Shown piece by piece: positions 1 through 64,000 of a DNA stretch of 64,000 nucleotides; position 1 is the stretch's first letter; each line of letters starts with the position of its first letter. Position numbers and translations under genes: made by a program. A model generated the notes under the pieces. It saw only the letters and a program-made list of their open reading frames with translations. It ran no database searches and was not told where the DNA came from. This stretch comes from Corallium rubrum (lineage: Eukaryota > Cnidaria > Anthozoa > Scleralcyonacea > Coralliidae): positions 3,219,552 to 3,283,551 of the forward strand of contig OZ036016.1 of assembly GCA_964035015.1 (NCBI GenBank). The letters are read 5' to 3'.

Positions 1-117
1 ATTTTGACGTTTTCATGACGACGTCAACTGGCCAAAGTAGACCACTTGCATTTATTTCCATGTTATTGGAGTGCTTTGAAGTTGTCTTCCTGATCTACCT
101 TTTTGTTAAAATAGAAT

Positions 118-1279
118 AGATTATTATTATTATTATTTTTATTATTGTACTTTATTAAATACTCCCCAAAGGGAACGGCTAAACAGGGAGTCAATATCGG
201 AGAGTTAAATCGGAGAGTAAAGATTTCGGAGAGTTGACTTTGAGCCACGCCCACGTCACGCCCACCTTTCTCAACGACCACACCTAATTTGTTAACTCTC
301 CTGATGTTTTCTTTGGACTAACGTCAGCGAGTTAGTTTTAATTGAACTCTTTTCCTTCAAAAAGTAAAATAAGACGCGGGAGTTAACTTTGTCTTAAAAA
401 TTTCTGAGTTCCGATACTAGTAGTGATATAGTCTTACCATCGAGTTATTTGGATTCAGGTAATACAGCGAAGATTCTAAAATTTGAGGTCTTTCTTGACT
501 TTCGTGTTTTGGACAACATTCTCCCGGGCAAAATGTCAGCGTCGTTGACTATTTAATTATAAGAACGTAACTCTTGTGAGAAACGAAGAGTAATTAAGTT
601 TTTGAAGGAAAAGAGTTCAATTAAAACTAGTAACCCTCTGACGTAGTCCAAAGACAACATTGGGAGAGTTAAGAAATTAGGTGTGGTCGTTGAAAAAAGT
701 GGGCGGGCGTGGGCGTGACTCAAATTTAACTCTCCGATATTAACTCTCTGTCTAGTCAAACCCCTCCCCAAAGGGCTTTTCAGTATCTAATTACACGTTA
801 AAAACTATAATATACTAAACTAATATACAAAATTATACTATTATTATTACAATCAATCCAGTCATAAAAACTTATCAATAAAAATTTCATTAACTAGGGG
901 TATCTAAAAAATCTTTTAATAAAATACGTTTATACTCTGATTTAAAATGAATAAGATTTTCACTGTTCTTAATGCTGTCCGGAAGCTCATTCCACAGAAC
1001 CACTGCACGATACAAAAATGTTCGTTGACCAGAAGCTGATTTATAGATTGGAATATCTAATTTATTGTTATGTCTTGTGTTGGCGTTGTGTATTTCTGAT
1101 CTTGTTATGAATTTGTCACATAAGTATGATGGCGCCAATCCGTTCATGCATTTAAATGCCATTACAGCATCCCTGAACTTTAACATATAGCTTATTGGAA
1201 GCCAGCATAGCTGCTGAAGAACTGGTGTCACATGGTCATATTTTCTTGTACCTGTAACTATAGATGAGAGTTGCACTTA
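118..1279 (-). mobile_element. LINE (non-LTR retrotransposon) 3' remnant
   Basis: The coding end (890-1276, minus) resembles the C-terminal region that follows the reverse transcriptase domain in CR1/L2/jockey-like LINEs: a TGTRKYDHVTPVLQQLCWLP stretch, then FKCMNGLAPSYL, then RAVVLWNELPDSIK. The minus-strand 3' UTR runs to an (AAT)n tail at about 121-140, as is usual for such LINEs. It is truncated at its 5' side, where a TA-flanked MITE begins (1280). A separate foldback element interrupts the 3' UTR. Confidence 0.75.
186..750. mobile_element. Foldback/MITE element with arms of about 180 bp
   Basis: The left arm (186-370) and the right arm (590-750) are inverted copies. Both contain AATATCGGAGAGTTAAA, an ACGCCCAC-rich block, CCACACCTAATT, and a GAACTCTTTTCCTTCAAA block. 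There is no coding capacity. It sits inside the 3' UTR of the LINE remnant. Confidence 0.75.
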
Positions 1280-2060
1280 AAGTACCTATGAAGCGAAAAT
1301 TATTATTGTCTTAAACATAGTCAATCGAGATGTGGTCTGGAAACTCAGCTAAAGTCTTTGGTCTATCTTTTTGTTCGCCTTTATGCATTTTTGTGCACGG
1401 TGTACGGTCACTGAACACATTGTATTTTAGTATAATGAACGAATTGTCAAATAGCAACGTTTCAGTTCAATCACTCAACCGTGCTATTTAAATATTAATA
1501 AACCTAAAACAAAGGTTGTGCACGGTGTAAGGTACGGTTCAACATAAAATCACAGCTCATTATAGGAGCTTTGAAGTTTGCCGAGTTTCCAGACCATATC
1601 TCGATTGACTATGTCTTAAATGAAAGAACTCTTAAAACTACAACGTAACATCTTTTGCAGATCTTCGTTTCCGTGTTTCGTTGTTGCGATATTTCAGTTT
1701 CTTTGATATGCAAATTAAACACTTTGACATCACACGTCTATAATCAGCTATCGGAGAAAGTTCTATATCTTTGCTATTATCAGACGAAATCACTTCGAAG
1801 CCGATCCTGTGCGTCTATTTCGCATACAGCATTAGACATACAGATTTTTAATTGATTTCGTTTCATAATAGCAAAGATACTGAACCTTCTCTGATAACTC
1901 ATTATACACATGTGACGTCAAAGTGTTTAATTTGCATATCAAAAAAATTGAAATATCTCAACAACGAGGCACGGAAACGAAGGTCTGCAAAAGATGTTAC
2001 TTTGTCGTTTTGAGAGTTCTTTCATTTAAGACAATAATAATTTTCGCTTCGTAGGCACTT
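1280..2060. mobile_element. TA-flanked MITE, disrupted by a second MITE
   Basis: Inverted termini of about 110 bp begin AAGT(A/G)CCTATGAAGCG and include the 'gaactctt ... catcttttgcag' region. TA dinucleotides flank both ends (1278-1279 and 2061-2062), as in Tc1/mariner-type insertion. The left arm is split by the TTAA-flanked MITE at 1315-1615. A related single arm is seen near 4965-5020. Confidence 0.75.
1315..1615. mobile_element. TTAA-flanked MITE, copy A (301 bp)
   Basis: Its ends are inverted copies of CATAGTCAATCGAGAT followed by a GGTCTGGAAACTC block. TTAA is present on both sides (1311-1314 and 1616-1619), the target preference of piggyBac/Kolobok-type transposases. A near-identical copy lies at 40965-41435, and an older diverged relative at about 32870-33050. 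The insertion is clearly younger than the element it interrupts. Confidence 0.85.
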
Positions 2061-2309
2061 TAATAGTACAAAATACAGACTACAGTAACAAACTTGTGGC
2101 CTTCCAAAATTTTACAGTAACGGGGCTCTGACTCGCAGGGTAGGTCAGTTTCAGCTTGCTTTTGAAATTCGTTTGTCAATATTTGTTGGAAGGTGAGAAC
2201 TAGGTACGGAAGTTCGCGAAGTTCACTGTGAAGTTCGAATTTACTAAGTTTAGAATTGAATTCCTTTGGCGAAATCACGGAGTAGAACGGATAATTTGTT
2301 GTATAGTGT

Positions 2310-2790
2310 TTGAAACGCGTGTAAATATGTACAAAGCATTGATCTTACCATACTTTGACTATTGCAGCTCTGTATGGGGCAACATTGGTAAAGGTTTATC
2401 TGAGAGACTCCAAAAATTGCAAAATAGGGCTGCTAGGATAGCTATGCTCTCAAATCATGAGGTACATTCTAGTGACTTATTGGATGATCTGGGTTGGGAA
2501 AAACTAGAATATAGGAGAAGTACGCAATTAACTTGCTGTGTTGATGTTTAAAATCTACAACAACCTTTCTCCACTGTATTTGAGAAAGATATTCAGCAAT
2601 ACATCTAGTGTACATTCCTACAACCTGAGAAATTCTGAAATTAACTTACATATTCCTAGATATAAGTCAGAGAAAGGAAAATGTAGTTTTCACTACAGGG
2701 ACTCTGTCCTCTGGAATAAAATCCCTGTAGAGGTTAGAGATCAGACAAACTTAAAGGCATTTAAGGTGGTCTTCCACACAAAATTCAAAA
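2310..2790 (+). pseudogene. LINE reverse-transcriptase C-terminal remnant, frameshifted
   Basis: Frame 1 (from about 2326) reads MYKALILPYFDYCSSVWGN and then LQKLQNRAARIAM, the typical region just after the RT catalytic core of LINEs. The similarity then continues in another frame from 2538 (FKIYNNLSPLYL, then SVLWNKIPVEVRDQ). The shift near 2540 breaks the frame, so this is a dead fragment. It is on the opposite strand from, and a different sequence from, the remnant at 890-1276. Confidence 0.8.
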
Positions 2791-2846
2791 ATTTTATATT
2801 TTGTTTTGGGCTAAATTATTTTAGTACCATTAGAGAGATATCATAA

Positions 2847-3394
2847 GACTGATGCTAGTAACACTTTTCATTGACATGTCATTGCCATGGTAACCAGGTA
2901 ACGGACCCCCAACTGGGAAAAAGTGATGTATTTTGTGCAAAGGATATCTCAAGAACCAAAGTTCGTACATTCTCAGAAAAAGGCATAAAATGATCTACAG
3001 ATATACCTTTGTGTTGTGAACCTCAAACATCTTAATACAATTGTGTTCCCAACTAGAAAAAAACATTTTTCTTCAATAATGACATCATTACTTGTGACGT
3101 CAGCACAAATTTGCCAATTAACAACCACACAAAAAGTAATTGTTCAGATTTTTGAGGTTCCAAACATAAAACAACACCATATCAACTATTTGTGAAAGTT
3201 TCCACAAGTTTGGTCAAATATTTACTCAGATATCCTTTGCAGAGTAAAGTGAAAAAGCCCAAATTGCAGAATTAGAGAAAATCAAGTTCAAAAGTTGAAT
3301 TCGATAACTGGATATGTTATCACAAGACAGTTCATCTCCACATTTCTTCTGGAGCCAGGAATCAATCACAAATAGCTACCAGAACCAGTAGCAT
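2847..3394. other. Non-coding stretch, no gene seen
   Basis: AT-rich sequence with a short 'gccatggtaaccaggtaac' motif of repeat type near 2884. No open frame of interest, RNA fold or clear terminal repeats were found. Confidence 0.5.
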
Positions 3395-4170
3395 ATGTCA
3401 CCCCTTCTTTCTCCTTTGCTTTATCTCCTTTTTTCTTCTTTCTCCCATGTAGGAGGGTGCGCATACCACACCAACTATCTGCACCCTCAGGACAATGATT
3501 ATGTAATCTTCATTTCTCTGAAGAGGGGCAGTGAAATAAGCATGCATGGATTGCCTTTTTCATTCCAGCAAGATCACCTAGATTGCTTCTTATGGCAATT
3601 CCATAATAATTTTGGAGTTTATCAATCATGCTATCGGTCAGTCACCCTTTTCCACCCATCCCTTTTGTCTCTTTCTTCAGCTTTTGCAATGCGGTTCCCA
3701 GTCGCTTCTGGACATGGCCAACACATTCTTTTTTCTCTACTGTAATACCATGGTCTTGGTATACATCTCTGAGTCTCACTGTCAGGAAATCTTGATCTCC
3801 GCAGCAGCAACATTCATCGTTTCGACTGAAACTTCTTTTACTGCATTTAACAGAGCTTTACTGAGGCGAGAGTATGGAGTTGGCCTGGGAGGTGGTGGCA
3901 TGTTCATAAGCCCACAAAATCTTTTTGCTGCTGCATGGCCACAACCAATGGACCTCATTGCATAAACCAGTCTTCTATTTACTTCAAAAAATCGAGATAT
4001 TTGAGACGAAGTAGAGAACTGGTTATTCCAACCACAAGAACAACAAAGAAGCTGGGTGGGAAGCACAACCTTTTCGTTTCCCATTCATTTCCTGTAGAAT
4101 AAGACTCAAGACTGCATTCGAAGCATTCTTTACATGGCAGCATTCTAAATACGGATGATGAAATAGCCAT
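3395..4170 (-). pseudogene. Mutator-like transposase pseudogene with internal deletion
   Basis: Read on the minus strand, 4170-3782 contains CKECFECSL, then CSCGW, then FEVNRRLVYAMRSIGCGH and FCGLMNMP. This is the zinc-ribbon-like N-terminal half of the Mutator-like transposase family often seen in cnidarians and other invertebrates. The next block (about 3745-3600) reads ECVGHVQKRLGTALQKLKKE, then GGKGRLTDSMIDKLQNYYG, which belongs well downstream in that family. The block around 3560-3460 reads IRSNLGDLAGMKKAIHA, then a stop, then NHCPEGADSWC. The catalytic middle is therefore deleted, and stops and shifts are present. The family assignment comes from remembered motifs and was not tested by a search. 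Upstream minus-strand sequence to about 4480 may be a further degraded part. Confidence 0.72.
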
Positions 4171-4480
4171 ATCAACAAATCGATAACCACTTACAGTTGA
4201 TTCTTCGTTAGGTCTATTATCATCAAGTCTTGGTCGCTTAGCATTAGGAATCTTCCGGGCCAGTGGCCGAAACTAGGCTTGCTGGTGGCTGGTCATTCTG
4301 GTTGGCATCACCACTTGGAACAGTCGTATTTTTAGCCTTTTCATGCAGATTCCCATGAAATTTACGTTTCTTTGAGTAGCTAGATCGCATTTTAAACAGA
4401 TATTGATGCTAACAGCACGTGTAAGTTTAAAAGATCCGATTTGATAACAAGATGAAGACAACACTACTGAAACCAAGGCA

Positions 4481-5204
4481 AAATTGCTTTTAGGATCGTT
4501 TATAGGGGGAAGAACTTCATGTAACCTTAGTTTAAGTGTTAATGTACAAAGAAAACAAGGGAGGGGTACCAGGTGTATTTTTAGACATTACCAAAAAGGT
4601 TTTTTTATAAAGTAAGTCTGTTGCTATGGGCGTTGCTATGGAAAATATTATACTTGTCTCAGGAATTTCCTAAAAATTCCCCTTTTACATTGCGAATTTC
4701 GGTTAAATCATGTTTCGGGATGAAAAACAAATGAAAAACAAAATCACTCGTAACTTGTCTTTCATGTTTAGTTGCATGAACTGTAGCAATATGCAAAGTT
4801 TGAGGTGATTTTGTTCAATAATCTTAAAAATATTCACGATTTTCGAATATGTTAATTAGGAACAAACGAACCATAAGTTATCTCATTTGAATATCACATA
4901 AGTCTAAATATCTCAAGAACTAAGTAAAATATGAAAAAGCTGTAAATTGATATTCCCCATTATTTTGAGAGTTCTTTCAAATAAGACAAACTTAATTTTC
5001 GTTTCATATACACTTTAACATAAAAGCAGAGTTCTGCCTCTCGTAGCCGCAGTGTTTTGAATAGAGCAAAGTGAAAAGACGGTAAACTGTCGAGTTTAAA
5101 GTTGATAACGAGACTCCGCTTGAAATGTCAGTATTTCGTTATCAAAACTATTCTCGGCAATTACCACGGCCTTTTCATTTTCATTTTGCTTTGTTTCTGG
5201 GCTT
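4481..5204. other. Non-coding, relic repeats
   Basis: It contains a single arm (about 4965-5020, 'tttgagagttctttcaaataag') related to the termini of the MITE at 1280-2060. No gene was seen. Confidence 0.5.
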
Positions 5205-5908
5205 AGGAACCGTTCATTATTTATCGGGGGGGGGGGGGGGTGTGAGAAAATGGGGGGACCTGAAATTTTTGCTACTCCTTTTGGGGGGACCCTGAAATAA
5301 TTTATAAGTTCTTAAGGGGGGGCATGAAGTTTTTGTATTAACTGAACAAGGATAAGAGTCTTTGATGATCAACATTATTATACAAACAAACATTTCTTAT
5401 TGGGAAAAATCATTCAGAAAAGCCTTTTGTGGTGTTTTGTAAAATATAAAATGTAAAGTAAAAGTAAAGCATAAGGCTCAGGTATTTAGATCCTGGTTGT
5501 GTCTTCCCATTCTTGGTGTATTGTACTTGTTGGTGAATGGTAGTGGAGAATGGTTTATAATTTGAGGTTGAAGGTGTTAGGGTAATAATTATGATTGAGA
5601 TTAAGGAAAAGGTTAAGGTGACAATTGGTTTAATGTGTGGGTCGGGTGGGAATTAAGGTTGGGGGTTAAGGTTATATTTAGGGTTAAGGTTAGGTTTAGG
5701 GTTAAGGTTAGGTTTAGGGTTAATGGTTAGTTTTAAGATTAATGTCAGGATTTGAGGGGGGGGGGGCACTGAAATTATGTCAAATAAAAACAGGGGGGCT
5801 ACCAAATTTTTGAACTTTGCTTGGGGGGTATCTGAAAAAAAAAAGAAAGTTTGGCAATTTCTCACCCATCCCCCCCCCCTCCAATAAATAATGAACGCTC
5901 CCTTATAT
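5205..5908. mobile_element. MITE with G-run termini
   Basis: Inverted ends: 'cgttcattatttatcggggg' at 5211-5230, mirrored by a C-run followed by 'aataaataatgaacg' at about 5866-5897. Both arms are followed inward by a 'gtgagaaa'-type motif. The core holds the telomere-like array at 5641-5735. Confidence 0.65.
5641..5735. repeat. Interstitial telomere-like array
   Basis: The run alternates TTAGGG with TTAAGG (unit close to TTAGGGTTAAGGTTAGGT, 18 bp), degenerate at both edges. It is too short and internal to be a chromosome end. It may be a microsatellite inside the host MITE or a relic of telomere repair. Confidence 0.6.
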
Positions 5909-6095
5909 TCTGTCGTTGTTGTTTTCTTAGAATACGACGGCGTTACTGATGGTGTGTGCAGTCACAGACACATTCCCCATATTGGATAAAATGACCATTT
6001 CAATCAAGTGTAAGTAAAAAAAAAGATTATTTTAATCATGTAAGCAAAAACTCGATTACACATGAATCCGTATACAATCTCAGCACGGTGACAAT

Positions 6096-6306
6096 CGTTC
6101 GTTCGTTCGTTCGTTCGTTCGTTCGTTCGTTCGTTCGTTCGTTCGTTCGTTCGTTCGTTCGTTCGTTCGTTCGTTCGTTCGTTCGTTCGTTCGTTCGTTC
6201 GTTCGTTCGTTCGTTCGTTCGTTCGTTCGTTCGTTCGTTCGTTCGTTCGTTCGTTCGTTCGTTCGTTCGTTCGTTCGTTCGTTCGTTCGTTCGTTCGTTC
6301 GTTCGT
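6096..6306. repeat. (CGTT)n tetranucleotide array, about 52 copies
   Basis: An uninterrupted CGTT/GTTC run. Open frames on both strands (TNER or SFVR repeats) are by-products of the 4-base period and not genes. The run contains one CpG per unit, so it is unusually CpG-dense for this AT-rich region. Confidence 0.97.
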
Positions 6307-6806
6307 GCCAAATCCAATAGCAAGCGACGTCAGTTTTGACGCTAAACAGGGACCGCCATTTACCGCAAATTCGAACGTCCCCAAATATCGTTGAAGTTTC
6401 ATGAGTCTCGATCATGCGACGTTTCTGAACTTCTTAAAAACGCATGTTATTGTTAGACTCATGTGCAGGGAGAGAAGATCAAAAACGATGAATCTTATTA
6501 GTCATACATAATACCTCATTACGATACATGTTATGGTTATTTAGACATAACAGGAAATGAGAAGTTTCTGAGTCGGGGAAATCAGCGATAAACAATCGCG
6601 GACCGAGGTACAACATTAGAGAAACAAGATGCACGAGATTTGAGTTTCCTCGTGACTATATGGTCAGTTTTAATAAGCAAGAAACTGGTTTGTTTGTTTT
6701 TTTGTTGTTGTTTTTTTTATTGATTTGCTCATATAAAGATTTAATAATTGATTCTTTAAGTTACATTAGGGCTTAGAGGCTTTTTACTTAAGACCCCTAG
6801 TTGTGA

Positions 6807-6808
<2 letters not shown>
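6307..6808. other. Non-coding stretch
   Basis: Nothing recognisable apart from short A/T homopolymers. Confidence 0.5.

Positions 6809-6859
<51 letters not shown>
6809..6859. repeat. (TA)n microsatellite
   Basis: About 25 uninterrupted AT units. Confidence 0.97.
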
Positions 6860-6861
<2 letters not shown>

Positions 6862-7034
6862 ATGTTACATTGTTACATGTTTCGTAACTGGTCCCGGTTT
6901 GGTCTTTAATGTACATCAGCCTACCACTCCGAATCGCAGCTCGCAGCTGCGAGCACTCGCAAGCTTGTTGCGAGTGTTTTAACGCTCGTGGCAGATAGTT
7001 GGATATTTTTTACTCGCGACAAGTACTTGTCAAC

Positions 7035-7290
7035 ATTTCAAACTCATTAGTAATTCATGAGGAAAACTGCACAAAGGAAATCATTACCGTGTCGATGGTT
7101 AATTTGCATGGATATTGAAGGAAGAAATTACATAAATTAATCGAACTTTCACTTCGATTTTCTCTTGAAATACCGATTTGTCAGAGATGCTGTATCAAAC
7201 ACTGGTGGTGGTTGTGGTGGTACCTCGAAGTTTGTTTAAAAAATGGTGGTTGTGGTAGTACCTCGAAGTTTGTACAAAAAACTCGGCTAT
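7035..7290. repeat. Dispersed repeat fragment
   Basis: It includes 'ctcattagtaattcatgagg' and, further on, 'gagatgctgtatcaaacact'. Both motifs recur in the window, near 18850, 20790, 23755, 24555, 34630 (first) and 25200, 31795 (second). It also holds a short duplication of 'ggtggt(t)gtggt.gtacctcgaagttt' (7205-7275). It lies just upstream of the GAREM-like gene. Confidence 0.6.
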
Positions 7291-7569
7291 CGCCGGAATA
7301 CAGTTGAAACTTGAAACAACTTGTGTTGGAAAGTGCGAGTTGCTTCATGCGAGGACTGGAAAAGGATAAGAAAATATTTAAAGTAATATTTGTTCACCAT
7401 CGTATTTCCCTCCACGACGTTTTCTTCTGGCGTCCCTGGAATGTTGATTGAGAAAGGTTAATTATATGTTTTGAGACGGATCAGGTTACAGGGCGAGGGG
7501 GAAATACTCTGTCAACATCTGTAGCGGCAGTGACAACAGTTCGAGAAAGTTTGGGTTTTTATTTCGACC

Positions 7570-10500
7570 ATGAGCTATCTCACCGAAGTAAAGCAGGTGG
7601 AGTTAAACAAACTAGAATGGAGTTCGACGTCGTTTCAAGTCAGCGAGTTCCTCAAGAAATTCTCCCTGCCTCAAATCGTCAAAGTGATCGAAGGATTCTA
7701 CGGCGACGACGAAGAATCGAGTCTCGGCGCTGATCAAGTTCTCACCTTACATGTTTTGAAGTCTTCGGATAAGATCGTGGGGCGCGACTACCGAGGCAAG
7801 GAGGTGAATATTCCCTTAAACTGTCCTAACAAGGTCGAAATTCGTCCGTCAAACCTGAAGGATGTCTACGAAAGCGTCGATGAACTCTGCTCTGTGTTTC
7901 CTCGTTACGTTCGCATCTCGCAAGGGTACTACAGCGCCTCGAAAGACGAAGAGATCTTGAACGTCGGAGACAAGCTTCGTCTCAAAGGCATCGATAAGAG
8001 CAAGAAAGGCCAAGAACGGTTGTTCTGTGTGAATCAGAACGGACAGACGATCGAACTGCCCCGGGACTGTATCGCCGGTTTTCAACCTTTAGCCGATGGG
8101 AAGGAGTACTACTTAGCCGAGGTCGCCTCGCAGTTCCGACTGCCGGTCTATGTCCAGTTCATCGATCCCCCGACCGTGGGGAAACAAAGCCGGTCGGCGG
8201 ACGAGGTCGTGTTTAATTCCACCCTCGGCAGTATATACCTGGAGAACACTTACACGGAGAATGTCGTCCTTGCCTCGACCATCAGTGGCGCTGGGCGCCG
8301 CAACGTGGTGGCCTTTCCCCGGGATATGGATATCCGTATAGCCGTGTGTGAAGGCATGTTGTGTAATAGTACTGACTATGCGCAGATCTGTCGAAGCCTC
8401 AACAACGGTATGGATTTGGCCAGTCTCCAAATGATCGATACCTACAGCGCCTTCAAACCTCGCAATTCAGTCAAGGCGTACTCGTATAGGGAACTAGTGA
8501 CCTACGCTTCCACGACTGGCATAAAAGAAAGCCTTCGCTCACAGGAAGAGCTCTCAGTGGAAACTGAAGGAGAACCGGAAGTCTACGAGAGTCGTGATCT
8601 GGACCAACCAACGAATGAAAACGAGGCCGCGCACGAAGGACTGGAGATGAGTGAAATGACAGAGGTCAAGAACGGTGAAAGAAATGGCGGGAACGATGAC
8701 GCGTTTCGTAGCACGGCTCCACCAAAGCCTTCGAGAAACCAAGGTAGTCCTGCTGTACGAAGAAATGGGAATAGCCCCATAGTCCAAAGGAAGGAGGAAG
8801 GTATGAATAACATTTGTTATGTACTCTCTGACCAAAATTAGATAGATATATAGATAGATAATTTATTAAGTTAATAGCGTTGCAGCTAGAAGCTGAATTG
8901 TGTATAAACTTTACACAAAAAATGGAAGTTGTTAAAGATCACACAATTTTAAATCCTAAAACGTAATATATACTTGGTATGCTACAATAATGACTTATAA
9001 AATATGTGTATATTAATCTATTAAGCGTTTTTGACCCGAACTCAAAAGTTTGAAAAGTGACCAAAATCGGTCAAAAAGTAAAGGCTAACCCCTTTACTTT
9101 TTTCTCTCCAGATTTTTTTTAAAAATCAAAAGAAATATTTTAGCCAAAATACAGCCTTCTTCTTTTCACAGAAAGTCTAAAACGACTTTATTTAACCGTT
9201 TTTGACCCTAACTCAAAAGTTTCAAAAAAGACCAAAATCGGTCAAAAAGTAAAGGCTAACCCCTTTACTTTTTTTTCCGGATTTTTTTTTTTAAATCAAA
9301 AATATTTTTTTTAGCCAAGATACAGCCTTCTCCTTTTCACAGAAGGTCTAAAACGACTTCATTTAAAGTCTTTTTACTTGAACTACTATATATAAAACTA
9401 TTCCTCAGTCTGTCAGTGTCGAGAATTTCCTCACTGCGTAAAGAGGAATCTCTCTCGCGCTGATCCACACAATTCAGGGACTGTATCTTTCTTTCGTTTT
9501 CTTTTATTTACTGTAATCACATTCATTTACAGTCTAATTCGATCTATCTTTACAACGTTTTTGCTCTCGCTTATGTACCCTACCTTCGGAAATACATGCC
9601 TTTCTCTATGAACGTCATGATCAACCACAACTGAGTTCATTTCCTATTTACTACAATTGTTTTTCTCTATTTATCTAACTGTACCAGCAATTGCCTGGCA
9701 ATAACAAAAGTTGCGGTTGCTGAAACGGACTTTAACGACGTTGTGACAATATTATGGTAATTAACTATCTAACAAATATTATAATCTTATGAGGTTATAT
9801 CCTTTTCCCTCGCGTCATCGGAACTTAACTAACGTAGCGTAAATCTTGTGGTTTACACCCTAAACTTAGTAAACAATTCCATACACTTCCTCAACAGTCA
9901 GTCTTACGGCACGCAGCGACGTTAAATTTGCGTCTGTTTCTTAATTTAATGGTAGATTTGTTGAGCTCAGGCAATAGATGATATAGTTTATGGCTGGTAT
10001 TGCTGCATATTTCTTCAAAAAGCTTGGTTGTCAAGGTTTCCCTTCGATCACATAGGGGTCACAAACTTCCAGCGCTTCAGCGTAGTTAGCAGATGGGAAA
10101 ATTATTCATAATGCACGCTTTTGTATTCTCTCTACATTTCTGTTCTTGCAAGTTTTTTTCAACTTTACCGTAATGTGAGCAATAATAATTTCAAAAGAAA
10201 TATTTACATATTAGATTATTCATAAAAACTGACCTAATAATTTCATGTTATACACTTTTGTTAAGATTTACAACCTTTCAAATCAGATGAGCCCAATTCT
10301 GAGGAAGCCGCGACCGCTGTCAATAATACCGCATCTTCGCAAGGTGACGAAGTTGAGCCGCCAAATCCCGAAGACAGCGACGAAAACACGACGACTCGAT
10401 CCGAAGCAAAGGTCTTCGTAACTACCGTCAGTATTGCCCAGCCTTCGGTGAAGAAAGCCCCGGATGTATCCGGGTGTTCGGTGAAGCAGGTCGCTGACAT

Positions 10501-10672
10501 CCTAAGGGAACTTGGTATGGCGAAGTATGTTGTGAAATTTGAGAGTGAAATGATTGATGGGGAAATGCTGACGTGCCTCAATGATGATATCTTAATGGCG
10601 GATTTCGGCATGAATAAGTTACATTGCATGAAGCTGAGAAAATATTTAGAAGGATGGAGGCCCAAAGTTTAA
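7570..10672 (+). CDS. GAREM-like adaptor: CABIT domain plus C-terminal SAM domain
   Basis: Two coding exons, 7570-8800 and 10266-10672, joined across a GT-AG intron in phase 1 (donor AAG|GTATGA, acceptor TTAAG|AT), give 545 aa. Residues about 10-310 match the CABIT-type region of GRB2-associated regulators of MAPK (GAREM), for example FLKKFSLPQIVKVIEG and LRLKGIDKSKKGQERLF. Residues 330-470 are low-complexity and acidic, with a proline-rich APPKPSRN site that could bind SH3 domains. Residues about 480-541 form a SAM domain (VKQVADILRELGMAKYVVKF). Family members link growth-factor receptors and GRB2 to ERK signalling in the cytoplasm. That role is inferred here. The protein is shorter than vertebrate GAREM1, mainly in the linker. 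The start codon is the first in frame after the upstream non-coding sequence. Intron retention would end the protein at a stop 8839-8841. Whether 5' untranslated exons exist is unknown. Confidence 0.88.
9022..9378. repeat. Tandem duplication, unit about 178 bp, in the GAREM-like intron
   Basis: Two adjacent copies share 'gtttttgacc', 'accaaaatcggtcaaaaagt', 'aaggctaacccctttac' and 'cacagaa(a/g)gtctaaaacg'. Copies differ at a few sites. The rest of the 1.46-kb intron (8801-10265) has no other feature I can name. Confidence 0.85.
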
Positions 10673-10848
10673 TTTGCTGGAGGTCGAAGAATAATAATTA
10701 CCGTAGCGGTATGAGTGATGGAATCAAGTAAATGTTATACACAGTGAACGGGAAGAATGACTTTAATAAGTTGATATAAATTGTCACAGTTACATTAACT
10801 AGTTGTTTTCATAAATTTTGAACTTGTAACAAAGTTGCAAATCTGATG

Positions 10849-11060
10849 GTGATGTTGATTAGTGGTGGTGTGGTGATGGTATGATATGATGGTGACGATG
10901 ATGGTGAAATTGGTGATGGTGATAATGATGTTGGTGGTGGTGATAGTGGTGATTGGTGGTGTGGTGATGGTACGTTATGATGGTGACGATGATGGTGAAA
11001 TTGGCGATGGTGATAATGATGGTGGTGATGGTAGTGGTGGTGGTGATATAAATTGTCACA
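10849..11060. repeat. Degenerate GGT/GAT repeat block
   Basis: 'gatggtgacgatgatggtga' occurs twice (near 10889 and 10979) in a long imperfect trinucleotide array just 3' of the GAREM-like stop codon. The short coding frames in it are low-complexity artefacts. Confidence 0.85.
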
Positions 11061-11261
11061 GTTACATTACTTAGTTGTTTTTTTCTATTTTGTTTATTTT
11101 TTACATTAACTAGTAACAAATTTATATTCGCGTTGTTTTGTCACTATCCCACTTTTATTTCACCCGTCGAAGGCTACAGAGTGGTAGCCGAAAGCTCGTA
11201 ATAAAATCATTTGGTCAGAGAACGTTCCTTTTATTTCATTAAGTAACAAAGTTACATTTCG

Positions 11262-11352
11262 TATCCACGTGATGGTGAAAGTGGTGGTGGTGGTAATCGT
11301 GATGGTGATATTATGATATGGTGATGCTGATTGATGGTGAAAGTGGTGATGG

Positions 11353-11400
<48 letters not shown>

Positions 11401-11530
11401 GGATGATGATGAGGATGATGATGAGGAGGAGGAGGAGGAGGCGGGGAGGAGGAGGAGGAGGAGGAGGAGGAGGGGAGGAGGAGGAGGAGGAGGAGGAGGA
11501 GGATGATGATGATGATGATGATGATGATTT
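11262..11530. repeat. (GAT)n(GAG)n compound microsatellite
   Basis: Long GAT array followed by GAG/GGA and again GAT. Poly-Asp, poly-Glu, poly-Ser and poly-His frames all arise from the same repeats and are not genes. Confidence 0.95.
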
Positions 11531-12807
11531 TATAGAAAGATGAAACATGTCTACTTTTAGAAATAAATATGTTGATGAAACGGCGTCTTCTATTTTTATA
11601 GTGGCGAATGCTGTACGAGTCAACACCACTCATAGCTTATCTTCAATTGACGAGTGCTTGGTGTGAATGAGAATGAAACATATGTGTGTCATCTTTCTTG
11701 ATTTTACGGCGATATTTCTAATTTTAGATTAACAAATATGTTGGATCGCTTTGTGTGTTCTAGGGCAGTAGTCTAGGCCTTAATTCTAGTGACAAGTTCT
11801 ATGGATCAACACACTGCTTCGGTCAGTTAATCGAAAACGTGCGTGTGTCACCTCTTTAGATTTTGGCTTATACAGTTCTACTTTTAGATTCTGCAAGCTT
11901 GACAAATATGTTGGAACAGTTTATCGTGTTTGTAAACATCACATACTACTTCCGTTAGATTTTTTCTTTAATTGTCGATCCTTGATCTAAAACATGCGTG
12001 TGTCATCTCTTTCGATTTTGGCTACTACATTTCTACTTTAAGATTCTGCAAGGTTGACAAATCTGTTGGAATGGTGCATGGCTCGTGACTAGTCTTATGG
12101 GTCAACACACATACTACTTCCGTTAGAGTTTATCTTTAATTGTCGCTTGCTTTATCTGAAAATGTGTGTCATCTTTTTCGATTTTGGATATTACATTTCT
12201 ACTTGTTTCGTATTGACAATTCTAGTGACCACTTACTATTTTCGTCATAGCTTATGAACTGTCCAGCGCTTGATGTGAAACATGTGGTGTCATCTCTTGA
12301 TTTTGGCTTGTACAGTTCTACTTTTAGATTCTGCAGGGTTAACAAATATGTTGGAACGGTGTCTCGTGACCTAGTAGCGAGTAGCGAGTATGTGTAAAGA
12401 CCACATACTACTTTCGTCAGGACTTATGTTTAATTGTCGATCGCTTGATCTGAAACATGTGGTGCTGTCTATTTCGATTTTGGCTACGACATTTCTACTT
12501 TTAGATGTTGCAAGGTTGCCAAATATGTTGGAACGAAGTCCTATAGGTCATGTATAGGTCAACACACTTACTACTTCCGTTAGAGTTTTATCTTTAATTG
12601 TCGATTCTTAATCTAAAACATGCGTGTGTCATCTCTTTCGATTTTGGCTACTACATTTCTACTTTAAGATTCTGCAAGGTTGACAAATCTGTTGGAACGG
12701 TGGCTCGTGACTAGTCTTATGGGTCAACACACATACTACTTCCGTTAGAGTTTATCTTTAATTCTCGATTGGTTAGTTTCAGAAATTGCAGCTTGATGTT
12801 AGTAATA

Positions 12808-13096
12808 ATTGTCAGTTGTTTGCTGTACAAGCTGTGTTAGTAATACTCAGAAAAACTCTGAGCTCTAAGCGGGACTCGAACCCACAACCTTCTGAATGCT
12901 AGCCAGACGCTCTAATCATTGAGCCACTAGAACTCAGATAGCGGAGCAAGGTTAATTAAGGTACTTATACCTTAGACTGTGCCCAGTCCTCCAGGAACGA
13001 GTCTTAAGAGCTTAACGAGTCTTAACGAGTCTTAGAGCTCAGAGTTTTTCTGAGTATTACTAACTAACACAGCTTGTACAGCAAACAACTGACAAT
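12808..13096. mobile_element. TA-flanked MITE with 60-bp inverted ends carrying a tRNA-like fold
   Basis: The ends are inverted copies starting ATTGTCAGTTGTTTGCTGTA and continuing to 'aaactctgagctcta' (left 12808-12867, right about 13034-13096). TA flanks both sides (12806-12807 and 13097-13098). The interior holds the tRNA-like segment 12860-12935. It is inserted within the 165-bp satellite. Confidence 0.8.
12860..12935 (-). other. tRNA-like sequence (AGC anticodon position) within a MITE
   Basis: On the minus strand the 7-bp acceptor pairing GAGTTCT/AGAGCTC, a D-arm GGCTC/GAGC, an anticodon arm TCTGG/TCAGA around loop CTAGCAT, and a 5-bp T arm GTGGG/CCCGC with loop TTCGAGT can all be drawn. 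The B box GGTTCGAGTCC is perfect. Two extra bases between T arm and acceptor stem, and an acceptor sequence unlike usual tRNA-Ala, argue for a tRNA-derived element (Pol III promoter or SINE head) and not a working tRNA gene. A B-box fragment of the same type occurs at about 32613-32647. Confidence 0.65.
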
Positions 13097-13690
13097 TAAT
13101 TCTCGATTAGTTATCTGAAAATGTGTGTCGTCTTTTTTTATTTTGGCTACTACAGTTCTACTTGTCTTGTCTTATCTTGTATTAACTATTCTAGTGACTT
13201 GTCCTATGGGTCAATACCACTTACTTTTTCCGTCATACTTTATGAATTGTCAAACGCTTGATGTGAAACATGTGTGTGTTATCTCTTTTAATTTTGGCTA
13301 CTACAGTTCTAGATTTTGCAAGGTTAATATTTATGTTGGAACGGTGTCTTGTGATCTGGTAGAGACTCCTATGAGTCAGCACACTTACTACTTCCATTAG
13401 ACTTTATCTTTAATTGTCGATTACTTGATCTGAAACGTGTGTAATCTCTTTCGATTTTGGCTACCACATTTCTACTTTAGCTTTAAGATTCTGCAAGGTT
13501 GACAAATATGTTGGAATCGTGTTTTCTGTTTTACTAGCGAGTCAATAATATCACTTACTACTTCCGTCTGAAAATGTGTGTCTGTCATCTCTTTCGATTT
13601 TGTTGACGCAATAAATCAGAAAGACACCCTATTGTCGCTGTGTCGTTGGGTTATCTTGCTACTACGTAATATGTCGCAGCGTTCAGGTTA

Positions 13691-14452
13691 TACAGAGTGT
13701 CCCCCAAGAAATGTCCCCATCCGTTTTTGTACTGCATCTTCTTTAATTTGGGTACAAGAAGTACATTTTTATATCACGCCGAAAGTACATCGCTCCTTCT
13801 TTGTTGTCTGAAATTTTCAGAGCTAAATAGTTCTCTACTCGCTTCCTGGAGTCATTTAAAGAGGCAACATCAAAATTTGAACTTGTCCAAATTATGCAAA
13901 TTATCTATGCTACCTACAGATTTGGAAAAATACAGGGTGTCCCAAACCGAATGTCGCCCAACCCGTTTTTGACCACAGCTTTGTTTGAGTGCGGAATACA
14001 AGTTTGAATACATATGCATGTGAAAACTGACCACAAGGGAATAAAGTCTGATTCCAAATGAAGCAATGCGGCATCAAATCATGTGGGGTTCCTTGGGGTA
14101 ATAACAATGCTCATGAAAGTTCCATGGACATGTTTGGACATTCACTCCTGAGGAAAGAGCATTCCTATCATGAAACAAGAAGCCCAACAAGGACAAGGGA
14201 AGCCTTTAGAAGAAGATTTCCAAATCTTGACGTAGCATACATAATTTCGACAAGTTCAAATTTTAATGTTGCCTCTTTAAATGACTCCAGGAAGCTAGTA
14301 GATAGCTACTTAGCTCTGAAAATTTCGGACAACAAAGAAGGAGGGATGGGCCTTCGGTGTGATATAAAAATTTACTTCTTGCACCGTAATTAAAGAAGGT
14401 GCACCTCTCATAAATGGATGGGGAGGGGGGCTTTTTTTTGGGACACCCTGTA
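13691..14452. mobile_element. Mariner-like MITE with arms of about 190 bp
   Basis: The ends are TACAGAGTGTCCC and GGGACACCCTGTA, typical of mariner/IS630-type elements. The inverted arms (13691-13890, 14240-14452) share 'gcttcctggagtcatttaaa' and 'ttttcagagctaa'. A second internal 'acagggtgtcccaaa' end lies at 13933, suggesting a nested or tandem end. There is no transposase. Confidence 0.82.
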
Positions 14453-15120
14453 TGCAAGATTTGCTGGAACGTACCGAAACTTCCGTTATAGCATTTTAGA
14501 ATGACAAGTAACAGGGCTAATCTGATTAGTGAAACGCCATTTCGCAGTGCCGGGTGATTAAGGTATCTATTTTTATAAAACTAATTAACACTTCTACCGG
14601 ACTGTTCGTTTTCAACCGCTCACAGTCAGAAATAACCTAACAGTGCGGTTGAGGTTGAGGTTAAGTTAAGTTAAACAATGATAGAAATGGTAATAAACTT
14701 CAGTAAAGCACAATAAAATTATCTAGTAATACAGAAAACAGTCCATATTTTGATTCATAGTGATTTAGAAAAAGTTTAACTAACACTGAACAGAGTTATA
14801 TTGCGATTAAGCTGAGGTTTGAACTCGGTTTTTGTTAGGTTATTTCTGAGCAGTACTGTATATTACATATCTGTAATTTACTGTAATCTTTATATGACAT
14901 ACCACACCAGACCATTGTACCAGACGATTTCACTTGACAATGGAAAATGCTTCCGACGATAAATAGTTAAAACAACTATTTTGCTGCTAATAGTAAATGG
15001 TCGCAACTCGCAGCAATTCACTTTTGATAAAATCTTCTAGTTTATAATAAATCATGACCTAATATCATTAATTCTCCACCTGAGTTCCCTGTCCCACTAT
15101 AATTATCCCAACAACATAAG
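14453..15120. other. Non-coding stretch
   Basis: AT-rich, with no gene or clear repeat structure. 'gttaggttatttctgagcag' near 14835 mirrors 'cagaaataacctaaca' near 14628, hinting at another old inverted element (about 14580-14860). Confidence 0.4.
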
Positions 15121-15240
<120 letters not shown>

Positions 15241-15825
15241 AGCTTTAATCAAACTCACTAAGTAATACAGTACTACAATAATGACAACAGATCACAATAC
15301 ATTACAAACAGTAAAAGATGAGTTTGATAAGGGGCTAGCGAACGGACACGAGGTCCCAACTAGGCAAACCTCATACATAAGTCAATAAATTCATGACAAT
15401 ACACATAATGGTCCACTATTTACTACTATACAGAATGCGCCATTATCCGCACCTGACGCTGAACTCAGCCCCCTACCGCCGAAATCAAAACGATTTAGTT
15501 TGAAATAGACGGATAATGGAAGTATTCAAAGGGCTGATCCCGACGTCAAGCACTGAAAAAGACGCATCCTGCTATTCCTGCATCTTGCCTAGTCTGTCAA
15601 TTGTCCTACAATTAGGACATACTGTCTTCCACGTGCTTACTCTGTCTGTGTCAAAAATAGTGTTTAACTTATTGTGAAGAGTTCATTCTCTCGATACTGA
15701 AGAAATTAGATATCAAATATAAGTACCATCATTTTACGACGTGCTCCCAACTTGAATCTATTAAAATCAATCATTATATACACTCAATAAAAGTAGCGTG
15801 CTGCGTAGGCAGTGTAGAAACAACA
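15241..15825. other. Probable LINE 3' UTR relic and non-coding sequence
   Basis: No coding remnant is visible. Near 15790 starts 'agtagcgtgctgcgtaggcagtgtagaaac', repeated at 25908 beside the same foldback family. Confidence 0.4.
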
Positions 15826-16008
15826 ATCGAAATATAGTAAGGTTAGATATACTGCCGAAACAGAGAACGTAGGGGTCTAACGTTTCGAGCGAAGGCCCTT
15901 CGTCAGAGAGAAACGTGATTTCTCTCTGACGAAGGGCCTTCGCTCGAAACGTTAGACTCCTACGTTCTCTGTTTCGGCAGTATATCTAACCTTACTATAT
16001 CTCGATTA
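15826..16008. mobile_element. Near-perfect foldback built from two inverted hammerhead-like units
   Basis: Arms 15826-15916 and 15921-16008 are almost perfect inverted copies with only a few bases between. Each arm contains CTGACGA, a GGGC/GCTC helix and GAAACGTTAGAC, the order of a hammerhead core. The position after the short helix III is A where U is expected, so cleavage is unlikely. Relatives lie at 20944, 25940, 34720 and 35803. Confidence 0.8.
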
Positions 16009-17144
16009 TATAACTCAGAAGTGCTCTAAGCTCTATAGTAATTTCTGATGAAACATGACAAAGACCCTATAAAAGAGCACTTCACACTATCGCTCCTTCT
16101 CCTCCCTTCAATGTTGCTCTCATGGTAGCTGAATACAAGATATTATATGCCAAATACCCCTAACATTGTTCGGGAAGGGGAGGGAGGGAAAATCTTGCGT
16201 ATGTACATCTTTTAATTATGTAGTGACGCAGTTTTCCTGCTCTAAAACTAAACACAATTGTGCCAACTCATTTTGCTCTCGATTGCAGCTTCTGCACACG
16301 CTTTAGAAGTCCATTAGTATTAATTGGTTTAAAACCGGATCTAGGCGTGTAAATGAGCTCAATTATTTTATCCTCTTGCGTAATTCCATTGGCCAGTTCC
16401 CAGAAAAGTCTAGTCTGTAAACAAGTATAGTGCTGCGTAATTAAAGACTGTCGTATGAAGGTGGAGTGGGCGTCTTACAGGCTAAGAGGCTTTGCTGAGA
16501 TCGCACTTGTTCTATTGTTTCTTGTTAATTTTCATTTTGTGTATATATGAGAGCCGAGCCAGCCCGCCTAGCCAAGATCTCGCTTTGTGAGACCGAGATC
16601 TCGGTTATACCCGGGCTGGGTTTATCCCATGTAAACACGATTGACTGGTCTGGCTCGCCTACCCAGGTTGGCACTAAAAACTTCGTACACGCTACAAAAT
16701 TTGTTTTTATCAGCTTTTTGCGACATATTAACAATTCACAAGTTCTGCTTGTTCATGTATACAGTTCATATTTAAAACAATGAGACTTCGTGTCTTGCCA
16801 GAACTGATAAATTACGCGATTAGCACAACGAGCAAGCCAGTCCGGCTAGGTGAGCTAGCCCTTCTCATATAAACAGAATAAAAATCATCTCGGCAAAGCC
16901 GGCTGGCTTGGGTACCTGCACTGGCTCACCTCCATATAAACACCCTCTAACGAAAGTGAAAATTGTTGCTCTATATATATTCCAGGAATTTATTTTAATT
17001 CATAGTTTTTTATTTACCGCTTCCCAGCTGGACAGCAAAACCGCGAAAAGTGTTTCTCAAATTCACGTATGTTGTCAGCGTATATAACTGCATTATAACT
17101 GCATTCGTGGCTGGTCTGAAAATTTGATTGCATTTGATTACGGT
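16009..17144. other. Non-coding; possible old inverted element
   Basis: 16550-16935 carries 'gccgagccagcccgcc' and, inverted, 'ccggctggcttggg', with 'catgtaaacacg'/'catataaacacc' near the ends, consistent with a decayed MITE. No gene was seen. Confidence 0.4.
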
Positions 17145-17655
17145 AGAGCCTCTCCAATAGACGCCTCCTCCCATAAACACCCCCCCCCCCCCCCTAATGC
17201 ACCAAAATGCGCATTTTGGTCATATACCGCATACAGTGTACTTTGCAAATTTATAGTCATCTGCATAATATAACCCAGTGTTTGTCCAATTACCTATATC
17301 TTATTAAAAAAATCATGAGATGGTCATGGTGAACATGTTTTAATAATTGAGGTACCTACTAGAGGCGTTTATTATTAGAGAATGGCGTCTATTCCAAAAT
17401 TTGATATTTCAATTATTAAAACATGGTTCACATCATCTCATGATTTTTTAATAAGATATAGGCAATTGGACAAACACTGGGTTATATAATGCAGATGAAT
17501 GTAAATTTGCAAAGTACACTGTATGCGGTATATGGCCAAAATGCGCATTTTGGTGCATTACGGGGGGGGGGGGGGGTGTGTGTTTGTGAGAGGGGTCGTC
17601 TATTGGAGAGGGGCGTTTATTTAATAGTGGGCATCTATTGCAATAAATACGGTAT
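17145..17655. mobile_element. Long inverted-repeat MITE with C/G-run arms
   Basis: 'tctccaatagacgcc' on the left is mirrored by 'gtctattggagaggggcg' on the right. Inside both, 'ccaaaatgcgcattttgg', 'gtactttgcaaattta', 'cccagtgtttgtccaatt' and 'aatcatgagat' are mirrored over about 190 bp. A C-run (17183-17199) and a G-run (17562-17576) are the matching homopolymers. Confidence 0.85.
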
Positions 17656-17669
17656 TATAATACCTTCGG

Positions 17670-17675
<6 letters not shown>

Positions 17676-17729
<54 letters not shown>
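17676..17729. repeat. (TA)n microsatellite
   Basis: About 26 AT units. Confidence 0.97.
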
Positions 17730-17731
<2 letters not shown>

Positions 17732-18123
17732 TCGCTAGCCGCTGCTCTTCGGAGATTAAACGTCGAACAGAATGACAAGAAAGACAACCATTCCAGAAAT
17801 ATAATTGATAAGAATAATTTCGAAACCTAAGATGATTAGATGAAAGTTACAGCTAGTAAATAATCGAATCGTACAAAGTCAAAAACCACAAAGGGTCACA
17901 AAACTAATAATAAATCAGTAAAGGAAATTACCCGGTAGTCTCTTTGTTCCTTTTCCACGGCTAGGAAATGTAACTACTAACTTTATATCTACATAAAACT
18001 ACATAAAAACTAAGCTTCGAGCACGTTCTTTATATTTTCTCTTAAAACCCATCATTCAAAGTCATGTTCGTTCGTCGATCATTACCGGATCATACAATTC
18101 GTGATGAATTTCGTTCTAGACGA

Positions 18124-18163
18124 AACAATATATATATGAGATATATACATATATATATATGAG

Positions 18164-18203
<40 letters not shown>

Positions 18204-18212
18204 TATATATAA
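18124..18212. repeat. (TA)n-rich array with GAGATATA interruptions
   Basis: TA runs interrupted by 'tgagatatatacat' three times. It marks the left edge of the first 0.6-kb duplicate. Confidence 0.9.
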
Positions 18213-18800
18213 TGCAAGGAAACGAAGAATTACAAATAAAGGATGTTACTTTGTCATTTTGACCAAGAAACAATGTCCGCGTGCTTACACCTTACGGGAT
18301 TCAGTGATTTCCGCAAACTTCGTGTCAGCTTTTACGGGAGTGCCCAGAAATATGTCTGTAAAAGTAGATGCATGTATTTGACTGAGTGTAAATCGCCTTA
18401 CAACTTAGCACTGAGGGCGTTTGTAAGTAGCGTTTATCTTATAACGCCCTTGGTCGTATAACGCCCTTCCACCGCGTGATTACGCACACTCACACAGCAA
18501 GGAGTCATTTTCTTACTTAGAACGAGGAAGCAATTTTCCTGATGAGAACATTAAGAAACTATTTTACGTGGCAAAATATTTCAAACAAGAAACTATTTTA
18601 CGTGGCAAAACGTTGTTCTTGATAACACATCTGAAACTCTTGTCAAAAAGATAGTTTTCAAAAAAGACATAACGATAAAGTTTGGAAAATATAACTTAAT
18701 TTATTTAACGTTTAATTTTAACGTTATTAAATTAAATTGTTTTTCCAAACTTTTATATCGTTATGGCTTTTTTGAAAATTATTTGCTGGGCAACTCTTTT
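18211..18800. repeat. Segmental duplicate, unit 1
   Basis: Near-identical to 18926-19700 in two blocks: the 'ttttgaccaagaaacaatg ... cgcccttggtcgta' block and the 'ttccaccgcgtgattacg ... ttatggcttttttgaaaatta' block. The right end is a hairpin of 'ataacgataaagtttggaaaa' and its inverse. The last part resembles the end of the Penelope-like tail at 38.4 kb ('tgctgggca', 'cctggt.tatc'). No coding sense is supported. Confidence 0.8.
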
Positions 18801-18925
18801 TGAGAAGACTACGCTTCCTCCTGGTATATCAATGGCTACATCTGAAACTCATAAATAATTCATAAGATTAAAACAAAGGAAATCAGTACCGAGATGGAGT
18901 TTGTATGTGTGTGTATATAGATATA

Positions 18926-19700
18926 TATTACGCAAGAAAACGAAGAACTACAAAACTACAAAGGATGTTCCGTTGTCATTTTGACCAAGAAACAATGACC
19001 GCGCGCTTACACCTTACGGGATTCAGTGATTTCCGCAAACTTCGTGTCAGCTTTTACGGGAGTGCCCAGAAATATGTCAGTAAAAGTAGATGCATGCATT
19101 TGAGTGAGTGTAAATCGCCTTACAACTTAGCACTGAGGGCGTTTATAAGTAGCGTTTATCTTATAACGCCCTTGGTCGTATTCCGATTCATAGTCGTTTT
19201 GTTTATATGACGTGAGCCATAAAATCAACACCTAACTTTTTAGCTGTGATCCGTGGTCTGAACTGTATCGTATGGTGGCTGCCTGGAGCGCCTTTGATAT
19301 GCATCGACAAGGCCACATTGATCTGCGTCCTTCATAATTCAGCCGCTGGCTGCAAGTAAGGATGATTAACCCCCCAGTCGCTTTATATCCTTTATCCTTT
19401 GAGCCAACAATGACTATAGCTAGTAATCTTCTTACGCCCTTCCACCGCGTGATTACGCACACTCACACAGCAAGAAGTAATTTTCTTACTTAGAACGAGG
19501 AAGCAATTTTCCTGATGAGAACATTTCTTAAAAAAGAAACTATTTTACGTGGCAAAAAGTTGTTCTTGATAACACATCTGAAACTCTTGTCAAAAAAGCC
19601 ATAGCGATAAAGTTTGGAAAAATATAACTTAATTTATTCAACGTTTTAGTTATTGAATTAAATTGCTTTTCCAAACTTTTATATCGTTATGGCTTTTTTG
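18926..19700. repeat. Segmental duplicate, unit 2, with a 250-bp insertion
   Basis: Same order of blocks as unit 1, but 19185-19434 ('gattcatagtcgttttg ... agtaatcttct') has no counterpart in unit 1. This segment is either an insertion here or a deletion there. The unit ends directly in the long (TA)n tract. Confidence 0.8.
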
Positions 19701-19705
19701 AAAAT

Positions 19706-19961
<256 letters not shown>

Positions 19962-20023
19962 ATTTGTGAGGCACCAAAGGTGACTGTAAGTAACTGAGTT
20001 ACCTTCATCCTGCTCATCAGCAC

Positions 20024-20059
20024 TACACTGATGAGGCCCGAAAGGCCGAAACGGTACCG

Positions 20060-20065
<6 letters not shown>
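20024..20065 (+). ncRNA. Hammerhead ribozyme, minimal type I, candidate
   Basis: All core parts are present in order: helix I TACA (20024-20027), CTGATGA (20028-20034), helix II GGCC/GGCC with loop CGAAA (20035-20047), GAAA (20048-20051), a 3-bp helix III ACG/CGT with GTAC loop (20051-20060), and the cleavage triplet GTC ending at 20061. TGTA (20062-20065) closes helix I. The A15.1-U16.1 pair is intact. Minimal hammerheads with such short helix III are known in Penelope-like elements. Helix I' merges into (TA)n. The fold was drawn by eye. Confidence 0.72.

Positions 20066-20110
<45 letters not shown>
20062..20110. repeat. (TA)n microsatellite between two opposed hammerhead-like motifs
   Basis: About 22 units, directly 3' of the candidate ribozyme at 20024-20065 and 5' of the minus-strand motif at 20125-20170. 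Confidence 0.95.
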
Positions 20111-20112
<2 letters not shown>

Positions 20113-20124
20113 CAATAGTTCAAT

Positions 20125-20170
20125 CTACAGACACGTGTTTCGCTTACTACAGCTCATCATGCAGTGTAGC
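20125..20170 (-). ncRNA. Degenerate hammerhead-like motif
   Basis: On the minus strand: CTACA, then CTGCATGATGAG (two extra bases in the CTGATGA box), a GCT/AGC helix, GAAAC, ACGTGTC and TGTAG closing helix I with CTACA. The insertion in the core probably makes it inactive. Confidence 0.45.
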
Positions 20171-20328
20171 TTGGAACAATCTCGATGTTTTTCACCAAGT
20201 TACTTTACACACATGCGATCGTCGGTGACAACCGCATATCTGGATGTACTTCACCGATGCTGTCCCACAGCGTGAAGTGTACATGGGCCCAGAGTGCTCA
20301 AAAACGTCCACGAGGGTATTGAGCGTTG

Positions 20329-20330
<2 letters not shown>

Positions 20331-20384
<54 letters not shown>
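20331..20384. repeat. (TA)n microsatellite
   Basis: About 26 units. Confidence 0.97.
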
Positions 20385-20387
<3 letters not shown>

Positions 20388-20943
20388 ATCAAACCCTTGC
20401 ATAAATTGAGCTGTCAATTCTTTAGTAAACTACTATAGTTAAAATACTGATTCGTTTGAGAAGCTCGGCGTTTTTCAACCCCCCACGCACTTGACGAATT
20501 AAAACACTACGTATGCATGGAAAATAGAGCACAATTGACAGAGTACGGAAACGGGGGACGTATATGCACGCAGACTTAGTTCTAATGCTAATATTTCGTC
20601 ACCCCACCTATATAACCTCGCGTCACAGCATGTCAATACAACGAGTTAAAAATGTTAAACTATAATGTTTAGCAACACGAGCTTATAGTGTTTTATCGGA
20701 CAAATCAGTATTTCAAATCGAGGTAAACGTTTTGTGTAATTTCTTCCTCCAAGATCCAAACGACCGGTACTGATATCCTTTGTGCCTTCCTCATGAATTA
20801 TTAATGAGTTTAAGATGCAACATATCACGAGAAATGCTCGTGCACAGTGAGTGTTTATTTAACTCATTATTAGAGCATACTAATATAAGGTTTAGGCTTT
20901 TGTCTTTTTCTTTGGTGAAAGCCTTATTAGTAGTGTATCGAAA
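20385..20943. other. Non-coding; dispersed repeat fragment
   Basis: 20760-20815 contains 'cctcatgaattattaatgag', the same motif seen near 7050, 23752, 24555 and 34630. No gene was seen. Confidence 0.5.
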
Positions 20944-21090
20944 TGGAAATATAGTACGGTTGGTGACTGCCGAAACATGGAACGTGAGAAGTTTTTGACG
21001 AAGGGCCTTCGCTCGAAACGTTAGACTTATACTGCTACGTTTCATGTTTCGGCATGCCAGCATGCATATCCAACCTTACTATATTTCAAT
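20944..21090. mobile_element. Foldback with hammerhead-like core
   Basis: Ends 'gaaatatagt' and 'actatatttc' are inverted. 'actgccgaaacatggaacgt' mirrors 'acgtttcatgtttcggca'. The centre has TGACGA, GGGCCTTCGCTC and GAAACGTTAGAC as in the element at 15826. Confidence 0.7.
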
Positions 21091-21144
21091 TTTGAGTTTC
21101 AACACTGCCTACGCAGTTTCATTAGCACTACTCTATATAGAACT

Positions 21145-21430
21145 TAATGTGCTGTTATACGATGCGATTTTTCTTGCAACTTGCAACAAATCACTAAATG
21201 TTGTAAGTTGCATAAAAAACCGCACCGTGTAACACCCCGTAGCAACTTGCGATTTTGCCGTGTTGTAAGTTGCAAGAAAAGTTGGATGGGTTCTACTTTT
21301 TGCTGCAACTTACAACAAAAATCGCAAGTTGCTGAACGTGTAACACCCTTCCTGCAACTTGCGATATTTTTTTTTCCATATGTAAATTTGTTGCAAGTTG
21401 CAAGAAATATTGCATCGTATAACAGCACCT
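21145..21430. mobile_element. Foldback MITE of TTGCAA-rich sequence
   Basis: The left end 'gtgctgttatacgatgcgat' is inverted at the right as 'gcatcgtataacagcac'. The interior is repeated 'gcaacttgc'/'gcaagttgc'. It is related in style to the complex at 40.87-42.02 kb. Confidence 0.75.
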
Positions 21431-22266
21431 TTAGTAGCTTACTAATAACGAGTTACATATAAATCGCGTGCACATCCAAATCCAAAGACAATACTAACAT
21501 TGTGTGAGCAAAACGTTACATAAAAAGATAAATATCTTCGTGGATGCAACCATGTCATGTTCTAATGGTCACGAATGTTCCATGGGATATTATGTTGTTT
21601 ACTATTTTGATTACCTGGAATTCGGATTGTGGCGTGACAAATTAGCACTAATTGGCGATGACGTGTCGGTTCTAGAATATTTTCGTAAGATTATCGCACG
21701 TTCGTCCGAAATACTGGCGGTTTGCGTCCACATAGTCTGCTCTGGCGCTTCCAAGGGGGAGCGGTCGAGCAGCAGTTTGCTTCGCAGACTACGTCCACAT
21801 GGAACGAGGCGAGTTTTTCTTCATTATTTTAGCTGCCCGAGATATTTTCGTGACAACGTAATGCTTATCCGGGTGTTTGAAGTACTGTATGACACGAAAT
21901 AAGAGACCGTGTTCTTTTAGTTTACTGCGGCATGAGCCGGCTAAAAAGAGAGTTTTAGATTGACGTTTTTTCTTGATAACCGCAAACCGCTAGAAACCAC
22001 GTGACCAACGTCCAGCGGTTAGGTCACATTTGCGGTTCACGTTAAGTGAATTACGGCAAGGTTTTTATGTAACTTTTACTCAACCAACCCACGATGGGGG
22101 TGTAAATTTATACTCTTACATGTCTGTTGTTCTTGAATCACAACGTTTTTGAATTGAACACTGAAGCTCATGTCAATTTGTGGTGAATACGTATGAACGA
22201 TTGAAAATCAAACATGGCGGCTCGCAACAAGTGAAAATACGAACGCCAATCTAAATGCTCGTTGAC
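21431..22266. other. Non-coding; no convincing gene
   Basis: An open frame of 132 codons (21504-21902, +) has no recognisable domain, and its sequence includes the inverted 'tagtctgc'/'gcagacta' pair. I do not call it a gene. Confidence 0.5.
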
Positions 22267-23195
22267 CAACCTCGTCCCCAGGGCCATTTGTGGGGGCTGG
22301 GCCAAGATGGCGGCCAAGAACAAATGGCCCTGGCACAGGCTGAGCTATCACCACATTTGATTGGTCGAGATAACTTTGGATGTTTTAGGTATTCTGATTG
22401 GTGGAAACAAGGCGGGCGGCAGGCTAACTCGCGGGCATTTGTTTTTTGGGCTCAAATTATATTCAGAATTGCCGGCTGTTAAAAAACAATTCCGAAATGA
22501 ATGAAAATGTGAGGAAAGCTGGCGAAACACCCGTGAAAACGTCGGAAGAATATGTAATGATGGGTCGTGTCGTCTCTGTGCCCTGGCTGCCATACAACGA
22601 AGTCCATGGGACGGCAATTCAGTGTGTTTTCTAAATCGGGCGAACGAAAGACTTGGTGAACAAAGTCAAAAAGTATTTTGGCTGCGAAAGGAAAGTACAC
22701 CACAGGGCAGAATCAGTTACATGTTTGGCCATTGAGAAGCAGGCTTTTTCAAACAAGAGTTCTCGACGAAATGAAGCCAAAATGTTTTTCAAAACGCTGA
22801 ATTGAATCCACCGAAAACTTACGAAAACAAGGCGGCCCGGCCAGACAACGGCAATCCAGTTTCTTGCGAATTTGGTACAACGGTGAAGCAAATGATAAAT
22901 AATAAGGATTTACAGATATTTCTTAAAAGTGTATTTATTTTAATAATTCGACAATGTATTTGGAAATGAATGTTTTGATTGTTTTCAGTTTGGCTCAGTC
23001 AAGCTGAACTAAATATTCAGAAAATAATTGAGCCTGACTAGGCGCGATAAACTTCGCGAAGCCTGGGCCGAGTCAAAAATGAGTCAAAATATGACTCATT
23101 TTTTGCAGCCTGTGCCAGGGCCATTTGTTCCCGCCATTTTGTTTTTGGCCGCCATCTTGGCCCATCCCCCACAAATGGCCCTGGGGACGAGGTTG
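22267..23195. mobile_element. MULE-type MITE, long copy (929 bp) with target duplication
   Basis: Terminal repeats of about 80 bp begin CAACCTCGTCCCCAGGGCCA and end in the inverse. CTCGTTGAC is repeated directly outside both ends (9 bp, 22258-22266 and 23196-23204), as expected for Mutator-like elements. The interior (22343-23100) is unique in this window and holds broken open frames (for example about 60 codons from 22639), possibly captured sequence. A short copy lies at 53440-53827. Confidence 0.85.
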
Positions 23196-23985
23196 CTCGT
23201 TGACATGTTAACGTCAAACTTTAGCCTAGTTTCTAGGCCTTCCTCGGTTGACACGTTTCGGAAGTGATCCGAACGGACCCGCTGCCCCAGTCTTCCGAAG
23301 AACCCAAACCGATTACGCGGCCATGCTCATGGCGGAAACGAAAGGCATAGAAACTAGGCTAGTCAAACTTCTAACCGCAAACGTCTAACCGCGGTTGCAG
23401 TTTGCTGTTATAAAAAAGAACGTCAATCTAAAACTGTGTATTAACCGAGAATTTGAGAACCTCAGAGAGGGTCCAACCGTAATAGGTTTATTGGGAGGCG
23501 GAATAACGATTATTTTGATAACGGGAAACGAGATACAAGGGAAAAAATGGACAAGATTCGGGATTTCAAAAGGAAACGAGATCTATAGCTAGAAATATTT
23601 GCTGTCGTGATGCGGGATTTCTAAACGAAGACGTTGCCGTTCGGGATTGGATCAGCTAACCATGCAAACTTGTCGGGATGGCCTTAATTTATGGGCGTTT
23701 ATTACCACATTTCACAACAACGCCTTTGTAACTGATCCCATTATGTTTTCCTCATGAATTATTAATGAGTTTGAGAAATATTACATCTCAAACTCAGAAG
23801 GAAAACATAATGAAGGCAGTTACCTATAGACGTTGGTAAATATGGTAATAAACTCCCATAAATTAAGACCGAACTTTTACCTCAAATATTTCTTTTTAAA
23901 TGCTGATTCGTTTGAGAAGTTATCGCCTCGTTTTTCAACACACGTTATCAAATCAGATAATAAACGGCTTACCGACCGGAAATTT
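23196..23985. other. Non-coding; relic repeats
   Basis: A 150-bp inverted pair 'tagcctagtttctaggcctt'/'gcatagaaactaggcta' (23222-23361) and 'cctcatgaattattaatgag' (23751) are the only structures seen. Confidence 0.5.
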
Positions 23986-24012
23986 ACACGGTTGATCAGA
24001 GAAGTTGCATCT

Positions 24013-24125
24013 AATTTTCCCGTGCATGTTGATGAGGGAAAATATATGCAAGCGGGAAATTTAGAAGAAGACAAAGGATTTCTTTGTCTTCTAATTTTCC
24101 CTCATCAACATGCACGGGAAAATTA
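24013..24125. repeat. Palindrome (foldback)
   Basis: 'attttcccgtgcatgttgat' at 24013 is mirrored at 24103-24124, and 'agaagacaaagga' by 'tttctttgtcttct' in the centre. Confidence 0.75.
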
Positions 24126-24900
24126 GAAGACAAAGGATAAATTTCCCTCTTGTATGAGCGATGAGGGAAATACGAGGTTTACATTCCCTTGGAGAACAAA
24201 AGAATCCGAGACGATCATGGTATTATAATAATAATAACCTTATTTATGAAAGAGGCTTATACACAACTTATACATAGCAACTAAAAAGCTAACAAATCTA
24301 TATAGGCCTCCTACCGATAACTACCAATATACAATATGGAATAGCTCACATAAAAACAACTCACAATAGTGTTGTGAAGTGTTCAGACTGCAATTATAAT
24401 TTCATCTAACATGACGAAAATATCTTTGTTCTTCGAATCCCAACGGATTGGTTAAGTTGCGCACCATAAACTATTTCATATCTTGGTTTTAAAAAATTCC
24501 TTTTATTCATTCATACTATTTTTCAACTCTCTCCCCCTCTCTCTGAACACATTTCAAACTCATTAATAATTCATGTCTGGAAAACACAAAGGAAATTTTA
24601 TAAGATATGGTGGGTAGTGAGACCTTCACTGGCGTTGAGTGAGGACTAATTTGGAGCATAATACTTTGTGTTCTACCACGGCGGCGACAACACACTGTTA
24701 TTTGTGGTATGTTACATAAATTTGCCAGTTCCTTTCGCTCATTTTTAAGCCTAATACTTTACGTTTGACCACAGCAGTCGAGTTTCACGTGAAGTGTCTA
24801 GTTTCAGTCAATAGGTTGTAAAATATGCCTGCGGTTTGATGTATGTTTTGGGAGAAGAATGAAGCGTGGAAGGATTAATGTAGGTATGTGCTTTGGATAA
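24126..24900. other. Non-coding; probable LINE 3' end
   Basis: 'ataataataaccttatttatg' at 24227 looks like a minus-strand LINE tail (compare 33115). 24540-24610 holds the recurrent 'aactcattaataattcatg' repeat. Confidence 0.45.
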
Positions 24901-24940
24901 CCCTCGACGCGTTTCGACCTTCCAGTCTTCTTCAGGAGGG
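24901..24940 (-). ncRNA. Hammerhead-like ribozyme motif with intact helix I
   Basis: Minus strand: CCCTC (helix I), CTGAAGA, one extra A, GACT/GGTC helix with GGAA loop, GAAAC, GCGTC with the cleavage triplet GTC, then GAGGG closing helix I with five perfect pairs. The extra A before helix II and the very short helix III (two pairs at most) mean activity, perhaps as a dimer, is uncertain. Confidence 0.55.
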
Positions 24941-25314
24941 ATTTTGAGTCGATGTTGAAATCAGTAATGTTAAGCCGAAATTACAGATATTAGAATGCGC
25001 GTGCAATACTGAAGTATAATAGACAAGTTATAAAAATAAAAATAAAGTCTTACTGAATGTCCTTGTAGTTTTGGTGTAGTCCGTAACCTACTGGCATTAA
25101 AAATCAGTATCGTGTCGGTGCTTTGGATATCGGAGGCAGAAATTACATAAATTAAGCAAAAAACTTTCACCTTGATTTTCTCTTCCAATACTGATTTGTT
25201 TGAGATGCTATATCAAACACTTGGAAGAGTGTCTCATTAAGACAACCCCTAGTTTGTTCAAAAACCTCGGCTTCATCTTGGTTGTCACTGACAAACGTCT
25301 CGGTGTTTGGTTAA

Positions 25315-25505
25315 CAAATAGAAAATCGCTTGCGTGTCTCTGTACTGTGATACAAACACGAATGACGTGATTTCAACCGGAAAAAATGCCTAGTGGAAAC
25401 ACGAGGCGAAGCCGAGTGTTTTCACACATTTTTTCCGGTTGAAATTGCGTCATTCGTGTTTGTATCACAGTACAGAGTCACAAAAGCGATTTTCTATTTG
25501 TTTTA
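25315..25505. mobile_element. Foldback element with arms of about 75 bp
   Basis: 'caaatagaaaatcgctt' mirrors 'agcgattttctatttg'. 'tactgtgatacaaacacgaa' mirrors 'ttcgtgtttgtatcacagta'. The loop carries 'aggcgaagccgagtg'. Confidence 0.82.
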
Positions 25506-25900
25506 TAAAATAACTAACCGTTTTACGAGGTAAAAAAACAAGGAGAAGCCACCAAAGTGACCGAGACGCAGCTGACGAATGATGGCGTAATCAAATAAAT
25601 ACGCCAGTGATTACGTGAGATTTAACCAAACAGAGCATGCGTTGTACAATATAAAATGAAAATGACGTCAAACGTGTCTCTGTACTCTGAGTGAAAATGG
25701 CTCTCGTCCAATCAGAGCGTGCGTAGCATACCTGTTATTTTATAAATACCTGATAAAACACGCCTCCTCGCGTGTATGATATTACCCGGAACATTTTATG
25801 CATTACAGTACAGTTGGAAACTAATTACGTCATGGTTATTTCCGGTTCTGAAGTACGCTTCCTGAGCTGAGAGAAGACATATTTCGATGACAGTGTAATA
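25506..25900. other. Non-coding stretch
   Basis: A 'gtctctgtactctgagt' fragment echoes the preceding foldback. Nothing else was seen. Confidence 0.4.
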
Positions 25901-26065
25901 AAAGTAGCGTGCTGCGTAGGCAGTGTAGAAACAACAATCGAAATATAGTGAGGTTAGAATAACTATTAGATATACTGCCAAAACAGAGAACGTAGGAGTC
26001 TAACGTTTCGAGCGAAGGCCCTTCGTCAGAGAGTCACGTCTCTCCCTATAATTTCGATTGTTATT
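25901..26065. mobile_element. Hammerhead-like repeat, half copy
   Basis: It shares 'agtagcgtgctgcgtaggca', 'gagaacgtaggagtctaacg' and the GAAGGCCCTTCGTCAGAGAG (inverse of the CTGACGA core) with 15790-15916. Only one arm is present. Confidence 0.75.
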
Positions 26066-27079
26066 TCGATGACACATCGAAATTGCTGTTTTTCTCGTTG
26101 ATATTTTTTGGCTTCGTTTTAAACTCGGAGAGCTTTTTCGAAACTGAAATCTAGTTTCTTCAATATCGAGAGACTTAACTCCTCATCTTATGTGTTGGAA
26201 TAATTACTGTGGGCTAGCGAACTGGGGAGAATAATGATATTAGATGCTGACGAAAATGATGGTGTTCCAATTCTTTCCAAAAGAACAAAAAAGTCCGTTT
26301 ACGGCTCCGATAAAAGAAGTTTCTTCCAGCGAACCCGACCGGTAGACTCGACCGGTAAATAAAAATCCCAAGATTTTCTGACGCGCAGCTCTGATTCTTG
26401 CCAAGTCAACAATTTTGTATAAAGCAAACTGAAAATTCAAAACATGATTGGAGAATTAATTCGATAATCTATACCAAACGTATTAGGTGCCATGCTTTGG
26501 CGTAATATTGAAAAAATAATACCATGCATTCGTGGTTTTCAGATTATCTTAACGGAGTTAACGCCCCTCAACATGCAGGAAATAGCGTTTCGGAGACGTT
26601 ACTTGGAAATGAAAACTTTCCTACATTAGACTCGTTGCTAACTCGTCACGCATTGATTACCGAGCGTGTTTTGGTGATAACGATGTTAGCCAATAAGAAT
26701 TCGATCTTTTAGATCCTACACTGAGAAACAGAGTCTTCCTTTCTTATCTTTCTTTCCTTCTTTTGCCAGAGAATTTTGTTTTATTCCGGTTTCGCCCCTC
26801 CCTTCCAAAATCCCCAAACATCTTATTATGCGTGTTAGTTCCGAGCAAAAACGCTGAGCGACGCACGTCAAGGAAAATCTGGACAATACACGGCTGTCAT
26901 CACTCACTATTATTTGTATTCCTGTTTTTTTGTACCTTGGTAACATAATCTGCCCACGTAGGTAAATATTTAGATCAATTTCCGCTACATAATGCTATAA
27001 CATCGGAGGTACCCGCCGGTGTGAGAACAGTTAGTGCTTCGCTCACGTATCCACCAGGAAGAGACCGGAGAAAGGAAAG
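26066..27079. other. Upstream region of the PTB gene
   Basis: No repeat structure was recognised. Short open frames on both strands have no domain signature. It probably holds the promoter and 5' UTR of the gene starting at 27080. Confidence 0.4.
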
Positions 27080-28078
27080 ATGCATCGCCCAAAACACCAA
27101 CCGTTACCCGAGTCTGTGGCAGACGAAAAGGACAAGGTTATTGCCGGGGTGAGCTACACTGTGCGCTACGTTGGAGAAGCCGATATTTTGAAGAGCGAAG
27201 GCAAAGGGAAAGGTTGCACCGATGAAGCGATCGTCGAGATCTACCAAAGGTACAGTAACAAGACGAAATTTAAGAGTTTAGCCAGACGCGAGTTGTTCGT
27301 TAGCGCCAACTGTGTCTCACTGATCGAGCCGTCCGTGGGAGCCATACTCTTTCGATATCAAACCGTCAAGATTACGTTCTGTAACACGAGCGCCGAACAT
27401 CCGAATGCATTTGTTCTTGTTGTCAAGGATTCGCCTTCTTCGCCGTTCAAAGCGCACGTAGTCCACTGCGAAAGTGCGGCCAAGGCCAACGAGATCTTCA
27501 CGATGGTGTCCCAAGCTCTCAAAGTCCGCTCGGCTTTATACCACGCGAAACAACTGGACAAAGCGGGCTGGGCGAACGGCTGGAGGAAGGCTCGTCCCGA
27601 AGAGGCCAGAGACGAAGAACCAACGACGGAGATTCGTGAGAATGGCCACTCTGCTACGGACGGCAGCGCCGACGCAAACAACAACACCTTTGGGAAAATA
27701 GCGTGCGCGAGCTCCGCATCTCAGTCCAACAGCTGGAACGAATTGGAAAGAGCGAGCGATGTACAGAACGGAGTGCGCTACGCCAACGGCGGGTCGAACG
27801 GAAGCCAGTACGCGGCCGAGTTTTCCTTGGCGAGAGTGCTACTGAGTAGAAGCCCGAGTCGTGAGAGAAGCCACAGTATGCCGTACAACAATCAAAACCC
27901 TTGGGCAGAAAACACGCAGAATGGGGATTGCATTAAGAATGCGCAAATGGACTTATCCAGAGGGCTTCTTCATAATGCGCCGAATGGAACATCCGACGAC
28001 GACGATAATGATGACTTTTCGATGCTCGCCCGAGAAAGAAGATCCTTGTCGATGTCACTAGTCCGCCCTGTAAGCTGA
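27080..28078 (+). CDS. PTB/PID-domain protein, FAM43-like
   Basis: A single-exon frame of 332 aa. Residues about 22-155 form a phosphotyrosine-binding fold: VSYTVRYVGEADIL, the GKGCTDEAIVEIY segment that is characteristic of FAM43-type PTB domains, LFVSANCVSLIE, VKITFCNTS, then VVHCESAAKANEIFTMVSQA as the closing helix. The C-terminal half is low complexity, with serine/arginine sites (SPSRERSHS) and an acidic DDDDND run. PTB adaptors bind NPxY-type tails or phospholipids; the partner here cannot be read from sequence. Base composition is clearly richer in GC and CG than the flanks, supporting real coding. The absence of introns matches vertebrate FAM43 genes. An LDLRAP1/NUMB-type relative is the alternative. 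A possible poly(A) signal AATAAA is at 28578. Confidence 0.83.
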   Translation: MHRPKHQPLPESVADEKDKVIAGVSYTVRYVGEADILKSEGKGKGCTDEAIVEIYQRYSNKTKFKSLARRELFVSANCVSLIEPSVGAILFRYQTVKITFCNTSAEHPNAFVLVVKDSPSSPFKAHVVHCESAAKANEIFTMVSQALKVRSALYHAKQLDKAGWANGWRKARPEEARDEEPTTEIRENGHSATDGSADANNNTFGKIACASSASQSNSWNELERASDVQNGVRYANGGSNGSQYAAEFSLARVLLSRSPSRERSHSMPYNNQNPWAENTQNGDCIKNAQMDLSRGLLHNAPNGTSDDDDNDDFSMLARERRSLSMSLVRPVS

Positions 28079-28577
28079 GGCAATCCTTGGACGTACTTTT
28101 TGTTGTTTACAAAAAATAAGGGGTGTGTTTGACGTGCGCGAGGCGGATTGCGAACCGGACACGTTTGGCGATAATATAGTGTTCGAATAAGGTACATATT
28201 ATGAATAATATTTTGCAATTCTAAAGCAATACATGTGAAAGGACAATAAGATGTTATCGAGTTTGCTATGCAAGCATGCCGAAACTTGTTTACAGTTTAA
28301 AAAACCCAAAGGTCGCAGCTAATCGACTGTTGTGTCTATTTTTAAAAGTGAAATTCGGGGTCGCGACAGTACGCGAGTCATATTGTTATAATAATCTGTC
28401 TCAGATGTCGTGTGGCGACCGAGAGATATCGTGAATATTGATTATAAAGGTATACTGTACATTTTTGCGCGTGATTTATATTTGCGCTTTTGTATATTTG
28501 CGCTTTTGTATGGTTGCGCAAATATTGTTGGCTCGCAAACATTGTTGTATCGGTGGCTGACGAAGATTTGGGCAAAA

Positions 28578-28583
28578 AATAAA
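28578..28583 (+). terminator. Possible poly(A) signal of the PTB gene
   Basis: AATAAA, 500 nt after the stop codon. It is the first clear one seen downstream. Confidence 0.4.
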
Positions 28584-29930
28584 AGCGCTGTACAGGGCGA
28601 GGGGCAAATCACTCCTGAAAAAGTGTTACGTGATCAAAAAATCATGTGATTTTTTTCATGGTTTCTTTATTTTTCTCGTGATGTTTTGATTTTTTTTTCA
28701 TGATTTTTTTGTGATTTTTCTGTACGTGATTTATATCAGTGATTTACCCCTCGGTACAAGGTTCGAGCAGCGGGCATATCGTGTATTAAATCTATAGCAG
28801 ATGTCATGGTGCTGAGCTATGGAGATATCATGAATGTCATGAAAAATAGCTTTTTAATTTGTGTATTTGCACGCGAGCAGTAATTGTACTTCGCGTTAGG
28901 TCGTCAGCGAAATCGTTTCGTGACGAGAACTCAGTGTCGTAAACTCCGTGCTTCAAACGAAGTACATAAGTCCTAATCCATGTCGAGTAAATCCATAGTA
29001 TTCTGACTCCCATAAATGCCGGAGTATTGTACTGGCACTGGCACTATATTAAACGGCAGTTCACTCATGCCCGACGATTTCACTTTGGCTAACGCCAACC
29101 GATTTTACTAGTTTTACTCTAGCCACAATTTCTCGTAGTGAAAGCGTTGTGACCTGTTTCAGTTCACTGCGTGGGGAAGGCGCATTCCAGCATTTCAAAA
29201 GTAGAGTGCTTTGTTTTTTTAAAGTATTTTAAAAGTGTTTTAAAAGTACACTGTGTGTTAAACCCTTTCACTCGGTTTATACCACTGCCATGGACGAGTA
29301 AAATCGGCGTTAGCCAGAGTAAAATCGGACCGTATATTTATTCGCTGATATGAGGAACGACGAAATGACAGAATGTTGAAATTTTCAATGATACCTTTAT
29401 AAATTATATCTCTGTTTCATACTTCGCACACTCCTTAGATTTTGTTAACACGAACTCTGAATTCGATTTCTCTCGGTCAAAAGTTCGGCGATTGTTCACG
29501 GTATGAAACAACTCAAACAAGCCTTTCTTGACATTCGGATAAAAAAATAATATCGTGGACAATAAAATAATTAAAGAATAGGCGTTCTCGGACCAAAATG
29601 ATTTTTATTGCGATATTCAGTCTACAAATTGCTAACTATAGTCGAAGATCACTCGGATCAGCGCAAAGTGAAACGATACACTAACCAGTGACTCAGTCAG
29701 AAATTTGAATTTTGTTCTGCACTAAATAAGAAGCTTTTTGAGCCTGGTGCTTATAAGAACATATTAAAATTATTTTGTAGTAATTCACTACCAATTATTC
29801 CAAAAATACCATTTTTCAAATAGTATTTTTCTTAACTACATTCATTTTGACGTCACTGCTATTTTATTGTTCAAATAAAGAAATGAAACTAGTTTCGGAC
29901 TTTGCTAAACCTACACTGACACAGGCCATG
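28584..29930. other. Non-coding stretch
   Basis: 'gtgattttt'-rich imperfect repeats lie near 28640-28740. 'aaccctttcactcggt ... gttagccagagtaaaatcgg' (29265-29330) is related to the piggyBac-like MITEs at 50040. No gene was seen. Confidence 0.45.
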
Positions 29931-30060
29931 TCCACACGTATGCGTTTTCATAGCGTTTTTATATTGTTCTGGGTACTCAGGGAAGCAGAAAACAATGGTC
30001 TCATTACCTGAAACATTGTGATCAAAACGCTAGTAGAACGTATACGTGTGGATAGGGTCA
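29931..30060. mobile_element. Short MITE
   Basis: 'tccacacgtatgcgtttt' (left) is mirrored by 'cgtatacgtgtgga' (right) around 130 bp, with 'catagcg'/'cgctag' inside. Confidence 0.65.
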
Positions 30061-31200
30061 CAGTTAATTAAAAAGATTTTGTAAACAAAAAACTCCTTTA
30101 AAATAACAGGCACCCTGATTGATTTTATATTTCATATCCAGCTGGTTTTGGTAAAATGTACGGTGTTTGCTGTGTTGTTTTTCTGTTCATGTGTTTAAAC
30201 TTCAACTGAATTTTTGAAATGAGACGATTGCGCAACGTATGGAAACAGACATTTGATATGGAAATGTTTTGCAAAATATTTAGACGCTCTCTATATTGTA
30301 AATAGTCAAAATTCAACATTATAATTAAGTCGTCCTTCAGTAGATAAGGAAGGACTTACTCAAATTAAGCCGAATAGCTACTGTCCGTTAAATTTTTTTA
30401 ATTTCTTCCTTATTCAACCATAGTTAATAGAAAATAAACAAGGTTTGGAAACCCGGCGAACTTTAAGGCGGTTAACAACCGAACTACGATTCATGTTGAA
30501 AGGTACCTGAAGGTGCACAAATCCTTTGTTTTAGCTTTATCAATATTTACACAGTACGGTTCAGTGGTTGAACCACAGTTGAACCCAAATGTTGCTTTTG
30601 GAAGGGAATACTGATGTTTGTAAACTTTCCTACCGAGTGCATGTGGTAAATCGCTGATTTTCCAATTAGCGCCGATACAATCTCAAAGGTTTCTGGCCAT
30701 GCTATTGTGGTGGTTTCTCCGCTTGTGAAGCTTTTAATATGCAATGCTTCATTATACAGAAAATACAATATGTTCAGTAACCGTGAAAGTGCACAAATTT
30801 CTATAAACCTAAACAAAAACATAAACATAAAACAGTGACTTTTCTCGAGCTTCCAAACCATGTTTAGTTTCTATATTACCTAAGAATAAAGCAAAGTATC
30901 TGCTGTTATAAAAAATATATTTCTTCCTCATTCAACATTCTGTCATTTCGCCGTTCCGTCATCGGATCCCGTCACGCCATACAGCCGTCTAAATCTCGAG
31001 TACCGTGACGCATTTATCGGAAGATGCCTCATGCCAGAAATGAAAGGGCAATTTCCTATTATTCGGTGTTTATCTTTCGCGCACTTCGTCAGCCACTGAG
31101 CATCGTTGACGTGAATAGAGCAGATGTTCTTACAGGAAGAAGAGATTTAAGCATACAAGAATGTATTACTTGTCGTTAGTGATTGTAAAAACATTATTAA
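30061..31200. other. Non-coding stretch
   Basis: No conserved coding sense. An open frame of about 100 codons at 30547-30861 (-) has no recognised domain. Confidence 0.4.
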
Positions 31201-31335
31201 TACGATTAGGTTCTATTATTTACAAAGCTTTCATAATAAAAGGATATATATATATATATTAGGTTCTATTTACAAAGCTTTCATAATATAAGGATATATA
31301 TATATTAGGTTCTATATATATATATATATATATTA
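31201..31335. repeat. Tandem duplicate with (TA)n spacers
   Basis: 'attaggttctatt(att)tac' and 'aaagctttcataat' occur twice, with TA runs between and after. Confidence 0.85.
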
Positions 31336-31396
31336 GAAGAATACCTTCATGCTGATCGACTTGAACAGAGTGTTATATGTAGAATGCGCATGTTCT

Positions 31397-31703
31397 CAAG
31401 GAGCCGAAATTCAATACAAGATAAAACATGTGAGCGTATGATAAATATCGGTGTTTCACTTTCAAAATATGGGGGCAAAATTTGGATTCAGTTTCACGTT
31501 TTTTTGTGATTTTGTGATCGAGTTCGATAAGCTTGACGGGGGACACTTTTGACTTGAATCAAATCTGTGTCTTTTTAGCGATTGTCATGTGACATCTTTT
31601 TAACACGTTTTCAATATACGTATACGTTATTGCTCTTGGGTCGAGTTTTGTTATTGCTAAGCTCGACAGTTCGCGCACGAGGAGTGTTTCATCAGGACAT
31701 CCA
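31397..31703. repeat. 0.3-kb direct duplicate, copy 1
   Basis: Near-identical to 33584-33882, from 'caaggagccgaaattc' to 'gtgtttcatcaggacatcc'. Copy 1 has 'aatcaaatctgtgtctt' where copy 2 is shorter. Confidence 0.9.
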
Positions 31704-31899
31704 CACCGAGACGTTTGTTGAAAACCGAGGTTTTTGAATAAACTTCGAGGTGTTTGGATGTCCTCATAAAACACTCTTCCGGGTATGTGATATATAGCAT
31801 CTCAAATCAATATATGAAGAGAAAATCGAGGTAAATGTTTGCTTCATTTATGTAATATTTCTTTCTCCGAGAACGGTGTATAATTTTTTTTCGAGCTTA

Positions 31900-32605
31900 A
31901 TACATATTAAGTTCGACAAAGTTCGACGTGGTTTCAAACGTCGAGCCTAACATGTCCAACTTAATTGCTAGCGGCGAGCATTCGTTGGATTTGGTGGCCA
32001 CCTACGCAAATGTGCAGTGCTTAACGTGAATTATGTGCCATGAATCGCACGGTTGTCGTTTTTCTTGTCTATATCTCATTATTTTCTTGTCGGAAAATGG
32101 TGACGGTAAATCAGAAGAGAGCGAGAAAAGAGAACAGAACAATTGTGAGTAGATGATTGACTTGAATCTGCCGTACACTAGCTTGTTGTCAGTTGAATGC
32201 GGAACGTATCTCTGTGCGCCGTCCGATTGACTTCTTCATCTTCTTCAAACTTCAAACTCAGCGCATCAGTTACAGGTATATTTACTCGAAAAGACCGTCG
32301 TGCGTATGAAGTTTCATGTTTTCAGCTCGCATTACAGTTAGAAAAACTAGACAAACACGTTTTTTCGTGAATTGCATTAAGTTCGGGCCTGTTCGGCACA
32401 TGATAAGTTCGACGTTTGAAACCACGTCGCGCTTTGTCGCGCTTTGGTCGTTCTACTCGACCGAACCGGTCGAACTTAACTTCGCGGTCGAACTTAATTA
32501 AAACAGTCGAACTTAATTGTTTCAAACGTCGAGCTTATCATGTGCTTAATTCAAACTATTAAGCTTGGCACGTGGCAAGCTCGACGTTTGAAACGGGCCT
32601 TACTC
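31900..32605. repeat. Decayed element with repeated inverted 'cgacgtttgaaac' units
   Basis: 'gttcgacgtggtttcaaacg' (31920), 'gttcgacgtttgaaacc' (32406), 'tttcaaacgtcgagctta' (32520) and 'ctcgacgtttgaaacgggcc' (32579) appear in both orientations. No transposase was seen. Confidence 0.6.
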
Positions 32606-32612
32606 GGAAACA

Positions 32613-32665
32613 ACCCCAAGCGGAACTCGAACCCACAACCTTCTAGAGTATACTATGAAGTGTAT
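32613..32665. repeat. tRNA-like B-box fragment
   Basis: 'gcggaactcgaacccacaac' followed by 'cttctag' matches the tRNA-like segment at 12869-12893. The following 'actatgaagtgtatatgcat' recurs at 33920, so this is a retro- or DNA-element fragment. Confidence 0.6.
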
Positions 32666-32869
32666 ATGCATGTTATCGAGGGAATATCTTGTTACCCCCC
32701 AAATCCCCAGAATATCTTTTGTTTACGCTCCCGCCTTGGTGACGAGTGACGAACGACTTTGATATAGTGCTTGGAACAAAGACTGAAATAACAAAGGACG
32801 CGATTTCGGGAAATACTGACCAGAGATCAGTAATCTTGGGGGGAAACCCGAATATCAAAGCAACTGGTA

Positions 32870-33050
32870 TATGCACTTGCTGAACACATTGTATTTTTGG
32901 TATAATGAAGCAATCGGTTATAAATAGCAGCGTTTGGGTTCAATCGCTCAACGGACAGTTCTTGATTATAAGTATTAATGAACGGAAAACAAAAGGTATG
33001 TGCGCGTTCTGTGCATTCTCAACATAAATGAAAGCTTGTCGTGCTTATTG
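32870..33050. mobile_element. Diverged relative of the TTAA MITE family
   Basis: 'tgaacacattgtat', 'gtataatga' and 'caatcgctcaac' occur in the order of 1410-1480, but the terminal repeats are lost. Confidence 0.55.
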
Positions 33051-33107
33051 GGGTTAAGCCGCGTTTCGAATAGCCCGACTCTGCTCGCTGTTCTGGAATG
33101 GAGTATA

Positions 33108-33581
33108 TAGATAATAATAATAATAATCTTTATTTCCATCACACCATTATTGGTACATAGGATACTAATACAGATGTTAATACAAAAAAAAAGTTATTCA
33201 CCTAATAAACTAATTACCTACAGTAGAGTCATTGAAAATCTTGGTTAAACTATATACATATTTGGCTGTACATTCTGATATGCATTCATCATGCATAGCC
33301 ATACAATAATGAAATAGATCGTTTTTACTCAACAATTTAAAGCTGCTATTAATATTTGATATCTCGTTTATGAAATTTTCTCGAAGATTTACTAATTTAT
33401 CATTATTACAATTTGAGAAATAATGATATTCGTCACCTACATCCTTTGACTTACAAATGGGACATAATCGTAAATTGTATGCGATATTTGTATATCGCCC
33501 AACTTCACTTGGAAACTTATGTGCGGATACCCTAAACCTTAATACAATATGAGCGGCCGAACAGTATGGGAATTTATACAT
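33108..33581 (-). pseudogene. LINE 3' remnant with CCHC-like zinc motif
   Basis: Minus-strand frame 33581-33210 reads FRVSAHKFPSEVGRY, then RLCPICKSKDVGDEYHYFSNC, the zinc-binding C-terminal end common in invertebrate LINE polyproteins. The 3' UTR ends in an (AAT)n tail at 33110-33127. It is truncated at its 5' side, exactly where the 0.3-kb duplicate begins (33584). Confidence 0.78.
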
Positions 33582-33583
33582 GT

Positions 33584-33882
33584 TGTCAAGGAGCCGAAAT
33601 TCAATACAAGATAAAACATGTGAGCGTATGATAAATATTGGTGTTTCACTTTCAAAATATGGGGGCGAAATTTGGATTCAGTTTCACGTTGTTTTTTGTG
33701 ATCTTGTGATCGAGTTCGATAAGCTTGACGGGGGACACTTTTGACTTGAATTTTAGCGATTGTCATGTGACATCTTTTTAACACGTTTTCAGTATACGTA
33801 TACGTTATTGTTCTTGGGTCGAGTATTGTTATTGCTAAGCTCGACAGTTCGCGCAGGAGGAGTGTTTCATCAGGACATCCAT
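33584..33882. repeat. 0.3-kb direct duplicate, copy 2
   Basis: See copy 1 at 31397-31703. The LINE tail abuts its left edge. Confidence 0.9.
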
Positions 33883-34323
33883 GCACTAGCCTAGACATTC
33901 ACACAACCTTCTAGAGTACACTATGAAGTGTATATGCATGTTATTTATACAAGGGAATTTATACAAGGCAAGCCGTTGTATATATCAGGCTATATACAGT
34001 TCTATATAATGCAAGTATAATCACATGTTATATACGGATGCCCTTATTGGCCTTAAATAACCTTGTTTACCGATTTATATTTCCAATTCTCGGGCCATTA
34101 CAATAATTAGTCGTACGTAGTATCTTCAGTACATTAATGTGTTTGTAATATACAATTTACATGTTCAGTCATGTTATCCAAATACCAGTATCCGCATGTA
34201 CGCAGCGCGTACCTCTTTTTAACAAACTGAGGTCTTGACAATTCAGCATACCACTGAATTACTAATGATTTGAGAGGTATTAGTTTTATCATTTCTTCAA
34301 CATTTACACAGAATATGGTTCAC

Positions 34324-34324
<1 letters not shown>
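33883..34324. other. Non-coding stretch
   Basis: Only the short 'cacaaccttctagagta' fragment shared with 32635 was recognised. Confidence 0.45.

Positions 34325-34402
<78 letters not shown>
34325..34402. repeat. (TA)n microsatellite
   Basis: About 38 units. Confidence 0.97.
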
Positions 34403-34405
<3 letters not shown>

Positions 34406-34452
34406 CCAATTCCCTCCTCAGTGCATGTTCTGAATTAATCTGAGGAAGAACG

Positions 34453-34514
<62 letters not shown>

Positions 34515-34565
34515 GCGTTCTTCCTCAGATTAATTCAGAACATGCACTGAGGAGGGAATTGGAAA
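34403..34565. repeat. Foldback with (TA)n loop
   Basis: 'ccaattccctcctcagtgca' on the left is perfectly mirrored by 'tgcactgaggagggaattgg' on the right, through 'aatctgaggaagaacgct' and its inverse. The loop is a (TA)n run of about 50 bp (34456-34505). Confidence 0.9.
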
Positions 34566-34719
34566 TCAGAAGTGTTTTTGAAATCAGAGAAAGCCTTTGC
34601 ATATACGAGTGTTTGGCCTTTCAAAAACTCATTAATAATTCATGAAGGAAAAACAAAAGAAACTCATATTTAATGAGTACTAACGAATGCTTCGATTTCT
34701 AAATACTGATACTACCGAA

Positions 34720-34840
34720 AATATTGAACGTATTTAATATTGAAAATATTAACCGAAATTAATCGAACGTAGTTTTCTAACGTTTTGAGCGAAGGCCCAT
34801 CGTCAGAGAGAAACGTTTCTCTCTGACGAAGGGGCGGGCT
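34720..34840. mobile_element. Hammerhead-like foldback, diverged
   Basis: 'aacgttttgagcgaaggccc' then 'atcgtcagagagaaacg' and its inverse 'tttctctctgacgaagg'. Same family as 15826-16008. A half copy in the opposite sense (35803-35850, 'ggccttcgctcggaacgtta') may be the other edge of one element. Confidence 0.65.
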
Positions 34841-36985
34841 CCTATCTCCTGTCAGTCAAAAAATTGTCTCCACAAAATGGCGGATTTATAAGGGCAAAAG
34901 GAACTCGCCCTAGGACTTTTTAACAGTTTTTTACACGGCCGCGGTTGACCGGTGTGGAGTGGACGATGGATGTTTTTTAGCACTGAATTTCTTTGTTTTT
35001 TACGCCAGGAACTTTACTGGATTAGTGAATTTAAACATAAAAGCATGTGAAGTGCAATATCCTTCGCCAAAACATTTCGAACATCAAACTCTGGATGTAG
35101 AAATGGCGACGATAGCGGCCCTTTTAATACGAATGGTTTTAGTGTTTTTACTGTTTTACATTATATTTGAATGATTCCCACTTGCCAATCTGTATGCGAT
35201 TTATACTGAATGTGGAGGATTAATCCAGGAGACAGTAAGTGTTTGGTTCTTTTTTATCCAATCTAATTTCTAGCTTGTCATTTTTGAAATATAAAATATG
35301 TTATGCACCTGTCATAATATGCACCTGTTATACATCAGTCTTTTCGACATCTATTTATATTGACATTTTAAATCCATGTTTTTCTTAAGATTTTCTCCTA
35401 GTTTCCATTACGTATTTGATTAGTTTCTTTTCTTTTTCGTTTTTCCGAGTTTCAAGTTTAGCATGAGCCTATCTTTTTGTTGCTTTTTGTAATTGTGGTG
35501 AATTGATCAAAATATAATTTTGAACTTATAGTTTTTAGTACGTTTAATAAAACAAGTGTCTTGCAAATTGTTTTTTAATCAAAAATTTTATAATTTGTAT
35601 GTGGCTGATTTGTTGTCATGCGTGTATCCAATTTATCCCTATGAAACGTCCTCCAATTCTTTATTTTGAGAGGCGATCATTGTTGTATATTTATCCCACC
35701 CCTTTGCAAACTTCAAAATGGCGGATCTATAAGGGCAAAATAAAATTAATTTGGACACCTGTCACGTGACCGAGCACGCATTCTAGGTCTATTATTTCTA
35801 TGGCCTTCGCTCGGAACGTTAGAAACTACGATCAATAATTTCGGCAGTATTTTCCCATGGTGTTGATTTTCGTTGTTTTTGACTTGATTATTAATGAGCT
35901 TGAGAACTGATTTTCCTGTTTACATATGGTTATTGCTAATGCTAATCTTTACTATAAAACACTTTACACACAAAAGGATGTAAAAAGGATGTAATCTATC
36001 AACACTGCGAGTTTGAGCGTTTCATCAAGGGATCCATACACGAAGGAAGTTATTGTTTACCGGAGTTTTGGATTCCCCTGCGGTGAAACATGATAGACTG
36101 TTGATATGGCATTTCAATCAAGCTATTTCAATTGGAAAATCAATTAAAATAATCCTTCCTGAGATTTAATTTACGATGGTGTGGGAAATTTATTCATCAT
36201 CAACTTGTTTATCTTGCACAAATAGATAGACGAACACTTTTTTTCATCTAATATCGGAGATGGTATACGATTTTTACCGTGTTTTACTGGTGTATCCAAA
36301 TCTATCCGAAAATTCTACCATTTCACAGGGGTCTCAGCCATCGAATAGCTGAATAACTAACTTGCACACTCCCGATTCCCTTTATGTAATTGAATTAATT
36401 TTAAAATAAGCACAAGTACGTAAATAAAAAAAGCTAGAGCCGTCAACAGATTGAAAGCTTAACAATAATAATTTAAGTCCAGATTTAAAACTCCAATTAA
36501 TTGGGCAAGCATTGTTTTGTTTTCAGAAATGCTTTCAGACACTACTCGTCTATTCTCGCCGACTTGTTTGAATGCGAATTCTCAAATTTTTTGTTGGTCT
36601 GATATCGATAATTCCGGTTCATGTCAGAAAATGATTTATTGCTATGCCTCATCAATCAATACGTAATTCAGTTTGACTAACTCATTATATTTACTGACCT
36701 TTGTCAAATACCATAGTTCTTTCTAACTTCGATGTCTGCTTTATATCAACGATTTCAACCTGTTTAGGTTTTTCAGCAGGCACACTGAAAACCAGCGTTT
36801 CGGCTTACACTGTAAATATTCAATAAAGGCTTTTTATAACTTAATCGATTTTACCAATACTAAAAACTATGGTCGGATCAATGTTAATTATAATAGATGA
36901 TTACTTCGGCCAAACAGCATTATTGAATATTTTGCAGCGTTGGCCTCAGTAATTTTTTATTACGTAATATATCATACACGAGAAG
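34841..36985. other. Non-coding; probable interior of a large relic element
   Basis: 'aaaatggcgga(t)..tataagggcaaaa' occurs directly at 34876 and 35717. An open frame at 34959-35174 (+) ends in a hydrophobic stretch but has no other support. No gene is called. Confidence 0.45.
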
Positions 36986-37022
36986 TCGTTTCGGTTGCCG
37001 AGCTCAGCCTCCTCAGTTCTAC
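36970..37022 (-). ncRNA. Hammerhead-like motif, probably inactive
   Basis: Minus strand: CTGAGGA, a weak GG..CC helix II, GAAACGACTTCTCGT forming a 4-bp helix III, then G where the cleavage position needs A, C or U. Confidence 0.4.
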
Positions 37023-37892
37023 TCAAATACAAAAGGCTGAACCCGTCACCATCGGCGGAAAGTGACGCACTCCGCATTTATTAAAGTCGTTCATATATTT
37101 GTACGTGCTGAATGTTTTACCGGAATATCCAAATTTTGACGAGAAAACAATAAATAAATCCGTCCTTTCCTCCATCCCATCCATTCTTCCCTCCATTTCA
37201 TCCAGCCATCCTTCCTATCGTTTCTTTCTTCCCATCATCCATTTATTCATTGTTATCCATCTATTTATTTTTTTCAGTTCTCCCTTTCTCTCCCCCTTCA
37301 AATTCCCTCCTTTCTCCCACCCGGTATCCATTCAATAGTTCATCGTCCCCCCCCTTTTATTCTCCCTCTCAAGATTCTAACAAACAGGACCAAACAACAT
37401 ATCAACTATACAAGGAATATTATTCACATTTCATATTCTTATAAACTAACTTTGGTACATTAAAAACTTTTTTTTAAACAGGGATAACTACACAAAAAAC
37501 AAGATGAATATTTATATACCCTAAAATTTAAGTTAACTTCTGCACAAAGCAAATGTCTGCGGCTTCTTGTGGCTGATAACTGGGCTCTTCTTTTGCCGAG
37601 CTTTTGCCAAATTTACATAATTTCCAGCACCAAACGAGTGTTTTTCTTGGTCTTGTGTGCCAAGATATGACAAATACGTGGTTGTTGATGCCATATTTCT
37701 AGCTAGCGAAAAACCAAGAAGCTTTCGGTGCCAACATAGGATTCAGCGAGCTGTTTTCCATGAGGAGTTGGGTCCGAGAAGGCCAACGTTTCCTTGGCGA
37801 TGACGCAACCAAACATGAAATGTTTCCTGAAGCAAGACATGAAAAGAAGGAATCGTTGAGTGGTCACATTGTAGATATATACAATATATATT
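37023..37892. other. Non-coding stretch, pyrimidine-rich part
   Basis: 37150-37370 is rich in CCATC/CTTCC imperfect repeats. No gene was seen. Confidence 0.5.
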
Positions 37893-38421
37893 CTGGTAAG
37901 AAATATTATTGCCCAGCATACTGCTTTAAACAAAACCATAACACAAGATAAAAACTGGATGTCCAGCATTCTGACACACAAGATAAAAACTGGACACGAT
38001 GTTTGTTTCGATGACTTCTCAATTATATCGTCAGGTTCTAACCAATTAGATGTTCTTCTTCGAGAAAGCTTGTTAATTTCTAAGTTTAAACCCTCTCTTA
38101 ACGCTAACATTAGATCATTTCCCTTAGCACTCTTTTAGACTTTTTTTTTTTTTTTTTTTTTTCCCTTCACGCTGTGGGGTCTCTTCACCAGTTTGACAAT
38201 TCACTTGTCTTACATCACCTTTTCTGTCACCTTGTCTGTCACCTTATCACTTTCTATTTATGTAACTAGTTAAGCTATTTAAGTCACCTTCATGTATGTA
38301 TATTTATCACTCTGATGATGTTACATGTAGTAACGAAACGTTAGTAAATCTTTTCAAAATTATTTTGTGTTATGGTTTTGTTTAAAGCAGTATGCTGGGC
38401 AATAATATTTCTTACCAGAAT
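37893..38421 (+). mobile_element. Penelope-like element tail with inverted end and hammerhead-like motif
   Basis: 37977-38137 (+) encodes HDVCFDDFSIISSGSNQ, then VLLRESLLISKFKPSLN, then FPLALF and a stop: the C-terminal end typical of the GIY-YIG part of Penelope-like retroelements. After a poly-T (38139-38162), the 3' region ends in 'gcagtatgctgggcaata', whose perfect inverse (53 bp) is at 37894-37947. An inverted end copy of this kind is usual for Penelope-like insertions. The rest of the element is missing (5' truncation). 'acaagataaaaactgga' is repeated at the truncation point. Confidence 0.78.
38312..38346 (+). ncRNA. Hammerhead-like motif in the Penelope-like 3' region
   Basis: CTGATGA (38312-38318), one extra T, helix II GTTAC/GTAAC with ATGTA loop, GAAA (38335-38338), a 2-bp helix III with GTTA loop, and GTA at the cleavage position. 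Helix I pairs poorly. Its position, 3' of the coding end, fits the known placement in Penelope-like elements. Confidence 0.55.
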
Positions 38422-38694
38422 TAGATTTCCGCCTGGTTCATCCATTGCGACAATACAATATATATGTTATAGATCTATACATTAAGAGACATCAAGCATG
38501 CGATTTGACAAATATTGTCCTTCGGAAAGCGTGTTGTCCGACCTACCGGAGGGACCCGAAATCGCATGGTACTTGTATGTAGAACATGTATGTTTTCTTG
38601 TAAGTGTGAGAACATTACTTATAAATCTACAAAGACTTGGGGTTCGTTTTTGAAACTAATGAGACTAAGAAAACCAGCTAATGTCGCCAAAGGT

Positions 38695-38865
38695 TCTGTC
38701 GAGATGGATAAGAGAGGACATGATAGGATAAATGAGGATAAGAGGATAAGGAGGGCAAATTGGGACAAATGGGGATAAATAAGGATAAGCGATGATAAAT
38801 AAGGATACATGGGGATAACCGAGGACAAATGAGGATAACATGGGGATAATTGAGGGTAATAATTA
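38695..38865. repeat. Degenerate GGATAA minisatellite
   Basis: Variants of 'ggacaaatggggataaataa' in imperfect tandem order. Confidence 0.75.
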
Positions 38866-39640
38866 GAGATCTCTGAGAAAATCTCTGCTTCGTCCTGAGA
38901 CATCTCTGTGAAAACTCGACCGTATCATTATTCTGAGGTAAAAAAAACCCTCCAAAACATCCTCAAGAGGTAGTCATTATTCATCATACTCTGTAATATT
39001 TTTGTACCTTACGCAATCCAGGAGTCGTGTCGCTATTCCTTGTCGTCGATATTGCTGTAGTACCCAGACTCTGCTTATGCCGCACTGCGCACGGACCGGC
39101 GTAGAACTAGAAAACGAATCGAAGATTGAACGGTGAAAAGGCCCCATTTAGCTTACGAAGTGATCACATTACAGTACCCATGATCTTACCTGCAGCACCA
39201 GGCCCCTTGCATATCCGTTGTCTTCTGCTCGTCCTTCAGTTCAGATGGCAAGACGGGGTATGCCTATGCGATGGTATAGAGAAAAATAGATGTCAAAGAC
39301 AAATAAATGAAAGCATGGATGACTTCAGGGAACAAACTTGGAGTATAACGGCAAACACTACTTGTGTTTAACTGATGCCAAACTGAACTATAACTAAACT
39401 AACTTTAATTATCTTGGATACCATCATAATATAATTATGATAGCATCACCCTAGAGGTCCAGTCGAAACCATTCATACGGATACCTGATGAATGTCTACA
39501 GCGACCACACATCCAACTACTTTCTTGTTTGTAATGAACATATACGTCTAAATGAAACAAAAAACACGTGGTATGACAGATCGTTCGGTAGTCAAACAAG
39601 TGGAAAATGCCACTCTAGTCTTAGTCTAATCAAGGTGCGC
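38866..39640. other. Non-coding stretch
   Basis: No repeat structure or gene recognised. Confidence 0.4.
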
Positions 39641-39644
39641 AAGG

Positions 39645-39782
39645 ACAAAAAGACTGAGTACGCAAAGTGCGCGAAAACAACACGCATGATGCGCGAAGAC
39701 AGGACGCAAGGTGCGCGAAAACAACACGCGTGATGCGCGAAGACAGGACGCAAGGTGCGCGAAAACAACACGCAAGGTAAAA
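39645..39782. repeat. Minisatellite, unit about 54 bp, 2.5 copies
   Basis: 'gcgcgaaaacaacacgc', 'tgatgcgcgaagacaggacg' and 'caaggtgcgcg' repeat in order. Confidence 0.9.
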
Positions 39783-40090
39783 AAAGACACAAGATGCACG
39801 AGCACACAAATACAGCATGCAACGGCAATAAGGAAAATACAGTAGCAAAATGTTACCTTGGCGTCTTGCATTCGAAACGACGACTCGGACGAAAAACCAA
39901 GCTCGTTGTCGACTACTTTTCTTACATCAGCAACCTGTCAAAAGTAGACATACATTTCACTGGCTAAAAATCACCAACCTAGACGATCAACATCAACTGA
40001 TCAAAGTTCAACTAACCATTTTCTTTAACCTTATTTTAAAACCTACAAGTAAGCTTAAAAACCATTTTTGGAATTATCGTCGCAAAACTA
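39783..40090. other. Non-coding stretch
   Basis: Nothing recognised. Confidence 0.4.
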
Positions 40091-40326
40091 AAGGCCTGGC
40101 CAAACGCTTTCAACATTTCATTCAACATCGTTCAACATTGTTGAATTCAACTGTGATTCAACATGTTGAAAGCGTTTGGCAACCCTTGTTGAATGATGTT
40201 TAACGTTGTTCAATGGTGTTGAATGTTGTTGAACGAAATTTGAACATGTTCAAATTTTCGTTCAACATGCGTTCAACAATGTTGAACGATGTTGAATGAA
40301 ATGTTGAAAGCGTTTGGCCAGGCCTT
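40091..40326. mobile_element. TA-flanked MITE (236 bp), nearly full-length palindrome
   Basis: It begins AAGGCCTGGCCAAACGCTTT and ends with the exact inverse, with TA on both sides. The interior is made of 'gttgaa'/'ttcaac' repeats in both senses. Terminal repeats of about 38 bp are essentially perfect, so the insertion looks young. Confidence 0.9.
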
Positions 40327-40868
40327 TATACCTTCTTTAGGTGCGTAAAATGATCTTGTGGCAACACAACTATCACTCGACCGTCGTCAAAATCCTCAAC
40401 AACACGTTCAGTTTTCCAACCCTAAAATTCAACAAAATAGATTTAAACCAGACAGGAAATTTTCGTTTTTAGAAACAGTGACGTCGTGACATACCAGGAA
40501 CCTGAGACCAGTGACGAACTTTCGATGGAACTTCAAATGATCAGCCTCGTCTTCGGGTTGCGCTCGCGTGTACACCATATTACACGTAGAGCATGTCACA
40601 TGACCAAAATCCTTCTGACCCAAATCCTAAAAGGGTCAAATACAGATCTGTTAATTACTTACTAAATGAAAACCAAAAGAAAAAAATAATATTTGCAGTT
40701 ATTTGTGTCAATTCTAGAAAAAGCAAAGAAATACTGATATTTTGTGTGGAGCCTTTCATGCAAATAAAACGTCAAAACTCAAAAACGTTTTACTCTGACA
40801 AAGGACTCCACCCTTAATTTTCTTCTACATTTTGGCCCTAATAGTACAGCTCAATAATGCTTAAAGAT
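40327..40868. other. Non-coding stretch
   Basis: No gene seen. Short frames on both strands lack domains. Confidence 0.4.
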
Positions 40869-40964
40869 GAGGTAATACAAGCAACATTTTTCTTCAACTT
40901 TCAACGCAACTTTGTTGTGTTGCAAGTTGAAAAGCGTTGTTGCACGTTTTACTTCCCACCTTAA

Positions 40965-41435
40965 ACCATAGTCAATCGGGATATGGTCTGGAAACTCAGT
41001 TAAAGTCTTTGGTCTATCTTTTTGTTCGCCTTTATGCATTTTTGTGCACGGTGTACGGTCACTGAACACATTGTATTTTAGTATAATGTACGAATTGTCC
41101 AATAGATCGGTTTCACTCACGTGATCGGTGGGCCCATTGGGGTGGTGAAACAATAAGAAATATTTGAATAAGAAAGAGCTAATTCCCATGCCGTACACCA
41201 ATATGGCCGCCATTTCATTATTTTGGTACACCAATATGGCCGCCGTGACGTCAGATGAAAACGATCTATAGCAACGTTTCAGTCAATCACTCAACCGTGC
41301 TATTTAAATATTAATAAACCTACAGTAAAACAAAGGATGTGCACGGTGTAAGGTACGGTTCAACATAAAATCACAGCTCATTATATGCGCTTTGAAGTTT
41401 GCCGAGTTTCCAGACCATATCTCGATTGACTATGC
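40965..41435. mobile_element. TTAA-flanked MITE, copy B, with an insertion
   Basis: Same family as 1315-1615, also flanked by TTAA (40961-40964 and 41436-41439). It is split by a 162-bp element at 41106. Confidence 0.88.
41106..41267. mobile_element. Small MITE inside the TTAA MITE
   Basis: Inverted ends AGATCGGTTTCA and TGAAAACGATCT. Direct ATAG copies flank it (41102-41105 and 41268-41271), and copy A of the host lacks it. The interior holds a direct repeat of 'tacaccaatatggccgcc'. Confidence 0.82.
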
Positions 41436-41529
41436 TTAAACATTGTCACGCAACAATGATTTTGTTGCAAGTTTAAAAAATATGTTAAAAAAAAGTAGAC
41501 TCCAGTTCTACTTGCTGCAACATGCTGAT

Positions 41530-41833
41530 TACCCTGTGAGTCAGAGGCCCTGTCCGACCTACACAGGCTTCGGGGGAAAGTGGGCTCTGCCAACAAACTC
41601 GATATTTGCCCCAATTTCGGGCGAGTCAGTCAGGTTTTAAACTGGTCAAACAAGTTCTAGTTTATGAACACACATTAGCAGGAAAATAGCAAGTAACGCG
41701 TTAGAGCCTGGGCCCAAAATAGTATCTTGGTAACCACTCACACATGCTCAAAAAGAAATATTGAGTTTGTTGACAGAGCCCACTTTCCCCCGAAGCCTGC
41801 GTAGGTTGGAAAGGGGCTCTGACTCGCAGGGTA
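41530..41833. mobile_element. MULE-like MITE with 9-bp target duplication
   Basis: The ends TACCCTGTGAGTCAGAGGCC and GGGGCTCTGACTCGCAGGGTA are inverted, and the arms extend through 'aggcttcgggggaaagtggg'. CATGCTGAT is duplicated (41521-41529 and 41834-41842). Terminal fragments of the family lie at 2117-2145 and 42265-42285. Confidence 0.85.
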
Positions 41834-42164
41834 CATGCTGATTCAACTTGCAACAATATCATTGTTGCCTGACAATGTTTAAGTTGGGTGGTAATACATG
41901 CAACAATGCTATTCAACTTGCAACAAAATCATTGTTGCCCGACAATGTTTAAGGTGGGTGGTAATACGTGCAACAACGCTTATTCAACTTGCAAGGCAAC
42001 AATGTTGCAGCAATTTATTGCTCGTATTATTTCTCCTTGAAATACTGCAGGAAAATATATTTACCAGGTACATTTGTTCCTTTTTGCCAGAAATAGGGGA
42101 TGAGGAGGGAGAAATATCTTTTCTACAAAAATTATGAAAAAAAGTATGAATTAGTAATTATCAA

Positions 42165-42545
42165 TATTATCATAGACCTCATTTAACTAATTAATAAATT
42201 AATTAATTAAAACCTTAATTATTTAATTACATGTACATAATTAATTAAAACCCTAATTAATTAAAGGGGCTCTGAGTTGCAGAGCAGTGATTAATTAATT
42301 ATATAATTATTTTGTTAATGTATAAAGATACTAATTTGTTTAATTAAATTAATTAATTATTAAATCAACTAATTAATTAATTAATTAATCAATTAAATTA
42401 ATTAATTAATTAATTAATTAAGAATTAATTTATTAAGAATTAATTAATTAATTAGGAATTAATTAATTAGGAATTAATTAATTAATTAGGAATTAATTAA
42501 TTAATTAGGAATTAATTAATTAATTAGGAATTAATTAGTTAATTG
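42165..42545. repeat. TTAA-rich array
   Basis: (TTAA)n with a minisatellite part, unit 'aattaattaattagg', at 42430-42530. It abuts the stop codon of the minus-strand gene at 42531. Confidence 0.9.
42429..42434 (-). terminator. Possible poly(A) signal of the PIP-box gene
   Basis: AATAAA on the minus strand, 97 nt after the stop. The AT-rich setting makes chance occurrence possible. Confidence 0.4.
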
Positions 42546-43517
42546 ACTCAAAACCAACCTAGCTTTTAAATTTTTCTTGCCCTTCTTATCTGGTGTCACA
42601 TTGGCATTTCGTGAAGGCGATTTGGACTTCTCTCCTTGCATTGGAGAGAAATACTGTGTAATGCTACTTTGGTGGTCAGGAGAGCAAGTTCTTGAATTTG
42701 AACTAGAACTAATGAATCCTGATGAGCTACTGACTGGACTAAACAGAGCAGGACTTGAACACACACTTCTGTTGTCTCGTGGTGATTCCTCTAAGATTCT
42801 GAACGTCTCATGAAAACCAGAATCTCTTTGTTTGTGATGTGTCTTTGTTTCTTCAGATTTGTTAAAAGATAACCTTAAACCATCTAAATTTGATTGTCTT
42901 TTAACACGATATTCATTTTTAGTTTCATTTGATTCAATGTCTATTCTATTATCTTCTTTTATCAAGTTATCGTCACATAAATCAATGTCTTTCTTTTTTA
43001 TTATTTCAAGTTCCTGGTTAAATTCAGGAGTCTCATTTATTCTCACTAGACAGTCTTCTGAATTTTCCATGTTCATATTCACATCAAACTTTGTTTTTTT
43101 ACTCCATCTTGTGTGTGAACTGATGTCATTGGACGTATCGAGAGAACGTCGCTTTCCTGATGAAATGTCCTTCAGTATAGGACTAGTTTTAATTTTACTA
43201 ACAGAAACCTTTTTAGGGCTACTTCCAGCACTTTTTCTTGTTTCATTAAAGAAACAAGTTTTTTTACCAAATACATTTCGAACAGGTTTATTTACAGACA
43301 TGGTGAATTTCTTATTATTTTTGACTGGTTTGGATTTCACTTGAGCTTTTGAAGATATTTTCACATTTTTATTAGTTGATACATCAACAGACATTACAGG
43401 TTGTTTGGGAGTGATTTTTTTCAATCCTGAACAAAGATGATTTTTCTTTTGGCTATAGAAGTTTAGTGCCTTGATTCTGTTTTGGTCATCCCCATTGGAA
43501 TTGACCTCTTTTTCCAT
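42531..43517 (-). CDS. Disordered basic protein with PCNA-interacting (PIP-box) motif, probable last exon
   Basis: An open frame of 328 aa. It is rich in Ser, Lys and Asn, with many SP/TP sites (for example SSPKK, SPALFSP, CSPD), and no folded domain is visible. Residues 283-290, QSSITQYF, fit the PIP-box pattern Q-x-x-[ILM]-x-x-[YF]-[YF], followed by basic residues toward the C-terminus. A VRNVFG segment at about residue 80 resembles cyclin-binding RxL/RNLFG motifs. Together these suggest a DNA replication, repair or cell-cycle protein, such as the tail of a larger scaffold. This is inference. An in-frame stop directly precedes the first Met, and a good acceptor (TTTTTAG) lies at about 43602 with another frame open across the junction, so the true 5' structure is unresolved. 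The gene may start further upstream on the minus strand. Confidence 0.6.
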   Translation of the reverse strand: MEKEVNSNGDDQNRIKALNFYSQKKNHLCSGLKKITPKQPVMSVDVSTNKNVKISSKAQVKSKPVKNNKKFTMSVNKPVRNVFGKKTCFFNETRKSAGSSPKKVSVSKIKTSPILKDISSGKRRSLDTSNDISSHTRWSKKTKFDVNMNMENSEDCLVRINETPEFNQELEIIKKKDIDLCDDNLIKEDNRIDIESNETKNEYRVKRQSNLDGLRLSFNKSEETKTHHKQRDSGFHETFRILEESPRDNRSVCSSPALFSPVSSSSGFISSSSNSRTCSPDHQSSITQYFSPMQGEKSKSPSRNANVTPDKKGKKNLKARLVLSQLTN

Positions 43518-43820
43518 TCAGGGCTTGCAGTGAGTTTTAGTTGATCATCAAATTTAGTTGAAAATGAAACTCTTGGTCTTCAAGCAGTTGGAAAGCATAG
43601 GCACTAAAAACAGTTAAAAAATTGATGTTTTGACAGATAGAGAGATCAAAACATTTAAGCTACTGTAGTTGACCTCTTTTCTATATGTTTTATATATCTA
43701 ACCCTGAGACCTAGAAATACCAGTTTGGTGCCTGGCGGGTATAGTATGTATATATACAGTGGCATACTGAACAGTGGGGTGTGACACCCCTACTTTTGGG
43801 AGAAATGGTTGGATATATAT

Positions 43821-43858
<38 letters not shown>

Positions 43859-44131
43859 ATTACACAGTGGTGTGAAGATGTGGATTTTATCTTCGAGTGG
43901 TGAAAACAATAATTTTTTAGAATGAGTGTAGCGAATGAGTAAAATATCGTTTTTACCATGAGAAGATAATATTCATATCTTCAAGCCAGCATGTAATTTT
44001 CTTTTTATTATATAGATTCAATGCAAAAAGAGGTAAAATTCTTAATGACGTCATTGATATCTTCACTAGTGAGGATATGGAAAATACGACACTGCATATT
44101 CTCTAGTAAAACACTCACATCTATATAATAA

Positions 44132-44189
<58 letters not shown>

Positions 44190-45425
44190 ATATATATATA
44201 TATTACACATACAGTGGCATACTGAACAGGAGTGTGTGGGGTGTGTGATACTCCCACTTTTCGGGGAAATGGTCAGACTTATGGTTGATGTAGGTCATGC
44301 AGTTAAAACCAAATTGGTTGGTAAATTTAGGATTTAAAACCTTAAAATATATAACCTGTCTGGGTTTCATTGGTAAATTTTGAACCTCCCCCCCCCACCC
44401 CCAAATTAAAATATCCTCGGTACACCACTGTACATATATACATTTTAAGACCAAACCGGGACCAGTTGCAAAAAATGCAACTACACAGGCCTTAAAATGT
44501 ATATATTCTATATATATATATTGTATATATATCTATCTATCTTACTGCCACCTTAAGGTGCATATAACGAGTGATCGGTGGCATTGTGCAAATCACGCGA
44601 GAATCAACAAAGGAATCACGCATCATATGTGTATCTTAAACTCTTCACATTCAATATGTATAAACCAGCAAAATATTCCACATTGAGGCTCCACAATCAC
44701 TTACTGAAATATTTAGGTCAGTATAAAATCCACAATCTTCACATCAAATACGTATTCTAAATCCAGTCAAAGTGCTAGAAAAATCACTAGATCCCTTCTC
44801 TTTTATGATAAATTAATAAAATTTTCAACAACCATCAAGGCCAACTCATTTTGATTGTTCTTTGAAATGCCTATTTCTTTTTGTCAGGATGATAAATAAC
44901 TAACATCCACCACAGGTACTCCTGGAAGGAATTCGGAACGCGTCGGCGTATTATCGGCGGTGCCCGAATATTGAAAATACTCAGTGTTTTTTCCCTTTTA
45001 TACAGACAATTATGGAATGTTAGACACATTTTGTTTTTATCAAAATGAAAAATATTTTTTTCTGAAATAGTTAACGCTGTTTGAAAATTCTGTTCCAGCC
45101 TGACTGGCCATTTTAGCGCAAGGTAAAGCAAGGTACGATGCATCGTCGGTCCGACACGAGTTACTCCGATTGTGCATCATCGGATGCTTCACATTCAGCC
45201 AAAAAAACGCGCGAAAATATTTCATTCATTTCAAATGTATTCGTGAATATTTATCGCCTGAAACGCTCAATGCTTTTTGAATTTCGTTGAAAATGAACCT
45301 CTTTTTTCCTTGGAAAACGAGAAGGTAGTTCGAAATAGATATATTTCTGTTCTATGACAGTTACCTGTACCACAGGGCACAGACGATAGTCAAGGTAAAT
45401 AAAGACAAGAAAGGAAGGAAAGAAG
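43518..45425. other. Upstream region with repeats; gene structure unresolved
   Basis: 43745-43815 and 44207-44280 share 'cagtggcatactgaaca' and 'acttttgggag'/'acttttcggg' beside (TA)n tracts (43823-43858, 44133-44203). A plus-strand frame at 45138-45290 (MHRRSDTSYSDC start) in GC-richer sequence might be a 5' exon, but no partner exon was found. Confidence 0.4.
44133..44203. repeat. (TA)n microsatellite
   Basis: About 35 units with one ACATG break. Confidence 0.95.
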
Positions 45426-45613
45426 GAAGGAATAATGAAGCAAGGAAGGAAAGAAAGAAAGAAAGAAGGAAGACAGACAGACAGAGAAACACAGTCAGAG
45501 AAAAAGAAAGAATGCAAGGAAAGAAGCAAGAAAGCAAGAAAGAAGGAAAGAAAGCAAGCAAGCAAGGAAGGAAAGCAAGCAAGGAAGGAAGGAAGGAAAG
45601 CAAGCAAGCAAGC

Positions 45614-45669
<56 letters not shown>

Positions 45670-45738
45670 AAAAAAGAAAGAAAGAGAAAGAAAGAAGGAA
45701 GGAAATAAACAAACAAACAAACAAACAAACAAACAAAG
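45425..45738. repeat. (GAAA)n/(GAAG)n and (AAAC)n block
   Basis: Purine-only tetranucleotide array, then a pure AAAC run at 45706-45737. Lys/Glu frames on the plus strand and Phe/Leu/Ser frames on the minus strand are artefacts. Confidence 0.95.
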
Positions 45739-45861
45739 GGAATTAATGAATGAAATTGCTTAATGAAAACATTTAAATAAACTTCATTGAATATTTCAAT
45801 ATTGATTAATTCAGCAACCATACAAAAGATTCTGAATCACCAAGACAACTGTAAAATATAT

Positions 45862-45867
45862 TTTATT
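45862..45867 (-). terminator. ARMC1 poly(A) signal
   Basis: AATAAA on the minus strand, about 250 nt after the ARMC1 stop. Confidence 0.55.
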
Positions 45868-46118
45868 TACAAGACCAATATAAAACATCTAGTACTAAAA
45901 TGATAATCTTCCATGATTATCATATCTTGCAAGTGTATCATTGTATTAAAAATTTCGGCTCCAATAGAAAATACTGTACAAGTGAAGACAATCTGATCAA
46001 ACAAGCAATTCTTCACAACTTCAACATCTGCAACCACACATTCAATATTAATCTTTCTTCCATCAGCCACATTGAAGTCCGAGTTCTGGACTAAGTTGAC
46101 CAATTTGGACCACACCTT

Positions 46119-48983
46119 TCACCAGTAAAGTGTTTTACTGAAGAAATTGCTCACTGATCCTAACCAGCCTTGATTTTCTTTATCTTCATTTTTATTTACT
46201 TTTGCCAGTGCCTAAAAACAAAAATTAAGAAAGTCAGGATGTTCACTTTCAAAAAATGATGTTCTTATTGTAAAATGGTTCATATGTTTTATAAAATGTC
46301 TTGCCAGTTTCAATTACTGTAATCACTCACTCAGTCTGTTCAGAGCTGATGGTTCAAATCAAGCTACATGTTCTTCTGAACCACATGTTCAAGTCCATGA
46401 AACAATAAATTATGATATTAAAGTATAAGAATCAACTCAGTATACCGTTTACTCCTAAATAATTTATTCAAAAACTGAATTTTTCCTTTTTTTTGACATT
46501 TTGGTGCCTCTTTGTTCAAACAGTTGGGGATCACTTCTGAAAGTAGTACATTGCTGTCTTGTGCTCTGCCAGTTCTCAAAAATTCAACCAATACAATATA
46601 TGTGTTTTGTTTTGTTTCTCTGACTTACAGATTTGGATACAGGTGGTTGGTCATCATCTTCAGGAAGATAGTCTGGTAATGTGGCATTATCAGTTTGTGC
46701 TGCTGTGGAACTTTTATTCTGGCTTTTATTATGAGTGGTGGAGTTTAATGGCAGTATGACCTACAAGAGAATAAGAGAAAACCCAACAAAACATTGAACT
46801 GTAAGTAAGGGAGAGAGTTAAAGTAATATGGTAGGGACTAGAGGTCCATAGGTGTACTTGACCAGTTATGTTTGGGGGGGGGGGGGGGGGAGGACATTTT
46901 TGACCGAAAAATTAAGAGTCGACTGTCGATTATTAGTAAGATGTATTCAACATACGATAATGAATATTCAACAGCAAGATTACCCGAATTTACCCGAAAT
47001 TTCTTTCAAAAAGTGCCCGAAATTTTCATTTTAAAATTTTTTTTTTTTTGGGAGGGGGGGGGGGGCAATTGTCCCCCCTGCCTGGTACACCTATGATAAG
47101 GGCCAGCCTTCATTTATCCAGTGTTAGACTTCACGAGGAAACCAAAGTATGGTACCTCTCCAAAGAAAAACTGTGGTCAGGTGTTTGGTAGGTCAGACTA
47201 AAAGCACTCTTCTCACACGAGGAAAGCTGAAATTTTGGCTTTGAACCCAGTAAGTCACAAAGGTGAAAGGCATGCATGCAAAGAACATTTTGTAAAGTTC
47301 GTTGTAAATTTTCAGCTTACCTCTTCTCCTCGTTCATTCTTCACAATCTGTTGAGCACTGAGAACTTTGGTCTTATTTATTTCTGCACAAATACTTTCTG
47401 CCAAGACATCTGATCTTGCACGAACAATACATCTGAACCTTGCCATATCAAAGGTAAAGCTGATAACTCCTTTAAGTGCCAGTAATTGCTCCTCGCAGAT
47501 ACGCTTTGTGATCTCATAAAATAATTAAATTACAACAGCATCAGCCTATAGTAAAATTGGTTGTACATTTGTATAGATTTGCATACATATAACATTTGTG
47601 GTTACCATACCTGGTTTGAAAGTCCTTTTACTTGTATGATATAAGTTTTGGATCTTCTGTTGGAACTGCGGAGAACAGGTCCTGATTGCCGATTGCTAGA
47701 ATGATCACAAAAGATTGAAACAAAAAGTTAATGAAAAAAGAACTTAACACAGTACTGTAATAGAGCATTACGGCTCTGTCAACATTATTACCTGGTGGTG
47801 TTGCTTGGCCTGCGAGGTTGCTCTTGAGATTGGCTTAAAGCATCATATACCTCTGTAGCTGCTTGTTTTGTTTTTGCATCACCATTTCTGTTTTTAATTA
47901 ATAGTGATATTAAAAAAGATCTAAATTGTTACAGTCCCATGGGACAACTTACAGTCCGTAAGGACTAATTACAGTCCCTAGGGACATATTACAGTCCCTA
48001 GGTACTAATTACAGTCCCTAGATACTAAGTACAGGGACAAATTATAGTCCCTAGGGACAAATTACTATCCCTAGGGACAGATTACTATCCCTAAGGATTA
48101 ATTACAGTCCCTAGAGATTAATTACAATCCCTCGAGACAAATTACAGTCCCTACAGACTTCATACAGTCCCCAGAGACAAATTACAGTCCCTAGAGACTA
48201 ATTACAGTTCCCCAGGGACTAATTACAGTCCCTAGGGACGAATTGTAGTCCCTAGGGACTATGGTGCAAATAAAAGCTGACACCCTGACAGACAAGTACA
48301 GCATTCTTACCATGTTTCTTATTTATATATTCTGTAAAATAGTACGATCATACCTGTGTATAATAGCTCTCAAACTTTCCAGCATTCCCAGCTCATTCTT
48401 CATAATCACCCGATTTGGCTTGTGCTGTGCCAAATTCTTCAAGGCCTAATGTAACATTTGACAAAAAAATAAATATAGTGTTCATTCCTGCCTGAGCTAG
48501 CTACTGTTTTATATAAAAAAAGTTAATAGATTACATAACATTGACTCTATATAATATTTCAGAATCTCACACATAGTTTTATACTAGTATTAAATATATA
48601 AAATATTTCTATTACTTTAGAAAAATAGATAATATATTTATTTTGGATTTGAATATGATCAGGTGGGAAGGTCTTTAAATTCAAACTACAGGCGTATGTC
48701 TTTCAGCCAAGAATTTCAAAATGTTATTTATTTATTACCTGAAGTGCTGTGCTTACAACTCGAACATCACTATTGTCAAGGAACAAGACAAGACCGGCCA
48801 AACAACCTTTATCCTGAGAAAAACACAAAATTATTTAGATAAAGTGGTGCCTTGCGTTAATTTCCACCATTCTCATTTATGTCGAAAATTTTAAAAGATT
48901 TATTGTACCTTTACAATTGTTGCTCTGTTTTGAGGGTTGGCCGTTAACTCTCTTAAATGCTCTACCAATCCAATAGCCTCCAT
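46119..48983 (-). CDS. ARMC1: Armadillo repeat-containing protein 1
   Basis: Eight coding exons resolve completely on the minus strand, all GT-AG: 48909-48983, 48739-48813, 48354-48445, 47792-47887, 47611-47695, 47321-47512, 46629-46760 and 46119-46211. The protein is 279 aa, as long as vertebrate ARMC1 (about 282). The N-terminal armadillo-like part has GCLAGLVLFLDNSDVRVVST and NELGMLESLRAII. The centre (about 128-195) is an HMA/ferredoxin-like fold, TYIIQVKGLS, then LLALKGVISFTFDMARFRC, without the CxxC metal site. ATLPDYLPEDD and the C-terminus WLGSVSNFFSKTLYW are near-identical to the family. ARMC1 is known to be cytosolic and on the mitochondrial outer surface, linked to mitochondrial distribution and to MICOS/DNAJC11 partners; the terminal amphipathic segment probably anchors it. 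The start Met has no in-frame alternative. It is divergent from the MTFR gene, with ATGs about 225 bp apart. Confidence 0.96.
46860..47100. mobile_element. MITE with G-run arms in an ARMC1 intron
   Basis: 'cataggtgtacttgaccag' (left, about 46848) is mirrored by 'ctggtacacctatg' (about 47080-47093). A G-run follows each end. Confidence 0.65.
47928..48262. repeat. Minisatellite of palindromic units in an ARMC1 intron
   Basis: About 15 copies of 'attacagtccctagggac' plus 2-4 bases (period about 22). Each unit contains the dyad GTCCCTAGGGAC or a decayed form. It is located between coding exons 3 and 4. Confidence 0.92.
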
Positions 48984-49207
48984 ATCGTTAAGAAGAAACT
49001 ATTTTGAGTAAAAGAAATCAAGAAGCTTTCAGCCTTTCTATAAATCGTCGTGTGACCGGTGACTGTTGCTATTTCAAACGAATTATTTTGAACAGCGGCG
49101 CGATGCAATCTGATTGGCGAATATTTGTAATACTCGAACCTGATTGGTCGAAGGGTTTTAAATCCCCGAGGTATATTCATTTTCCAAACAAGAAACGGCT
49201 TGGAATC
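48984..49207. promoter_or_regulatory. Bidirectional promoter of ARMC1 and the MTFR gene
   Basis: The 224 bp between the two start codons carry two ATTGG (CCAAT) boxes, near 49111 and 49143, plus a GC-rich patch 'cagcggcgcgatg' at 49093. No TATA box is evident. CCAAT/NF-Y sites are frequent in divergent housekeeping promoters. Transcription start sites cannot be read from sequence. Confidence 0.7.
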
Positions 49208-52200
49208 ATGTGTGAATACGAATCAATGGATCCCGATACAGAGATCAATTTTCGAGAAGAAATTGCACGGATTGTGCAGTTTTTAGTGGAGTTTTATCGC
49301 GGACTTCGTGAAGGGAACGAAGAAGAGATATTTTTCTTGGTAAGGTATCATCTTTCGTTGCTATTTACATGTATTCATTGTTTGCGAATTTTGGCATCTC
49401 TCCACTCAAGTTGGGGGCTTCTATTAAAGCTTTGCCTTTTGCTAGCTTGCTTCTTTCGCTTGATTTTATAGCGATGGCGTCCAGCTTGTCTTCGTAGAGA
49501 TGGCCGACACAAGAGTGTCGTCAGATGGCTGGGGAATCGTCTGCCTCGTGGTTTTGCCGACTCGTGTGAGGCTTTCAACTACAGGAATTTGTTGGGAACA
49601 ATTTTTACGACAAGAAGCTTAGTGAGGGAGATTGGAAATCGATTACCATTGCAGCCAAGCAAGAGGCCGTATTTTTATGTAAGATTGGAAACAAAATCTG
49701 ATATCAAGTTTTTTAGTAATTTACAGTCACTCCCCCCCCTGCTTCCTCCTTGATCAGCAGATTAAGCAACCCCCCTTTCAATTGACTAATTCATGAGAAC
49801 TCCATTCTCAATATCTGGACAAGATTTTCACCTATTACTTTGGTTTTGGTCTCTACTTCATTGATGGTCCTGAGATCTGAAATGGGTGTAATAGACTTGA
49901 CTTTTTGCCCCGAGTTAGCATTCCAAATATTGGGAATGGAGTTCACTGGTTAAAGCCTAGTCTTCGTATGACAAGTTGCTGATGACATACCACAATGTTG
50001 CTGACATTAAAAATTCAGATATCCAGGCTGGCTTATTAACCCTTTATCGCCCAGTAGCCACTTGATTGATGAGTAAAATCTTCTGGTGTTAGCCAGAGTA
50101 AAATACCAAAGGCATCGTTGGGTGATAAAGGGTTAACCGAGATAGTCTATTAACCCTTTATTGCCCAGTAGAGAGTAAAATACTAAAGAGATTGTTGGGT
50201 GATAAAGGGTTAAAGCCAGAATTTTGAAAGAAGGGTGTCCATTTCCATGGTGCATGTCAATCCCCCCAAAATGTCCAGAAGTTTAAAAGTCCAAAGGTCA
50301 CCATGAGGCTAAGGAAGTAAATTCATGTCAGTGTCTTTGGAGCACTAAAGTATAATGTTGGATTCATTCACAGTTTTTCGAACATTTTCAACTTTGCGAG
50401 TTTGTGTCATCATGCATTAAATTGTGTGGATTAGTGATATTGATAAACTACTTTTTGTAAAAATGTATATGTTAGGTAACTCATTGAGAATAATTTCCTT
50501 TATCTTTTAAATTTTGGGCATCCATAGCCATCCACTTTTCATTCTAGGGCATCCCAGGATGCCTGGACACCCTTCTGGCTAAAAGCCTGCAGACATCACA
50601 ACCTGCCACAGAATAATGAACTATATGAATTGTGGGATTTTAAGATACTGCTGATGACATTAGATCATAAACCACGAACTTCAAGGGAGAGGGGGAGATG
50701 TTTTTGTGCATAATCTCAGGAATTCATGTGCTTAACTTTTTTTTACTTGACTGTCTGAGTTAATTTTGGCCAGGATTGTAGTTTTCCCACCACACCACAT
50801 GCCTCCAAAAAACCCCAACAAGATCTTGTTTGTTTTTTTCTTTGAAACAAACAAACAAACAAACAAACAAACAAACAAACAAACAAACAAACAAACAAAC
50901 AAACAAACAAACAAACAAACAAAAAACAACCCAAAACAAACTTGCCCATGGAGCAGGCTAAAGTTTACCATAGTTCCTATTATAGTATTTACCCATCACT
51001 GTACTATCCTGATCCAAAAAATGCTGTTACATATTCTAAATAGAATATCTCAATGACTCCTTATTTTCTGTTGAACTTTCATTTTAAGTAAGCCAAAAAA
51101 ACAATTTGCAGTAGACTCTGGAATATATTTGATTTGTGATCTTATTTTTTAGATGCTTCACAAACCAGCGACTGAAATGTGTTCCACTAGATTAAAGGGG
51201 TCTAGTAGTACAAGATTTGTGCATAGCACACCTTGTCGGAACAGCATCAGCCCAAATTCTATTGTGTGGCAGGGCAATAACGAGAGCTACCAGGAAAACA
51301 CGTTTAATCAAAGTTCAGCTGTGGTTACAGCTGATACTGCCCAGAAAATCACAGCTCTGGAAGATGAACTGAACCGGTTACGAGCCCAGATTGCTGGATT
51401 TGTATTGAATCAGGAGGATCCCACAGCTACAAGTAGGCCACTACTCGTTATTACTTAAATAACGCCGTTAGTGTAGGGGCGACTTAATTTTAAGTTACAG
51501 TAATTACGTAATCAAACGTCTTATAACGTCGCGTAACGTCCTATAACGTGTTATCAGGTAGCATAACATCTTATAAAATAGCATAACGCCTTGTAACGCA
51601 GCATAACGTATTATAACGTCGCGCAACGTATTATAACGTAGTGTAATGTCTTATAACCGAGGTGAGCCGATGTTAAAAAAAAGCCGATTGCCGATACCGA
51701 TTGTTAAGAGCCGTTATTTCCCCACCATCGGCTGATTAATCGGCAAAACCGATGTTTGCTAACCTGATGCTCAGTGCTCCCGTTTTGTCGTTTTATTCAT
51801 CTCAAGTTTTGCAATGAGAGGAAGTCATCAAGTCAATTCTCGTATTTTGAGCGCAAACCGATTTTGTAACGTGACCGAGAACGCGATTATTGACGCCGTA
51901 CCACAGACGCTCGCTCTCCCATTTTGACGGGAGGGTTGCGGCTGTACACAGGCTATGATAAACGAGGACGAAAGAGCAGAAATACGAGGACGAGAGTCAC
52001 GAGACAGCCGATCCGATGGTGAAAGACAATCGGCCGATGGCCGATTGTGAGAAAAACTAACCGTTAATCGGCTCTGCCGATGTTTTGCCGATGATCGGCT
52101 CACTTCTATAACGTAGTGTAATATCTTATAACATAGCATAACGTATTATAACATAACGTAACGTCTTATGACGTAACGTAACATCTTATAATGTAGCGTA

Positions 52201-55200
52201 ACGTCTTATATAACGTAGCGTAACGTCTTATAACGTAGCGTAACGTCTTATAACGTAGTGTAACGTCTTATAACGTAGTGTAACGTCTTATAACGTAGTG
52301 TAATGTCTTATAACGTAGTTTAATGTCTTATAACGTAGTGTAATGTCTTATAACGTAGTGTAATGTCTTATAACGTAGTGTAATGTCTTATAACGTAGTG
52401 TAATGTCTTATAACGTAGCGTAATGTCTTATAACGTAGTGTAATATCTTATAACATAGCATAACATATTATAACACAACGTAACGTCCTATGACGTAACG
52501 TAACATCTTATAATGTAATGTAATGTAACGTAACGTCTTATAACGTAGCCTAATATTCTTGACTATAATTCTTTTTAAATGTTCTACAGCAGTTACACCA
52601 CCCAGTCTGGTACCACCGCCTCCTCCTCCACCACCTCCCCCTCCTCTACCTTCGGTTACGTCATCCATACATGTACCACAAACCACCAAGAAAGTGAGTA
52701 GTAAGAATATCGTCTCTCATCAGTAAATATGTTGAAGTGTCTGTATCAGGGGCGTAGGAAGCAGTGTTACTTTGGGGGGGGGGGGGGGGGGGGGCTACTT
52801 GAGTTTGTGTAATGCGCATTCGCGGCTTTGCCACAAATCCGCCTAGGGGGTCCACGACTAGTTTTCAGCTTCAGAAAAATGGTCACATAGCATGGGGGTT
52901 CTACCTATGTGCTGTGCGTACTGGGTTCTACTGCAGCCCAGGCCCCTCGCGTCCCTGCCTGGTGATGCCTGCAGAGAAATAGATTTCGGTCATATGACGA
53001 ATTTCCCGTTCTGTACGAAAGAAATTCATATTTTTATGGTGTTAGGAGGATTTATTTTTTATTTTTATAAATTATTACCAACCATCTCTTTAACTCATTT
53101 AATCTCTAACCGTAGTTGGGCAAAATATTGGGGGGCTAATATCAGCAAGATAAAATATTGGGGGGGCTGCAGCCCCTTAGCCCCCCCGGTTCCTACCCTT
53201 GGTCTGTATATCATAATTTGAGCTTTTTATATTATATAATACATGTATTTATAATCTTATGCACTTTCTGATAAGAATTGCTTCATAATTATCATCAACT
53301 AAAGTTTCATATTGGTATGCCTTTTTCTTCTGCTTCAACTCACGGGCATGCAAAAGTTTGTTGAATCGCTCAAAAGTGAAAGTTTGGGAGTAAATTTTGT
53401 CTAAACAGGCCTGTCAAAGTTCAGAGCAAACTCTCTTCCCAACCTCGTCCCCAGGGCCATTTGTGGGGGCTGGGCCAAGATGGCGGCCAAAAACAAAATG
53501 GCGGGAACAAATGGCCCTGGTGGAAGCTAGCTCAAAATGCGCAGTATACTGCGCATTTTATTAACTAGAACTCAGTTCTTTACACAGTAATTATACCTAA
53601 TTACACCTAATTATGGCATCGTTTAAAATATAATTTCCCGTGCCGTATGCAGGAACAACCGACAAGGTCAAAATACAATTTTTAAAAAAAAATACAAAAT
53701 CAAACCGTCTGATTTACGCCATAAGCTCTTGAGCAATCAGAGGCTGAGATAGCCTAGCCTCCACCAGGGCCATTTGTTCCCGCCATCTTGGCCCAGTTCC
53801 CTACAAATGGCCCTGGGTACGAGGTTGACTCTCTTCCTTCATTGTGTAACGTATTATGGTTGACGTCATTTCCTGTGAAGATTAAATCAACTTTAGTAGA
53901 AGAAAAAGACAATATCAAGATGAAACTTTAGTTGATGATTATAATAATCAATTCGTATCAAAAAGCACCAAAGATTATAAATATAGAAAAAAGCTTAAGC
54001 ATGAGACAAGCACTTTATTTAGCTCTTTGAATAGAATGATCAGGTTTGAGCTCGCATAGTGTCTTGCACAATTCTCTCTAAGGGGCTGTTAACATGAATC
54101 CGGATTGACTTTCAATCCTGATTGAACCCATTCCGCTTCTGATCAAATCCCTTTATCTGTTTTAACCTGATAAAGGGATTTGATCAGAAGCGGAATGAGT
54201 TCAATCAGGATTGAAACTCAATGTAAATGTAATAAATGTAATACATGAATCCCGATTGAGATTAGCTCATTCCGGATTGAGGTCAACCGTTTCTCATTCC
54301 GAATTGAAATCTCATTCCGGATTGAAATTTCGTTCCGGAATCATGTAAAGGCGGTGCGAGTTTCATTCCGGAATGAAAAACGTGACAGAGAGGACTAGAA
54401 CAAATAATGCATGCGTGTTTTCCAATATTTACGGATTTCAGATTTCATGCGGATTTCAATCCAGAAACCCAATTCCCATGTAAACACGGATTGACTTCGC
54501 ATTTCAATCCGGATTCATGTAAACGGCCCCTAACTAAGCGCAAAACTTAAAACTGAAAATAGTTTTCTTATGAAAATAGAAGGCTGCAGTAAGTAAAGAT
54601 GGCTCAGTGATGGATATGACTGCGATTTTAAAAGACCTAAATCAAGTGAAATTAAAAGCTGTTGAAAGGTATAAATCAGACTAAATTTTCAAACGAGATT
54701 GCTGTGTGTTGCTATAGTCTGCGCGCTACAGTTATTTAGTAAATTTACATTTAAAAAGGTCCCCAGGAGGAACGCCAGTCAGAAGAGCGCCTCGACGAAC
54801 GAAAGGAACCGACCCAGCCTCGATTATTGCTGATGCCTTGAAGAGCAAGTTCGCAAAGTCAAGAATGGCGGTTGCTTCACCAGGTTAGTAGCGGTTACTT
54901 CATCTCACGTTACATATTTTACTTTACTTTACTTTACTTTACTTTACTTTACTTTACTTTACTTTACTTTACTTTACTTTACTTTACTTTACTTTACTTT
55001 ACTTTACTTTACTTTTTACTTTACTTTACTTTTTAAGCACGGGAAGCACGGGTGGCGTGTGCTGTTAGGGCGCTGCCTCTCACCGCTGTAGTTAAGCCCA
55101 GTCGGACGGGGTTAGTACTTGGATGGGTGACCGTCTGGGAATAGCTCCGTTCTCAAACTTGAATTTCATGTGAGTAGAGTTTAGTTGGTCTCTCCTGTGC

Positions 55201-56210
55201 TTCGAGGGTTTTTCGCAGGGTTCTGCGGTTTTCCTCCCTTTGTAAAACCAACACTTAGGTCTTAGTTTATGTCGTGCACTTTTAACATGAGCCTCTGGCT
55301 CGGATGATTGGGCGACCACATCCTGTGTTTACGACGTTAAATAAATCATTACTCAAATAAATCATTACTCGTTACTCATTACTTTACTTTACTTTTTACT
55401 TTACTTTACTTTACTTTACTTTACTTTACTTTACTTTACTTTACTTTACTTTACTTTACTTTACTTTACTTTACTTTTTACTTTACTTTTTACTTTACTT
55501 TATTTTACTTTACTTTACTTTACTTTACTTTACTTTACTTTACTTTACTTTACTTTACTTTACTTTACTTTACTTTTTACTTTACTTTACTTTTTACTTT
55601 ACTTTTTACTTTACTTTACTTTACTTTACTTTACTTTACTTTACTTTACTTTACTTTACTTTACTTTACTTTACTTTACTTTACTTTACTTTACTTTACT
55701 TTGCGTTGCGTTGCGTTGCGTTACGTTACGTTACGTTACGTTACGTTACGTTACGTTACTGTACTTTACTTTACTTTACTTTACTTTACTTTACTTTACT
55801 TTACTTTACTTTACTTTACTTTACTTTACTTTACTTTACTTTTACTTTGTAACATCAGTCACTACCAACAATAATCTTACTCAAGACTACACTAACCTAG
55901 ACGAACAACTCTCACACAAAAGTGTTATCTTTATTGTAGATAAAGAGAACATTCATTCCAACAGTCCTGGCAATTCGTTTAGTAATACACCAAGTCCCCA
56001 GCCACACTTTAGGAAACCTCTGAGTCAAACTTGTCAGGTAAGTGGCTTAGGGTAACCGGAGCAATATGTGTAATATTTACATGCATTCTTCAACTTGTTT
56101 TTGTTAACGGCGAATGGCTATTGTGCTAACTATTTTCTTTTTATCTTAAGAACGAAAGATCAGCGAGCAATGTGGAAATTAAAAGCCACGCCATTCCACT
56201 ACGGGTTTAA
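49208..56210 (+). CDS. Mitochondrial fission regulator (MTFR1/MTFR2 family)
   Basis: Eight coding exons resolve with consistent GT-AG phases: 49208-49339, 49472-49678, 51153-51432, 52590-52693, 54580-54668, 54759-54883, 55859-56037 and 56151-56210, giving 391 aa. Family hallmarks in order: TTRSLVREIGNRLPLQPS (90-107), coiled-coil KITALEDELNRLRAQIAGF (178-196), an 11-proline run (about 214-224), LKDLNQVKLKAVERSPGGTP (about 258-277), and DPASIIADALKSKFA (about 290-304). Vertebrate members are 290-390 aa, act on mitochondria and promote or restrain fission and respiration. The arginine-rich RWRPACLRR segment (45-53) could aid mitochondrial targeting. Start: Met at 49208; a further in-frame Met at 49226 is possible, while the frame opening at 49004 overlaps CCAAT boxes and lies 21 bp from the ARMC1 start, so I reject it. 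The exon 4 acceptor may alternatively sit 3 bases downstream. The symbol is left open because MTFR1 and MTFR2 diverged in vertebrates. Confidence 0.94.
50040..50132. mobile_element. piggyBac-like MITE 1 (TTAA-flanked)
   Basis: TTAA, then CCCTTTATCGCCCA at the left, and TGGGTGATAAAGGG then TTAA at the right. 93 bp, in MTFR intron 2. Confidence 0.8.
50154..50209. mobile_element. piggyBac-like MITE 2 (TTAA-flanked)
   Basis: A shorter copy (56 bp) of the preceding element with the same ends, only 17 bases from its TTAA. The interior is deleted relative to copy 1. Confidence 0.8.
50845..50936. repeat. (AAAC)n microsatellite
   Basis: About 22 AAAC units in MTFR intron 2. Confidence 0.97.
51480..52560. 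repeat. Minisatellite, unit TAACGTAGTGTAATGTCTTA, interrupted by a MITE
   Basis: The 20-bp unit with point variants fills 51480-51657 and 52107-52550. It lies in MTFR intron 3. It is interrupted once by a 449-bp element. Confidence 0.95.
51658..52106. mobile_element. MITE inside the minisatellite
   Basis: Ends CGAGGTGAGCCGAT and ATCGGCTCACTTC are inverted. TATAAC is present on both sides as the probable target duplication. 'gccgat'/'atcggc' repeats fill both arms. Confidence 0.75.
52742..53212. mobile_element. MITE with G-run arms in an MTFR intron
   Basis: 'ggggcgtaggaagcag' (left) and 'cccggttcctaccc' (right) are inverted. A long G-run (52774-52794) and C-run (53182-53188) follow inward, and 'aaatattgggggg' is repeated. 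Confidence 0.7.
53440..53827. mobile_element. MULE-type MITE, short copy, with 10-bp target duplication
   Basis: Same terminal repeats as 22267-23195 (CAACCTCGTCCCCAGGGCCA). ACTCTCTTCC is duplicated at 53430-53439 and 53828-53837. 388 bp, in MTFR intron 4. Confidence 0.88.
54082..54530. mobile_element. PIF/Harbinger-like MITE with TAA target duplication
   Basis: Ends GGGGCTGTTAACATGAATCC and GGATTCATGTAAACGGCCCC, flanked by TAA (54079-54081 and 54531-54533). The interior has a perfect hairpin around 'gataaagggatttgatcag' and many 'cattccgg' units. It ends 49 bp before MTFR exon 5. Confidence 0.82.
54918..55034. repeat. (TTTAC)n pentanucleotide array, left part
   Basis: About 22 ACTTT units left of the 5S-like SINE. 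Confidence 0.95.
55035..55376 (+). mobile_element. 5S-rRNA-derived SINE
   Basis: The head (about 55040-55155) contains 'gttaagcccagtcgg', 'gggttagtacttggatggg' and 'gaccgtctgggaata', which match the 3' half of 5S rRNA, including the internal control region (box C). The tail is a unique region with 'cctgtgtttacgacg' and ends 'aaataaatcattactc', repeated. The divergence and added tail show a SINE3-type retroelement, not a 5S gene. It lies inside (TTTAC)n in MTFR intron 6. Confidence 0.8.
55377..55849. repeat. (TTTAC)n array, right part, with GCGTT and ACGTT variants
   Basis: Roughly 90 units. Near 55703-55757 the unit switches to GTTGC/GTTAC before returning to TTTAC. It ends 10 bases before MTFR exon 7, so it forms most of that intron's 3' end. 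Confidence 0.95.
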
Positions 56211-56879
56211 TCCCTATCCACGAGTTCTGTACAGTTCGCAGATATAGTATTAGTAGGAATCGTATTACGTCAGAAAGTACCTTTGTTCCAGAATGTTTTC
56301 GTAAAGAAGGAAAGGGAGAGGAGAAAAAGCCTCAGAGAAAAAGCGGTAGTTTGGTTTTCCCGCCTATGGATTTGAACTAGGGTCAAAATTTTACTTTGTC
56401 TTTTCATTGGAGGAATATTAACAGTGTCTCTTGATTGGCTACTGAACATATAATCACGTGTACAAAGTGTTTTGTGATTGCTTTATTGTCAATCTGGCTA
56501 TCGATGCATGATATCGAGGTTCGTTCCGCTCTCAATCAAAGGTGTTTTTTTTCCTCATTTTTTTCTCTCTCTGAAAAGTCTCTGAAACCAGGGCAGGCAG
56601 CAAGACAAGTGGATCCAGTTCTCTGGTTTTAAAGTTAATTTTTACGAATTTGTAATGTAAATTGTAAAGAGTGATAAATTACTGGACTCTCGGTATTTTA
56701 TTATGTAGTTTGTTTTTTTTTATTTCGACTGAATATGAAATGTGATTGAATCAATGAATTGCAACAATTTTTGGAGCGAGAAGAACAGTAACATTTTTAA
56801 TAATGGTTTAGTTTACCGTTCAAACTGTTGAAATCCCGAACTGTATGAGCCTGCTGAACAGCCTTGCTACAACTTGTCA
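56211..56879. other. MTFR 3' flank
   Basis: No clear AATAAA close to the stop. No other gene was seen. Confidence 0.45.
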
Positions 56880-56934
56880 TCCAGTTGGCATCAGAATGCA
56901 TTCGCATCGCTTGATCCGGTTTGTTGATACAACC

Positions 56935-57770
56935 TTGCAACACGTTGTTTACAAAGTTTGTAACAAGTTGTTGTGATCAACAAGCCTGGCACAGGTTTTT
57001 CCAACAACTTGTTGCGACATTGTAACAAGTTGTTGTGATCAACAAGCGTGACGCAGGTTGTTCCAACAACTTGCTGTAACATTGCTTGTAACAAGTTGTT
57101 GTGATCAACAAGTCTGTCACAGGTTGTTCCAACAACTTGCTGTGGCATTGTTTGTAACAAGTTGTTGTGATCAACAAGTCTGTCACAGGTTGTTCCAACA
57201 ACTTGCTGTGGCATTGTTTGTAACAAGTTGTTGTGATCAACAAGCCTACAACAACTTGCTGTGGCATTGTTTGTAACAAGCTGTTGTGATCAACAAGCCT
57301 GTCACAGGTTGTTCTAACAACTTACTGCAACAATGTTTGTAACAAGTTGTTGTGATCAACAAGTCTGTCGCCGGTTGTTCCAACAACTTGCTGCGACATT
57401 GTTTGTAACAATTATTAAGTTGTGAGCAACAAGTCTGTCACAGGTAGTTTCAACAACTTGCTGCGGCATTGTTTGTAACAAGCTGTTGTGATCAACAAGT
57501 CTATCGCAGGTTGTTCCAACAACTTTCTGCGACATTGTTTGTAACAATTATTAAGTTGTTGTGAGCAACAAGTCTGTCACAGGTAGTTTCAACAACTTGC
57601 TGCGGCATTGTTTGTAACAAGTTAGTTGTTGTGATCAACAAACCTGTCACAGGTTGTTCCAACAACTTGCTGTGACTGATCAACAAGCCTTTCACAGCCA
57701 ATCACAGGTTGTTTCAGCAACTTGCTGTGGCATTGTTTGTAACAAGTTATTGGCCCATCAACAACCTGTC
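56935..57770. repeat. Minisatellite, unit about 62 bp
   Basis: About 12 imperfect copies of 'tttgtaacaagttgttgtga', 'tcaacaagtctgtcacaggt' and 'tgttccaacaacttgctg'. Each unit folds because AACAAGTTGTT and related dyads recur. Open frames in it are artefacts. A related array is at 61940-62390. Confidence 0.93.
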
Positions 57771-58360
57771 GAGGATGACAACAAGAAGCTTGTAGCAACT
57801 TCATCAAATAACGCCATTGTTATAATGACTTCTTCCCAGACTTGTTACAACGTTATACAAGCCTGCTGCGAACACATTTTGTCCACATGCTATGAGATTT
57901 TTTCATCCGTAGTCGAAAACCAAGACAATGGCCTGAGTTTATCATTAAATATTATTCTGTCTTCTATTATTTAAAACTTTTTCTATTCATTAAAAATTTT
58001 TGGAAAAAAAAATAACAAAAAGACCCCCGGAAACGAATAAAGAAACTTTCAGTAAAAAACCTGCGTTAGACTTGGAAGAAACATTACCGACCACCGTAAC
58101 TTATTTTGCTGAGATGTCGGAATATCCGGAAAATTTTTGTCTCAAGAGTCTCAGTCCCAGACTATTGATGTATAATAGTTGTGTAAACTAAACAGCACAA
58201 AAAATACAAATTCTGTAAAAAATGCTTTTAAATGCTTTTGCTATAAACGAAATTTTTGTTTTCCAATGACTGGAAAACAAAAAAACTACCACTAACGACT
58301 GGCCTTAACCTGCATAATACCATGACTGGGTAATTTAATCTCTAATTTCCCCCAAACAGG
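57771..58360. other. Non-coding stretch
   Basis: No convincing exon. A 63-codon frame (58000-58191, +) is open but unsupported. Confidence 0.4.
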
Positions 58361-58533
58361 GGAAATTTCTAATTTTTCCCTCATTGGCATGCATGACAAA
58401 ACATCCAAACAGCACTCAGACAACAAATTTCCCCCAAACAGGGGAAATTTCTAATTTTTACCTCATTGGCATGCATGACAAAACATCCAAACAGCACTCA
58501 GACAACAAAGAAATGCATTATTATAAGATAATC
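58361..58533. repeat. Tandem duplication, unit about 86 bp
   Basis: 'ccccaaacaggggaaattt', 'cattggcatgcatgacaaaa' and 'catccaaacagcactcag' occur twice in tandem. Confidence 0.93.
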
Positions 58534-58554
58534 ATGGTATTACAAACTAATACC

Positions 58555-58675
58555 ATGACATGTCTGGAAATTAGTGATTAAATGTCCCCTCAAGCCTCGG
58601 GAAGATTTGAAACTTCCAGAAATCCTCGTCCCTCGGCTATCGGGGACATTTAATCACTAATTTCCCTCATGTCAT
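58555..58675. mobile_element. Short foldback
   Basis: 'tgacatg' ... 'gaaattagtgattaaatgtc' is mirrored by 'gacatttaatcactaatttc' ... 'catgtca', with 'cctc'-rich spacer. Confidence 0.75.
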
Positions 58676-58798
58676 CATTTGTATTATAATTATTAAGTGT
58701 CGGATTATCTTACTATAGTTTGTCTGTAGTTCTTCAGCCTTTCCGGGACACCTTTACTGCTGGTAGTTCATTTTCATGGGTATCAAATCCTGGATTAT

Positions 58799-61700
58799 CT
58801 ACTCACTTGTCATCACCAGCTTCACAACACTTGCCTCAGTGCCTGTTTGCTCGTCCATATCATTGACGTGTACAGCCAGATTCGTCATCCCAACATCCGG
58901 GTCCTGAACTTCATCACTTTTGGGGCTTTCGAGTTTTAACTCTGGATCACAGTGAGTAATATTGTTGGACACTTCCTCGTTTTTAGGGTCTGTGTTCATT
59001 GCTTCTTCGTTCTGTTCTTTGGGCGTCTCAGATTTCTTGTCCGGGTCAACAGGTGTGTCGTTACTGGGTGATTGTTGTGCTTCTTGTGAAATACTTGAGT
59101 CTGAGGTAATTTTCTCGTCTTGTGGTGGTGTTGGCTCCGGGTCTTCGCTTGATACAGTTACATAATTTAACTCCATATCTACTTCCACCGTCTCCATTTG
59201 AAGTCCTTTTGTTTCCACTTTTGAATCTTCTGCACTGGAAGGGCTTTCGTTTACTTTTGTTTCTTGTTCCACTTCTTCGTCAATTGTCGTGTTAGTGATC
59301 CCTCGGTTCTGTTCCACTGTAACTGTAGCATTGCTAGGACCTGGTTCAGTGAGTGACGTATCGGCAGTTTCGTTAATGATGGTGACCTAAACAAACCAGG
59401 AAGGTATATGGTTAGCAAGTACTGAAGAAGAAGAAGAAGAAGAAGAAGAAGAAGAAGAAGAAGAAGAAGAAGAAGAAGAAGAAGAAGAAGAAGAAGAAGA
59501 AGAAGAAGAAGAAGAAGGAGGAGGAGGAGGAGGAGGAGGAGGAGGAGGAGGAGGAGGAGGAGGAGAAGGAGAAGGAGAAGGAGAAGGAGAAGGAGGAGAA
59601 GAAGGAGAAGGAGGGGGAGGGAGGAGGAAGAAGAGGAAGAGGAAGAAGAAGAAGAGGAGGAAGAAGAGGAAGAGGAGGAAGAAGAGGAAGAGGAGGAAGA
59701 AGAGGAAGTGGAAGAGGAAGAAGAAGAGGAAGAAGAAGAAGAGGAGGAAGAAGAGGAAGAGGAGGAAAAAGTGGAAGAGGAAGAGGAGGAAGAAGAGGAA
59801 GTGGAAGAAGAAGAGGAGGAAGAAGAAGAAGAGGAGGAAGAAGAAGAAGTGGAGGAAGAAGAAGAAGAGGAGGAGGAAGAAGAAAGAGGAGGAGGAGGAA
59901 GAAGAAAGAGGAGGAGCAGAAAAACATGAATAACAGGAAGAAGAAAACAAAGAAGAAAAACGAACAACAACAAAACTACGACTAAGGAGAAGAAGAAGTC
60001 AGAAGAAGAAGAAAATGATGAAGAACTTTGACAAGAAGATGATGATGAAAAAGATGATGAAAAAGATGATGATAGAGAAGTAGAGGGGGAAAGAAAAACA
60101 AAAGGAAGATGGAGAAAAAGACGAAGAAAAAGGAGAAGAAGAAGAACATGAGTAGGAAAGAAAGAGCAGAGGAAGAAGAAGTAGGAGGAGGAATAAGAAG
60201 GCGAAGACACTGAAGAGGTAGAAGAGGAAGAAGCAGAAGACAAAGAGTAGTGGGAGAGAACGAAGAAAAGGAGGGTGATCAGGAAGAGGAGAAAAGAAAG
60301 AAAAGACGCAGAAGAGGAAAAAGAGCAGGAAAGAGAGAAGAAGAAAACTAAAAAGAGGAAAGAAATAGAAGAGGAGGAAGAAGAAGTAGAAGAAGATGAT
60401 GATGATGAAGAAGACGAAGAAAAAGTAGAAGAGGGAAAAAATGACGAGCATAACGAGAGGACGCAAGGAGCGGGAAAAGAAAGAGAAGAGGAAGAAGCAG
60501 TAGAAGAAGAAGATGATTAAAAAGACGAAGAAGAAAAAGTAGAATAGGAAGAAAATGACGAGGATAACAAGAGGACGCAAGAAGCGGGAAAAGAAAGAGA
60601 AGTGGAAGAAGCAGTAGAAGAAGAAGATGATTAAAAAGAAGAAAAAGTAGAATAGGAAGAAAATGACGAGGATAACGAGAGGACGCAAGAAGCGGGAAAA
60701 GAAAGAGAAGAGGAAGAAGCAGTAGAAGAAGAAGATGATTAAAAAGACGAAGAAGAAAAAGTAGAATAGGAAGAAAATGACGAGCATAACGAGAGGACGC
60801 AAGAAGCGGGGAAAGAAAGAGAAGAGGAAGAAGCAGTAGAAGAAGAAGAAGAAGATGATTAAAAAGACGAAGAAGAAAAAGTAGAATAGGAAGAAAATGA
60901 CGAGGATAACAAGAGGACGCAAGAAGCGGGAAAAGAAAGAGAAGTGGAAGAAGCAGTAGAAGAAGAAGATGATTAAAAAGAAGAAAAAGTAGAATAGGAA
61001 GAAAATGACGAGGATAACGAGAGGACGCAAGAAGCGGGAAAAGAAAGAGAAGAGGAAGAAGCAGTAGAAGAAGAAGATGATTAAAAAGACGAAGAAGAAA
61101 AAGTAGAATAGGAAGAAAATGACGAGCATAACGAGAGGACGCAAGAAGCGGGGAAAGAAAGAGAAGAGGAAGAAGCAGTAGAAGAAGAAGAAGATGATTA
61201 AAAAGACGAAGAAGAAAAAGTAGAATAGGAAGAAAATGACGAGGATAACGAGAGGACGCAAGAAGCGGGAAAAGAAAGAGAAGAGGAAGAAGCAGTAGAA
61301 GAAGAAGATGATTAAAAAGACGAAGAAGAAAAAGTAGAATAGGAAGAAAATGACGAGCATAACGAGAGGACGCAAGAAGCGGGGAAAGAAAGAGAAGAGG
61401 AAGAAGCAGTAGAAGAAGAAGAAGATGATTAAAAAGACGAAGAAGAAAAAGTAGAATAGGAAGAAAATGACGAGGATAACGAGAGGACGCAAGAAGCGGG
61501 GAAAGAAAGAGAAGAGGAAGAAGCAGTAGAAGAAGAAGATGATTAAAAAGACGAAGAAGAAAAAGTAGAATAGGAAGAAAATGACGAGGATAACGAGAGG
61601 ACGCAAGAAGCGGGAAAAGAAAGAGAAGGGGAAGAAGTAGAAGATGATGAAGAAAACGAAGAGAAAAGTAGAATAGGTAAAAAATGACGAGGATAACGGG

Positions 61701-62490
61701 AAGACGCAATAGAAGGAGAAGAAGGACAAGAAAAAGTTGACTTATAAAATATACCTGGCAGAATCATAAGATGCAAGTCCTTTGTGCACAGACCTACCTG
61801 ATGTCGATGTACACTTTTCTTGTGCGAAATTAATTGGATTCCAGAATGCTTTTCGTTACTCATTTCCTGAAAAAGATTACCATAACATATAAGACCTACA
61901 AACCGATCAGATACCTTCCTAGTATAGGTACACACGTAAAAACACACAACTTGTTCACGGTTGTCAACAGGCGTGAACAATGTTGTGCTGCTCGCCGTGA
62001 ACAAGTTGTCAACAAGTTGTTCACTTATGGTTCGAACAACTTGTTCACGGATAAATCAACAGTCATGAACAAGTTGTTCCAACAGCACATTTTTATAGCC
62101 AACAACGTTGTTCGCACATGATACAACATGCTGTAACAGCGCGACGAAATAACAACGATGAACAACAATGTTACAACAGTGTTGATGTATCAACACGTTC
62201 TTTGGCTGTTACAACATGCGTGAACAACGGTTGTTGTTTCAAGCTGGAACAACTTGTTGAAACAATGATGAGCAATGTTGTTCATTTATCAATGTTGTTC
62301 ACATATGTCAACAAGTTGTTACAGCATTGTTGCAAGTTGTTACAGCATTGTTCAGGCAACAATGCTGTAACAACTTGCGAGATTTTTACGTGTGTAGATG
62401 AACTTCATTTTTAATATCTGGAGGCTCGCCTCGCTGGTGTTACTCTACCTGGCCGTGGGGATCTTCAAGCTCCTTCACAAAAGACGCCAT
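58799..62490 (-). CDS. Unrecognised acidic, low-complexity protein (three coding exons seen)
   Basis: Exons on the minus strand, all joined in phase 0: 62449-62490 (MASFVKELEDPHGQ), 61798-61866 (EMSNEKHSGIQLISHKKSVH start) and 58799-59386. Splice sites are good: CAG|GTAGAG, TTCAG|GAA, CAG|GTAGGT, TTTAG|GTC. The third exon encodes a Glu/Asp/Ser/Pro/Thr-rich disordered stretch. It either ends at the stop at 58799 (232 aa in total) or is spliced at 58807 (ACAA|GTGAGT, phase 1) to exons I could not find. A possible 5' UTR exon ends at 62616 (CTTCG|GTAAGT), with its acceptor at 62508. I do not recognise the family and no membrane segment or domain is visible. The intron between exons 2 and 3 is almost entirely satellite. 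Confidence 0.6.
59424..59930. repeat. (GAA)n/(GGA)n compound microsatellite in an intron
   Basis: A purine-only run of about 500 bp. Poly-Ser, poly-Leu, poly-Phe, poly-Pro and poly-Glu frames are all artefacts. Confidence 0.97.
59931..61715. repeat. Purine-rich satellite, unit about 110-120 bp, about 11 copies
   Basis: Units read 'gacgaagaagaaaaagtaga', 'ataggaagaaaatgacgagg', 'ataacgagaggacgcaagaa', 'gcgggaaaagaaagagaaga' and so on. Copies from about 60390 to 61660 are very similar, alternating 'gaggataac' and 'gagcataac' variants in a pairwise order, which suggests a two-unit higher-order repeat. Frames of up to 576 codons on the minus strand result from the pyrimidine-only strand lacking stop codons. 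Confidence 0.95.
61935..62400. repeat. Inverted and tandem 'aacaacttgttca' repeats
   Basis: 'gtgaacaacttgttcac'-type dyads repeat throughout. 'acacgtaaaaa' at the left edge (61931) is mirrored by 'tttttacgtgt' at the right (62386), so the block is a MITE with an internal array. It lies in intron 1 of the minus-strand gene. Confidence 0.75.
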
Positions 62491-62761
62491 TATGCCCGTA
62501 AAATACGTCTGAAGCAAATTGAATAAAAAACTGTTTGAAAGTATCCTAACTCAATTCTCATTGATAATTGTTGCATTTAGTAGATTTTAGGCGAGTCTAT
62601 TCTTGGTTAACTTACCGAAGCGCACAAATCGATGACCAGTATAACACAAGATATGGACACAGTTAATATCTGTGGAGAAGACGAAAGCAAAAAGTCAAAA
62701 GCAAAAAGTCAAAAATCTATAGAAGCGAGAATTCGTGGTAGCAGCACGTTTATTGTTTATT

Positions 62762-62800
62762 TCTGAGCTTTCGATCTGTTGCTCAGACCTCATCAGCAAA
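62762..62800 (-). ncRNA. Hammerhead-like motif, degenerate
   Basis: Minus strand: CTGATGA, a 6-bp helix GGTCTG/CAGATC with a short loop, then GAAA. The expected helix III and cleavage triplet are not intact. Confidence 0.5.
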
Positions 62801-62849
62801 TGCCAACATCGTGTTGGCTCAAGTCATATAAACAAGAACAACCAGAATC

Positions 62850-63325
62850 TAGAGCTGCTCCCATCGGTTCCTTTTCGTAATCGATTAATCGTTGTCGATT
62901 AATCATATTGTTTAAATATGTCATGAACTAAATACGACATGTTCATGGTGGTTTGTCCATTCAAAGGAAGGGGGTGCTTTTGTAAAGTTTTTACTAAATT
63001 TCTTGGGGATTGCCTCCCTTGTTGTCGCCCAACAATTCAGTCACTATTCACGTTTTAAATCATTGTTTGATCATGGTTATATAGATTGCGCACTTTCTCG
63101 CGCTCTCACAGTTCACACAAGAGACATGACAAGACAGAGACGATGTTTAGTTGACACTCCTAAATGATGCTGGATACCATTGGCTAATCAGTTTATAATC
63201 AGTCATTACTTATCTGTTTAACAAAACAAGATTAAATCATTCTAGCATCATGCTATGCAGGGTTGTTATAATAATCAATTGTGGAAAAAAACGAAAAAAT
63301 AATCGATTAATTGGGAGTAGCTCTA
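62850..63325. mobile_element. hAT-type MITE with exact 8-bp target duplication
   Basis: The ends TAGAGCTGCTCCCA and TGGGAGTAGCTCTA match inverted with one mismatch. CCAGAATC is duplicated (62842-62849 and 63326-63333). 'taatcgattaatcg' is repeated in both arms. Removing it restores the host sequence. Confidence 0.9.
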
Positions 63326-63599
63326 CCAGAATCACACAAGAAGACAATGGCGTAGTTACGTGCTTACGCTTATTTTAATGAAATCAGGATTGTTGACCGA
63401 AGAGAGCTAACCAGGTGCTATTCAATAGCTGACTCTCCTGTGAAATCGTATGACTTTTCAGAACTTCAATAGATTCCCTCAATCTTCGACTGACGTAGTG
63501 CTTGTCCTGGTTAAAAACGATTTTACTCGCCAAGCGAGAAGCTCTTTAAGTCAAAGGGTAAATTGAGTGAAATGCCAAATATTTCATGTCATGATAATT

Positions 63600-64000
63600 A
63601 TAGGCAGGCTTCGAAATAAGTGCCGGTCACTGACCGGTAAAATTTTACAGTTTGACCGGCAAATACCATCGCTTGGCGGACATGCATGACCGGTGAATTT
63701 TTGAATCGAAGTGAGAGCGACTGTGTCAAATTGTAATACGATATGCTGGCGTTGTGGCGTTGTGCCTAAAGCGTGCTTAAACAATGTTCATATACAAATA
63801 TAATTCATAATCAATATTATAATACCTTTATCTGTCTGTGTGTGCGTGTTTGTTTGTCTCACCGTCGCTACCTAAAAACTCGAAAACAGTTACGCCGTTG
63901 GCCCGTTGTATATTATTGTTTCTAAACTCACGAGTCACGCGAACGACGAGCGCAAATAAGTATAACTAAAAATGACCGGTAAAAATTCCGCTGTGACCGG
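63600..64000. mobile_element. MITE with 'gaccggtaaaa' motifs, cut by window end
   Basis: 'gaccggtaaaattttacag', 'gaccggtgaatttttgaatc' and 'gaccggtaaaaattcc' near both edges, plus the last 'gaccgg', suggest an element continuing past 64000. Confidence 0.5.

Follow-up and report, generated by a model that had tools for sequence, protein, structure and literature searches.

A divergent ARMC1/MTFR gene pair in Corallium rubrum with a candidate NF-Y/CCAAT bidirectional promoter

The question raised by this locus is why ARMC1 and MTFR, whose human products act together, should lie back to back in Corallium rubrum, and whether one short promoter serves them both. Within the 64,000-nucleotide stretch of DNA analysed (the window), ARMC1 reads leftward on the minus strand from an ATG at 48983, and MTFR reads rightward on the plus strand from an ATG at 49208. 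The genes are head to head, with an ATG-to-ATG gap of 224 bp that agrees with the ~225 bp given by an earlier, sequence-only reading of the locus; with the ATGs taken as a proxy for transcription starts, the divergent starts lie less than 1 kb apart. This layout stands for any of the candidate MTFR starts (49103, 49208 or 49226). The explanation we favour, and consider rather probable, is that of an old divergent adaptor-client pair, with a single NF-Y/CCAAT promoter in the 224-bp spacer driving transcription both ways. Under this explanation, ARMC1 would be the adaptor that brings MTFR, its dependent client, together with MIRO and TMEM11 at the outer membrane of mitochondria, MTFR would be degraded without ARMC1, and the common promoter would keep the amounts of the two proteins matched.

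The ARMC1 model comprises eight coding exons on the minus strand. Exon 1 (48909..48983) is followed by exons 2 (48739..48813), 3 (48354..48445), 4 (47792..47887) and 5 (47611..47695), by exon 6 (47321..47503), which encodes a metal-associated-like domain, by exon 7 (46629..46760), in which LPDYLPEDDD is the match to the human DNAJC11-binding acidic linker, and by the last coding exon (46119..46211), with the C-terminal domain and the stop. In human ARMC1 the C-terminal domain serves mitochondrial targeting. In the Pfam scan, residues 16–56 of the protein matched the Arm repeat family PF00514 (22.8 bits, cut-off 20.6) and no ARMC1-specific model was matched; a PDB sequence search with ARMC1 returned designed and generic armadillo proteins only. 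Alignment to a presumed human ARMC1 sequence gave 116 identities over 265 aligned positions, and it was this alignment alone that placed the metal-associated-like domain, in which no CxxC was found by eye (that is, it is without metal cysteines), and the conserved C-terminal domain.

The MTFR model runs on the plus strand, with seven coding exons found and an unsure 3' end. Exon 1 (49208..49344, or from the alternative starts at 49103 and 49226) encodes a predicted amphipathic helix, exon 2 (49585..49678) encodes TTRSLVREIGNRLPLQP, exon 3 (51153..51432) a conserved helix block, exon 4 (52590..52693) a poly-proline stretch, exon 5 (54580..54668) the ILKDLNQVKLKAVER block and exon 6 (54759..54883) the DPASIIADALKSKFA block; beyond exon 7 (55940..56037), a further exon is unsure. 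The sequence-only reading had called both genes fully resolved, which holds for the coding exons of ARMC1 and fails for the 3' end of MTFR. It had also ended MTFR exon 1 at 49339, 5 bp away from the donor that homology puts at 49344, and had omitted exon 2. With the mended model the Pfam match (PF05308, Mito_fiss_reg; curated cut-off 26.3) scores 64.6 bits, up from 45.1. A model joining exon 1 straight to the 51153 exon was dropped because the intervening DNA encodes TTRSLVREIGNRLPLQP; such a join could occur as a minor isoform. A search of the 474-Mb genome with the MTFR protein placed all seven of its matches at this locus, in a search that a diverged paralogue could escape, and a PDB sequence search with MTFR gave no match at E up to 0.01.

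Data from human cells bear out the suggestion of a joint action of the two proteins. In the passages of PMC11980836 that deal with the complex, MTFRs are bound and stabilised by human ARMC1, which links them to MIRO, knockout of ARMC1 leads to proteasomal degradation and lower levels of each of the three human MTFRs, the D37R substitution in ARMC1 breaks the complex, and ARMC1 copy number is close to the summed copy numbers of MTFR and MIRO. As early as 2019, interactome data were cited for an ARMC1-MTFR1L contact (PMC6808451). The joint action of ARMC1 and MTFR described in those passages is already published and is not new here; 'synten' has no match in PMC11980836, and the 8 passages found there do not deal with gene order. 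The C. rubrum genome resembles the human ARMC1-MIRO-MTFR-TMEM11 complex of these passages in its protein families, and differs from it in the single MTFR locus found here as against three human MTFRs. Set against the presumed human sequence, two of the three MTFR-interface aspartates are kept, both encoded by ARMC1 exon 2: D26, equivalent to human D37, mutation of which breaks binding in human, and D38, equivalent to human D49. The third, human D27, is N in this genome. The acidic motif that binds DNAJC11 is largely retained, with three of four contact acids identical and E245 replaced by D. The genome also holds one gene of PF14972 (176.9 bits), which we take to be the TMEM11 family, likewise represented in the human complex. 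Family searches of the genome for MIRO and DNAJC11 gave no match, but absence is not claimed because the controls gave none either. An ARMC1-MTFR complex presumably exists in this animal.

Adjacency of the pair was compared between this genome and mammals, the latter through tables in papers, so that the comparison holds one non-mammalian genome and a presumed human orientation. We take human ARMC1 and MTFR1 to be divergent, presumably with a gap of ~10 kb, which would be too long for one short promoter in human. A 0.61-Mb deletion on human chromosome 8 has ARMC1 and MTFR1 as its sole genes (table in PMC4074351), and the two are linked within 2.97 Mb in cattle (table in PMC10486602, which does not state adjacency). 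The deletion table upholds the adjacency in the earlier description of the two as divergent human neighbours, the divergence itself being presumed, and mammals appear to keep the arrangement in a looser form. Both genes, GB18050 and GB17835 in the honey bee, also appear in a list of 30 bee genes that flies, beetle, silkworm and nematode lack, a list of genes common to bee and vertebrates and lost elsewhere (PMC2656531); since both stand in this one list, ARMC1 and MTFR seem to have gone together, suggesting joint loss in those lineages. Relatives of the locus were absent from prokaryote and virus contig collections, as expected for such collections. In the literature surveyed, ARMC1-MTFR1 was not found described as a conserved or bidirectional unit, though the pair may figure in a published supplementary list.

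An old pair could also have survived passively, through slow decay of gene order, with co-function coincidental or weakly favouring and the locus an ordinary compact promoter pair. We regard this as possible but doubtful; it overlaps partly with the favoured explanation, and the odds of the two need not sum to one. Cis-regulation, with no shared complex involved, can reportedly also keep ancient neighbours together (work by Irimia from 2012), and mammals seem to have lost the short gap, both of which would suit passive survival, as does a comparison of only two lineages, this animal and mammals through papers. The recognised nearby genes in C. rubrum, by contrast, are ESCO, FAM43-like and GAREM-like (besides the pair, the Pfam scan took in 10 window ORFs, of which 5 were above a cut-off, so the neighbours are partly read), and none of them figures among the neighbours that PMC10486602 names for cattle, so that the pair has outlasted a change in some, at least, of its surroundings. 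The rough chance expectation of finding any two given genes adjacent and head to head, ~2e-5 genome-wide and 5e-4 in a 1000-gene linkage group, also argues against mere persistence, as does the greater frequency of functional relatedness among conserved divergent pairs in the relevant passages of PMC2871058. Selection for a shared ARMC1/MTFR promoter is plausible, and we infer that this promoter and the complex are the reason for the pair staying together.

The spacer (48984..49207, 224 bp) is a candidate bidirectional promoter. It contains 13 CpG (observed/expected 1.59) and two full inverted-CCAAT (NF-Y) sites of the form CTGATTGGY on the plus strand, CTGATTGGC (49110..49118) and CTGATTGGT (49140..49148), 30 bp apart, confirming the CCAAT boxes previously placed between the genes. 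For motifs picked after viewing the sequence, two CTGATTGG occurred in 0 of 10,000 dinucleotide shuffles of the spacer, the bare ATTGG core occurred at least twice in 9.1% of 10,000 spacer shuffles, and two same-strand ATTGG 27–37 bp apart occurred in 0.5% of 10,000. Across the window there is no enrichment of CTGATTGG, which has 4 matches against a shuffle mean of 1.75 (at least 4 in 10 of 100 shuffles), and two of the four matches are the spacer NF-Y sites. Cores for NRF1, GABPA, YY1, E2F and CRE were not found in the 224-bp spacer. CpG observed/expected falls from 1.59 in the spacer to 0.00–0.78 in 300-bp gene-body windows starting at 47500–48750 and 49500–50750, and judged by CpG content one CpG-rich, apparently unmethylated-type region spans both starts. 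This patch is not exceptional in the window, where the median ratio is 0.98 and 88 of 637 300-bp windows have as many CpGs. Two NF-Y sites, and a patch rich in CpG where the gene bodies on either side are poor in it, are as expected of one bidirectional promoter, and the spacer probably is such a promoter, which would drive both ARMC1 and MTFR in this animal. Some CpG-poor windows contain tandem repeats. The paired NF-Y pattern, with 197 occurrences in the genome, was rejected as a genome-wide promoter signature because many copies among the matches listed belong to repeat families, and a bacterial-type promoter scan was set aside as inapplicable to animal DNA.

The two genes might instead be neighbours that share no promoter, either because their promoters are separate and do not overlap or because a 5' exon lies at a distance, which we consider unlikely. 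Room for this comes from the MTFR start, which could be 49103, 49208 or 49226 to judge from the reading frame: upstream of 49208 the frame stays open as far as 48992 and contains an extra ATG at 49103 (open in 0.9% of shuffles for that frame, and in 9.9% for any of six), and 48992–49102 is as coding-like as MTFR exon 1 (0.06 versus 0.04 bits per codon). A TAG in the ARMC1 reading frame 18 nt ahead of the ARMC1 ATG, the start of MTFR exon 2 only 602 bp from that ATG, and the single CpG-rich patch covering both the spacer and MTFR exon 1 weigh on the other side. Independent origin of the adjacency here and in vertebrates, for which a comparison of two lineages leaves room, is highly improbable: with the pair already present in one lineage and genes ordered at random, a second head-to-head adjacency would have a chance of ~2e-5.

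A bolder form of the adaptor-client explanation, put forward tentatively, is that the pair is an animal-wide stoichiometry device, in which the ratio of adaptor to degradation-prone client has been governed by one NF-Y promoter since before the cnidarian-bilaterian split, and which lineages such as flies and nematodes lost as a unit. If this were true, gene order would have predicted a complex worked out only in 2025. Should the pair prove head to head across animals, it would be a clean case of deep gene order pointing to a physical complex, and would name ARMC1/MTFR dosage matching as the selected trait; it also suggests a general screen for divergent pairs of deep conservation where one of the two proteins stabilises its partner.

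The ARMC1/MTFR pair belongs to a known class of feature, and its match to function is unusually clean. A chicken CCDC152 study is said to describe an NF-Y-driven bidirectional promoter, which is alike in its CCAAT-type control between divergent transcripts, that of the ARMC1/MTFR spacer being predicted from sequence. HSPD1 and HSPE1 are both mitochondrial proteins. Their genes, in the passages of PMC2871058 that treat them, are likewise head to head and encode two heat-shock partner proteins, but belong to other families and are an established example in several species. PDI/RhoGDI microsynteny, as described in the corresponding passages of PMC5722932, is similarly a deep animal pair that can be traced in cnidarians and encodes two proteins that bind one another; those two genes have the same orientation, whereas ARMC1 and MTFR are divergent across a 224-bp gap.

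ARMC1 and MTFR lie head to head, as the sequence-only reading had claimed, with their ATGs 224 bp apart. ARMC1 runs on the minus strand from its ATG at 48983 to a stop ending at 46119 in eight coding exons (276 aa), and all seven of its introns are bounded by GT/AG. In one of these introns a 20-bp unit (TTACAGTCCCTAGGGACAAA) is repeated ~17 times (47929-48259). MTFR starts at 49208 on the plus strand, and seven coding exons (309 aa) were found as far as 56037, its 3′ end being unsure. That reading had ended the first MTFR exon at 49339, which is a plausible donor, but homology demands the next donor, at 49344, together with a further exon (49585-49678) that its model lacked; the Pfam Mito_fiss_reg score, previously 45.1 bits, reached 64.6 bits with the mended model, against a cut-off of 26.3. 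Exons 1 and 2 alone scored 24.8 bits, just below this cut-off, with residues 55-76 aligning to profile positions 12-33, i.e. the profile start. Exon 1 lies ahead of the profile and contains the segment with the top helical hydrophobic moment in the protein (18 residues, rank 1 of 291). Upstream of this start the MTFR reading frame stays open as far back as 48992 and includes an ATG at 49103. In bits per codon, codon usage scored 0.06 over 48992-49102, -0.25 over 49103-49207 and 0.04 over exon 1; with non-coding DNA averaging -0.18 (sd 0.16), the test is too weak to fix the start position. When the MTFR protein was searched against the whole 474-Mb assembly (312 contigs, the window being contig C53, 3219552-3283551), all seven matches fell at this locus. 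An MTFR intron holds 10/20-bp repeat arrays (TATAACGTAGTGTAACGTCT type; 51515-51657 and 52107-52523).

The spacer between the two ATGs (48984-49207) contains 13 CpGs, with an observed/expected ratio of 1.59. In 300-bp windows the ratio was 1.55 at start 49000 and 1.15 at start 49250, and in the flanks it was 0.16-0.78 (starts 47500-48750) and 0.00-0.63 (starts 49500-50750), with some of the CpG-poor flank windows taking in tandem repeats. This pattern may reflect a single promoter patch of the unmethylated type, flanked by two genes with body methylation; the patch is unexceptional window-wide (median ratio 0.98; 88 of 637 windows hold as many CpGs). The CCAAT boxes proposed to lie here were recovered as two putative full NF-Y sites, CTGATTGGC and CTGATTGGT, 30 bp apart, while cores for NRF1, GABPA, YY1, E2F and CRE were absent from the spacer. 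Two CTGATTGG arose in 0 of 10,000 spacer shuffles, for a motif picked after the sequence was seen; the bare ATTGG core appeared at least twice in 9.1% of shuffles, which is not rare, and the 8-mer was not enriched over the whole window (4 versus a mean of 1.75). Genome-wide, the paired pattern occurred 197 times versus 4 for a reversed control, and among the matches listed many copies fall in repeat families. The sites are thus compatible with a promoter without proving one. Among the matches listed, near-identical paired-CCAAT stretches were present on contigs C1, C18, C20, C23 and C28 of the source assembly; on some contigs they form opposite-strand copies ~31-33 kb apart, and the sequences suggest that these copies may represent termini from a large mobile element family. 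By eye, an ORF in one locus (L017) resembles the end of a hAT-type transposase.

The further claim that the two proteins act together is upheld by a complex established in human cells, where the stability of MTFR1, MTFR2 and MTFR1L depends on ARMC1, and where ARMC1 knockout lowers all three via proteasomal degradation (PMC11980836). Contact between ARMC1 and MTFR1L in interactome data was cited as early as 2019 (PMC6808451). The modelled human interface involves ARMC1 D27, D37 and D49, and the mutation D37R disrupts the complex; ARMC1 is present at a copy number close to that of MTFR and MIRO summed (PMC11980836). We compared the window ARMC1 with a human ARMC1 sequence of 282 aa, which agrees at all seven residues numbered in PMC11980836; 116 of 265 aligned positions (44%) were identical, mammalian identity to human being >97% (PMC6808451). 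Together with the gene content, this low identity points to a non-vertebrate animal as the source. In this alignment D37 and D49 are kept, whereas D27 is N. Three of the four DNAJC11-contact acids (D239, E243, D244 and E245) are identical, with E245 replaced by D, and the localising C-terminal tail is recognisable. One TMEM11-family gene (PF14972) is present in the genome; MIRO and DNAJC11 gave no match in the genome family search, in which controls were equally silent and short exons would hide both.

Most likely, an adaptor, ARMC1, and its degradation-prone client, MTFR, are made together from one promoter. Adaptor and client would then be co-produced, and with joint output the client would not outrun its adaptor. 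Layout, gene identities and residues are direct observations; we infer transcription common to both genes, and selection on it. The kind of arrangement is already known: conserved divergent gene pairs tend toward functional relation (PMC2871058), and PDI/RhoGDI is a cnidarian-deep gene pair encoding proteins that bind one another (PMC5722932). No paper on the ARMC1-MTFR pair as such was found in the literature searched, supplementary tables being outside its scope. A list of 30 bee genes missing from flies, beetle, silkworm and nematode includes Armc1 (GB18050) as well as an Mtfr gene (GB17835), and the available part of that paper draws no link between them (PMC2656531). The chance of the partner also being listed is ~0.3%, taking ~10,000 bee genes as an assumed round figure. 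This co-listing is suggestive of joint loss, with the caution that short proteins evolving fast readily escape a screen of this kind.

Under a rough null, two given genes would be adjacent and head to head with a probability of 2e-5 genome-wide, or 5e-4 in a 1000-gene linkage group. Ten further window ORFs were scanned against Pfam, five of them scoring above a cut-off. Downstream of ARMC1, on the same minus strand, lies an ESCO1/2-type cohesin acetyltransferase gene (38980-43517; zf-C2H2_3 60.1 bits, Acetyltransf_13 51.7 bits). Its first exon is probably the long ORF 42534-43517, which has no Pfam match and includes QSSITQYF, presumably a PIP-box-like motif. On the plus strand, we take a 347-aa PTB-domain ORF (27035-28075; PID_2 40.2 bits) to be FAM43-like, and CABIT and SAM ORFs (7534-8838 and 10265-10669; 90.3 and 40.4 bits) probably form one gene, presumably GAREM-like.

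The human genes had been named as divergent neighbours, and we take them to be divergent and ~10 kb apart. Their proximity is supported by a de novo deletion, chr8:66140254-66753892, for which ARMC1 and MTFR1 are the sole genes named in the available text (PMC4074351). On cattle BTA14, ARMC1 lies at 31.70-31.72 Mb and PDE7A at 31.80-31.91 Mb, with MTFR1 within the surrounding 2.97 Mb, so that linkage is stated and adjacency is not in the part available (PMC10486602). The cattle neighbours named there (CYP7B1, BHLHE22, PDE7A, DNAJC5B, TRIM55, CRH, RRS1, ADHFE1, MYBL1 and others) include none of the ESCO-type, FAM43-like and GAREM-like genes; the ARMC1-MTFR pair has therefore been retained while its surroundings have at least partly changed. 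Elsewhere in the window, 59424-61709 holds more than 2 kb of tandem repeats, of GAA type and of 114 bp.
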